Source: Paralichthys olivaceus | Taxonomy: Eukaryota > Chordata > Actinopteri > Pleuronectiformes > Paralichthyidae | DNA: 64,000 nt | Reading direction: 5' to 3' | NCBI RefSeq assembly: GCF_024713975.1 | Contig: NC_091107.1 | Span: forward strand, 18,467,501-18,531,500 | Part shown: one piece after another, positions 1 to 64,000 of the stretch | How the letters are laid out: each line of letters starts with the position of its first letter | Position numbering within the stretch: position 1 is the first letter of the stretch | Program-made: the position numbers and the translations under genes | The notes under the pieces: model-generated | What the model saw: only the letters and a program-made list of their open reading frames with translations | The model's database searches: none | What the model was told of the DNA's origin: nothing

Positions 1-955
1 AAATCTGGACAATTTAGGGAACTGATTTCTATGAGTGTGTATACTTTGATGTGGCCTTATTGTATTACAGGGAGCTGTTAGGCCTGGCGGGGCTATATGC
101 TCTTCTGAGTGATCCCCCAGTTTTGTATTAATATTAATATAATGTTGGTTGTGGTCTTTTCATGTGATTAAAACAAGGAGCTGGTAAATGTTGCTTATCT
201 TGAATCTGAGAGAAAGCATCCTCTTGGAAAACCTTTGTATTTAAATAAGGACACTTTAAGAGCAGATCAAGAGAAAAGCACAATCTCCAAAGGAACCATC
301 AGGAAATATATTAATATTCATGGAGAAGAAACCCCCTCGAGGTGTTTTTGTGCAACACACAAACATGATAAAATCATTATCTAATCTTCTAATCTTGCCT
401 CCAAGATGAGGGCAGCAGTAATGGATTAGGTGATCACTAAGAGAAGAGTTATGTATTACATTTACATAATAATTTTTTAAACCAACGCACACAGTTGTTT
501 TATCTCCCTGACAAGGCCTGGAATGATCATGTGCTTTGTCTGAATTAAAACTTCACTGAAATAATAAAACCCAAGTTTGGATATTTACCATTCAGTATGT
601 ACCGGACCAAAGGCTAAATTTAAGAGGAGATTTTCCCTGCCATAATTTAATTTATAAACACTATCTTTCTCAGTATCTGTCCAGGTTGGAACAATACTCA
701 GTGTAATAAGCTCATTTGGATTCTTGGATAAAGGTTTTAGGGAACGAGACATAATTTGAAATTCCTCCAAAAGACTGACGAAGCCAAATCAAATGCTGCA
801 GCCAACTACAGTACTGAAACATAAGATGCTCAGGCAGGAACAGAGGGGTACATTTAGTACACAGCGCTTAATTATACTGCTGAATTAGTTTTATGCAGAT
901 TAGGTAAGTTTTTAAAGTCATGTCTGTTTTAATTAACTTGCAGATTTACATTCAC
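1..955 (-). other. Intron or 3' part of mlxipl beyond exon 14
   Basis: AT-rich sequence downstream of the exon 14 donor (GTGAAT at 955). I looked for the expected C-terminal exon (LIRPLFES-like) on the minus strand and did not find it, so this stretch is read as intron. No repeat family was recognised. Confidence 0.6.
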
Positions 956-1093
956 AGGGATACGATCCAGAACTTCCAGTTTTGCAGAGTCTGCACCCGG
1001 ACGTACTCTCTGAACTTCTGCCGCATGTGGTCGAAGCGCTGCCGTGTGATGGGCACGCCGGTGGCTGGTAGCTGCTGCTGACATGCACTGCAC

Positions 1094-1154
<61 letters not shown>

Positions 1155-4100
1155 GAGTCAACAGCCCCCGTACCACAACAGACACACACTGTTCAGGATG
1201 CATTAGACGAACATATCTGTAACACGACTAGTGAATTTCATTATCACTTTCTTCTAGCAGTTGTAATGACTTCAGCTGATCATTAATTTATATCACATGA
1301 ATATAAAACAATGCTTCTATTCGACAGAGTAATAGGGCCGCTTAAGGAGAAAAAGAAATCAGAGATTTTTAAATTAAAATTGTAATATTACAAGAATAAA
1401 GTCATAACTTCAAGCTATATGTCATGTTAGATGGAGAGCTCAGCCTGTTGTCTGTGTTAAACGGAGGAATGTGGAGCATCCTGTCTCGTTGTACTTTGGT
1501 ATAAGTTTCACATATAACAAAATATCTTTTGTCACAACAGCATCACATTTCATTTCAAGTATCAGGTCTTAGAAAAGATTGTGTAAGAAACGGAGTATTC
1601 TGCAAAAGGAACCAGGAGGACATTGCCTCATGAATCTCCGGCGAGCTCTCCCTGCAGCTTTCTCCCAAAAATGTATTTTACTTTATTCTTGAAATGTTAT
1701 TTCATCTCAATTAAGACATTATTCTCATAATATTATAACTTTGTTCTTGTAATATTACTAAATTATTCTTGAATACTCATATAGCCAAATATATTACAAA
1801 ATATTTCTTTGTAGAGAGTAAAGTGTTCATCATAACTGCAGAATATCCAACAATCCTAATGGAAATACTTACACTCATATTGATGCACGCACACACACAC
1901 GCACACACACACACACACAGTGTGAGAGACAGTAGAAGTCAGGCCGAGCTAAAGGTCTCACTTGATGGCAGAGTTGAGGAGCTGGATTTCCTCTCGGAGT
2001 CTCTGAGCCTCCTCGTGCAGCTGAGCTCTCTCCTGCTGCATCTTACCGATGTACTCGCCCGTCTTCTGCAGTGTGGTGGCTTTACTGATCTGCGACGGCA
2101 CACAGAGGATCACCACGTCAGCCATACTGAGCACCACAGTTAGTCACAAATACTAAATATATCTGCGGTTACATTCTTAATAATAAGGTCTGTTATCATC
2201 TGCATTCATTCAAGTTGTCCTGTTCAACTCTGCATCAGCTCCACGCAGTGTGGCCTCCACCTCTCAGCACATCTCCACAGTATCTATGCAGCGGCACATC
2301 TTTTCACAGTACCTTTATGCTTGGCTGAGAGCTGAGTGTTGTCACAAGGTTATGTAAAGTGTCAAATCCCAGTTTGATGTTGAAACGCCTCTTCTGCTCT
2401 GCTGAGATGTGAGTTATCCTCCTGGTCTCGGTTTGCTGCAGACATCATTTTTAGAAATGTGCACTGAGATTGACGAGCTGGAACAGTTTCTCTTTACTTT
2501 TCACTTTTCACATATTTAACATTCAACATGGAAGTTCAATGGCTTCATGTCCTGTTAAACAGCAGCCTGAATGAGATGAGTATGTATTACCTTACTTGAC
2601 TCTATCTTTCCATGGACTGAGAAGCTTGACTGTGGGGACTCTGGGTTGGAGACTTTGTCCAAAGGGTTTGGTGTTGATGTTCTCCCTGGATGTTCTGCAA
2701 AATTAACTAAAACAAACAGATAAAAACGTTTTATTAAAATCATGTGTACATGGATGACTCCTGCAAATGTACATTTTCTTTACCATAATCTCTGCTTTGT
2801 ACTGTGTACCTTAAAATCTGGATAGCAGAGTAATCTGATTTATATTGCTTTCCATCATCTTTTCATCCAATACTATGATTGTTCGTGCTGTGACTTCTAC
2901 AGTAATCTTTATTCAACCTGACCTTTTGGCTACTTACCCACTCACAATAGATGAGAACACAGAGGAACAAATATAGATGTGTTGAAAGGTGCCATTATCT
3001 GTTTATAAAGATGGATGACGCATCTCCATTTTCCTCCCACTATCCTGAAATGAAGCTTAAATATCGCGGATAAGAACACGGCCATTGTGCACTGATAATC
3101 TGGAGCCAGAGTCTATATGGTAGTGATCAGGGGATAGAGCCACAGTATCAAAATCGTCTCAGCTGTAAATATTGACGTTTCACCCCATTTTTATAGCCTC
3201 AGATAACTAATTCAAACAAAACATAATGGACATATGAACAATTGAACAAACATCAATGTGACAAGAACTATGTTAAATGACAGATGTCATCTTTGATTGG
3301 ATTTTTGACTTTTTAGTTTGGAAAATATCCCCTAACATGGAGGAGGCAGGGTGACCAATATATATGACAGATACTGCAGCCAGCCACCAGGGGGCGAGTG
3401 AGACGTGTGACAGTCATTCATAACACACCACACTGTGTGGTAATTATCCAAAACTCATAAAAGATGGTCAATTGTTATATGATTAATTAATTAATTTCTA
3501 ATCAGTTGATAAGAAAGTTGAATAAAAGCATTTTATTTTTTCTAAACCAGTAGTCAGATTATATTTTTCTTTCTATTTATCTTTGACAAGCTGATTCATT
3601 ATTTCTTTACAAAATGTGAATCCTAAGTGCATTTAGAAAATAAAAGTTCTGAGGGCCTCACCAGATAAGCTGCTCTTGTCGGTGCCGTAGAGCTGGACAG
3701 GAGACAGTTTCTCAGTCTTGGGAATGAGGAGGATTGTGCCGGTATGTGCAGAGCCGTGGGCTAGCAGGGTAGACACCCCCAGGCACCCGGAGGTGCTGGC
3801 GTGAGGTCTGCTGTGACCCAGGGCGGCACTCTGGCCGTGCAGAGGCGTCAACACGGACATCCCCACAGGCCAGCCGGCTACCTGCTGCAGCTGCGAAGCT
3901 GCTCCTCCAACATGTGCGCTGCGGCTTGACTGCTAAACACACAACCTCTACTTAGGATGATGTTCTACACAATGCCCGTTAGAGGAAGTCAATCAAGCAT
4001 TTAGCATTTTAGTTTATACATTTGATGTTTTGTTTCTTTCTCTTGGAAAATCATTAAGTTTCATGATAATCTCTTTTTTTTTTTTTACAGTAAATCAGTC

Positions 4101-6508
4101 AAGTGTACCACAGCGCAGATTCAGCACAGATCATTTACACAATAAAGGACAACCCACCATTAACATAAAATGAAATACAATAAAACTATGGACACTTGGG
4201 GATGTATAGCCATTAATAAACAAATATACCTTATATTTTGTTCTTCCCCATCACTGATTCTACCCAACCCATGTGTTCATACGACGAAGTCTTAATCATT
4301 ATATTACTCCATTCTTTTCCCATTGATATCTAGGATTTTACCAGTTTTCTAATATGAGTCTTACAGACTTGATGAGACCAAATTTTACTAACACTGAATT
4401 TGCAATTTGTTGTTTTAGGAATCATTGATCTGTCTGAGGTTGTTTTTTATGCTGTTAAACTCTTTTTTTAGGTGGTTTCTTCTAAATGTAGTCGACCGTT
4501 AAAGGCACCTTGTTGCACCTTGAGGCAAATTGTGATGTGTGAATATGGGCTATACAAATATATACTAATCCATTCAGGGTTAGTTGAACAGCAGGGGTCA
4601 CTGGAGCACAAAGAATCAAGGTTTCATACCTCTGATCATCTACAGCATTTACAGCTGGTGTCTAAGAACCCAGACGGATCAAATGTGTCCTTGTCTGTTT
4701 CTGAAACTTGTTTGAAACAATGTTTGGGAGCAATTCTGTACCATTATGAAAAGCTATAAAGTAAAAATGCTGAAGTTTAAATTGAAGATGACCCCAAACC
4801 GAACATAAGAGGTAATACACAGAGTAATGATAAAATACTGGAGTGTAGCTTCAAACTTATCATTTAGATAGGAGAGGGGCATAATAATAAATGTTATTAT
4901 TATTATTGTTAATATAAAGATTATCATTATTATTATATAGCATTTCCCAAAATGTCTAACTATTCCCTTAGGTTGTTTGACGCAGACATGCTGTACCCAG
5001 CCACTGACTGTATCAACACAATGTGACAGTCTTACCGTGGAGCTGGGCAATGATGACCTCTGACCTTTGGCTGTCACTAGAGTTGAGTCCAATCCCAGCG
5101 ATGGTTTCCCTGAAAACACAAAACCCATACTTCTTTTTCCTCACAAAAAAAAACCTACTTTTTTTTCTGATTAACTGATGTTAAAGCCAGAATGTTGTAG
5201 TGAGCTGACTCACGTTCCCGGCCACCGGAGAGCAGTTGAGCGAGGCAGCTAGTGGGTGCGGGGGCAATAAACTGGGAGCCAGATGGAGCGATAGAGGGAC
5301 CAACTATCCTCGCTCCCCCCGTCTTTTTCTTGTGCTTCCCCCTGACCCCAGGGACGGCCACCTGCTTCGGGACTGAGAAGCAGTGGGCTGTGGCGACAGA
5401 GGGCAGCGTCGCCTGGAGCGGGTCAGACATGTCGGCAGGGTAACCGAGAGAGTGGCAGGGAGTCTGGGCGTGTGTATCCACCATGAGTGGGAAGCTGTGA
5501 CCCTGCTGCACAGAGCCCTGGGCCCCCATGGTAGAGGCGGTGTGGGTGATGACAGTGGAGGTCACACTGTTCGTCGTGTAGTTGCCAAACTTGTGGGATG
5601 GTGAGTGCAAAAAAGGCATAGTGGCCATAGTGGCCGGCTGCTCGATGCTGGTGGTGAACGCTATAGAAACAGGTGAATTGGGGTACATCTGGTGTCCATA
5701 TGACATGGCTTCTGATCCGATGCTGGACGAGTGGTATTCGCTGCAGCCCTGGCCTGGCCTTGTCTGGTCCGGCTGAGTATTGGATGAGGACAGCTGAGAT
5801 AAACTCTCAGAAGACAGATTGGCAAATGCTGTGCTGGATGAGCTCTGGAAAAAACTGCAGTCAGCAAAACCAGTCTGCTCAATGGGCTGGTCCTTGTAGT
5901 TCATAAAGATATCTGAGGAAAACACTCACACTGTTAATCTCACATTCTGAACACTGACACTGCTGCGACGAGGGAAATTATAAAAATACAGAAAAAAAAG
6001 TTCTTGTCTTGTTGAATTTGAGTCAATGAGAAAAAAGTGCATATTCATCTCAAACCACACAGAATACTACATTTCTGACAATATATTGTCGCCTCACTTG
6101 TTTATTAGGGTACAATGGATTCCTGGTTAAATCATATATAATCTATTCTCCAACAGTACCTGTCCAGTTTGGTCCATACTCCTACTACAAACATGGGATG
6201 TGTAATGTCTAAATTAAAATCAATTAACAAAATGCCTTTTTTTAACAATAAAAATCAATTTGTGAATAAATAGCACATGCTGTCAACTCCACCAAGGAGG
6301 TTATGTTTTCATTTTGTTTGTCTGTTTGTTTGTTAATTTGTCAGCAGGATTAAGCAAAAACTACTCAACCAATTTCCATGAAATCTTTGGGAGGAGCATG
6401 ACGAAAGGAAGGACAAGTTGAATTCTGGTGCGGATCCGGCTCAGGTGCGGATACAGGACTTTTTTTTCACTTTCACTTTAATTTCTCAACATTTACTTCA
6501 TGGAAGTG

Positions 6509-6550
<42 letters not shown>

Positions 6551-9500
6551 TTACGACAGTGGACTGTAGGATGTATGTGTCTTTCACAAACTTAGTAGTA
6601 GCCAGAGGGCTGTTGGATTGCTTCACAAGCAGGCCACAACAACCACAGCCAACGTGCCCCTGAGCTAGGACCTAAACCTCAGCCTGCCTCCTCTGTCCTG
6701 TATGAAGCTTCTCTGCTGACTTTGTCTTGCTGCAGGCGAGCTGTTCTGTCTCCAGAGCAGCCTGAGGCTATATAAAAAAACATTTCCTGCCTCTCACAGT
6801 CTGGGGGACATATTAACAAGTATTAATTTATAAAAGGATTCAGGAGTCAGTCAGTAGATAATTCATTATTTTGCACTAAAACTAAATGTTTCACCACTTG
6901 GTTGCAGTGGATCCCTTTCTCTAAAGGATGACAAATGCACAGAAAATACAGCAGAAAGTTCCCTGACTGCTTGCTGAGTTCTCCTCATATGTTTTTAGAC
7001 TAAATGACTTTTAAATGTGTGTGTGTTTGTCAATGTCACCTGCGCTCTGATCTGTGGAGCACAGAATTTTTGTTCCCACCTATGCTGTATTATGGGAGGG
7101 AAAAAATAAAGCTGAATCTAAACCTTCACACAAACAGAGGCAACCTTCAAAATGATGTCAGTATATTATATATCAGAGCTGCTTCCACAGCTCATGAAAC
7201 AGAGGTCGTCCGGCCCCCCAGAGGGAGATGATACAACTGTCAAAAGCGGTTCCCTGCTTTTGAAATGGTAAATTTAAGATAATCATTTTTTGTTTGTAAA
7301 GACAGTTTGATTTTTTTTGCCCCATCACTCACTGTTGTCCTCTCAGGCACTAACTAATGTGACTTTCACTCTCACAAACACACTCAATAGAACCCATTCT
7401 AAACCAAATCCCTGGTTCAGACGATTTCATGTAGATGTACAGTAGTTGGGTGCTTGGAGCAAGAGGGGGCAAGGACATTAGCCTTGCTCTGCCAAGGATC
7501 CCAAAACCTGGATCCACTTGTTTATCCAGATCTGCTTTGGAATTGAATGTGTTCTTTCTTTGATCATCCCACATCAAATCTGTCACCAAATCCGCCTTCT
7601 TCCACCTCAAAAATATTTCCAGATTCCGGCCCTAACTCCCGTGGCAGAAACCCTCACCCACGCCTTCATCACCTCCTGCTTGGATTACTGAATACAGAAC
7701 TATGTACAAAACTCCGACGACAGAGTTCTCACCCACACTAAGCCCTGGCAGCACATCACCCCAACCCTCATTCACCTCCACTGGCTCCTGATAAAGGCCC
7801 GCATTAACTACAAACTACTTCTCACTTACAAATCTCTCCATGCCCTAGCCTCACTGTATTTAACCGACGTCATCCAAGCCTACACTCCGCTCAGAAGGTT
7901 ACGATCATCGAACTCAGGTTTGCTCTCCATCCCCAACACCAAACTCCGAACTTTTGGAGACAGAGCCTTCAGTGTCGGAGCCCCCGCCCTCTGGAACTCT
8001 CTCCCTGTCGAAATATGCAACGCTGAATCTGTCGAAATCTTCCAAAAACTCCTCAAGCACAACCTCTGCCTTTGGCCTCAGTTAATGCTCCACACTGCTG
8101 CAAAAATTTTTTATTTTTTCTTTTCTCTTCTGTCTTTTCTCTTCTATCTTGTCCTTGGGTCCCGTGACAGACGCTTTATAAATTCAAGTCATTATTATTA
8201 TTATTATTATTATCCTCAACTCGTACACAACATTTCATGGAAATCAATAAAGTAGTAGTTGCCATGGTAACAATCATGAAATCAAGATGAAAACACAATC
8301 TCCTTATCAGATATAACTATTTCCAGTCTAAAATATGTAATTTTATTTTGAATATTTAAGTATATTTCTTTTTTCTCCTCAACCATCAGGTGAGCCCAAG
8401 TGATTATCAAACACCCATGAGGTGTCTGGACCCCAAAGTTAAGAATCACTGTTTTAGAGAAGGAAACCTCCCTGCCCATCCCTTTATTTATCCTTTGCCC
8501 TATAGTTGGTGTCAGAGCCGGGGGTCACAGTTAAATACATCCTCTTTCACTTCCCCCTCCCTCAGCTCCTCCCTTCTGTTGACCCCCCTTTAACCCCCGT
8601 GGGCCAAATAATATACTGCAGACACAGCACATCCACAGAGGAGTGCCATTCGAGGTCAGATTTTTATGATCAGGAAAAACAATTAGCTGTACATTTATTT
8701 TTAAAAACTTAACACCAGACTATTTTATTTATTTAACCAATTTAATTTGGAAAATAATGAAAACGAAAAAAGTTTTTTTTCTGCAGTGTTTCTAATTTTA
8801 TAATCCCTGCAAAAGAAAAGCAATTCTCAGCGCTGACTGAAGTTCACAAACATCAAACTGTGATTAAATGATTAACTCTGCAGGACAAAGATGAGCAGCT
8901 GAAACACCATGGATGAGATAAGAAGCTAAATCTGACTGATCTGCTGCCACAACATGTGAAGATACCACTGGAAGACAGACAGAGAGTACCTGGTATATCC
9001 ATGAAATCATCCAGGTTGGGCTGCAGCGGAGTCACCCCTGGCTGCATTATATCAGCATTGCTGGTGTAGGCTGAAGAGGAAGGACAACGAGATAGAAAAA
9101 ATGTGTGTGAGTGCATCTGTCAATGTGTCACTAATTTGCTTTCTTGCAGAGAGGCAGATGAAAAGATCATTATCGATCTCTAATGTCTGTCCTTTTCATC
9201 ACAGTGACAAGACAAAGTCTGTGAAGCATTCCTCACTCTAGTCGAAGGTTAAGGGCAGAGGATGTCGCACCTCGTTTAACCCCATGAGGCAAACTCGGAT
9301 TTTTGAATATAGCCTATAAGAATAAAATTTGATTGATTAGATTGATTAATTGATTTAGAATAACCTGTTTTTCTCCATTAACTGGTTGCTGTGAACTAGC
9401 CTGCATTTAACTTTCATTGTGCTGGTGACATATTAGGTGAACTCTTTGATTTATTAACTGGTCGTTGTTTTCTGCAGCTGCGGATCAGACCTGAACAATG

Positions 9501-12500
9501 TCAATTATTCCCACCCACATGCTTCAGCTCAGACATGTTCTTGAGATGTCTCCTGTAAACTCTTGATGCCTTAGTGCCTCGGCCACTCTAACAGGTGAGT
9601 TTTCTGTTTTACGTCAGTGTTCGGGGTCATTTTCCTGCTGCATCACCAGCTGACAACCAGTGGAAGGTGGTGATGCAGCAGGTAATTATCTTCATGACCC
9701 TGACAAGAAGATAAGTAAATATGATACACAGATACATTTGCACATCAGCTCCTCAGTCATGATGCTACCTTCACTGTGCTTCATGTTAGCATTAGTGTTA
9801 TTAATAGATTTGTAAAGAGTTTATTGCTAAATGTAACTTTAAATTAAGGTCTGATCAAATTAAATAAATATAATAAAAGTTACTCTACTCAAAAAGAGTA
9901 AAAACAGAAAGTTGCTGTGTATTTGTTGACTATTTCTCGGTGGTTTAGTTGAAATTGAGGATGATAAATGTACATAGTTTACTTTTTTTGTGTCTTAACG
10001 CTGGACTACGCTAACCTCTCCTGGCTGTGATCTTACATTGAATGAACAGTTATAGAATGAGTCTGGTATCAGTTATCTCAGAAAGAAAACAAATATATTA
10101 ATAAAATAATGAATATAAATAGAAAACAAATAAAAAAAACTCCCTTAAATAGTCATGACTAAATAAGCAACAACCAAATGTATCACTGCAAAAATCTAAA
10201 GATTTTTCAGGGCTGTATGTTTGTGATTTGATCAGATTTGTTTGAATTAGAGAATTTATCACAGAACTGTATTCAAAAATACAAAATCCTGATTGGTGCC
10301 TGCAGCATTATATGTCCTCACTAAATGCAGAAGTCATTTTTTTGAAAATAATAATTTTTACAAGCTTTAAAACATAAAGTATAACTAACAGTATCACTGT
10401 ATATCCAAAGATTGGAAATTCACATCTCATTATATATCATTCTATATTGCATACATACAGTATATGTGATCTATCCTTTACATTATATTTGAGGCTGGGG
10501 GCAAAGTCACAGTGTAATGACTACTTACTGTCGTGCTGGTCGCTGTCCCAGGCGCATGGTTTTTGCGTCATGGTGAACAGGGTGTCAGAGATGTCAGACA
10601 GAAGGCAGTCCAGGTCAAACATGTGGGCCGCCACCGGAGCTGCCTCAGGCTCCTGGTACATCTGATTGTTCCATTTGTCCAGCTTGGCCTGGCCGATCTG
10701 ACCCTGCAGCACATCAGCCACAGAGAACAACAGTCAATGTCTGATCCATCCATCAGAGGGCGCCCTGCACACAGGTCTGCGAAGGCCTGAATGCAGAATA
10801 GTGCATTGATGGAATTTAGCCCCACCTGAATACATCCAGCATTAATGGTAAAAACAAAAATGTAATAATACACACCCAACTCCCTTCGTATTTAAAATGA
10901 ATGGATCCAGTTACTAAAATACAAATATCTAAACAGCAAGCCCAATTGAATCCACATACAAAATTACATACATATAGCATATTGGATCAATGTATCCATT
11001 ATCAAATCCAGCCAGCCAAACAGCAATTCAGTCCAATGGTCTGTTCTCTTCTCTAAACCCAGTTAACGAAACTCACAGAGAATGAAGCTCTTGACTCAGG
11101 TTTTTCCCTCAGTTTTGGAAGTGTGGCGCTACATTTATAGGGAAGCCCAGACGGAGGCGTGAACAGTTTTGATTACGTCTTAGCACACGACATACCCGCT
11201 GGTAATTTATTTATTCACCCCTCGATTATTTTTCTTTGCGGGAGAATATAAGTGAAAACCAGCAGAAATGAGGTAAGATTGCTGTGTGCATATATGCATG
11301 TGTGTGTCCCTGCGTGTAAATACAGTGCATGATGAAAAAGCACTTTTGACATATTGTTCAAAAACACTAGCCCCTCACAGATTCTCATTATGTCGCCTTT
11401 GTTCATTTCTTTATTTTGATGTCTCACCGTTTCAGTAAGAGCAGCGGGCCTTTGTCCCTGACCTAATTCTGGTGGCACTTTCACATTCACGTGCGGGTGA
11501 ACAGGAAGACTTGAGGCCTAAAACAAACTGCTGTTGCCTGGGTGAAGAAAAGAAAAATGACACCAAATTTCTCACTTCCGATTGGGAAAATTCAAAAACT
11601 TTTAAGGGCTTTCCTACAACTGGGTGGTGCACTGCATTAAATGTGTGGCATGAAATAAACAAATATTCTGAAATGATATTATATTGACATTAAAATATGT
11701 AGGCAGATATGAGATCTTGATGCTAAAACACTATGTCTCAATCCCTCTAGATTCCGAAATTGGGTCCATGGACCACTGCCAGGGGTCCATGAAAAGTTGC
11801 CAGAAACATTCCATGTTTTATATTATTTAATATTTGTCTTAGACATGTCAAATTATTCCGAGGGACACACCTCCGCTCTAGATAGCTGTGATGCAGTATT
11901 TGCAGGACTGCTCCAGAGAGCAAACGTCCTCGACTTCAAGAACCAGAGAATATGAGCAAGGGGATACAGGAGGGTGCTTTTAACACAAATACAAAATTTT
12001 AAAACACATGCAACAAACATACAACACAAATACACAGATCACTCAGCCTCTCCCAGAGAAAAATCAGATTCGATCCAATGACGTAAATAATAAGTCAATT
12101 ACAGAGCACAAATAGACAGGAATGGATGTATACACAGAAATTAAAAGCATTAAAGCAAGTTGTCTTGAGATGAGGTCATGAATTTGTTTTTTTCTTAAGC
12201 AATTGAAAGAGGAAGATAAGACCAGTCTGATGGAGCTGTGTATTATAACGTCCTGCATCTGAAGAAAGTTCTGGGTGTGAAAAAAGAAGGGATGCTGCAT
12301 ATGCCTGAGGTGATATGAAGAAAAATGGAACCAAACATCTGTCTACAATATGAAAGACAATTAAAGAAGATGAACTGACACCAGTGAAAAAACTTTCTAA
12401 ATTCAAAGTGATTCATATGTAAAACAATGGTCAGTTCTATTATCGAGGTGAAACCTCGACTGTAGTAGTAGATGAACCATGACTGAAAACATGTTTTGAA

Positions 12501-15500
12501 GATTTTGGCAATAATATAAGAAATAGGAATTGGCAAATAATTGTTTACACAGGAGTATCTTGGGAAATAGGTATAGCTGTAATTGCCATATCGAAATAAA
12601 CAAGAAGACAGAGACAAATTAAATGAATCTGCAAGGGGATAAATTATAATGAGCAGCAACTTTAGCTTCCAAACCATCATGAGAAGCAAAACTAATTTCC
12701 TTTAACTAAAATAGTGTATATCATGGAACATGATTTTTCTAACGGAAAATGTATTGAAATAGGGGAAAACAAAAACCGATTAAAAGCATGGGAAAGCATC
12801 AGAAATAATCATATGGTGAATTTGGATTGGTTTTATAATATTTGGTTAGTTTTATTGAGAATACAGTTCATTTGTTTCCAGAACAGTCTGGGGTTATACA
12901 AATCCTGCATAATAACAAACTGTATGGTATTTGGATTTTGTAGTCTTTGTTTTGGTTTTACATGCATTCCTGTGATATTAGGCTTTACCTGTGTGTTTGA
13001 AAAGGCTGATAAGATGTGAACTGATGTCTACCTTTGACTCTTATTCAGTGGCATGTTCATCACTTACTTAACTCAATTCAGAATAAGAGACAGTCCATCA
13101 CCAACAAAAGGAATTAACTGAAATCTATTCAGATTAATAGGAGTCATATATTGAATAAAACAATTTAAATTTTACATTCTACTGTCTCAGTCTAATAGTT
13201 TTCATAGGACAAGTGGCATTTAAGTTTTCCTGACACTGAATATAACAGAGTGATCAGTTACAAAAATCTGATTGAATTCCCCCATCAGGTCTCCAGACGA
13301 TCAGAGATGAGGACAGATGATCTGCTCTGGCTGATTCATTGATTCTCTATGTGAGGTCTACGGTTACAAATACATTAGTGGGAGAGCAATCAAGCCAGTT
13401 ACTGTTAATGTCCCCCAAAACAATCACTTCATCATGCCTCTTAATAGAATCAATAGTTTGAAATATATCATTTGCATTCTGGAGCAAAGGGAACCTATAA
13501 ATATTACCAAATTGTTTGTTACCATGAAGAATAATGCTAATGAAAAGACTTTCAAATGGCTCTACCAATCAGTAACGAGGTCTGCAGCGACCCCAACTCC
13601 TCCAGACGCCCTGTCAGCACCACACAGAACATACCGGACATGGTGAAGTGTAACTGTGGCTCTGAGGGAATCACTTTTTAAACCGAGGTTCCTGCGTTTA
13701 CGATGAGCAGTTTTCTGATTCAAAAAAGTAAAGAGGTCAGAAAAGTTGAGAGAAAAGAAAAAGTGAAGGGGGATGGGAGAGACACCTTCCAAATACATAA
13801 TCCATTATGTCAACAACACAGACAGACATGACTCACAGAGAGGAAAAGACAAAAACAACTTAAAACCAAGGCCAACCAATTGACCCACTCAGAGCTTCGT
13901 CTCCTTCAATGCAGTAATGTAATGAATATAACGGCACATTTAGGAGACTGATATTTACGAGTGTGTGAAATTTGGAGCAGCTTCATTGAATTTAAGGGAA
14001 CTGTTGCACCTTGGTGGAGGAATGTGCTCTATTGAGTGACATTCTAGTTCAGTCTGGTTCACTGTGGAGTACCGCCCAACCAACCTACATTGGTATCTAT
14101 AGAGCTGTAGCCTGGCTACAGATCAATAGTAATACTCAATCACTATCAAAGTACAAACTTCTGATTGGTTGAACGGTCCACTCCCCATGTTGAAGCACAG
14201 AGTTCCTGCTACAGCCTTTATTTATAACCTGGTTCAGGAGCCTGGGAGGACTTTGTTTCACTCTTAAAATGATTGACTAAGTTTTAATATGAGGACCGGC
14301 AGTGTAGTAGTAGTTTACAATAGTCTCTAAAAGATGTGATCACCAAAAGCTGTTAAAAGGCAACATTTAGTGTAAGATTATAAAGCTATTGTCCCTGCCT
14401 AAATCAGAATGTAAAAGATTTTATGAGGAAAAACACACTAACTTTATTTAGCCAATTCAATTTCAAATGAGGCTTTGATAGCAGCAAAGTGTTATAAAGT
14501 AAATGACTTAAACAAACATTACAATAACAACTTCTAGGATTTCAAGCGAATATTGCAGGTGTTGTTTTTACAGCCACTGCAAATAATCGGTTCAGTCAAA
14601 TGCGAGATAACACTTTGGGAACACGGAGCATAAAAGCAGCTCCAGGAATCTTTGACCTTTCAGATATGTGCTGAGATATGTGCTGACATGGGTCTTTTCA
14701 TGTGCTGCACAGTACACAAACAATTTGATCTGCAGACACACACAGACAGTCGTGCTCTTAACTGTGACCGCAGTTCAAATGTGGGCGTCCAGTGCAACAG
14801 AAAGGTGAAAGAATAGTAATAGTGGGGCCGTGATTTGCGAAGGCACGAGTATACGATCATGAATGAGGTGCTTCGCCACAGTCCCTCCCCTCTCTTTGCT
14901 TTTCTCCTATTTTTCCTCTTGATCTTTTGTTTGTTTTTCGCCTCAGTGACGTCAAACTCACGGGCCCACCGCTGAACTAGGTCAGATTTGATGACATTAA
15001 ATTCTGCAGCTATTTCACCTGAATACAGATGAAGCCTGATAAGATGTGAGAGAGGTATTGTCGCTGCAGGAAATGCGTCAGTTGACTACAAATGGTGGAC
15101 CAAGTCGTTTTGCACGTTTCTGTTTCTATTAAGTGTTTTTTCCCTCTCTAGTTAATCACGGGAGGCTATTGGCTGTTTGGACTTTGATGATCATAAAAAC
15201 ATAAAACAATGCCAGCAGGTTAACACCCACGCGCACACACACACACACAGAATCTGGGCCTATTAGCCAAATTCAGCCTTCAAGGATGAAAATTATTGTT
15301 TCTCTTCATTTGTGTTTTTTTCATGATAGGAGTTGATAATAATGAGACTTGACATGTGTGTTGTCATACCTCTTGCAGCATTGATAGAATATCATCCTTC
15401 TTTTTCTGAAGCTGCAAAGAGAGAGCAAGAGAAACTGTTTCATTGATGACAAAGCAAAGAGACGTGGTAGAAGCAGGTAATGTTTTCCCTGTGTTTGTTT

Positions 15501-18500
15501 TGTGTGTTGACATGCTAACAACAGTGCAACTGGCACTGATCATGTCATTATTTTTGCAGGAGTTTGGACCCAAACTAAAGTACAAAACAAATTCAAATTT
15601 GAGCTGCATCCGGCTGGGGACACGAATGTTTGCAGCTAATATGTGCAACATTTTACAGCTATCAATCCAAAATGACGGTGGCCCAGAGAGCTCAACGCAA
15701 TGCAACTTCAGAAAACACATGCAAAACATCATCAATCTGTCAACACATGCACTGCAACTAGAAAGCGCAAAGCAAATACTCTCAACACATCTGAAGTATT
15801 TCCAGGGGACACTAAAAAGGGATGAAAATTGCCTGTGCTGTTTGTTGCCATTATTTGAGTCTCAAGAACTTACCGATGTTGACTATCCCGGACCCTCAGT
15901 GTTAAAAATTATGAATTGTGTAAAAGAAAATGCTTATTTTAACAATTTATATTGTTTTTCTGATAAATGCTGTTAACTTTGCATTAGCCCTGTGTATAAT
16001 GTTAGACTACCAATTCAAGTAATCGGACGAAATACACTTCATTGAGAAACAGACTAACGTCATGTTAAGGAGCTGTTCTTTATCTTTATCAGATCAACAA
16101 CGCCACAGTAAAGACAATACATGTTGATCTGAAAAAGACTTGACGTTTGCCTGTTTCTTAAATAATTCAGTGTTAGGGTTTGTCGTGCATTATGTGTTAG
16201 CATGTGCTTGTGTTGTCAAATTGATGAAGATTTTTTCTCCCTTCATAGTGTCTATTTGCATGTGTTTCTTCTCAAGTTGTAATGTGTTGAGCTCTCAGGG
16301 CCACCATACAAGAGTTGTTGAGACATTACAACACATATATCAATCAATGTCTTTATGGTTGTTTTGCTAATCTAGTTAATTTGCAAATATTTGTTAGGGT
16401 ACATGAATATAATAAAATTTTGATATTTTACAGGAAAAATCCATCCCTACAGTCAGAGGACTACATCTTGTATGTATATCAGTACAAAATGTTATATCAA
16501 TCCAATCCCCAGAGCCACGAGCATACAGCTCAAAATATAAATTGAGTTCTCTCACCCTCTTCTTATAGTAAATCCTCCACTTATGATACTCCCTGATCAC
16601 CACCTCAATCCTTCTCTTCCAGTAGCTGCCCTCCAACACGATCGCCTGTTGATGTGGAACACAAATATTAAAATCACACACGTCCAGGGTCATTAGCTTG
16701 TAATACAAACATTTAGCCTCAGCAATATACATCTAAAATAATATGCATTAATAATGTAATCAAAAAGAACCCATCTTATACTACAAGACTTATTTAAAAA
16801 TTCCTAAAAAAACAGAGGACTCACTTGAGGCTTTCGATGGGCATCGCCCTCAGAGCCCTCTAGAGGGGTGACGAAGCCACACACTGAGCTCTTCTTCCTC
16901 TCCCCATCTAAAGATACAGCAGATAAATAGCAAGAAAATCAGAAAAAATAATTTAGATTTATTATAAAAAAAGTGGATCCCTTAGTTTGGAATCACTAGT
17001 TTGTGTGGATTTATTTATTTATTTATTTATTTTATTCCAATTTCTGTTGCTTTTGGTGTAACGTCATTGTCCATCATGAGGAAGGGGAAGAGTGGCGGCC
17101 TCACACTGAATGTACCACCCTCTCCAGATGGCATTGTTCAGACGAATCTTATCCCTCCACAGCAGCCGCAGACCTTTAAAAGACTTCCACTTCGGTGAGA
17201 CGATCTTACCACTGCAACAGAGGGAGAGAAGTCTTTGAAGAATATCAACGTAAAAATGATGATGCTGATGATTTGTTTGTGGGAAATGTGCAGTGTTCAA
17301 TATTTTTTTTCTCTTCATGATCGGCGGCACTGACAAATGACAAAATACTCTTTGGAGAAAAAAATGACACAGTGGAAAATCTCAGTGGCCACATCTGTTA
17401 GAAACCTGTCCTGATTTTGACTAATAGTGTCCAATCAGCTTGTTCACCAGTGCACTGCAAACATCTTGCACTATTTTTCCAGTGTCCCTCATCCTGTTGA
17501 GTGCTGAGAGGAGGCCCCATGATGTGAGGTGCTTGGGAAGTTGCTAGGAAGCCAGAGGGAGTCATTTTCAACATGCTCTTAATGGAGTGTCATCGCTGTC
17601 AGGATGAGAACTCATTAACACCAGTCCAGTTAATGACAAATAACTGCGCTATACCTGCTCCACATTATAGTTCCACATCAACAGTCCTTAAGGGGAACGT
17701 GGTCTGATTTTATCGGAAACCTTCTTTCTTCAGGGGTTATTGTGCAACTGTCATGAAACTACTGATACAAAGTGGCTTGAAAGAAAAATATCTTCTCTGC
17801 ATCAGTTGTTGTTGGGAACTCGAACTGAAAGATGTTTTTAAAGAGTAAGAGCAGGAGATTTTTTTGCAAGGGTGCATGTGTGCTCCAGATATGCACCTAA
17901 ATGCAAACTAGCATGGTTCATCTTTCCATTAACACAGTTTATATGTAATAACCTGAAATAAGCACAGTGTTAAGTCAAAGCAAAGGGCCAACTAAAATAA
18001 ATGGAAGGCATCATTTCAGGATCTTCTCTGCTTTCCCTCAGTTACACTGTAGTCTGCCCGGTGCTGCCAACTAGTATCAAAGTCCAGTTTTCACTTAAGA
18101 TTTTCCAAGCTATTGCACAAGAGGCTGCAAAAACCTCTCTTTTCCAACAAAACCACTCAGTGGGCTGAAAACTGAAATTTAACTTTACAGTTTTAAAAGG
18201 GAAATGCATGTGCAGAAATAAAATTCCTGGCATAGTTGAAGGTGGAGCTCTCTCTGTGTCTGTGGCTCTTAAAAATACATCTAGAGAGGAGATCCCTGCA
18301 CGGGGAAAGATCATATTCTTATAAATTATACCCTGCTGGGTTATTTTTCTAAATAAGTTGCTGCAAACAAGAAACCGCGGCCATGTGGTCCGTCATTGTG
18401 AAAACCAGCAGCTTGAAAATGAATGCCATCTAACCAAGGTGTTGCTATGAAGGTGCTTGAAGCATCATGTCACTCTTGTTCAGGGTGACCACCACTGTCT

Positions 18501-19519
18501 GCATGCCAAGCTTCAGCAGATTCTACTGCAGAACTTGTTAGAAAATTAAAGAGAAAGTCAGCTCAGTTTTCATTATGGCCCTCGTAAATTGCTGTTTTTA
18601 AATATTATTTTTTAATAAATCATACAAAGTAATCATAATTGTCGCACCTCTCTTGTTCAGGATGCCCCCCACTACCTGTATGTCAGGTTTTACTGCAGAC
18701 AAATTTAGGAAATTAAAGGGAAATCAACTTAATTTTCATTATGGTACTGATAAATTGCTCAAATTAAATATCACTAAAAACATTTTGTCGAAGAATCTCA
18801 CCTCACTCTTGTCCATGGTGACCACCACTGGCTGCATGTCAAGTTTCAAGTATTTGTAATGTAGAAATGTTAAGGAAACTAAAGGCAACATCCGCTCAGT
18901 TGTCATTATGGCATTCATAACTTTCCCATTACCATAAACAAGAGGGAGTTGAAAATACCATTGTGAAGATGTAACAATCCACTTCATTACACTTGTTTAT
19001 GTGCAGAAATTAAAATCTGTTTTACTTTTTTATCAAGCGTCCACAACAAGTGACATTAAACTTTGTTTTTCGTCCTTGGTGAAACATGGAGCCGTGAACA
19101 CGCTCACTAAACCACTGAAAGTAATGGCTGCAGTTCCAGGAGAAGAAGCGGCTGAACTGAGCTCAGGCAGGTTTTCACGTGGTTCCAGAGAAGGCAGCAG
19201 GGACCCACCTGTAGGCCAGGGACATGCACTCAAACAGGCGGGTCAGAGTGGGGTCGATGCTCAGGCTGCCGGAGCGGTAGCGGTAGGTCTGACACCACGT
19301 CCTGTTCACCGTGTCGAAGTCGTACCTCAGCGACTCGCCACTTTCCCTCCTGCGCGGTTCGGGGTCGGTGTGCGGCGACGACACCATGAAGTGTCCGCTG
19401 TGGATGACCTGGATTAAGGGGAAGGAGCGGGTGGACGGCGCCGCCCGAGCCGGGCCCACCTCCGGCTCCGGGTCCGACTCCCATGGGTCGTGGAGCTGGC
19501 TCTGTCCTTTCCCCGCCAT
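956..19519 (-). CDS. mlxipl: Carbohydrate-response element-binding protein (MLX-interacting protein-like), 3' end outside window
   Basis: Glucose-responsive bHLH-leucine zipper factor that pairs with MLX on carbohydrate-response elements. Fourteen coding exons in transcription order: 19209-19519, 17105-17211, 16825-16907, 16556-16645, 15370-15411, 10529-10703, 8990-9070, 5214-5912, 5036-5109, 3662-3929, 2591-2694, 2313-2435, 1962-2089, 956-1087. All have GT/AG borders and agreeing phases, giving 805 codons plus 2 nt. Mondo conserved regions are visible: HSGHFMVSSPH (residues 40-50), GKIVSPKWKSFKGL (from 105), YWKRRIEVVIREYHKWRIYY (exon 4) and LSDISDTLFTMTQ (exon 6). The bHLH begins THISAEQKRRFNIK (exon 12), the zipper is in exon 13, and QQQLPATGVPIT opens the C-terminal domain. 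CLSDISDTLFTMTQ-type and CGFVTPLEG segments fit ChREBP better than MondoA. The start at 19519 has A at -3 and G at +4; an in-frame ATG lies directly before it. The remaining C-terminus (about 80 aa in relatives) lies left of base 1. The paralogue call is fairly sure; the family is certain. Confidence 0.95.
1096..1152. repeat. (AC)28 microsatellite abutting an mlxipl splice acceptor
   Basis: Uninterrupted dinucleotide tract of 57 bp. On the mlxipl sense strand it reads (TG)n and ends 8 nt before the first base of exon 14 (1087), where a polypyrimidine tract would normally sit. Confidence 0.97.
1886..1919. repeat. (CA)n microsatellite in mlxipl intron 13
   Basis: CA repeat with one GC interruption, about 40 bp downstream of the exon 13 donor on the gene strand. 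Confidence 0.9.
3384..3396 (+). promoter_or_regulatory. Candidate CTCF motif in mlxipl intron 10
   Basis: CCACCAGGGGGCG agrees with the CTCF core consensus at every defined base. It lies in AT-rich intron between exons 3662-3929 and 2591-2694. Inferred from sequence only; binding is untested. Confidence 0.4.
4495..4575 (+). repeat. Interspersed repeat tail, copy 1 of 3
   Basis: Degenerate match to two other places in this window (9243-9350 and 33930-34025). Shared words are caccttg, tgaggcaaa, gaatatgggctata and a final A-rich end. The layout resembles the 3' tail of a common teleost retroposon; the family name is not certain. Confidence 0.5.
6288..6470 (+). repeat. Common fish interspersed repeat fragment
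   Basis: Contains accaaggaggttatgttttc, a run of tttg units, then tcagcaggatta, caaaaactact, tttccatgaaat and tggtgcggatccggctcag. This word order recurs in teleost intergenic DNA from general knowledge. Lies in mlxipl intron 7. Confidence 0.55.
6512..6546. repeat. (AC)n microsatellite in mlxipl intron 7
   Basis: Perfect CA/AC tract of about 35 bp. Confidence 0.95.
7500..8212 (+). mobile_element. L2/Rex1-like LINE 3' fragment (degenerate)
   Basis: Plus-strand translation, with frame breaks, gives the end of a LINE reverse transcriptase: HIKSVTKSAFFHLKNISRFR near 7570, ETLTHAFITSCLDY near 7645, then after breaks FGDRAFSVGAPALWNSLPVE (7950-8012) and FQKLLKHNL. These match the C-terminal half of L2-clade LINE polyproteins. 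The copy ends in a short tail (gacgctttataaattcaag) and an (ATT)n microsatellite at 8193-8212, a usual L2 ending. It is antisense to mlxipl, inside intron 7, truncated at the 5' end and not functional. Confidence 0.8.
9243..9350 (+). repeat. Interspersed repeat tail, copy 2 of 3
   Basis: Best preserved of three copies: ggttaagggcagaggatgtc, tgaggcaaac, gaatatagcctata, aataaaatttgattgatt. Sits in mlxipl intron 6 just upstream of exon 7 on the gene strand. Confidence 0.6.
9621..9703. other. Long hairpin (inverted repeat) in mlxipl intron 6
   Basis: Arms 9634-9648 and 9668-9682 are perfectly complementary over 15 bp (CCTGCTGCATCACCA), with a 19-nt loop. A second stem pairs 9621-9630 with 9694-9703 across an unequal internal loop (3 versus 11 nt). 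Total about 83 nt. The size is like a small-RNA precursor or a tiny inverted-repeat element; the function is unknown. Confidence 0.6.
11000..13199. other. Large mlxipl intron 5 (10704-15369), left part
   Basis: AT-rich non-coding sequence. Short ORFs here have no family resemblance and biased Phe/Ile/Tyr composition. Apart from the LINE remnant at 13200-13660 I see no feature; a fragment near 11755-11810 (ggtccatgga, then aggggtccatga) looks like a common dispersed repeat. Confidence 0.4.
13200..13660 (-). mobile_element. LINE endonuclease (APE) domain remnant
   Basis: Minus-strand translation in pieces: DRASGGVGVAADL (about 13575-13615), then EPFESLFISIILHG and FGNIYRFPLL, then VIVLGDINSNWLD (13395-13440), and further on TDHSVIFSVRKT near 13215-13255. 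This is the order of an apurinic-like LINE endonuclease (GNIYR, GDxN, DHS). Frameshifts and stops separate the parts. It is on the same strand as mlxipl, in intron 5. The reverse transcriptase expected downstream was not recognised. Confidence 0.7.
15231..15248. repeat. Short (CA)n tract
   Basis: gcgcacacacacacacac in mlxipl intron 5. Confidence 0.8.
15677..16305. mobile_element. Inverted-repeat element (MITE-like), 629 bp, in mlxipl intron 4
   Basis: The left end (ggtggcccagagagctcaac, then acttcagaaaacacatgcaaa) is matched in reverse complement by the right end (ggtggccctgagagctcaac, then acttgagaagaaacacatgc). Arms are about 50 bp or more with some mismatches. A 177-codon plus-strand ORF (15443-15976) overlaps this element and has no family likeness. 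No clear target-site duplication. Probably a non-autonomous DNA transposon. Confidence 0.65.
18465..18928. repeat. Three diverged tandem units in mlxipl intron 1
   Basis: Units at about 18465-18593, 18642-18761 and 18798-18928. Each starts ctcttgtycaggrtg and accaccactg-like words followed by ctgcatg and caagyttca, and each ends ttcattatgg with a short tail. Spacing is 177 then 156 bp. Homology is clear but diverged. Confidence 0.7.
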
Positions 19520-19897
19520 CATGCGTAGTTCCCTCACTGTGGACTTCTCCTGCAGACTGTGAACTTTCTCCTCAGATGACTCCCCCCTCCTCCTCCTCCT
19601 CCCTCCGCCCCCCCCTGTTTTCTCCTGATGTTCCAGCTCTGCTCACATCTGTCAGCTGAGACACATCTGTCCACCTCAGCAGCTGCACACCTCTGAGCTC
19701 TGCTGTTGTAACAGCAGATCATTCTGTCAACTTCCTGAGGACAATAATCATTAACAGACCCCTGCTGAGGAGGTCCTCAGAAAAGATAACAGCCATACAT
19801 CTGGACTCTAATACAGGCTCATCATCAATTCCAATGAAATATTATTAGAGCATTTCCATATGTTGTTGTCTCTACTTATTCTAAATTCCATTCAGGA
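19520..19897 (-). promoter_or_regulatory. 5' flank / promoter region of mlxipl
   Basis: Directly upstream of the mlxipl start. It has a CT-rich strand (ctcctcctcctcctccctcc near 19588-19612) and lies next to a GC-rich exon 1, as expected for a vertebrate promoter. No TATA box or carbohydrate-response element pair was recognised. The transcription start is not determinable from sequence alone. Confidence 0.4.
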
Positions 19898-20100
19898 TCT
19901 ATCTATCTATCTGTCTATCTATCTCTCTCTCTCTATCTATCTATCTATCTGTTTATCTGTCACTCTCTCTCTCTATCTATCTATATACAGTATCTATCTA
20001 TCTATATCTATCTATCTATCTATCTATCTGTCTGTCTATCTATCTGTCTATCTATCTATCTGTTTATCTATTTATCTCTATATCAATTTCTTTATCTATT
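19898..20100. repeat. (TATC)n imperfect microsatellite
   Basis: About 200 bp of tatc/tctg/tctc units. It directly follows the 3' end of the adjacent LINE fragment and may have grown from its tail. Confidence 0.95.
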
Positions 20101-20830
20101 TATTCAAATTCATATTCAGAGGAGATTTATTGGCATGGGAAACAGACATACGTTGCCAAAACAAGAGTAAAAACAACAATGTACATAGAAGAATTCTGAC
20201 TGTGTCGTTAGAAATTTAAACATATAATTAAAAAAATAACTTAATAAAATAGAAATATGTGGATTTGCAGTTAAAAAGAAAAGTTAGTGAGAGCTATATA
20301 AACAGTACAACTTTTTTTTTAATAATCGTTTTTAAAAATATTTGTTCTGTATGTATGTTCAGTGAGTGTGTCTGTGTACAGATATCAGCACAGTGCAAAT
20401 GGTCGGTGCAGAATACACTGGTGATTGATAGCCTTCACGGTGGCTGTTTTCTATTGGACGCCCTTTTTTGGTCACAACAGTTCACAAATCTTGCTGCTGT
20501 GTTTGCACATTGCTGTGTTTTTGTTATCAGCCATGTTTTCAAAGTCCTTTTGGTAGGCTGTAATCTGTGGGTAGTGTCTGTCTGATGTGGTTTAAATGTG
20601 CAGCTCAGTTTCCACCTCCTGCCGTGTGCAGTGGGTGCACAGACTTTCTTGTCTGGGGAACCAGGTCTGCCTGTAGTGGCCTCTCTCCACGACCAGGCTG
20701 TGTTCACTGAGTCTGTACATGGTCAAGGCAGGTAATCTGCCACTGAGCATTCTGTTTAGGGCCGAATAGCATTCCAGTTGGCTCTGGTTCTTGGTTGATT
20801 CTTTCCGATGTGTCAAATGGTTTACTTATA
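20100..20830 (-). mobile_element. LINE 3' fragment (L1/Tx1-like, degenerate)
   Basis: Minus-strand translation includes YRLSEHSLVVERGHYRQTW and LCTHCTRQEVETELHI (about 20592-20710). This C-terminal Cys/His block is typical of fish LINE ORF2 proteins. It is followed by broken coding sequence and a 3' end with catgccaataaatc and gaatatgaatttgaat, the usual tail of such elements. It is 5' truncated and frame-broken, and lies between mlxipl and c1qbp. Confidence 0.7.
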
Positions 20831-20923
20831 ATTTGGTTTAGTCTAATTGGGTTTCTGTCAGGGGGCTCTGATTGTGTTTGTGAACAGATTTCCAGGACCA
20901 GCTGTCTGAGGGGGCTTCTCTGA

Positions 20924-21265
20924 GGGGGGGTGCTTATTTTGAAAATCTAGGCTCATTACAGGTTTCCTGGTATCAACCTGTAACTAAATTTTTATTTGAA
21001 ATTTCAAAAAAATCAGAGAATATAAAGAGGAGCCCTCTCCTCTGTGTGTATGTCATTGCTATGGATACTCACTGACTTGATAGTGTGCACCTGTTATCTC
21101 TCAGCTCAGAGAGAGAAGAAGCTCTGGTGCCCCCCCCCTCAAACAAATGCTTCAAATCAAACACTATAAGTCCTATCTGTGAAATAACCCCCCCCCCCCC
21201 ATAGTAACAGGATGTTATCAGGAAACCTGTAAAGAGCCTGGATTTTTCAAAATAATCACCCCCCC
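20924..21265. mobile_element. MITE with long terminal inverted repeats, 342 bp
   Basis: The left end begins with seven G, then tgcttattttgaaaatctag and gctcattacaggtttcctgg. The right end is its reverse complement with few mismatches (gattattttgaaaaatccag, then gctctttacaggtttcctga), ending in seven C. Inverted arms run about 70 bp. Inner C runs (about 21131 and 21189-21201) break the middle. No convincing target-site duplication, so the superfamily is unknown. Confidence 0.75.
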
Positions 21266-22533
21266 TTTGGGGTTCAATTCAGTTGAGACTTCTGACTGGA
21301 GAAACTGGGGTTCGAACCTACGACCCTTGTTTTGTGACTTTTTGTTTTACTGGAGAGCATTTTGTTACTTTGGAACCTCTTCACATAAAATAATATTTGT
21401 CCCTCACCTCTGGTTTGGAAGTCATATATGTATCTTTCCTACTCTCCATTGAACAAATCCTCTCTCAGAACTTGTTTTGTGGGAACTTGGTACATGCCAT
21501 CTATTGGCAGTATATTTATTTGGAATGCAGGTAAAACATTCATATCAAGCAATTGTCTATAAGAATATCATTTTCAGAGAAAAAGAAGGTATACACAAAG
21601 AAATCAAACATTTTGAGACAACAGCTCACAAGCCCTGGATGTAAATCAATTTTTCAATATACTTGGTTTCAGTCTAGGTCAGCAATTTTTGTTTTTTGAG
21701 AAAAATTAAGGGAAAAAAGATTTCATAGTAATCTGTCTAGCATTTTTTGCGTTATCTTGCTCTCAAATTGACAGGATGAAAACAATGGAGGTAAATATTC
21801 AGAGCTCAAACCTCAAAAAAATTCATTGAAGGTTACGATCATTTCACTGATTTGTGAGGTTCTGATAAATGTCATGTGGCCACTTCTATATATATGATGA
21901 AATAAAACCTCAAAACATCCACTCATATCAAACTGTTTTAATGAACAGACCTTCCATTCTCAACACAAAGATATATGCCATTCAGATTTAAACCGATTTT
22001 ATGGTCTCACAGAGTTGAATGTATATGTGTTAACATGAACTCCTGATCAAAGCCAACTAACAGTCAGACTCAGCAGGGTTACAGAGGCTGTCACACATGA
22101 GTGACTTTGTAAACTCATTTGCTTTCGGTGTTTGTGTTTTGATTCCCCATCCTGACTAATTTGTTCATTATTTGCTTGAGAGAACTTGAACATTTACAAA
22201 TAGTAACTGGACCATGTTGAACCACTGCAGTTAAGACAGTAACTCCAGAATAGAGAGGCATTTCTTTCTGCACATTGTCATGACCTTCATATATTTAACT
22301 TATATTTCTATCTTGTTTAAGTTACAGAAAAATAAAGTCACATTTTATCAAAGACAGCAAGCCCAGTCATTGTGACAATTACTGTCACGAACACTAACGT
22401 CAGTCTCTTTAGCGTGCCAGGCAGACATATCTTTCAGTGCTGCAACATTCACTTTAGACTTATTGAACCATCGGATTTCCAAATTTGCCAGGACATGATT
22501 TAAAGATCAGTGAAATTTAGCTTCTATCTAACA
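21266..22533. other. Spacer and probable c1qbp 3' UTR
   Basis: AT-rich sequence after the c1qbp stop. On the c1qbp strand an ATTAAA lies at 21937-21942 and an AATAAA at 21515-21520; either could end the transcript. A ggttcgaacc word near 21310 resembles a pol III B box but no tRNA fold was found. Confidence 0.35.
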
Positions 22534-25500
22534 TTAGTTACATTTAACAAAGCCCTGGAGGTTTTCCAGGAATTTGATGTACTCTTGATGCTCAATGGCG
22601 GTGCTCAGCTCCATCAGTTCATCAGCGAAAGTGTTGTCGACCCCACGGTCGGCCAGGAAGTCCATCAAGTGGTCATACAGGGCCTGAAAAACAACACAGC
22701 ATGAAATCCCATGTCATTTAAAGTGACGCTACTATCCTCAGTCTCATCAACTCTTATCTACCAACTAATTCCAAATCTGGTGAGCAGCTCTCTGTAGCAG
22801 TCAGTGGAGACGGGGCAGTGTGCCAACAATCAGTGGACAGAGTTAAACATGTCTTCTTTTATGCCCTCTGATAAACTACAGACGTATATATCAGATTAGA
22901 TAGAACTGACACGGACATTGATGGGGGTCCATGGTACTGATCTCCTTCATGGCAACAACATTCATAAAATCACATCCTCTTAAGTTATCTTCAAAGTAAA
23001 TGCACAAAATTCATTTTGTTGCATTAAGGCTTTATACAAAGTGGAATTAAAGAGCTTTTATTTTGAATAGCTGTGAACCTGAGTCTGAAGATTGTGTGGC
23101 TTGCTGAACAGACCTCTCTCTCTCAATAGCAGACATGCAATTTATACAAAAATAACAGCAGGTAAATCATTTGAACTTGTATATAAACCACACGAAAACA
23201 GTAATAGAGCAAATTCAGTTTCTTTTTTTGAAAAAATTGACTAGAAAATCTTCATTGCAGATGAACCAGGTAGGATGATCACATTCACATCAAGTTTTCT
23301 TACTTCACTCAGCACCATAGACTGTTAGACACAACGTCCAGCACACAAACAAAAAGTGACAGTATATTGTAGAACTGTTTGAGGAGGACTTACTAATGTC
23401 AAGGAATAATTCTGAAGTAGCTCCAGAGCATCAACACAGGCCAGGCAAACAGGCAGCTTTAGCGCGGCACTAGTTATGCAAATTATGTAATTTTCTGTTC
23501 ACCATCTCAGGTCTTACCCAGTCCAGAGAGTCTGTGCTTAGCGTATAGCTCGTCTCCTTCCACTCTGTATCTCCCTCAGGCTGGAAACTGACCTCACGAA
23601 TAGCAAAGATGTCACTCTCCTCCTCTCCTTCACCATGACTCATCTGCAAATGCAAATCCAGATTATTTTTTACTTCACAGATTGGCTATCTCACAGGAAG
23701 GTCAGAGACATGCTGTTCCTCACAATACTTTACATCTTACATGAATTAACACCTACTGTGCTTACCTCATCTTCAGGGAAATGGCAGTCAAACACCAGGG
23801 AATGTTTTGCAGCCTGTTTCGTTACTTCAACAACAAAGTTTGGTGATGACACAATTTCTGGCTGTAAACGGAATTAAAATAATTTAATGTCAACTTCAAT
23901 CAGTAAATTCTTAAATATCAACATAGTTATGACTTCGTATATTTTTTTACATCCATATCTGACTTAAACAATCAGGTTTGCTGAGGGCTCACCTCTTCTT
24001 CGGCTGACTTCTGCTGTCCTTGTTCTGCCTCTTCCTCAAAGTTAGGAGGGATGCTGTTGTTGACATTGAATGTGACAGTGATTCTGTGGAAAAGCAGATG
24101 CATTATGAGCTCATATACAGTAGCTTTCACCAAACCATTATATCTGCAGTCATTGGACAGCCGCAGACTTACTTATCTCCTGAAGAATGTCTTGTAAGTT
24201 TAGCCTCTGTTCCGTTCATCTCCAGCTCCCATCCTCCAGACATCTTAGGAAGAGTCTTGGTTTTCTGGATCTTCTGCTCTTCTTTGATTTCATCAGACAG
24301 GAAAACACCAAATGCTTTGTCACCTGTTAAAAGTTTAAGACGGGTTAAATGACTCCATCATGAGACAGAAGGCAACAGAGATAAACTGAGACACAGGAGG
24401 ACCATTCATTTTAGCTGTGAGTTTGTCACTTTTTCTAGACAGAGCCATGGGTTGGAGAACATAAATGAGGCACTAATGTGTTTTCCCCAAGCAAAGGCTG
24501 TCCATCTAATAAGTCTGTGTTAGAGACGGGAGTTTATTTCTTGGATGTGTTATTTTTCACCGTTATCATATATATTTGCCTGATTCTCAGCCCTGTTCTC
24601 CTTAGAGACAGATGCTATTCACAGTGTGTGCTCCTCCACCCACACAGCAGGCAGAGCAGAGGCTGCAGTGGATACAGTGAAGCAGGTGAAGACATAACTC
24701 GATTTGATGAACCAGACTATGCCTGGTACCATCTTAAATAGGAAAAGGCCAATAAAGTGCTTAATAAAATCACCTGTAGAAAAATGAAGATGTCTTGCAC
24801 AGTAATTCAAGTTCAAATGATGTCATTGTTGCGGCAAGCATGTTGTTACACCACATTTATTATAACGTCAGCTAGTTTATCAGGGAGGTTTTTGTTCATT
24901 TAGTTTGTTAGTTAGCAAAACAATGTGGATCATAAATAAAGTGGATTTTAAGTCAACACACCAACAGACTTCGATTTAAAGTGAATGAAACCTTATGATT
25001 TATACTAATTTCCCATAAAACCCCATAACTGATGCTGTTTAATTAATAATGTAGGCTATTACAGAACATGTGTAACTGACAGGAGGATTTCTATTGGAAA
25101 CTATTTTACAAAGTGTCAAACCATTTTTATAATCAATATATATTGACTGTATAATATATATACATACATAAATAAGAGTAGATGTATTTTCTTCTCCAAA
25201 TCAGGACAGACTGAATCCTAATGTAACCTCTGCTCACAGCCACTGTCTGTCAAGGTGAATGCTAATTATCGAGAGACTAGATGCTATCCTTGCTAACTGA
25301 TGACTGACAAAAGATCCAAATCAGTTCAGTGGTTAAATGTATAAATGTAATATATTAATTTAACTGAACATGTTGTAGTAAAGTCTCCTCCACAGTTTGG
25401 TACTCCCTCAACATGCAGCACTGTCTCATGTTAGCTAGCTTAGCTTAGCTTCCCTGGTCTCCTGGTTCCCAGTTAAATACCTTCTGTGTGCAGTCCTCCA

Positions 25501-25733
25501 CATCCACACGACACCGAGGGGTTCCGCACTCTGGAGCTGATCAACTGTGGCCGGTATCCCGACGAGGCTCCGTTGTTGTTGAGCATCCACAGGGAGCGGG
25601 TGAAGGGCCGCGCTGTGGCCGAGCTCGGAGAGCATAGAGTCGGGCAGCAGAGCGGCAGAGCTCGGGCTGTGGACGCGGTGGCTGAGGAGACGCGGACGGC
25701 GGCTCCCACCGCCCGGACGACAGACTTCAGCAT
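22534..25733 (-). CDS. c1qbp: Complement component 1 Q subcomponent-binding protein, mitochondrial (p32/gC1qR)
   Basis: Acidic trimeric protein of the mitochondrial matrix needed for mitochondrial translation; in relatives it also appears at the surface and binds C1q. Six exons: 25481-25733, 24173-24323, 23993-24083, 23766-23861, 23518-23643, 22534-22683. They join in phase to 867 nt, 288 aa plus stop; the human protein has 282. Residues 1 to about 80 are rich in Arg, Ser and Ala with few acidic residues (MLKSVVRAVGAAVRVSS), as expected for a cleaved mitochondrial presequence. The mature part starts near GDKAFGVFLSDEIKEE. KITVTFNVNNSIPPNF, PEIVSSPNFVVEVTK and the C-terminal ALYDHLMDFLADRGVDNTFA are hallmark segments. 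An acidic run (FEEEAEQ, then AEEE) ends exon 3. It lies 2 kb downstream of dhx33 on the same strand, the pairing also seen near human 17p13. RPAIN, which neighbours human C1QBP, was not found. Confidence 0.97.
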
Positions 25734-26200
25734 GACCGAGGTGAATAATGAGGCGACTGACCGGAGAATAAATGAGTCTGAAGACACACGAGCTGCTGCC
25801 TGAGAGCCGCTGCTGTAAGATGACAGAAACACACGTGTGGAAGGACACATTGACCTGTCGCCGCTATGACCTCTGCACCGGAAGTGAAACTTTAAAACCT
25901 AGAGAGGCGAAATTACATGATCATCTGGATTTTTATAATTACAAAAACACTATTCCTTGATGCTGCATAAATCATTTATCTTAAATTAAAAGGAATGGAT
26001 TATAAATTTTTTTATATAGGCTCTGACATCCATGTTCCAATCAAAGCAACAGCGCCCCCTGTGGCTTGATGAAGGCCCTCCAGCTGCAGCGCAGAGATTT
26101 GACCTCAGTGAAGACTGGAAGGTTACAGCATCTGAAGCACCACGTGTGTGTGAGATATATCTGTTATTGACTAAGTGAAGAAATGTGATCACAATGGTTT
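25734..26200 (-). promoter_or_regulatory. c1qbp upstream region with two CACGTG E-boxes
   Basis: CACGTG occurs at 25832-25837, about 100 bp before the c1qbp start codon, and again at 26141-26146. Such E-boxes bind MYC/MAX, USF or MLX partners. Regulation of C1QBP by MYC is reported in mammals; use here is inference. Confidence 0.35.
26051..26064 (-). promoter_or_regulatory. Partial CTCF-like motif
   Basis: agcgccccctgtgg; the reverse complement carries the AGGGGGCGC part of the CTCF core, but the CCAC half is one base out of register. Confidence 0.2.
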
Positions 26201-27719
26201 TTAACCGAGACAACAGAAACACTGGAACAAGTCTGTTCTGTTTTTTTAATCCCTGTGGACTTGAAAAGTGTTTATGCTTTTATTTTTATACTGATATAGC
26301 GCTTAATTTATTTTATGATATATTTTCCTTATATTCTGTCCAAACCAAGAAGTTGAAAACTCCCATGAGCCTCTTTGCATCTTTACTCTCCACATTCACA
26401 GCAGACTCGTGCACTTGGGCAGTGTATTTTTTTTTATTAGAAATTATAGCATCTGTGTAGACTATAACAAATTACAGGAAGTATAGTTATAATAAACTCA
26501 TCAAAAGCGTGCATTTAATTGTGTAAAATTGACGACAGCACATGCAGATCTTAAACCGTCTAATTAAAAACCTCATGGGCAGCCTGATCTGCAAGAGCCT
26601 CCATCTCTGAACACACGACCAGAATGTAAGAGTAGGTCTGACGATCTCTTCAGCAACACCAGAAGCATCTGGTGTTTAATAGTTTGTAAACTTAGAAACA
26701 GTTGTAATTTTTATTCAGGTTACAGTCCATACTGTACAATCCTGAGTCCAGTGTAAAAAAACCGAAGAGAAGAGGAGCATCCATCCTATTCTTCAAATTG
26801 GTGAGATTTACATTCTACAAAGTATGTAAGACCTGAGTGATCAGATCGCTAACTACAATCTTCATGCATTGCTTTGCATCCATTGGTCGTCAGGATACGT
26901 CCGTGGTTAGTCTTTGCAGTCTGAGTCGTGGATCTGTGAAACTAGGGTAGAACCTGGAGAATAAGGCATGCTGCTTCTCCTGACGTGCATGTATTTGGGA
27001 AAGTGTGATACAGTCGTAGTTGTGTAAAAAAAGGGGCATGCACAAGCACCCTATGTTTTTACACTAACTTTGGTGTTTTCATGTTTAATATCATTACAGG
27101 AATTTATAGATTAAGACAAAGCTAACGTCCTCGTGTATGAAACCCCTTCAGAGCACTTTGTGTAAACCTACACGACATAGTGGGAACATTTAAGAGAAGA
27201 TTGCTTTTCTTAGCCAAGAGGCTAATAACTTTCAGGCAGAACTGGTCAGTCAATTACCTTGTATGAGAAGGTAGCTTAACAACTAAACACAATATTTTGT
27301 GATGTTAATTTGACCTTGAGAACAAAATCAACAGATTTCAGAAATGCATGCAAACCTTAAAAGAACAGGAGCATGAAACCTGAAAAAAGAATCTATTCTT
27401 AAAAATGTTAAACATGTGGCTGAATGGCAAGAATGAGTATCAGGCAGAAGGAAAAGAGTTTATAAAAATGTGAGTAAGAGTCTGGAAGAGGTCAAAGAAG
27501 TTGTGAGGCCTCAGTTTGCAGATTTCTGCTGCAGTGACACATGCCAGATGCTTGTCAACTGAGAGGTAGTGAAATCCAGAGAAGTTAACTGCACGGAACC
27601 TCAGACTCTTCTGATTTGTAGCAAGTGTCTTTATCCAAATTTAGTTTTGTAAAGAGGAACCATTTTCCAGTATTACAGTCACTGGGTGATTTGAGAAAGG
27701 TGTCCTGTTTCTCTATTGG
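26200..27719 (-). other. Probable dhx33 3' UTR and spacer
   Basis: No coding exon recognised. On the dhx33 strand a canonical AATAAA lies at 26710-26715, about 1 kb after the stop, and is the best poly(A) signal candidate. The rest is unique AT-rich sequence. Confidence 0.45.
26710..26715 (-). terminator. Candidate poly(A) signal of dhx33
   Basis: tttatt on the plus strand, AATAAA on the gene strand, 1005 bp after the stop codon. Inferred by position only. Confidence 0.4.
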
Positions 27720-33231
<5,512 letters not shown>

Positions 33232-33480
33232 GGTCTAGAAAAAGTGACTCTGGTGGTAGAAACCTTCGCAGCTTGTTCTTCGGGATGGTTTAATGTCAGA
33301 GAGAAAAGAAATCCAAAGTTTTCTTCGTGCGCACTGATACCAGCGTCACTGCGGATGTTTTGCTGCCGCTGCAAAAAAGAGACGTCCACACGTGGGTACA
33401 ACGTGGCGCAGACATTTGACGTCATCACAACGAGGGGGAAATTCAACCCGCGTTCTGACTGTCAGGTTCACCATCGTTAA
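33232..33480 (-). promoter_or_regulatory. dhx33 promoter region with CRE and E-box
   Basis: A perfect palindromic CRE (TGACGTCA) is at 33417-33424 and a CACGTG E-box at 33389-33394, 160-195 bp before the start codon and 22 bp apart. The region is richer in CpG than its surroundings. TATA was not seen. Factor binding is inference. Confidence 0.5.
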
Positions 33481-33929
33481 ATCACTCATCAGACCATTTA
33501 TCACGATCTTGTAATTGTGGAGACAGCATTATATTCTCACTGTAATACACAGTCTCACACATGAGCCATCTGTAATAACTGCTTGGGGAGATGTGGCATA
33601 AATAGAAACTAAACAAAAAATATATAAATACAATATACATTGTGATTTGTATTATGTGAACATGGATGCACTTAGTCTGTCGTTCTTAAAGGCTAAATTC
33701 AGGACATTTAGCCTTGGCTTTATAAAAACTATGAGCATCCTTGACCTGAATGTTCCATAGGATGCCAGAATCAAATTGCAACACTGAAAAGGACGTTTTC
33801 TTTTTGTATAAATACAGTGATACACCTGTCCCTTTATGTTTTTGTTGTATGTTGAATGTTGTAAATAGTGATCTGTCCATCTGATCCCTCACTTGTGACT
33901 CTCTCTGAGGTTTCTGCCTGTTTTCCTCA

Positions 33930-34025
33930 CTCTGGTAGTTAAGGTCAGAGGATGTTACACCTTGTTAAGCCTTGTGAGGCCCCTCGTGATTTGTGAATAT
34001 AGGCTATTTTAATACAATTGTATTG
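33930..34025 (+). repeat. Interspersed repeat tail, copy 3 of 3
   Basis: gttaaggtcagaggatgtta, caccttgttaag, gtgaggc, tgtgaatataggctat. Preceded from about 33880 by a matching upstream part of the same family (ctctctgaggtttctgcctg). Confidence 0.6.
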
Positions 34026-34431
34026 ACAAATAGAGATTTTGATGTTTGAATTTCATAGTGCCCATAAATGCAGAAGATCTGTTTTTATTTGTTAAAGTTT
34101 TTTTTAACAAAGGCAGGTGTGTTTTAATTTATGGCATCTGTCTGTCACGTTGATAACAACTTCAATCCAATTTTTTGATGCAAGCTCAGGACCTGCACTG
34201 TAATCTATTTTCCAGGACATGATCCTGGATAACACATGGAGTTGTTTAGCATTCAGTCTGGCAAAAGTCCTAACTTGTACCCCCTACAAACAAAGTCATT
34301 CTTGATGTATGAAATCATTTTGAAATTTGACCTGAAAATCTTTTGAGTCAAAGTTAAAAGTTTGTGTGAAATAAATAATATTGTACTACTATATGTACTA
34401 CTATCTTCCAGCAGAGTGCAGTGTTCTTGCA

Positions 34432-34432
34432 T

Positions 34433-34496
<64 letters not shown>

Positions 34497-34505
34497 GAGA
34501 GAGAG
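34432..34505. repeat. Compound (TG)n(GA)n microsatellite
   Basis: About 26 bp of TG followed by about 48 bp of GA with one GG break, in the dhx33-p2rx1 spacer. Confidence 0.97.
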
Positions 34506-35066
34506 GAGGGGAACAAGAGGAAGTAAGGTTGGAGCTTATCAGTACTAGTCTTTACCCAGAGGCTGGTTTAATACCAGGCTTCAGTATCATTCCCAAATGA
34601 AGTCATTTTTTTATTCAATCAGTTTCTCCCAGTTCTTTGCCATGTGTTTATGGTGCAAGTTCATATGTTTAATTATGTTAATTTAGTCAGCAGCAAATGG
34701 GATTTCTGATATTGTTACTATATTTGTCTCTTTCTGTCCTTTCAGTTGTCACTATAGGTGAAATGTTAAAGAGGATCTTGTTCGCTCTTTACAGAGCATC
34801 ACTGTTTTCGAAAGTAGAATCCACGTGCTCCACCTACATGTGCGTGTTTGATTCATACAAGAGAACATCATCAGCGCCCCTCCTCAATGTGCACAAAGGT
34901 TCGACAGCCCTTTATTGCTGCTTGCAGATTTTATGAGGTGCTGTATCTCTGAGGCGTTTAGGGTCATGTACATCTTCAGTTTTGTCAGAATTTTACAACA
35001 AAAAAATTGCAGGTGATCAATGTCTGAAGTCTAATTTACTGATTAATTTAATCTGGCTCCATGGAT

Positions 35067-35132
35067 CACAACACAACACAACACAACACAACATAGCATA
35101 ACCTAACATAGCATAACCTCACATAATATAAT
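35067..35132. repeat. Simple tandem repeats (acaac)n and cataacct-type
   Basis: Five-base units acaac followed by about 40 bp of aacctaacatagcat-like units. They abut the 28-bp direct repeat at 35133. Confidence 0.8.
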
Positions 35133-36311
35133 ATAGTATGATATGATTGTTGTGAATTTCAAAACATTTCTGCTACCAAATACTATATAATCAATTTTGG
35201 CAATGTCTTGTTTATTCTCATTCTTTTACTAACATCATGCAACTAAACTTAGGTTCTGTCTCAGCTCCACTGAAGGTGATGATGCACAATGATGAGTAAC
35301 CAGCAAACAACTACCTCTGCATTTTTACCAGCAGGTTAGATCATATATCAAAATAGAAAGTAAAGGGACCCAAGTACCTCCTCTGAGGAACTCAGCAAGA
35401 TACATTTTCTGTTTCAGAATGACTTCCATTGAAAATGACTTATTGTCTGCTGCTGGTGAGCTAAACATGACTTACCCTAACATTTAGCTTAGCAATGAGA
35501 ATACTGTGGTTAGTGAGGTCAAAGGCTTCAATCCATGAGCACTGCTCCATCTAGTTATATGTGTAACCAATGATGGGTGACATTCTGGATAGACTGGTCT
35601 AGTGTTTACTCTGTGTTGTGTAATTTCTTTATAAAATGGTGAAACACGTTCCCAGTTCTGAGGAATTTTATTCTTCTCTATAGTATTCGGAGCCAGCCTC
35701 GTTACCTGACTGGAACCACACCGTCACACCTCTAACACTGGAAGTCTCTCCCACACAAAACCACAGATGTACAAAACAACACCCCTAACATCACTACAAC
35801 GCCACCCAATGGAGGCACTCTGGGGTACATATATAGAGAGAGCAAGTGGAAATCACCAGATAAACTCTGTTACAATATGTAAACAATGATCATTGATGAT
35901 CAATGATCACTTACCATCTTTGGGTAAGTGCTCTAGTCCCACTGAGGAGACATCATTCAAAATATGACAAACTGATGTATTGGTAAACATTTCTAACATG
36001 TTTTATCCCTCATTATACTAGTAACAATGTTGCACATTAAATTGATACTGTCTACTTGGATAGGAGATCACAGACTTTCTACTTTGTTGATGATTTCTTT
36101 TTGATGTAAGATACATTTTCAGACAACAATGAAAATACATCTGAAAGCAGCTCTTTGACGCATCAAACGTCTCAAACCATCATCAATCCATGGTGCGCTA
36201 CTGTCCTTTACAGGCCTCTGGAGTGGAGCCTATTTATTATTAGCATCATCACGTAATTAACCAGTTTTAAATCTTCCATTCCCATAGTATGATATGATTG
36301 TTGTGAATTTC
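35133..36311. repeat. Duplicated 1.12 kb block, copy 1, with 28-bp flanking direct repeats
   Basis: Bases 35161-36282 (1122 bp) are about 99% identical to 37669-38792. The block is bordered on both sides by the same 28 bp, at 35133-35160 and 36284-36311 (starts atagtatgatatg, ends gtgaatttc). That pattern looks like an insertion with a long target-site duplication. The block has no terminal inverted repeats, poly(A) tail or coding sequence. Confidence 0.9.
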
Positions 36312-37668
36312 CTTTAAAATTTGTGCTCTTGTATGTGCTTTATTCTATCAATGTTATTTTGAATTGAACAGATAAGGTGTTCAATTTATAGTACTTTAAC
36401 CTTCATATAACAAAAAATATGGAAATCCTTTCTTCCTGTATCATCCACCATAAACAATGTAAAGGCAGCATTATCATCACTGACATTAACTACTTTTAAT
36501 GTCCATGAACATGACAGACCAACGTTTATATTTATAATACTTTCCTGTCGGCCTTGAGGGGCTCTACTACTCAATATTGAGTTCACTTACATTTGTAATT
36601 GACCTTCTGCAGTTTTAGAGACAGTTTGCACTGCAGCTACATAGCAAGTGTTCACTTAAAAATAAAAAATAAAAATACAGTTTAGTTAACCTATGTCAGC
36701 TAATGCTAATATATCCACAAGGCAGGAGGCTAAAATTACTTGAAGGCCTAAAGGTAAAATTAGAATGTATTTCATTTAGAATCAGTGTCTTTGGGTACAG
36801 CTTCTTTTGACAGATATTTTCATGAAGCCTTATCGTAACAAATGCGTAAATTAAAAAGAAAATACATATCATTGTGTGCAGTGTGATTCACTTACTTGAT
36901 TTGTTTTAACGAGGCGTTTTCAATCTTCCTTAATTTTTGTCCCTAAAAAAATCATATCATTTTGAACAGCACTTATGATAATTATAATATTTGTCAAATG
37001 TAAACTTTAACATGGTTCAACAATAATATTATAACTAATTGGAATTTTTTTCCCCAGAAAACACTATTTGTCACTGCAAAAGTAACACATCATTTAAAGT
37101 GACTGTATTAGTGATGACACAGGCAAGCTATTTTAGGCTCTAAAGGAATCTATTTGTATTAAGTATTTAGACTATACTAGATTTGACATATTGTTATCAT
37201 CCTCTCCTGCCCCCAGTCAGTGTGTCAACAGTTCTGATTTTAATCAACAGTATTTATATCTGTGGCCAGCGGGAATATGGTGTCCTCAATCAGCTCAACA
37301 TAACATCTGTTAAATTAGCCCCCACAGTGAGCCATGATAATCGTTTATGTATCTCACAGCCACATTGGATCAGAGAAAATAATGAAGAGCTCATCTGGCT
37401 GCTCTGTTCTGGGCCATTGGAATTTTTTAGATGTTTCTCAGCAGCACTTGACCGTGTAGTTAGGCCGTACTCCAGGTGTGACTGAACAAGTCACTGAGCA
37501 ACTTCAATCCAAACAGAAAATGGAACACATGCAGTACTTCCCTGAAGTCGCAGTTCTCTTTCTCATGAAAACAATGTGATGAGTCAGATCAAACTAAGAC
37601 AATAGATCTTCTGATTTAACACAGTAATTTGGTCTCAGTGATCTGCTCAACTCATCACTGGAGTCAGC

Positions 37669-38792
37669 AAAACATTTCTGCTACCAAATACTATATAATC
37701 AATTTTGGCAATGTCTTGTTTATTCTCATTCTTTTACTAACATCATGCAACTAAACTTAGGTTCTGTCTCAGCTCCACTGACGGTGATGATGCACAATGA
37801 TGAGTAACCAGCAAACAACTACCTCTGCATTTTTACCAGCAGGTTAGATCATATATCAAAATAGAAAGTAAAGGGACCCAAGTACCTCCTCTGAGGAACT
37901 CAGCAAGATACATTTTCTGTTTCAGAATGACTTCCATTGAAAATGACTTATTGTCTGCTGCTGGTGAGCTAAACATGACTTACCCTAACATTTAGCTTAG
38001 CAATGAGAATACTGTGGTTAGTGAGGTCAAAAGCTTCATGCTCCATGAGCACTGCTCCATCTAGTTATATGTGTAACCAATGATGGGTGACATTCTGGAT
38101 AGACTGGTCTAGTGTTTACTCTGTGTTGTGTAATTTCTTTATAAAATGGTGAAACACGTTCCCAGTTCCGAGGAATTTTATTCTTCTCTATAGTGTTCGG
38201 AGCCAGCCTCGTTACCTGACTGGAACCACACCGTCACACCTCTAACACAGGAAGTCTCTCCCACACAAAACCACAGATGTACAAAACAACACCCCTAACA
38301 TCACTACAGCGCCACCCAATGGAGGCACTCTGGGGTACATATATAGAGAGAGCAAGTGGAAATCACCAGATAAACTCTGTTACAATATGTAAACAATGAT
38401 CATTGATGATCAATGATCACTTACCATCTTTGGGTAAGTGCTCTAGTCCCACTGAGGAGACATCAATCAAAATATGACAAACTGATGTATTGGTAAACAT
38501 TTCAAACATGTTTTATCCCTCATTATACTAGTAACAATGTTGCACATTAAATTGATACTGTCTACTTGGATAGGAGATCACAGACTTTCTACTTTGTTGA
38601 TGATTTCTTTTTGATGTAAGATACATTTTCAGACAACAATGAAAATACATTTGAAAGCAGCTCTTTGACGCATCAAACGTCTCAAACCATCATCAATCCA
38701 TGGTGTGCTACTGTCCTTTACAGGCCTCTGGAGTGGAGCCTATTTATTATTAGCATCATCACGTAATTAACCAGTTTTAAATCTTCCATTCC
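37669..38792. repeat. Duplicated 1.12 kb block, copy 2 (probable source)
   Basis: 1124 bp, direct orientation relative to copy 1, differing by roughly ten substitutions and one small indel near 38040. It has no direct repeats at its own edges, so it is the likelier original. Contains a perfect 11-bp-arm palindrome (38397-38419). Confidence 0.9.
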
Positions 38793-41370
38793 TACAATGA
38801 CTTCTTGTATATCAGTGAAATTATAGCCCCTACATCCCATTGCAACTCACTCTGCCGGGGAGCACAACTCATGTGTGTCAGTGAAAACATGATCAATATA
38901 GATCACTAACACAACTAATGGTCGTAGAAACTCTCATAGGTTGAGCTACAACCAGGGTCAAATTTCAAGCATCCACTAACCGACTAGCCTGGGTTGACAG
39001 TATGAAAAATTAATCTGTGGCCATATGTCAATGTCAGTACTCATTATGTCTTTCTGTACGTATCTTAAATGTATTACTGAACATCAAATGCAAACCCATC
39101 CTTCGACAGTCAGTTCAGAATCATGATAAGTAGAGTCCATTGTTTCTGATTACAGCATGGATACTGTTCGAGGAGCAGATCTGGTAATCTCAGCAATTAT
39201 CGCTTAGTAAACTCAATGACAAAGATGCAGTTTTCTTATTTAGACATGTAAATAAATCAAACAGAAATAGTTACTAAAATCACACTTTAAGATGATGATC
39301 TCTAGTTGCTCATCTTCACTGATATAGATTTCTGTGATTTCATTTCTTGGCAGAAGACAAGATTGTCTGTCTGTCTTTAAAGTGAAAAAGTTTTACAACA
39401 GTTTTCTCATAGGCTTATTCTCCTCCTGATACTTGTTTTCTGAATGTACTCAGTATCCATATTAAAGCCACGTAGTCCCAGATTGCTTTAGAGCATTTGT
39501 CACACCTTAATTTCTTATTCCATCCAATCCCTGCTTACAGTTCATTATGTTGTTTTTAAATGACTTTAACTTAGTTTCAGTCTCCTTGTATCCCCCACTT
39601 GTCTTTTCAAACCTACATCTTGGGTGAATTCAAAGCTGGTCTTTAAGCTCCTGCATCTCTATTAATTCTATCCAGTCTCCACCCAGTTCCTTCCATGATC
39701 ACTTGAATAAAGCACTTCAAGTTTTCCTGCTCCAGAAATAACATGTCTTTGTCAAACATTCCCTGCTGTTTCAATAACTGGAAGAGGACACTTGGTATTG
39801 CCACAGAATCATCATCGTCTAATAACTAGTGTTAGCATTATAGCCAAAGATTGGTTCTAAAGACGGATGACAAGCCTACTCTCCAAAAGTGAAGCCAGAG
39901 TGCCTCGATCGTCACCTGGTGACTGACTGCAGTACATGTTGTACATCCCTCTTCGTCCATGTTTGGGACAGGATGTGGACCAAATGAAAAAGTCAAAATT
40001 TGCACGTCAAATAAAAGTTTCCCAAAAATGGTTTCTGTAATTAAAAGTTGTTCCAATCACACTGATGTATTTTAAAGTGGATTTTTTTCCATAGCATTTG
40101 GTTTTAATTAGATATTTGATGCTTCGGTTGGACCTTGCTACCACGGCTCCATCATGCAATCACTACTGTGGAGATTCTGACTGCAGTTGGTTGCGCTGGA
40201 ATCGGCTCTGTAACTGGAGAGAGGCATGAAGTGGAGATGCATTCTCCAACTTTATAAACAGTTTATGATTATAGCAGTCCAAACTAAGATGGTCAATACT
40301 ATAAACATAAAGCTCAAAACACAGCTGTGCGTGAGTACCTAGAGCTGTGTGCATGACTCTGTAGACTTTCAGGGTGTGTCCAAACTCATGTCCTATATAG
40401 TGCACTACACTTGTTTTCAGCCATTTGAATTGAGTCATAATTGTGTATTTCTTATCACTGCATCAGCCGAGTGGCCCCAGAAAATTCACAGTTGGACAAA
40501 AAGTGGTATCCATGGTTTGTATGCTGAGGGTCCTTGACTGAGTGAACAAGTGAGCATTGTCAGACACAGTGATTGACACAGTTTTGTTGTCACTTGCAAT
40601 CCCACCAAAGTCTAGACGTGGCTGTTTTGAGAAAATGTCCAATGTATATTGACGCCTCCTTTGGAAAAGGCTTAGCCAGATCGAGATTTGGATTTTTGAT
40701 TCCAACAGAAGATGTTCCATTCACTAATCCCTGGAGATTAGACAACACTGCACACAAGTGAGGAAAAAACATTTTTTCACATAGAAAACCTTTTATGTAA
40801 TGTAGTTTTTATATGTAAACGATTTCTTACTGAAATGGTAGAAATGCAATGGTTTACTCATATTGCAACAACAGTGCGTTTGCCACCTCCTTTCCTCTAA
40901 ATAGAGTGAAAATTAGAAATGCAAAGCACCTCAGTATATGAAAGGGAGAGTGTGGAATTGTGGTGGTTGTGTGAATCACAAAAATTGTTTCTCTGTGTGC
41001 TTCGACGCAGAAATATGATAAAACATAAGAAGGCTTAATGTCCTCAAATGGTGACACGAGAGCAGGCAAACAAGCTGAGATGTGACGTATGCAGTTGTGT
41101 GTTTATGTTGGGCTTACATTTTTCTATCTCTGCCGTTCATGCAGGAAGAGAGTGTCAGTGGAAGAGATAAGGTTTGATTGTTCATGAAGAGGAGGGATGT
41201 CCGGTGTATGTGTGGCAGCTATTGACTTATTTCAAATTGCCAACAAGTCAAGACCGATCCCCCCAAAAAAATATTTCTGCTGATTTATTGTGCAACTATT
41301 CAATGAAAGAAAAGGAGGTGGTGAAAAGTCAGAAGAGGCAGTGATGAGGTGGAGCTGATGCACCCATGAG
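38793..41370. other. Spacer upstream of p2rx1
   Basis: No gene recognised. A piece near 40375-40430 (cctatatagtgcactaca) resembles a widespread fish/vertebrate MITE end. Otherwise unique AT-rich sequence. Confidence 0.35.
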
Positions 41371-41430
<60 letters not shown>

Positions 41431-41629
41431 AGCAGGAAGTCCAACACCTCAGGACTTCTCGCTTCAGACGTCATTGATGAGAGGAAGGAGGCAGAGGAGG
41501 ACCCTCGCCACCAGTGAGGAACAAGTCAGAGGCGCAGAGGAGAGAGTGGAGTCTGGGTGCTTGTATGCAAGTGAGGTGAAGAGAGAGAGAGACCCTCCTC
41601 TCTGCGGGTCAGCCCATGACAGAAGATGA
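41366..41629 (+). promoter_or_regulatory. Possible upstream ORF of p2rx1 ending on the start codon
   Basis: An 87-codon ORF begins ATG at 41366, runs through the GA repeat as alternating Arg-Glu, and stops with TGA at 41627-41629, overlapping the p2rx1 ATG at 41626 as ATGA. It matters only if transcription starts upstream of 41366, which is unknown. A second out-of-frame ATG at 41616 opens a 17-codon ORF ending at 41669. Confidence 0.35.
41373..41428. repeat. (GA)28 microsatellite just upstream of p2rx1
   Basis: Pure GA tract of 56 bp, about 200 bp before the p2rx1 start codon, in the putative promoter or 5' UTR. Confidence 0.97.
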
Positions 41630-44600
41630 AGAACCATATCACCAATGCCATCTCCGACTTCTTCTTTGAGTATGAGACCCCCCGCCAGGTGTTGGTCAGG
41701 AACAGGAGGGTGGGAGTGGTGTGCCGTGTGATCCAGCTGGGGGTCCTGGCTTACATCATTGGGTAAGGCTCACACAATCAGCCCAATTTTGCTTTGCTGT
41801 GCTTGTTTTGCTGTCAGGCAGATTTGAGTGCATTTGTATTGTCTGACATGCTCCAGCTTGCTTGAAGGAACACGGTGTGATGCATGAATGACCTCTCAGA
41901 GTGCACATTCCTGCAACCTCTGTTTTTTCACACGCCCATAATCTTCATCTTGCGATACATTTTGAAAAAAAGAGGAAATGTGAGGCCTCTTATTTGACTT
42001 TTGACTGTAACTTGCCACACACTGACACAAAATATTACACAAGTATTGACTGCTTGGGATGAGAGGATGAGAACATGAGAGGACAGGATCACAAGATCAT
42101 TGTTGTTATCTGCCCATCTCAAGTTGAGACAAAACAACAGCATGCTTGATAATTTACGTATAATGGGCCATTCACTGCATCCACACACTTGCTTGGGCAT
42201 GTTGGCGTTTTTCCTCGGAAAGTCACTGTGAAGATAGCCAAGGAGAACTTGTTTTAATTCATCTCACTTCCGCTGACAGCTATCAGGTTTCCAGAGTTTG
42301 AGATCACTCACGGGCTGTTGTTTGTGTGTTTGACATTTTTCCTTTGCACCTCTGAGCAGCAGAACCTGAGGAGCTGTGTGTGATGAACGCGCTGAGGCAT
42401 ATGCTAACAAAGATAACAATCAACCGCTGCCCAATTCACTGCCAAACAGCGCAGAGTTTTGTTACCTTCTGCTGCTGGTGCTGATCGGTGACCGAAACTG
42501 TAACAGAGAAAGACAAATTTAAGGTCTCCTCTTGCTAATGGCAAGGATTCTTTCTCTTTGATTTAAACTGATTTGAAATGGCACACATGGTTTCTCTATA
42601 TTATTCACATCTTATCACTGTGCTTTAATCTTCACAAGCTCCAGAGCCAGAAAAAGTCCATTATGACTGATTTCTTTAATTTGAAAAAAATCTTGAAAAA
42701 TCTGATGCAACTGTGAAATACAATATAGTTTGCACTGTGCACTGATAAAAATTTAAAAAAGGGAACAGCTGCAGAGTGTTTTATAAATGTTGAGCCTGTG
42801 TCGGCATCAGGGCTGTGTGTGCATGACAGAGCTTGCACCCTGTCACCTACCTTTTTGCAGCCATCAGGCCGCTTTGAGGTTGGGGCAGTGATGGACACGA
42901 ACGAAGATGTGATTATAAAGCTGTCCAGATTCCCCTTCTCAGTAGTCAAGCAGCGGGGCTGACAGGTCGGAGCAGCCTTCAGCCCGTGTCTCTCAGGCAC
43001 TTGCAATGAAACGGTGACTCACTGGTCACCTTATCCCGCAGGACGTTCTACATTTCAATTTTACCTTACTTTCCTTAAATGGGAATGATTTCAAAATGCA
43101 CTTATTTTATAGTTATATGTTTTCGCTTTTACTCACTTATTCCTTATATATGAAAAGTGATGAACCGTAGTTTGGCAGTAGACATATACAACACAGAGCT
43201 TTGCATAAAAAAAATGCACAAAATCCCATTCATGGTTTTGAAAATGTTTTATACATCACTCAAAAGTAAATCTGTAAAATAAAGCAAACACTAATTTAAT
43301 GGAGGACAGCAGCAAAACCATTATGTCTGTTCTTTTAATTAATTCCCATCTTGTCAATTCTAAGTTGACAAATCCACAGTTTGCATTTCACAGTGATTAG
43401 TTGGAGGTTGATTCCTTTTTCTTTTTTTCATTCTAATTTGTCTTCACAAAACGAAGACTAATCTCAGCGCCACAGTATGGTGGAAAGAGAAAGCCCTCTC
43501 CGCACATGAAGGAGCCTCCTTGAGTCTGCGTCGCCTTCTGCCGGAGCAGATACAGATCTCACTTAGACTGCTGTTTGGAAGATTCTTCCATTATTTCATG
43601 CTCATGCGTTTCTTTATTCTGTTAATTTGCTGTAATTCTTATCCCCCCCCCCCACGTCCACTCCAGTGTTAGCTCCAACTTACATAATTTGATTGGCATA
43701 ACTGATAACTGCTCATTATGCACTTTATTTCTCTGTGCAAAGATGTTTCTGTTCGTCTGTTGCTGTAAGGTGCTCTCATTGTGCACAGACAAATGAATGT
43801 GTGCTGCAATGCATGCCGTCCTGCAGGGTTTCTGCTCGGGGATTATTACTTTTCACACCCTGTATAAAATAGTTCCTCGTGCATGTGTGTTTACATACAG
43901 TATCTGTCCAGTGAAGGCCAGCTGTTAGTCATATCCCTCCTGGCCACACACAGATTTAGCAACACAATGAGAAGCTTCACTTTGCAGAAGTCAAAAAAGT
44001 GTGTGAAGCTGGTTTCTGCTCGACGCCAATCCTTTTATGTGATGAAGGATTCAGGCGCTTCTCCTTAATTTAGTGAAGTCAACAAAGCTGCAGGTTTTTT
44101 TTTTTATCAGAAAATGAAAGGAATATTTTTAACATTTAGTGTATAAATCTAAAATGTATTTAAATCAGGAGCGCAGTACACTTCAAATCTCATTATATGT
44201 TATTACCACTGATGGAAAAAATAGATAGTTCCTTTACTCAAGAAAAAACATCAATACAGCAATGTAATATATTCCTTTACAAATAAGTCCTGCATTTAAA
44301 ATTCCAGTAAAATTACTGAGATGTTATTATGTATATTAAAAACTGTCACATGATTTACTATCATACATGATATATATGAGATGAACAACCCTGTTTTACT
44401 TTTACTTTCTACATTATGAGTAAATACTTTTACACAGTATAGTGGTTCCCTATTTAGGGGTAGGAATTATTTTCTGGTGATCTGTGCTGTTATCTGGGAA
44501 AGAGCACAGTAGCTCTGCTGACTGAAACTGTGATTACGCACGGCGTTTACTTCCAACTTGAGCTACTTTTTACTTTTATCATATTTTGAAACTGGTAAGT

Positions 44601-47600
44601 TGCCACCATGAAAAAAAAGTATTTGTAAAAGTCGCAGACAATAACATTTACACGTGACCCTGTGAGGTGTGATGATGGCATCTGGGGTCGCTGTGCAGAG
44701 TGTCAACATCACACCTTCACTTGTTGGATTTAGATGTTTGGTTGAGGTGGAGTGGGAGTTTGAAGTGCTGACAGGCCTGACATGACACTTGTATGTGTAT
44801 CCCCTGCAGGTGGGTTTTCATCTATGAGAAAGGCTACCAGTCCACGGACACGGCAGTCAGCTCCGTCTTCACCAAAATGAAAGGCGTGGGCTACACCATT
44901 GTGAATGGAGATGAGAGAGTCTGGGACGTGGCTGACTATGTCTTCCCATCGCAGGTAGGTCGTTACCTGTGAATGGCGAAGAATTTGTTTTGCACCTGAT
45001 ACAAGTCACTGACCATTGTCGAGATTATATTAAATCTGGGTCAGAGTCAAATGTCATGGCATTCATGGTCCGTGATTCCAGCTGTCAGAGTGATTAAACA
45101 TCAGCCTGAGTCAGACGAGCTACATCAAATGCTTTCTCACACATTTAAAACATCCGTGTTGGCATGAATCTATTCCAGATTTAATTGGTGACATCATGGT
45201 TGAGTACACACAGGGTGAAAGTCACTGTAGGTTTGAGAATTTAACCCTGATGATACCTTGGCTGCGTCAGCATCAAGGTATTCCTTGTTTCCCAAAATTA
45301 ATAGCGTGGATCCTGTAGAGAACTATGTAAACAACCTTCCAAAAGAGACACTGGACAAATATAGTTCTTTGTTTTCCCAAAATACTGCGTCACATTAACT
45401 ATGGTAATGAAATAAAGTATACACAATGAAGTCAATCCTGTTTGCTTTGAGGTGAGGGTGTGGGCCTTCTTTCATTCACATTGGCACATGGTTTGGTTTG
45501 ATAAACCCAACCGACAGATTGAAAGGAAACTTTGGCACAGCCTCACACTTTGATCACGCAGGTATCAGCCACCAGTTCATCTTTATTCTGGTATCCATCT
45601 GTTTGTCTGTGAGAATTACCCAGATCTGTGTTTTACTAATTCTGTCATTCCATAGCAATTTACAAAGGACCCCTCAGCTAAATTGATTTTCTTGAAAATA
45701 TTTATGTAAAACTTCTTATAAATCTTTGAAGTTTTGGCCCTAAATTTGCAGCTATGATAATCCATGACATGCTCTGAATTATCTCATAGTCTCAAGAGTC
45801 ATCGTTTCCATGCATGACTTGGAATAAGGTGCTAAAGCAGCAGATATACAGAAAGAGCAGATTCTGATGCTCGACTAAAATCAACAGTGTAGAAATACTT
45901 TATCAGACCGGATAAAACTGCAGGATATGAAAGGCTGCCTTAAAGTACAAGAACAATTCCAACTAAAGATACACTCGTTTACAGCAAAGTTAACAACAAT
46001 TGAAGAATTCTCCGAATGTCCTTTCACCACCAAACGTTATATCCTTCTCTCACACATTGAGAAGTGTCGGAATATATATGTTACCCTGGATTAATCAACT
46101 TCTAAAATGCAGTAGTCCTGAATGCTCTGATTCAAATCTATGACAATAAACACAAAAGTAGTATATTGTTATACTCGATCCAGCATCTTGTTTCCTACAT
46201 AACAGTATCAGTGATAATCTCAAATATGCAAAAAGCTTTACTTTCAGTCTTTAAAAAACACAAATGAACATTTTTAATATTTTGGTATTGGTTTTTTAGC
46301 ATTTAAGAAATTGAGATAAGACACAGAGCAATAGTTCATAAGTCTTTTCTTTATGAAGCTGTTTGAAGCTGGAGCCAGCAGTGAGGTAGCTAGATTAGCA
46401 CAGTAACTAGCAACAACAGCTAGCCTGGCTCTAAATTATGCCTCAAATAAGTTATTGATAACTGGTTCAAACAAAGACATAAAACAGGTTATTTAATGAG
46501 CTTCTAGAGATGCTGGCAAATTATTTTCCCTTCATAACAATACTGTTTTCATGGCAGTTCCCTGTCATTTCCAAAATAATTATTCAATATGAATTAATAT
46601 TCCTTTATGTTGAAAACTTTTTGCAGAAGAACATTTTTGATATTAGAAGGGCTACAATGAGAAACACCTGATTAATGTTTGACAGGCCACCTACAATAAA
46701 CCAAATGTTGCATAACAACCATTGTGTCATGTTATGGCATAAATGAATAAAGACATAATAACATATTCCATCCTTTAATCCTCAACCTCAGGGGGACTCA
46801 TCATTTGTGGTGATGACAAACTACATCATAACTGAAGGTCAGACTATGGGAAAATGTCCAGAGGTATGTGAAAATGCTCTTTGGTTTTCATTTCTCTTTC
46901 TCACTTCTTCCCCCTCGTTTCTTTGTGTCTGTGTCACTTCCATAAATAGTAAAAACAAAACAGAAACTGTGTTTCATTCCAAGACTGTTTATGTAACTGG
47001 GTAATTGTGTAGTAAATTGCGGAAAATTCTATTTAAGATTAATGGTTTCAAGATGACATAAACAGTGGTTCCTGTAGAGTATCACAATACATCACACACA
47101 ATGTCATGTTACTTTCATCTTTAAAACCATGCAGTTTCTTCACATTCGCATTCCACTGTTGTTCACAAACACTGACCCCAATCTCTTGTTTATAACAGCT
47201 CAGAGGCAAGAACAATTGCAGCTCGGACGCCGACTGTGAAGGAGGGAATTTGAAACGTACGGGACATGGTAAATCCTGTCGCCCTGACAGTGTATGACCT
47301 CAGCAGTCCTCACTGAGGAACCGTCTCGTTTGTCTGTGGCTAAACTCAGATGAGTCCTGATCTTTAGCTTTTCATTATCTTTATTTAGTTTCGCCAGAGA
47401 CGAAAGCCTGTCTGAAACTTCTTTAAAGCCAGTAATGGGACTTCAATGTACCGAGGGAGGTAGAGGATCATGTCAGGTTCCGGAGCAGTGTATTTGCAAA
47501 ATGGGCTGTGGCTCTTAAGAACTGCCATAGAACGGGCTCACACAGAATAAACTGAAACACACCATATCTGACTCATCACTGTTGCTGCTAGGGTAAACAC

Positions 47601-50600
47601 TCATACGCTGTTCATACATTGCTTTTCTAGCATGCAGAAAATAACTGATTTAAATCAACAACCTAGAATTAGCAACCAAACACACAGTGTGTGTTCTTAT
47701 ATTATGTTGATCACCCTGCCTTGAGTAAGTAGACACAAGCATGTAAATACAGGCCAAGATATTCCGTGCATATAAGCTCAGAAGCAAACAGAGTCGTTAA
47801 AATAAAATAACCATCCAGATGAAAGCTTTTTTAATAGGTTCAAACATTGCATTGATGTTGAGTTCAAAGAGCACTTATATAAATTTATAGTCACCCATCT
47901 GTCCCAGGGTTAAATTCAAAGCCATTCAAGTCCCCTGTGTCACACTTCCCCTTCGATAAGGCCAGTGTTAGCTAAAGCTTTAGATCTGTCTGTTTCATAC
48001 CAGTCAAATTCACCTTGAGGTGCCAGTGCGTCTTCAGAGGCAGCCAACTGTCTCTGTGCTGGAAGACAAGTAAACATGGGGGGGGGGCCTGTAGCTAAAC
48101 AGGCCGTTGGAGTCTGGTGAAAGGTCAGAGACTGAAGCCAAGTGACCCAACAAACGCCTACTGGAGAACTGTCTATGAACTCGCCCTGCACACGATGAGA
48201 GGCACTGATACCAACAAAACTAATGACACGGACAGAAATGAAATGTTGGGATCGGGGCCAGATAAAGGAAACAGCTATTTCAGCGTTTTGCTCCACTTTT
48301 ACATCTCGCTCACTGCTCCTGATGCTAATTCAAGATAAGATAACGAGTGGGGGGCAGGAAATGTTTAGATTTGCTTTAATGTTAAAGCCAATGCTGTTTT
48401 TTGCTGCCTGAAATACATTTGCTGCTGTTTTAATTTTGTCTCATTGGTGAACTCCAATATTCTGTTTCAAGGGCAAATGACGGGAGTCTGTGTGAACACC
48501 ACAAAGACCTGTGAGGTGTTGGCTTGGTGCCCTGTCGAGGATGATCACAAAATACCAGAGTACGTGGAAACACTGAACTATCCGTACTATCCTATGTGAT
48601 GATAGATTTGATTTTGTGTTGTTTTTAAAGCTCCTCAACATACTGTATTTTATTCTTTTATCTTTTCCATTCCAGTCCTCCTCTGTTGATGTCTGCCGAA
48701 AACTACACTCTGTTCATCAAAAACTCTGTAACTTTCCCCTTATTTGGTGTCACAAGGTGATGGACCTCATTCATATCAACTTTCATTTAGCTCGGTAGAT
48801 GTTGCAAATGTGATCAAAACTAGAGAAACTAGAATGGCACTCAGCAGAGCACCTACGTCCGCCTAGACCCAACAGTTTCCTCATAAAACCACAGTTAAAT
48901 TGACTAAATCTGGACTTGGATGTGTGGCAAACTGTGAACTGTCATATAAAGTATTACAAAAAAAGTATTTTAAATCATTTTAGTCATGCTGTAGTTGATA
49001 ACAAAAAGGTTTCCTAGATACTCTTGTGTAACTTGCTTCAAGAAAAAAATCAATCATAAGAAGTCAGTGGTACCTATATGGGATAGAGTAATTTAACTTA
49101 TCATCAAACCTCCATCCATTTATCCATCCATCTATCAGCTATATCACTTATCCTTTTAGGGTGATGCATGGCCGAAATAAAGAGTCGTTGATATTTAAAC
49201 AAATTCATCCAATACATTCTGTTTCCCTGGAGTTTGCGCTTGAACATAAATCTGTGTTTTCAGGAGTAACCTGGTGGAGGGTATTGATGCCGGATACATC
49301 AGCAAATGCTACCATGATCCGGAGAATGCTCCGCTGTGTCCAATATTCAGACTGGGAGACATAGTCAAACAGTCTGGCTTTAATTTTGAAACAATTGCCA
49401 AGGTGGTAAGTTTGCTGCATAAGATTCAACACTGAATATGTTTGCATGAAATCATGTTTTGGTGTTTTGTTTTGTTTCTTGTGTTGTAATAGAGACTTGT
49501 TTGATGTATTATGGGCTTGTTTCTTGACAGGGAGGAGCCATTGGCATTGTGGTTGATTGGACATGTAACTTTGATGTGGCTGTAAAACACTGTAAACCAA
49601 AGTACCACTTCCATGGTCTGTATGGAAACCCTGCTGAGACAGACAAAGCCAGAGCATCAGTGGGCTACAACTTCAGGTGTGTGAATATACTTCAGTAGAA
49701 TTAAAGGAGCAGTGTGTATGATTTAGGTCATTCTATTAGTAGGGATGAAACCATATTTATGAATGTTGAATTGGTGTGAAGCACTTTGAGTGGTTGGTAA
49801 GACGACCTGAAGGCCACAGTAATTTACACACCCTTGAAAGGAACGTGTGATAAAAGGGGTATTCAATTGGTTGCAATCAACAACCTCACCACTAGATGCC
49901 ACTAAATCCTACACCTTTTTTCCTATCAATGGTCATTTCAATTTTTATAATATCCTTTGAGGGCCAAGCTCAATTACTGAAGACATGCTGTGTATCATGA
50001 ACGCTCTAACGTGTTAGTTGAAACTGCATCTGTTTGGCGAGGTGAGGTGGAATTGATGATGATGATGATGATACCTGTTGCTGGTTCTCCAGGTTTGGTT
50101 CAGTCAGTCAGTCAGTCTTGAGGGGAGAGAATTCTTTCAAAAGGTTAAATTTGAAAAATAAATGTTACTTCAGAATGTGGCTTTGTAAAAGCTGCTTGTT
50201 GAGCATCAAACTCTTTCATCGAATTGCATTTGTTCTTGTAACTCAACCATTAGAGCATGTTTATAGCAGTTATGATGCTTGTCATTAGCCTTGGTGGTGA
50301 TGAGGCTTAGCAGCTATGTGTGTGTTTTGTTCACCCTGATTGTGAGCTGACTGGCATAGAGCCTGAAGGGACCACCCCGAAGCATGATTTTCTTTTTTCT
50401 TTACGAGTTTCTTTTTTTCCCCAATACATTAATTGCTTTTTGGGCCAGAATAAACTGTCCCAATGTCCCCAACCCATGTAATACACACTGGTCCATTGCA
50501 CTCAGGTGTTGCACTGTAGAATGGATAGTGTTCTTGGTCCAAGTCACAGTGCTTGAGCAACACTTTTGACATTTCTGTTGGGAGTGAAATGAGAAACTTG

Positions 50601-52966
50601 ATACCACTAATGTGACTGTATATAAAGTGTGAAACTGGATTTATCAGTTGGGTTGGTTTAGCAGAAACTGGAAAAAGGGGAAAGGGCTTTTCTAGTTCTG
50701 TTTTACAAGATTAAAACAGTGTAGAACACAAGTGTTGGTCGTAGCTTCACTTTTTTGTAGAATAAAGAAGATACACCATGTAACTTTGTGGCTTTACAGG
50801 TGCTGGTAAGAATATTGTTAGCTGTTAGCTTTGCAAGGAGCCAAGCATCCCGTTTTTGACTTAAACTAATCGTCTTCTGGTCTTTTACATTGTCCAGCAC
50901 GTCTAATATCAACAAGCAGGCATGTTAATTGAAGTAAAGATCAATTTTTATAAGTCTGATACTGTGGCGCAATTTCGTTTAGTCATCTCTGAAGAAAAAA
51001 CAGCTCAGTTGCAATCACGCTTCATTACCTACGTCAACGAGGTAATGTTTTCAATGGTTCATTTGTATGTTTGTAATCAAGATTACACAAAAAGTACAGA
51101 GTGGATTATCACAAAGATGCAGTATGGGTCAGTGAAGAACCAATTTAATTTTTCATTTTCTATTACATTGCCAAATAGGGCATTCTCCAACAATTTAACA
51201 AATATCTTTTAGTTTGTGAAACACTTGAATTTAAGGAGACTGAGTCTTGGCAGAGACATGTGGTCTAGTTAATGCCATTCTGATTTTATGATGTTTGATA
51301 GTAAAATCAGTAAAATACTGTTGATGGACATTTCTATTCTTCTGATGGTATACCGCCAGTGTTTAATTTCGCTCACTTCATTTTCCATGCACTAAAGTGT
51401 TAAAACATTGTTGGCTCCTGATATTGCTCTGCTCCAGGTCTGTGTGCTGACTGCAGACAGCCTCAGTACAAACCCAGTTTATAATGTTTACTCGCCGTCA
51501 GTTCGAACGGCTCAATGTGGCTGCTGAGATTTGTCTCAAACTGTCACTTGTTAGTATTCACTGTGCTCTGAGCATCGTCTATTCTCTCTGTGCTCACACA
51601 TACACAGTCATTACCAGGCTATTATCTACATTATGGTAATGCTACTTGGCTGTAGGGTTGTTTTCATTAATAAAAATGAATTAAGGTTTTCCTTTTTAAA
51701 AAGATGAATCTATAAGAGGCTGTGAAACCTTACAAATGTGTGTTATTGTGCAGGTTTTGACTGCCATATAATCTGAAATGGATATGTGGGAAATGTAAAT
51801 ATTAACGAAAGGCTTTTTAAAAATGGTTTTTACTGTTGTGACATATTCTAGGTATGCAAAGCATTATTTTGAAGACAAACTTCAGAAAAGAACTCTTCTC
51901 AAAGTCTTTGGGATCAGATTGGATATCATTGTGCAGTCTCTGGTAGGTAATGTATTTACACACATTTCTAACATGAGCATTAGGAAGAAAAAAAATATTT
52001 TTAATAAATGGCATTCTGTTCACAGGCAAGAAAGTTTGATATCATCCCAACACTAACAGCTATAGGCTCTGGAGTGGGCATTTTTGGAGTGGTATGTTGC
52101 ACCTATAAGAATGATTTGTCATGGCTTGTGAAATACATTAAATACTAACTAACGTCACTCTTTTTCAAATACTTCATCAGGCCACTGTTGTATGTGACTT
52201 GGTGCTGCTCTATCTCCTGCCTAAAAGAGAGTTTTACAAGAACATGAAATTCAAATATACAGATTCACATGCACAGGTAAGATCTATTCTGTATTTATCA
52301 CCTGAGTATCCCATGTAAGTTACTGCTGTAAACACAAGATGGCAGCAGAGGTAAATTTAACAATATCACTACAAACAGAAACAGTACAGAAAAAAGTACT
52401 GCATTCACCTTTTTGATTCATTAACATAAGTTCTTGTGAAGGACGGCCACATAGAACCAGGAACACGGAAACAGTAAACTTCAGATTAACGCTGTGTTTG
52501 TTCCCATAACATTCGTGAGCGCAGCAGAACCATCTGTGCTTTGTACAGTGCAGCCATTAATCTGACTGAAGATGAAATCTCAGAATATCCCACCCAGACT
52601 GTTTCCCTATTTCACTGAAACAGGCAGCATTTTGTATTTACAGCAGGACAGTGGTTTAGACTCTATTACACCCTTGAAGCAAATGCAAGACCAGTCCAAT
52701 GTGCACGTAGAGGTCAAGACAGTATAGTTTTTTTTACTTTGTGATGATGATGTCTGATTTACCTGAGATGTCTCAACGGCACCAACTATGTTACTTTTAT
52801 TTGACAGGATCCTGACTCAGAGGCAGGTAGCATAGAGACAGATGTAACTAAAGTAAGCAATTCATACTGTATACTTTTTTAGATTACAAAATAAGAACCA
52901 ATTGCTTTGATTCAATGTCATGATAGTGGATTCATTTATTTATTTGCTTTTCTTGTGTAGAAATGA
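41626..52966 (+). CDS. p2rx1: P2X purinoceptor 1 (ATP-gated cation channel)
   Basis: Trimeric plasma-membrane cation channel opened by extracellular ATP. Thirteen coding exons: 41626-41762, 44810-44954, 46792-46863, 47199-47268, 48472-48559, 48676-48756, 49264-49405, 49531-49676, 51852-51942, 52026-52091, 52181-52276, 52808-52852, 52961-52966. Phases agree throughout: 394 aa (human P2X1 399). Two membrane segments are seen, about residues 30-50 and 330-358. The ectodomain has ten cysteines at 116, 125, 131, 148, 155, 161, 213, 223, 257 and 266. ATP-site residues are K68, K70, N180-Y-T, N292-F-R and K311. The cytosolic TPR phosphosite is at 18-20 and the YKNMK trafficking motif at 365-369. TM2 ([17 protein letters not shown]) and the N-terminus ([13 protein letters not shown]) match P2X1 rather than P2X4 or P2X5. 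The last exon adds only one Lys and the stop. The start was chosen by family length and A at -3. Confidence 0.96.
41763..44809 (+). other. p2rx1 intron 1
   Basis: Three kilobases without recognised genes. A run of about ten C occurs near 43645 and a T run near 44096. No repeat family identified. Confidence 0.5.
49703..49924. mobile_element. MITE-like element in p2rx1 intron 8
   Basis: Left end ttaaaggagcagtgtgtatg and atttag; right end ctaaatcctacacctttttt. The ends are imperfect inverted repeats, as in an abundant teleost non-autonomous DNA element that also ends in (c)taaatcctacac. Internal words ccactagatgccac support this. Confidence 0.55.
49925..51851 (+). other. p2rx1 intron 8, remainder
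   Basis: Unique AT-rich sequence with a short (GAT)n tract near 50055 and a (CAGT)n tract near 50100. No exon seen. Confidence 0.5.
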
Positions 52967-53450
52967 CCTGGGGGCAAATGTTAATGCCAGTGGCCCTGCT
53001 GCATTCAAGGTTTCTGCACTGGAACCCTGCCCTTGACTGTGCAGACGACACACACACACATTCACTGACTTAACAAATGGACTTGAGTCCGTCAAACGAC
53101 ATTGCTACTCCTGCAGCACCTCCTACCAACATCCTCCCACTCTTAAAGCCATCCTGAAAGACTAAGACTCTAGCTATGGCCGTGTAGCTCAGCTGTATGT
53201 GTACTTTATTGGGCGTAGCTCAATTTGCTTTTGTTCACACACTGGGTGTAACTGTTTTCCACATCCGCACTGGTGATAGAACACTTTCTGGCACTCCGCA
53301 GTGATCCTGTGTGTACACACATCACTATCATAAGTCATCCATTGCCGTGAAGGTCACAACCGGACACACACACGTGATGCGTGGATGTGCCACTGTCAGA
53401 GTAACTCATCCTTTCCCAAGTGACTGCAATAAAAGATGTACAGTGATGTT
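52967..53450 (+). other. p2rx1 3' UTR
   Basis: Follows the stop codon directly and ends near the AATAAA at 53428-53433. Slightly GC-richer than the introns. Confidence 0.6.
53428..53433 (+). terminator. Candidate poly(A) signal of p2rx1
   Basis: AATAAA 462 bp after the stop, followed by a T/G-rich stretch (gatgttcctgatgtttcact). Confidence 0.6.
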
Positions 53451-56400
53451 CCTGATGTTTCACTTGTCTCACAGTGGAAGTGGTTGAACAGAAATACACC
53501 AAATACAAAATATCCAAAATGTAATTTTCTTTTTTTTTTTATTGTCTATGATTATGTGTAGGTGTATAAAAGCAAGCAAAAAATTGCTTCTTTATATATA
53601 TATTGGTACATATTTACATTGCAAAAACTGCATTCCATAGGGATGTGCCATGCGTCTGTTTTCATACGACTGACCTATGCAGGCGGGTGAGCACATTCAG
53701 AGGAGCACACAAGACTGAAACATCCAGAAACGTTAACAACACCTTCAACACAGATATCAGGACAGTTACATAAGATACACAGCAGCCACTCGAACGGCCC
53801 CTGACTTCATGTGCTCACTCGCTCTCCCACAGTCCTCTGTCACCCGAAATCATGAGAAATTAGGCATTCACTTAGTGCCTCACTGCTGTCGCTGCACTAA
53901 GCTATAGGGAATTTCATGTGAGCGACTTCTGGCAAAGCTGCAGTCCCCTACATGTTTAAGACTGTTTTCTCTACCCAGGGACCTGCAGCAAAATTAATGA
54001 AGTTTTTAAAAAAAACAACCAAGATGAGAAAGTGTTATGGATTGTACCAGGATCAGCTATACTTTTTAAATCATGACTGGAAGAAGATATCTAAAAGTGG
54101 TTCTGGACGCATGGATGGTGTTCCCATAAAAAAAACTCACAAAAACACCCCCTTCAGCTTTTGTTTGGCTAACAGCTATTCAGGTTCAATCCGATATGTT
54201 ATATAAAAAAAGGCAGGACAGATCTTAAGGTGAAAACTTTTTTGCTCATATATTTCAGTTCAGGGATGAATGAAACATAAACATAAATGGTGAAAAAAAT
54301 CATTGTCATCTTGTTTAAATTTCCTTAAAATGTGATTCATGATATTTGAGGTATTAATATATGATAAGATAATTGTTGGCTGGGTGATTGAAGAGACTGT
54401 CGAAGCTGCTCCTGAGCTCTGAACCTGGCTCATACGGTACTTTGGCGTTATGCATCATTTCAGAAGTTAAACCCAGAGAGCTCCAGAGTTGTACACCTTT
54501 CACAAGTCTGTCATCATGTAGATATGCAAACCAAAACCAGCTTATTCAAAACCAGTCGAGTTGCTGCAGCTGTTTCAGCATCTCAAGCAGGAGAAGACGT
54601 TTCGGAAACATATTTTGAGCTTCATTTTGTAAAAATTCTCAAAAAGCAAGCAGCAGCTCTGTGACATGCAGAGAATAAAGCATCAAAGAGCACAGGAGAT
54701 TATGAGAGCATACAAACACACAGTAAATATGGTCTTTTACAGATGAACAGTTTTTTCTCTGGATTGATAACTGTACAGTGTGTCGTGGCTGGCAGGTGCC
54801 AGTAGAAGGTAGAAGCAGTAATTTCAATATGTATGTGTAAGTGGGAAAAGTGCAAGCATTTAAATATCAGTGATGTTTTAGCAAGAACAACTAAAACATG
54901 CACAAAAGACTCGTCCAACACACAATGTAAAGCTGGACACAGCAACATAAAAAAATTATGAGTGTTACACAGTAGTAAAGGAAATAAAATGGAATATTTC
55001 AAAATTTTTTACTTTTTGGTTCGTTCAGCCCTTCATTGAAGGTTACTCTGCAAACCCCCCCCCCCCCCCCCCCCCCCCCCCCGCTGTCACTTACTACACC
55101 TGACCCTCAACACAGACAGGAAAACACAAAAGAGGAGCACAATCCGTAGACACAAAGTCACACAAAGACATTTTAGACAATGATATTCATGCATCAACTG
55201 TTTTCCTGAAAGAGTAAAAAATGATATAAAGATCTACATTCCCCAGGAGCCACATGATAATAAAGTCGATTTTTGTGAATTACGTCAAAAACCCAGAAAG
55301 ACTGACGCTAACTTCATGTGAAACACGTTTTCCATTCAGACCGCTCCACACCATCTCTATCCTCTGCACTTCAGTTAATGTCCTTCACTGGATAATACCG
55401 AGAACAAGGCTAAGAGAATGGTGAGGCGCTGTGCTGCCTGTTTCTGTTCAGCTTGTTGCTGCTGTTATTGTTGGCAGCCTGGACCTCATCATAACATTGA
55501 GAAGCTCCTTTCTCACTGTAGTTCAAGTGTTTAGAGACAAACTCTGGCTTCCTTTTCCCCACAGGGGGCAAAGTGCCAGAGCAGCAAAAAAAAAAAAAAG
55601 AAAGGACGACGAACAGCATTATATAAATAATATAAATCTGAGGTTATCTGAGGCAGAGCTGCTGTGGAGGCAGAGCTGTTCTCAGCTGGGTCGAGTCTGC
55701 TCAGAAAAAACAACCACAACTAACCCTTAAAGTTAGCCAACCAACTTGAATAGCAAACAAAGGGCTTGAATGAGGAAACTACCCCATTTGCCCAATATTT
55801 CCCAGCTCTACAAACTTGACTGACCCTAACCCTAATAAGGGATTGTGCAACAATTACCAGAGTGGGGGAGGGGGTCACATCTTAAAACTGTCCCCAGCCT
55901 TGTTGTGTGGACCCCAACTAAGACAAATGAAACCTGCAGCACCCTCCACCAACACATTGTATAGTACTGGGTTGATACAACCGTTAACTAACAAATAATA
56001 AATAGAATAAAGTGTGATCTCATTTAAACAATAGAAATATATTTATGGAACAATAATGCCATAATAATGACTATTTGATTAAATCTCTAAAAATCATTCT
56101 CACAAAGAGCTGACAGAGTATACTGTATTTGGGGTGTTATTAATAAAAGGAGACCCTTCTAAACTGTGACCACCCTCCCCACATTAACATTAATGACCTC
56201 ACCCACCCTAAATATTTCTGTCACCTCACCTGGATGATGCTGCACAGGTTGATTTAAATCCATGTGATTGGAAATGATGAGTGTTCGAGAACAAACATCA
56301 AACAATAGATTTGAAAAAAAAATCATAATCAGATAATCAAAATATTATTAGTTACACACATCGAAACATCACACTGACGTCCAACCAGGACTGTGAAGGC

Positions 56401-56979
56401 AGCACAGGAATTACCTCCGCCTTCGAAATGAAAGCTACAGATGGCACATACACAACGAGGGTGTGAGACGATAACACTGAAGTTACTTTAAGACATCTTT
56501 GTACAATATTAAAAATGACTGATCACTGATCAGAAATCAAAAGCCCTAATATAGTGTCATTTACATGCTGAAGTCTTTGATGCCTTTCTCATCTCTTCAT
56601 CGGGTTGAATATGACTGATGGGGCGTAAATATTCAATATTCACCATGCATACAGTTAAAAAGTCCCCCCCTCCTTGCACAAAACAGTGTTATGCAAATTC
56701 AAACATTTCCTTGTCTTTTTTTGCAACAATAATTTGATCCAGAAAATTGTCAGAGCTCCTCTCATTGGTTCATTGATGCCACTTCCTCGTGTCTGTGGTT
56801 GAGCAGGTGAGACGATCAAACTAAGTGCCGGGCGACTCCTCAGTGAAGAAGGGAATTGGGGGAATAAGAAAGGATCGACTGGAAGCAAAAAAACGAAAGC
56901 AAGCCTGAGTGTGAGAGGTGAGCGCACAGTGGTTCAAGCACAGGGATGTAAAGAGGACGGAGTTCTGTGGATGGCAGAC
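53451..56979 (-). other. Intergenic sequence and possible long camkk1 3' UTR
   Basis: No coding exon found on either strand. On the camkk1 strand the clearest AATAAA is at 53538-53543, 3.4 kb after the stop, close to the p2rx1 end. If used, the two transcripts end about 100 bp apart. A shorter UTR with a variant signal is equally possible. Confidence 0.35.
55055..55082. repeat. Homopolymer of 28 C
   Basis: Uninterrupted C run on the plus strand (G28 on the camkk1 strand). May be a true i-motif/G-quadruplex-prone tract or be length-distorted by sequencing. Confidence 0.9.
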
Positions 56980-59900
56980 TCAAGACGAGGGCTCGTCCTC
57001 ATGCAGGTCCTCCAGCTCTCCCTCTCTGGGTCCGTCTCCTGTGCTTCCCTTTCTGAGAGAAGAAATAAAAAGAGGGAGAGAGAGAAAGAGTGTAAGTCCA
57101 TATCAACATTTAGTTTTTCTGGTAATGTGAGGCTGGAGGACCATGGCGAGGACAGAGATCCAAGTGATGACACTTTGACAAGGTTATGCAGGTTCTTTCC
57201 CCTTTTTTTGTAACATGATGAATGTTAAAAATGTAACAGCGTAAAATGACAGCAGCAGGGAGATGACGAAACTACAGCAGGGGAGAGGGCGGGTCCATCA
57301 CTTCTCATGATGGTGGATAAGCTGATGGCAGGCGCAGCTGCTGGTAGATGTTTGACAGACAGCGAGCCAGACAGAGTTTTACCTGAGAGAGGGGTGGAGT
57401 TTTAAAGAGGGCCGGAAGGGCCACGAGTCCCTGCAGCAGAGTGAGAGAAAAAGATGGGAAAAGTCACAGGTGAGAGGGCGGAGGTCACCTCAGGAGGTCA
57501 GAGGCGTGGTCGCTGCAGGAGACGACATCCCCACCTCCATACTCCATCTCCTCAGGATGATGTCATCACTTTGATATTTGATTAAATTCTTAAGTTACTG
57601 TTTCTAAAATGTAAAGAAGTTTTCCTGCTTCATATCAATGCACATTTGATATGTTGGGGATTTTGACTGCTTCGATAAAATAATTGATATTGAAGAGACT
57701 TCAGTCTGTTAATTCATCATGAAGATTGCAACTCACATGTACATTATATTCCATTTATAATGTCCCTGAGAAGTGATATGCATTGTAATAATTTCGATTT
57801 ATTATTATGATGATGATTATTATTATTATCATCACTTATTCCTTCATTTTCTCCTTTAAAAGAGAGGGAGATAGGCCCAGTACAGTCCTACGCTGCATCG
57901 CTGTAATTTGACCATTATTTTTTTTTAAATAAATGTTTATTTTCATAGCTTCCACAAATAAAAGTAAATCATTAAATCAGAAAGAAAAAATATAATTAAA
58001 TAGATGAATGTTTTTCCCCTTCCTTCTTCCCTTCGTTCCTTTCTTTTTTGGATTTTTTTTTATTAATGTACAACAATGTACGTTAAAGTGCGATATCAAC
58101 GTATTAATGTAAGGTCTGAGTGATAAAGTATTTGTTGGTGTAAGTATGAGGGTATGAGCACTAAGTTGCTGTGTTATGTGTAAGCACAGGAGTGTGTGAA
58201 GCACCAGCCTCAACCGGGACAAGACTGGAGACTTTCTTTCCTTGAAGTCTGCTGTTGCTACCGTTTTTAATATATAATAATAATATAATAATATTTTAAT
58301 ATATATTCTGATAGAAGGTTCAGCAGTGGTTAGTTTTTTGAGAGCTTTTTGATTTCCAGTTTAAGAAGAGAAAAGAGGGAGTTATTCTTGTACATGTTGT
58401 TTAGCATCATTGTCTTATCTATCAAGTTGCATTATGAAAACATGTAGAAATGCTGTTTTTTGGGGATTGAAAGTCAGATATTTTGGTCTCAGCTGAGAAT
58501 TCTTATTTTAAATAGTCTTAAGGATTCCACAACATTAAACAGGTGTAATACTAAAACACAGGAGAACCAGTTTCAACATTAACAGTAATAATCATTATTT
58601 GCAGTGTTGCTCAAACACTCTCTTTAATCACCTCTAGGATTACTGCATAATAAATACAACATCCAGGACAGGGAGAGTCATTAGACCTCATGTCACACAG
58701 CTGTATCTCATAGTTAAATCCACATTACCCATAAATCCACGGGCATTCTATCACAAAAAACGAAAATACTTATCTCTACCAGTAAAGTCGTTTTATTTCT
58801 CCATTATCCAACAGGGGGCAGTATTGCTTCATGGCCCCTGAAGACACTAGATAGCTGCTATGAGCTCTGAGTGTAACAGTGGAAAACCTTGAGCTAGATA
58901 GAGAAATCCTCAAAGAAAAAAAAACTCACAACAGGAGATTAGAGTGTGCTTCACATTCAGCTCCACAGTCGTCCATCTTCTTGGACACTAATCATGGATT
59001 ACACTGACCAGAGGGCAGCGGCAGTACAGCAGGGAACAGCTCTACATGCTCCGCTCCGCCTTTGACTGCATATATATATATATTAAAACTGAATGATGGG
59101 ATAAGACTTTCCAAGGTCAGCCCGAGGCTCTGACGGATCTGTATCATTCTTTTTCTCTCTGAAACCCTTCCACCATTAAAGCTGAGAGCAACACACAAAG
59201 AAACACTTAGAAAAGCTGTAAGCTCCACTGCATAGAATGAAAGAATGAATTATGGTGCTATGGCAACAAAAAGCAGTTGCTGCTGTTGCCTCCGCTGGGA
59301 TGAGCAATAGTTAACCTGATGCAGCAGAGAGAGGAGACAGATGTGAGGTATCAATCTGTGTAACCTCAACAACTGGTTGGAGCTTGTGTGGTTTGATTTT
59401 GGATTTTTCTCTTCATGCATTAGATGTGCAAGTGTAAATTGTGCATAGGTGTGGATGTGTCATGGTGTCTGGACTGGAGCTTACATGAGCAGACTGCCAG
59501 GTGCAGACATGGACCTCTCCTCTCTCCTGCTCGGGCATTCGAAGGGGTTGCTGAAGGAGCGCTTCCTCAGCATGGCCTTTACCAGAATCTGAAACATTCA
59601 CAAACACACAATGGTTATGAACACGCACAAGAGCGGCTTTGTTGTTTGGAGCTTGTGCACAGAATAAATAACTGACTTCTTACACGTTAAGGGTTTGTTT
59701 TCTGAGGCAGAAACTGTGTGAATCTCAAAAGTCATTCACAGAAAAAGGGAAATCTCTCTTTAAGCTAAGAGTGGGTAATTTGCTTCTTGCGTGTAGTGAT
59801 GTAGTTTTGTACAGAAACACGTGAGGAAGACATATGTTTTAAGGAAAGACAGCTCCCCCTCTGACTGTTTATGTCTTTTAGGTCAATGCTTTTGTGATCA

Positions 59901-62294
59901 ATGTAATGTGTGTTTAGAGCTTGTGGGAAATGTCGACCTCTGACAGAGGCTTCACACCGACCACAAACAGGTCATCTGATTAAATCAGTCTCTTTGTAAG
60001 ATCAGCTTTTATTCAATCATGTGTTGACACAGTTTGGCATGACTGAAGCTTTTCCCGTGAGCACTCCAGTTAAATCTGCTGTTAACAGATAACATCTGGC
60101 TCATACCTAGTGTCTGATCTGCTTTAACAGTAAACAGTGGCATTGTCATGTACACTGAGGTTACTGTGCAGCAGGCAATTCTCTGTCCAACATCCATGCA
60201 CAACTCCTGATTCAGTGAGGTGCACGTTTAAACCATTCCTTGTTTACTGTTAGTTATGAGCAAAGACACAAATCAATTAATATATAGGCTTAGAAAATAA
60301 AATGACATCAGTGTGTTTATTGTTAGACAGTGGCCATTGACAGAACAGGGGTCCTCAGTCGAGTTTCCTTTTTGTCATGTTCATTTGCATTGTTACTTCT
60401 ACTCGATGCCATTCCTCACTAAATCTGTTTTTACAGTACAGAATGAACAGAAAGTTGGGTCTGGACGTTTTTCCTTCACGTATGACAAACACAGCAGGAG
60501 AATTTTTGGGTCAGATGCGTTCACAACAACAGGAAAATGTCCGATTCAGGCGATTTGTGGGGCCTGGGTAGAGCCTACAGGAGGCAGGACATGATGTATA
60601 CATCTACTGCAGAGCTTTTGTTTACAGCACATTAAAACCAATATCACCAAAACCTCTTAAATATTAGGTCCTTCAAATTTGAAATCTTGGTTGGTGTTGT
60701 CTGTGTGTATAGTTCCTCTTCTCCATCCTGAGATATTTGTATTCTTTTCTTTTTAACACAGTTGCATTGTATTCTCCGGAGTAGGTTCTGCAGCATTCTC
60801 ACATGGCTTCACTCAGACATTCTATTTGCAGGAGGAACTCCAGAGAGAATCCGGAGCACATGACTCAATGCTTTCTCACATATTGCCCCTCCAGTTAGAA
60901 GATTATCTGGAGGTCAGTGCATGTCTGAAAGCAGCTTTAAGCGGACCCAACTATGTCTAATGGTTGTGAAGTTGTAAATATGTGTTTGGCTCCTCATTTA
61001 CATCCTGGGATATTTGTTCATCATCATCAACATGGCCACTCACTTGCTGTGAATACTTTCGGATGATGCCAGAAGCAAATGATGTGCACATACAGCTGCT
61101 ACGGAATATTTCAGGATATTATCTGGACTTACATGCATGTCTGAAAGCAGCTTGAGACACAACCTTGTCCTCAAACAAGACTCTCGGTCTCTGTGTTTGT
61201 CTCTGTGTTGCTTGTTATACTGTCACATTTATGGTGAACACAATGTTGTAGCTGTTGAGGAACAGCTACGACTCAGTGCTGCAGACTGTGTCAGTGTTGA
61301 CACAACAGTGGACGCAGGTCACTGGGCTGTTTCTTACCACTGCAGAGAGGCTGGGGACAAACTTGACTGAATTCTGGATGTCTTCCTCCGTCACCTCCAC
61401 CACAGAGCAGTGCTCCTCCTCCAGAGGCAAGGGGTCACTGCCTCCCTGGGTCACCCACTGGTCCATCTAAACACACACACACACATAAGTTGACTACACA
61501 ATTAGCATTTTGACCAAAAAATTCTAACTCAGTTAATGATCACAACTGCTACTCCTTCACAATGATGATGATTCTAAGAGTTCACTTTCCTTCGTCATCA
61601 TCCACCCAGTAGTTTACTGCTTCTCCTTATGAGCCGGTCCCAGCTGCGTCAGGCTGCCAGCGAACTATATCACAGTACCGACACATGGTGGCGATATAGA
61701 CAAACATCGTGCTCATTTTTGTAGATATGGGCAATTGAGAGTTGATAATTGGGTTTGAACATGAAAAACCTTCTTGCTGTGGAGAGAAGCTGTGAGGTGA
61801 TGGTGCTCATCACTGCACCACCACGCCGCCCTCTTTAATATCAATCAATCTGCTGGTGCTTTCCTGTCTTTGTGCAAGAGCGAGGTCTTTCATTTTTAGA
61901 GCAAGACATATTAATTTCAGGTGAACAAATTAAATGCCCCTTCCTCTTTTGTCGGTGTGTTCGCTTGACTTCTTTGAGAGACCTGTACAGGCGGTTACAA
62001 GGCCTGGGCGATATTCCTTCAAATCAATATCATTGAGGAAATTATTAACCAAATTAACTGACCCTAGTGGTTACTCACCATGTTCATGCACTCGGAAAAA
62101 AAATCAACGCACAGAAGAAAAAAATCAAAGGAAGGAGAAGAAATCCAAGAGAAGATGTTTAACCTGCGGATAGGATCGGCGTGAGGGGAGTTGAAGCTGG
62201 AGCGCAGGAAATCTGAGTATAAGTGTTCAGTTTGAGCACAAGCAGAGAAAATCTAAGCACATGCAGAGGCAATTTGAGTGTAAGTTCAGGGTTC

Positions 62295-62329
<35 letters not shown>

Positions 62330-63173
62330 ACAAAATCTTAACGAGAAATCGATAAGTCCTGCTCTGAAACTAAAAGACCATGCTGTTGAAATAAAACCCC
62401 CATACCAATTAAAATTTCCAGCAAACAAGGAAGACACCAGAAAATCTGTGAGCTTCAAATTAGTGGGCATCAATACATGTTGATGAAAAATCAATTGGAA
62501 GGGTCGGCTGTGGCTCAAAGTGCTTTTAGGTCATCAAGACTAGAGGAGCTCCAGATAAATACAGCGGTTTACAAAGATTTAGCCTGGAGGTAAGTTTTGA
62601 ATGGTGTTCTAACGTGAAGCGACTTCTAGCTTAAGATTGTTTTAATACAATAACTTGATTTCAACAATCAAGTAGTACACTACGCTGTAATAATCTATCA
62701 ATCTCTCTGGGTTTGCTTCTTGCAGCTTTTGTAAAATAAATATGAGGCCTGGCAGCCTTGATATCTCCTGCTCTAGAGAGAAAATGACTCTCACATGATT
62801 AGTTTGTGTCATGGAAACACAAGATGGGGGAGAGGGGGGGCTGTCATCTGTTCATGGCTGCAGGTCCAGGACCTCCCTGCCCCCCTGACACGGACAGACT
62901 CATTTTCAGCCCGCTCCTCCACAGGGACAAACAGGCTACATCATGCCCTGCGGCGACACAGCATGTCTAATAAACCCTGCCGCACCGTCACAGCCAGGTT
63001 AGAGCCTCACAAGCCGATCAGTGCGGAGAGAAACCCGGTCCTGGGAAATCATCATTTCACAACTGCTCTGTTCTCTACACGTTACCTTGATCTCAGGGAT
63101 GGTGATCCTGGTATCTGGGTTCTTGTCCAGCATCCGCAAGATCAGAGTCCGCAGCTCTTCACTGATCTTTGGT
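56980..63173 (-). CDS. camkk1: Calcium/calmodulin-dependent protein kinase kinase 1, C-terminal part only
   Basis: CaMKK phosphorylates CaMKI, CaMKIV and related kinases after Ca2+/calmodulin binding. Only four coding exons are inside the window: 63086-63173, 61338-61466, 59485-59588 and 56980-57052. They join in phase to about 131 aa. The first holds the end of the kinase domain (ISEELRTLILRMLDKNPDTR). The second is the linker with EEEHCSVVEVTEE. The second and third form the autoinhibitory and calmodulin-binding segment (VPSLSAV, then ILVKAMLRKRSFSNPFE). The tail is SRREERSMSAPGSLL, then an acidic end ELEDLHEDEPSS and the stop at 56980-56982. EEEHCSVVEVTEE and the short acidic tail favour camkk1 over camkk2, and its position next to p2rx1 agrees with human 17p13. 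The Trp that anchors calmodulin in rat CaMKK alpha is Leu here. The upstream exons lie right of base 64000. Confidence 0.9.
57305..57430 (-). other. Exon-like ORF in the last camkk1 intron
   Basis: After a strong acceptor (a pyrimidine-rich tract, then ctgctgcag) the minus strand is open for 41 codons, starting GLVALPALFKTPPLSQ and ending NIYQQLRLPSAYPPS, then stop. An internal CAG/GTAAAA donor lies after codon 16. In phase with camkk1 exon 59485-59588 the same acceptor would instead add a 17-codon tail. Not recognised from any family; could be an alternative last exon or chance. Confidence 0.3.
58808..58820 (+). promoter_or_regulatory. Candidate CTCF-like motif in camkk1 intron
   Basis: CCAACAGGGGGCA, one mismatch from the CTCF core at the fourth base. 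Confidence 0.25.
61467..63085 (-). other. camkk1 intron between exons 63086-63173 and 61338-61466
   Basis: No recognised exon. Contains the TA repeat at 62297-62325 and an A-rich stretch near 62095-62150. Confidence 0.5.
62297..62325. repeat. (AT)n microsatellite
   Basis: About 29 bp of AT in a camkk1 intron. Confidence 0.95.
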
Positions 63174-64000
63174 CTGCATGAAACAAGATAAGGAGTGAGC
63201 GAGTGTAAAGTGTTAATATAATAGAAACCAAAGGCATCAGTGGTCCTGTTTTAATCTGAATGTTTCATGCACTCTGGGGCTGCAACAATGAATCCATTAA
63301 TCATTTAGTAATAGACTAAATGCATCAATAACAATTTCTAAGCCATGTTGGGGTTTGGAAAAAACAGACAATAATGGATTTATTATGAAAAGAATTGATC
63401 TATAATGATAATAATTGCAAATGCAGTGCTGATTCTGGACAGCATTATTTTGAGTAATTATTTACATAATCTATATTACATAGAAGACCAACGACAGACT
63501 TAAATCGAAATCCCTAAAATGTAATTTACCAACATTAATAAATACAGTAGAAAGATTAAAAGAATCAACTTGCAACCCCTCAATCACATGTTATGAATTC
63601 TTGAGTTGGGAACAATTCAACCAGAGTTTTCAAATTGACTTAAATTTTTTAGAGGCCACAGGTTTGAAAAAATAAATCAATGATCCAAACCAGTATTACA
63701 AGGTTAGAATGTTATTTTTTCTTACCACTGCTGTTTATTATCTCAGAGCTATTCAGAGACCTTGTTAAGTGCCAAGACTTGGCGTGAGCAGCAGAGGCAG
63801 CAGCCACATAGTTTTTTATTTAGGCAACGTATGATGGTAAAATGCAAACATATAAATAACATAAAGATAACTATAACATATAACAAATGAACATATGGGG
63901 GCCCTGAGGATCAAAACAAAGCAACAGTGATATACAAACATCTTAGACAACCTCCACAGATGGTTATCTTTAAATAGTTAATCAGTTTTTTTTTAAACAT
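63174..64000 (-). other. camkk1 intron up to window edge
   Basis: AT-rich; the next upstream kinase-domain exon (PFID-like) was looked for on the minus strand and not found, so it lies beyond 64000. Confidence 0.5.

Follow-up and report, generated by a model that had tools for sequence, protein, structure and literature searches.

A 1.12-kb block of DNA occurs twice, in direct orientation, in the genome of Paralichthys olivaceus, and the scar that surrounds the left copy makes it quite likely that the pair is a germline repair-mediated duplication and not the product of a mobile element. A copy of local sequence would have been joined into a break with ends staggered by ∼28 nt and subsequently filled in. 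The block lies within the window, the whole stretch of 64,000 nucleotides that was analyzed (contig NC_091107.1, which is contig 15, or C15, of the 25 in the 588-Mb assembly; positions 18,467,501 to 18,531,500 of the forward strand). The initial annotation had proposed a templated insertion in place of a mobile element; the templated insertion is supported, while the block itself turns out to carry an interspersed repeat of ∼313 bp that predates the copying.

Anatomy of the duplicated block

The two copies are separated by 1,386 bp and match at 1,111 of 1,122 aligned columns, the remainder consisting of 11 mismatches, with one 2-nt indel in addition. The BLAST identity of the left and right copies, in which the indel is counted, is 98.8%, and the ∼99% identity, direct orientation, and 1.4-kb spacing that had been described are thereby borne out. 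A direct repeat of 28 bp, identical at 28 of 28 positions, borders the left copy alone, whereas the right copy is bare, with no flanking direct repeat like the 28-mer found around it (Table 1). At the left border, one C is common to acceptor and donor; at the right border, an extra C, here termed filler, separates the copy from the second 28-mer. The sequence shared at the two junctions therefore amounts to 1 and 0 nt, that is, no microhomology of 2 nt or more.

The earlier description of the block as lacking inverted ends and a tail also holds. Inverted repeats of at least 20 bp are absent from positions 34000-40000, and the junctions contain no poly(A) or poly(T) tail of at least 5 nt at the block ends and no simple-repeat tail on either strand. 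The block starts with AAAA, which the donor has too. The longest stop-to-stop frame that overlaps the left copy encodes 79 amino acids. The window contains 577 frames of at least 45 amino acids; 10 long frames gave no match in Pfam, and one frame gave none among PDB sequences. An origin from a structured RNA or a tRNA was rejected, as the window has no Rfam match at the gathering threshold and no tRNA. A near-perfect palindrome with the core ATCATTGATGATCAATGAT is present inside the duplicated block, at 35887-35909 and 38397-38419.

Table 1. Features of the 1.12-kb and 472-bp duplications. Coordinates are window positions unless a prefix is given.
Feature	Coordinates	Strand or orientation	Basis or remark
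Imperfect 5-bp (CACAA/AACAT) and 15-bp tandem repeats abutting the target site	35067..35135	.	Tandem Repeats Finder
Target-site duplication (28 bp), left copy	35133..35160	+	Only one partner elsewhere in the genome
Acceptor copy of block, derived, 1,122 bp	35161..36282	+	Alignment and genome search; polarity from one-sided duplication and nested-repeat sites
Filler C at right junction	36283..36283	+	Junction alignment
Target-site duplication (28 bp), right copy	36284..36311	+	Exact repeat of left 28-mer
Spacer between acceptor and donor	36312..37668	.	36284-37668 has one genome match
Donor copy of block, 1,124 bp, without flanking repeat	37669..38792	+	Alignment
Nested ∼313-bp interspersed repeat in acceptor	35562..35874	.	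Partial genome matches and alignment; ends by eye
Nested ∼313-bp interspersed repeat in donor	38072..38384	.	Same alignment and genome search
472-bp event, acceptor	C15:18665474-18665944 = L025:3974-4444	direct	Self-alignment
472-bp event, acceptor including borders	C15:18665440-18665974 = L025:3940-4474		
472-bp event, donor	C15:18668226-18668697 = L025:6726-7197	direct	Self-alignment

Rarity of the block and of its border repeat

The initial annotation had held that two genomic hits would support a local templated insertion and that many would support a new mobile element. The full block has two full-length matches in the 588-Mb genome, both in the window, and no dispersed full-length family was recovered, with the counts of repeats in this search being lower bounds. 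The 28-mer is likewise present at two places genome-wide (588 Mb) at up to three mismatches, both in the window. Tandem expansion is ruled out, as the copies lie apart with single-copy sequence between them.

Leaving the block itself aside, no exact direct repeat that survives complexity filtering in the window is longer than the 28-mer, and the only other pair of at least 20 bp that passes the filter is a 20-mer at 60918/61134. Of 4,000 intervals of 400-1,200 bp drawn at random from the surrounding DNA, none was bordered by a direct repeat with a score of at least 10; the 28-bp border repeat exceeds chance expectation.

Two other bracketed stretches were observed in the region. The perfect 20-bp direct repeat encloses 196 bp (60918-61153), of which no full copy is present within 264 kb, and this site may mark a further insertion that duplicated its target. 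At 89793-90709 (L014, window numbering continued rightward), 875 bp are enclosed by a perfect direct repeat of 21 bp. The 875-bp stretch holds inverted segments that match other sites in the region and probably represents a repeat element whose target duplication is long.

A nested repeat within the block

Beyond the two full-length matches, the genome contains at least 11 further matches to the block, which are partial, 76-92% identical, and all confined to block positions 395-721. Alignment of six of these 11 matches with both copies delimits, by eye, a nested element of ∼313 bp that starts with TGTAAC and ends with GTTACA. Flanking duplications of 4-5 bp, also judged by eye, accompany the window copy, which has a 5-bp ATATG on each side, and three other copies. 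From these sequence features, the nested repeat appears to be MITE-like. It precedes the block duplication in age because it is present in both blocks; the block is longer than the element, whose other copies occur without the rest of the block.

Direction of copying

The available sequence supports the left copy as acceptor and the right copy as donor. The principal reason for right-to-left copying is that the target duplication surrounds the left copy alone, adjoining it within 1 nt at either border. Copying in the opposite direction was rejected, as the ends of the right copy would need to coincide by chance, within 1 nt, with both 28-mers.

A weaker line of evidence is the polarity of differences within the nested repeat, in which four of the 11 mismatches fall and for which six outside copies are available for comparison. 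The right-copy base is present in five of the six outside copies at 35659, in all six at 35685, and in five at 35799, the sixth copy having a third base. A third base is carried by every outside copy at 35739, and this site is uninformative. The informative differences, three sites only and all in the nested repeat, are derived on the left in 3/3 cases, which further counters left-to-right copying. Together, the one-sided target duplication and these sites uphold the earlier proposal that the right-hand locus was the source.

A second local duplication

A duplication with similar anatomy is present ∼160 kb away. Self-comparison of 304 contiguous kb including the window produced 109 self-matches, and a filter for proximal pairs (at least 35 bp, at least 75% identity, and a gap of 20-20,000) retained 23 pairs. 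Ten of these were dropped because they overlapped more than three matches, none was dropped for low complexity, and 13 were kept. Identity of at least 90% is found in two of the 23 proximal pairs in the 304 kb, namely the 1.12-kb block and a 472-bp event. The other 11 kept pairs (75-88% identical) show no convincing target duplication, and two of them are only microsatellite-like or within-array matches.

The copies of the 472-bp event have 466 identities, 5 mismatches, and 1 gap position in 472 columns (98.7%), and the donor lies 2,281 bp to the right (∼2.3 kb downstream). The left copy alone is bordered by a direct repeat of 29 bp that contains one mismatch (L025:3940-3968 and 4446-4474), with fillers of CACAC (5 nt) at the left and A (1 nt) at the right; exact-match scoring misses this duplication because of the mismatch and the filler. 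The junctions share 0 and 0 nt, and the left edge reads ATTT/AAAT. The repeat end followed by the filler reads GTGT-CTC-ACAC, and the CACAC filler may have been templated by snap-back. Genome-wide, the 472-bp sequence has two full-length matches and 39 partial matches, the latter all in its first 156 bases.

The anatomy of the 1.12-kb event, consisting of a target duplication on the left copy only, filler, no microhomology, and a downstream donor, is shared by the 472-bp event. In the two events together, fillers of 1, 5, and 1 nt occupy three of the four junctions, and no junction shares more than 1 nt. That two of two recent local duplications have target duplications of near-equal length is a lead and not a result, the sample being one region with two events in which older events with decayed target duplications are invisible to the test.

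Proposed mechanism

A double-strand break with staggered ends would have formed beside the microsatellite, through nicks on opposite strands ∼28 nt apart, and the tandem repeats next to the target site are possibly the fragile sequence that caused it. Both protruding ends would have been made double-stranded, giving rise to the 28-bp repeats; a staggered break with filled-in ends would account for the target duplication in this manner. Before closure, a 1.12-kb copy of the sequence 1.4 kb rightward would have been placed between the ends; it would have been synthesized on one of the broken ends or captured as a fragment of a sister chromatid or homologue. Closure by end joining would then have left the extra C without creating microhomology of 2 nt or more. 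The junction sequences resemble the outcome of ligating a fragment that already existed, or of joining ends once copying was complete, more than that of annealing, and strand annealing onto the donor fits poorly because microhomology is absent. The ∼1% divergence of the copies could have accumulated by mutation after the event, or could be allelic if the homologue served as template.

Parts of this scheme have been described in other systems. In mouse and human cells, fill-in of break overhangs with end joining generates short tandem duplications; overhang duplication requires end joining and, at 3' overhangs, also CST-guided Pol alpha-primase (PMC8355091, PMC5730883). Pace et al. put forward a model of synthesis-dependent strand annealing in which a sequence nearby serves as template for a broken end (PMC2671141).

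The two events might also reflect a recurrent germline process in which a nearly fixed stagger of 28-29 nt is filled in and closed around copies of 0.5-1.1 kb taken from 1-3 kb away, without microhomology. With n=2, this generalization is tentative and, on balance, unlikely. If true, the constancy of the stagger would suggest that the paired nicks come from a single defined source, for which a nucleotide excision repair patch is a speculative candidate. The excision patch in nucleotide excision repair is ∼24-32 nt.

Alternative explanations

The alternative that survives best, although improbable, is replication template switching (MMBIR/FoSTeS), in which the polymerase leaves the fork at the end of the 28-mer, copies 1.12 kb located ∼2.5 kb ahead, and returns 28 bp behind its point of exit. 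The product would be the same, and no two-ended staggered break would be needed. Template switching is usually primed by microhomology, yet neither event has 2 nt or more at its junctions (1/0 nt in the first and 0/0 nt in the second), an absence with which microhomology-free switching is still compatible. With its local donor on the same strand and a short step back on return, template switching accounts just as well for the anatomy of the two events, and cis templated insertions in tumours have been modelled in this way (PMC10482687). It offers no reason for lengths of 28 and 29 nt arising twice.

Target-primed reverse transcription of a local RNA by a LINE-type enzyme, with a target duplication and no tail, is very unlikely. 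This route does leave a target duplication, and the ATTT/AAAT edge of the 472-bp event is near the LINE-1 preference named in PMC5110952, but TAAT/ATAG, found at the left edge of the 1.12-kb event, is at odds with it. The 3' tail by which such retrocopies are recognized, whether poly(A) or simple repeat, is absent on either strand. Tails also separate the groups in the primate survey, with 0/39 proximal copies carrying one versus 17/29 copies of the other group (PMC2671141).

An assembly artefact, with one copy being a misplaced haplotig or a misjoin, is scarcely credible. A difference of ∼1% could also be shown by two alleles, but the copies reside in different flanks around a spacer with one genome match, a misjoin does not create a 28-bp target duplication within 1 nt of one copy, and a similar signature recurs at the second locus.

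The initial annotation had used the length of the 28-bp repeat as an argument against transposons, and this argument is not sufficient, since a target duplication of ∼28 bp by itself does not exclude transposition or retrotransposition. Both are disfavoured because there is no dispersed family, no terminal repeats, and no tail. A transposon with an unusually long target duplication, the least probable reading of all, would explain the 28-bp flanking direct repeat and is refuted by copy number unless the search missed dispersed copies: the only two full-length matches are 1.4 kb apart and the right one is bare, inverted ends are absent, dispersed copies with the same ends were not found in the genome search, and the other copies of the nested repeat lack the rest of the block. 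An LTR reading is ruled out on the same grounds of copy number, absent inverted ends, and bare right copy.

Significance

Repair-mediated duplications of this type add unique sequence to genomes, one local copy each, and can readily be taken for unknown transposons. The direction of copying and the geometry of the break can be read from the target duplication, which also provides clues to the joining pathway. Two scars, of 28 and 29 bp, in 304 kb suggest that the rate of such events and their break geometry could be measured assembly-wide. Should the length range turn out to be narrow, this would be a pointer to the lesion underlying germline templated insertions, a matter that, to our knowledge, is not settled.

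Comparison with known systems

Repair-mediated duplications (RDs) were described by Pace, Sen, Batzer and Feschotte in 2009 in primates, other mammals, chicken, and zebrafish, with 80 counted in zebrafish (PMC2671141). In that survey, the inspected proximal (<5 kb) RDs of primates show microhomology in 31/39 cases, a target duplication in 6/39, and a tail in 0/39. These proximal RDs are at most 619 bp in size, and target duplications in the survey are 4-21 nt; the authors state that longer RDs could exceed the observed size range, which is hence a range and not a definition (PMC2671141).

Consistent with these RDs, the 1.12-kb event has a donor within 5 kb on the same chromosome, no poly(A) or poly(T) tail of at least 5 nt, exactly one donor and one acceptor genome-wide, and breakpoint scars in the form of a 1-nt filler and a 28-nt target duplication. 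In contrast with the proximal RDs, its 1,122 bp exceed the 619 bp reported, while the 472-bp event is within range. The target duplications of 28 and 29 nt are longer than the 4-21 nt of the survey, and microhomology of 2 nt or more is absent from both events, as opposed to 31/39. The combination of filler and target duplication without microhomology or deletion is found in 0/39 proximal RDs and in 5/12 interchromosomal tail-less RDs (PMC2671141). No report of a narrow 28-29-nt size class of target duplications was found in the literature listings searched, although one may still be in print.

Other systems resemble the 1.12-kb event in part. The cis reciprocal duplications (rDups) of BRCA1-deficient tumours also consist of a small segment pasted elsewhere with duplication of the sequence at the site, but they are somatic, have gap segments of 100 bp to 100 kb, and mostly draw on long-range donors (PMC10482687). 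Short tandem duplications generated by overhang fill-in share the duplicated overhang and the near-blunt joining, whereas the duplicates described are adjacent, without a kb-scale templated insert between them (PMC8355091, PMC5730883). Templated sequence insertion polymorphisms (TSIPs) are likewise copied genomic sequences inserted at a break or nick; class 1 has a target duplication and poly(A), class 2 has no target duplication, and the donors are distant (PMC5110952). The 1.12-kb event fits neither of these TSIP classes because it combines a target duplication without a tail with a local donor. It is best placed in the described class of repair-mediated duplications, which it matches in topology and context.
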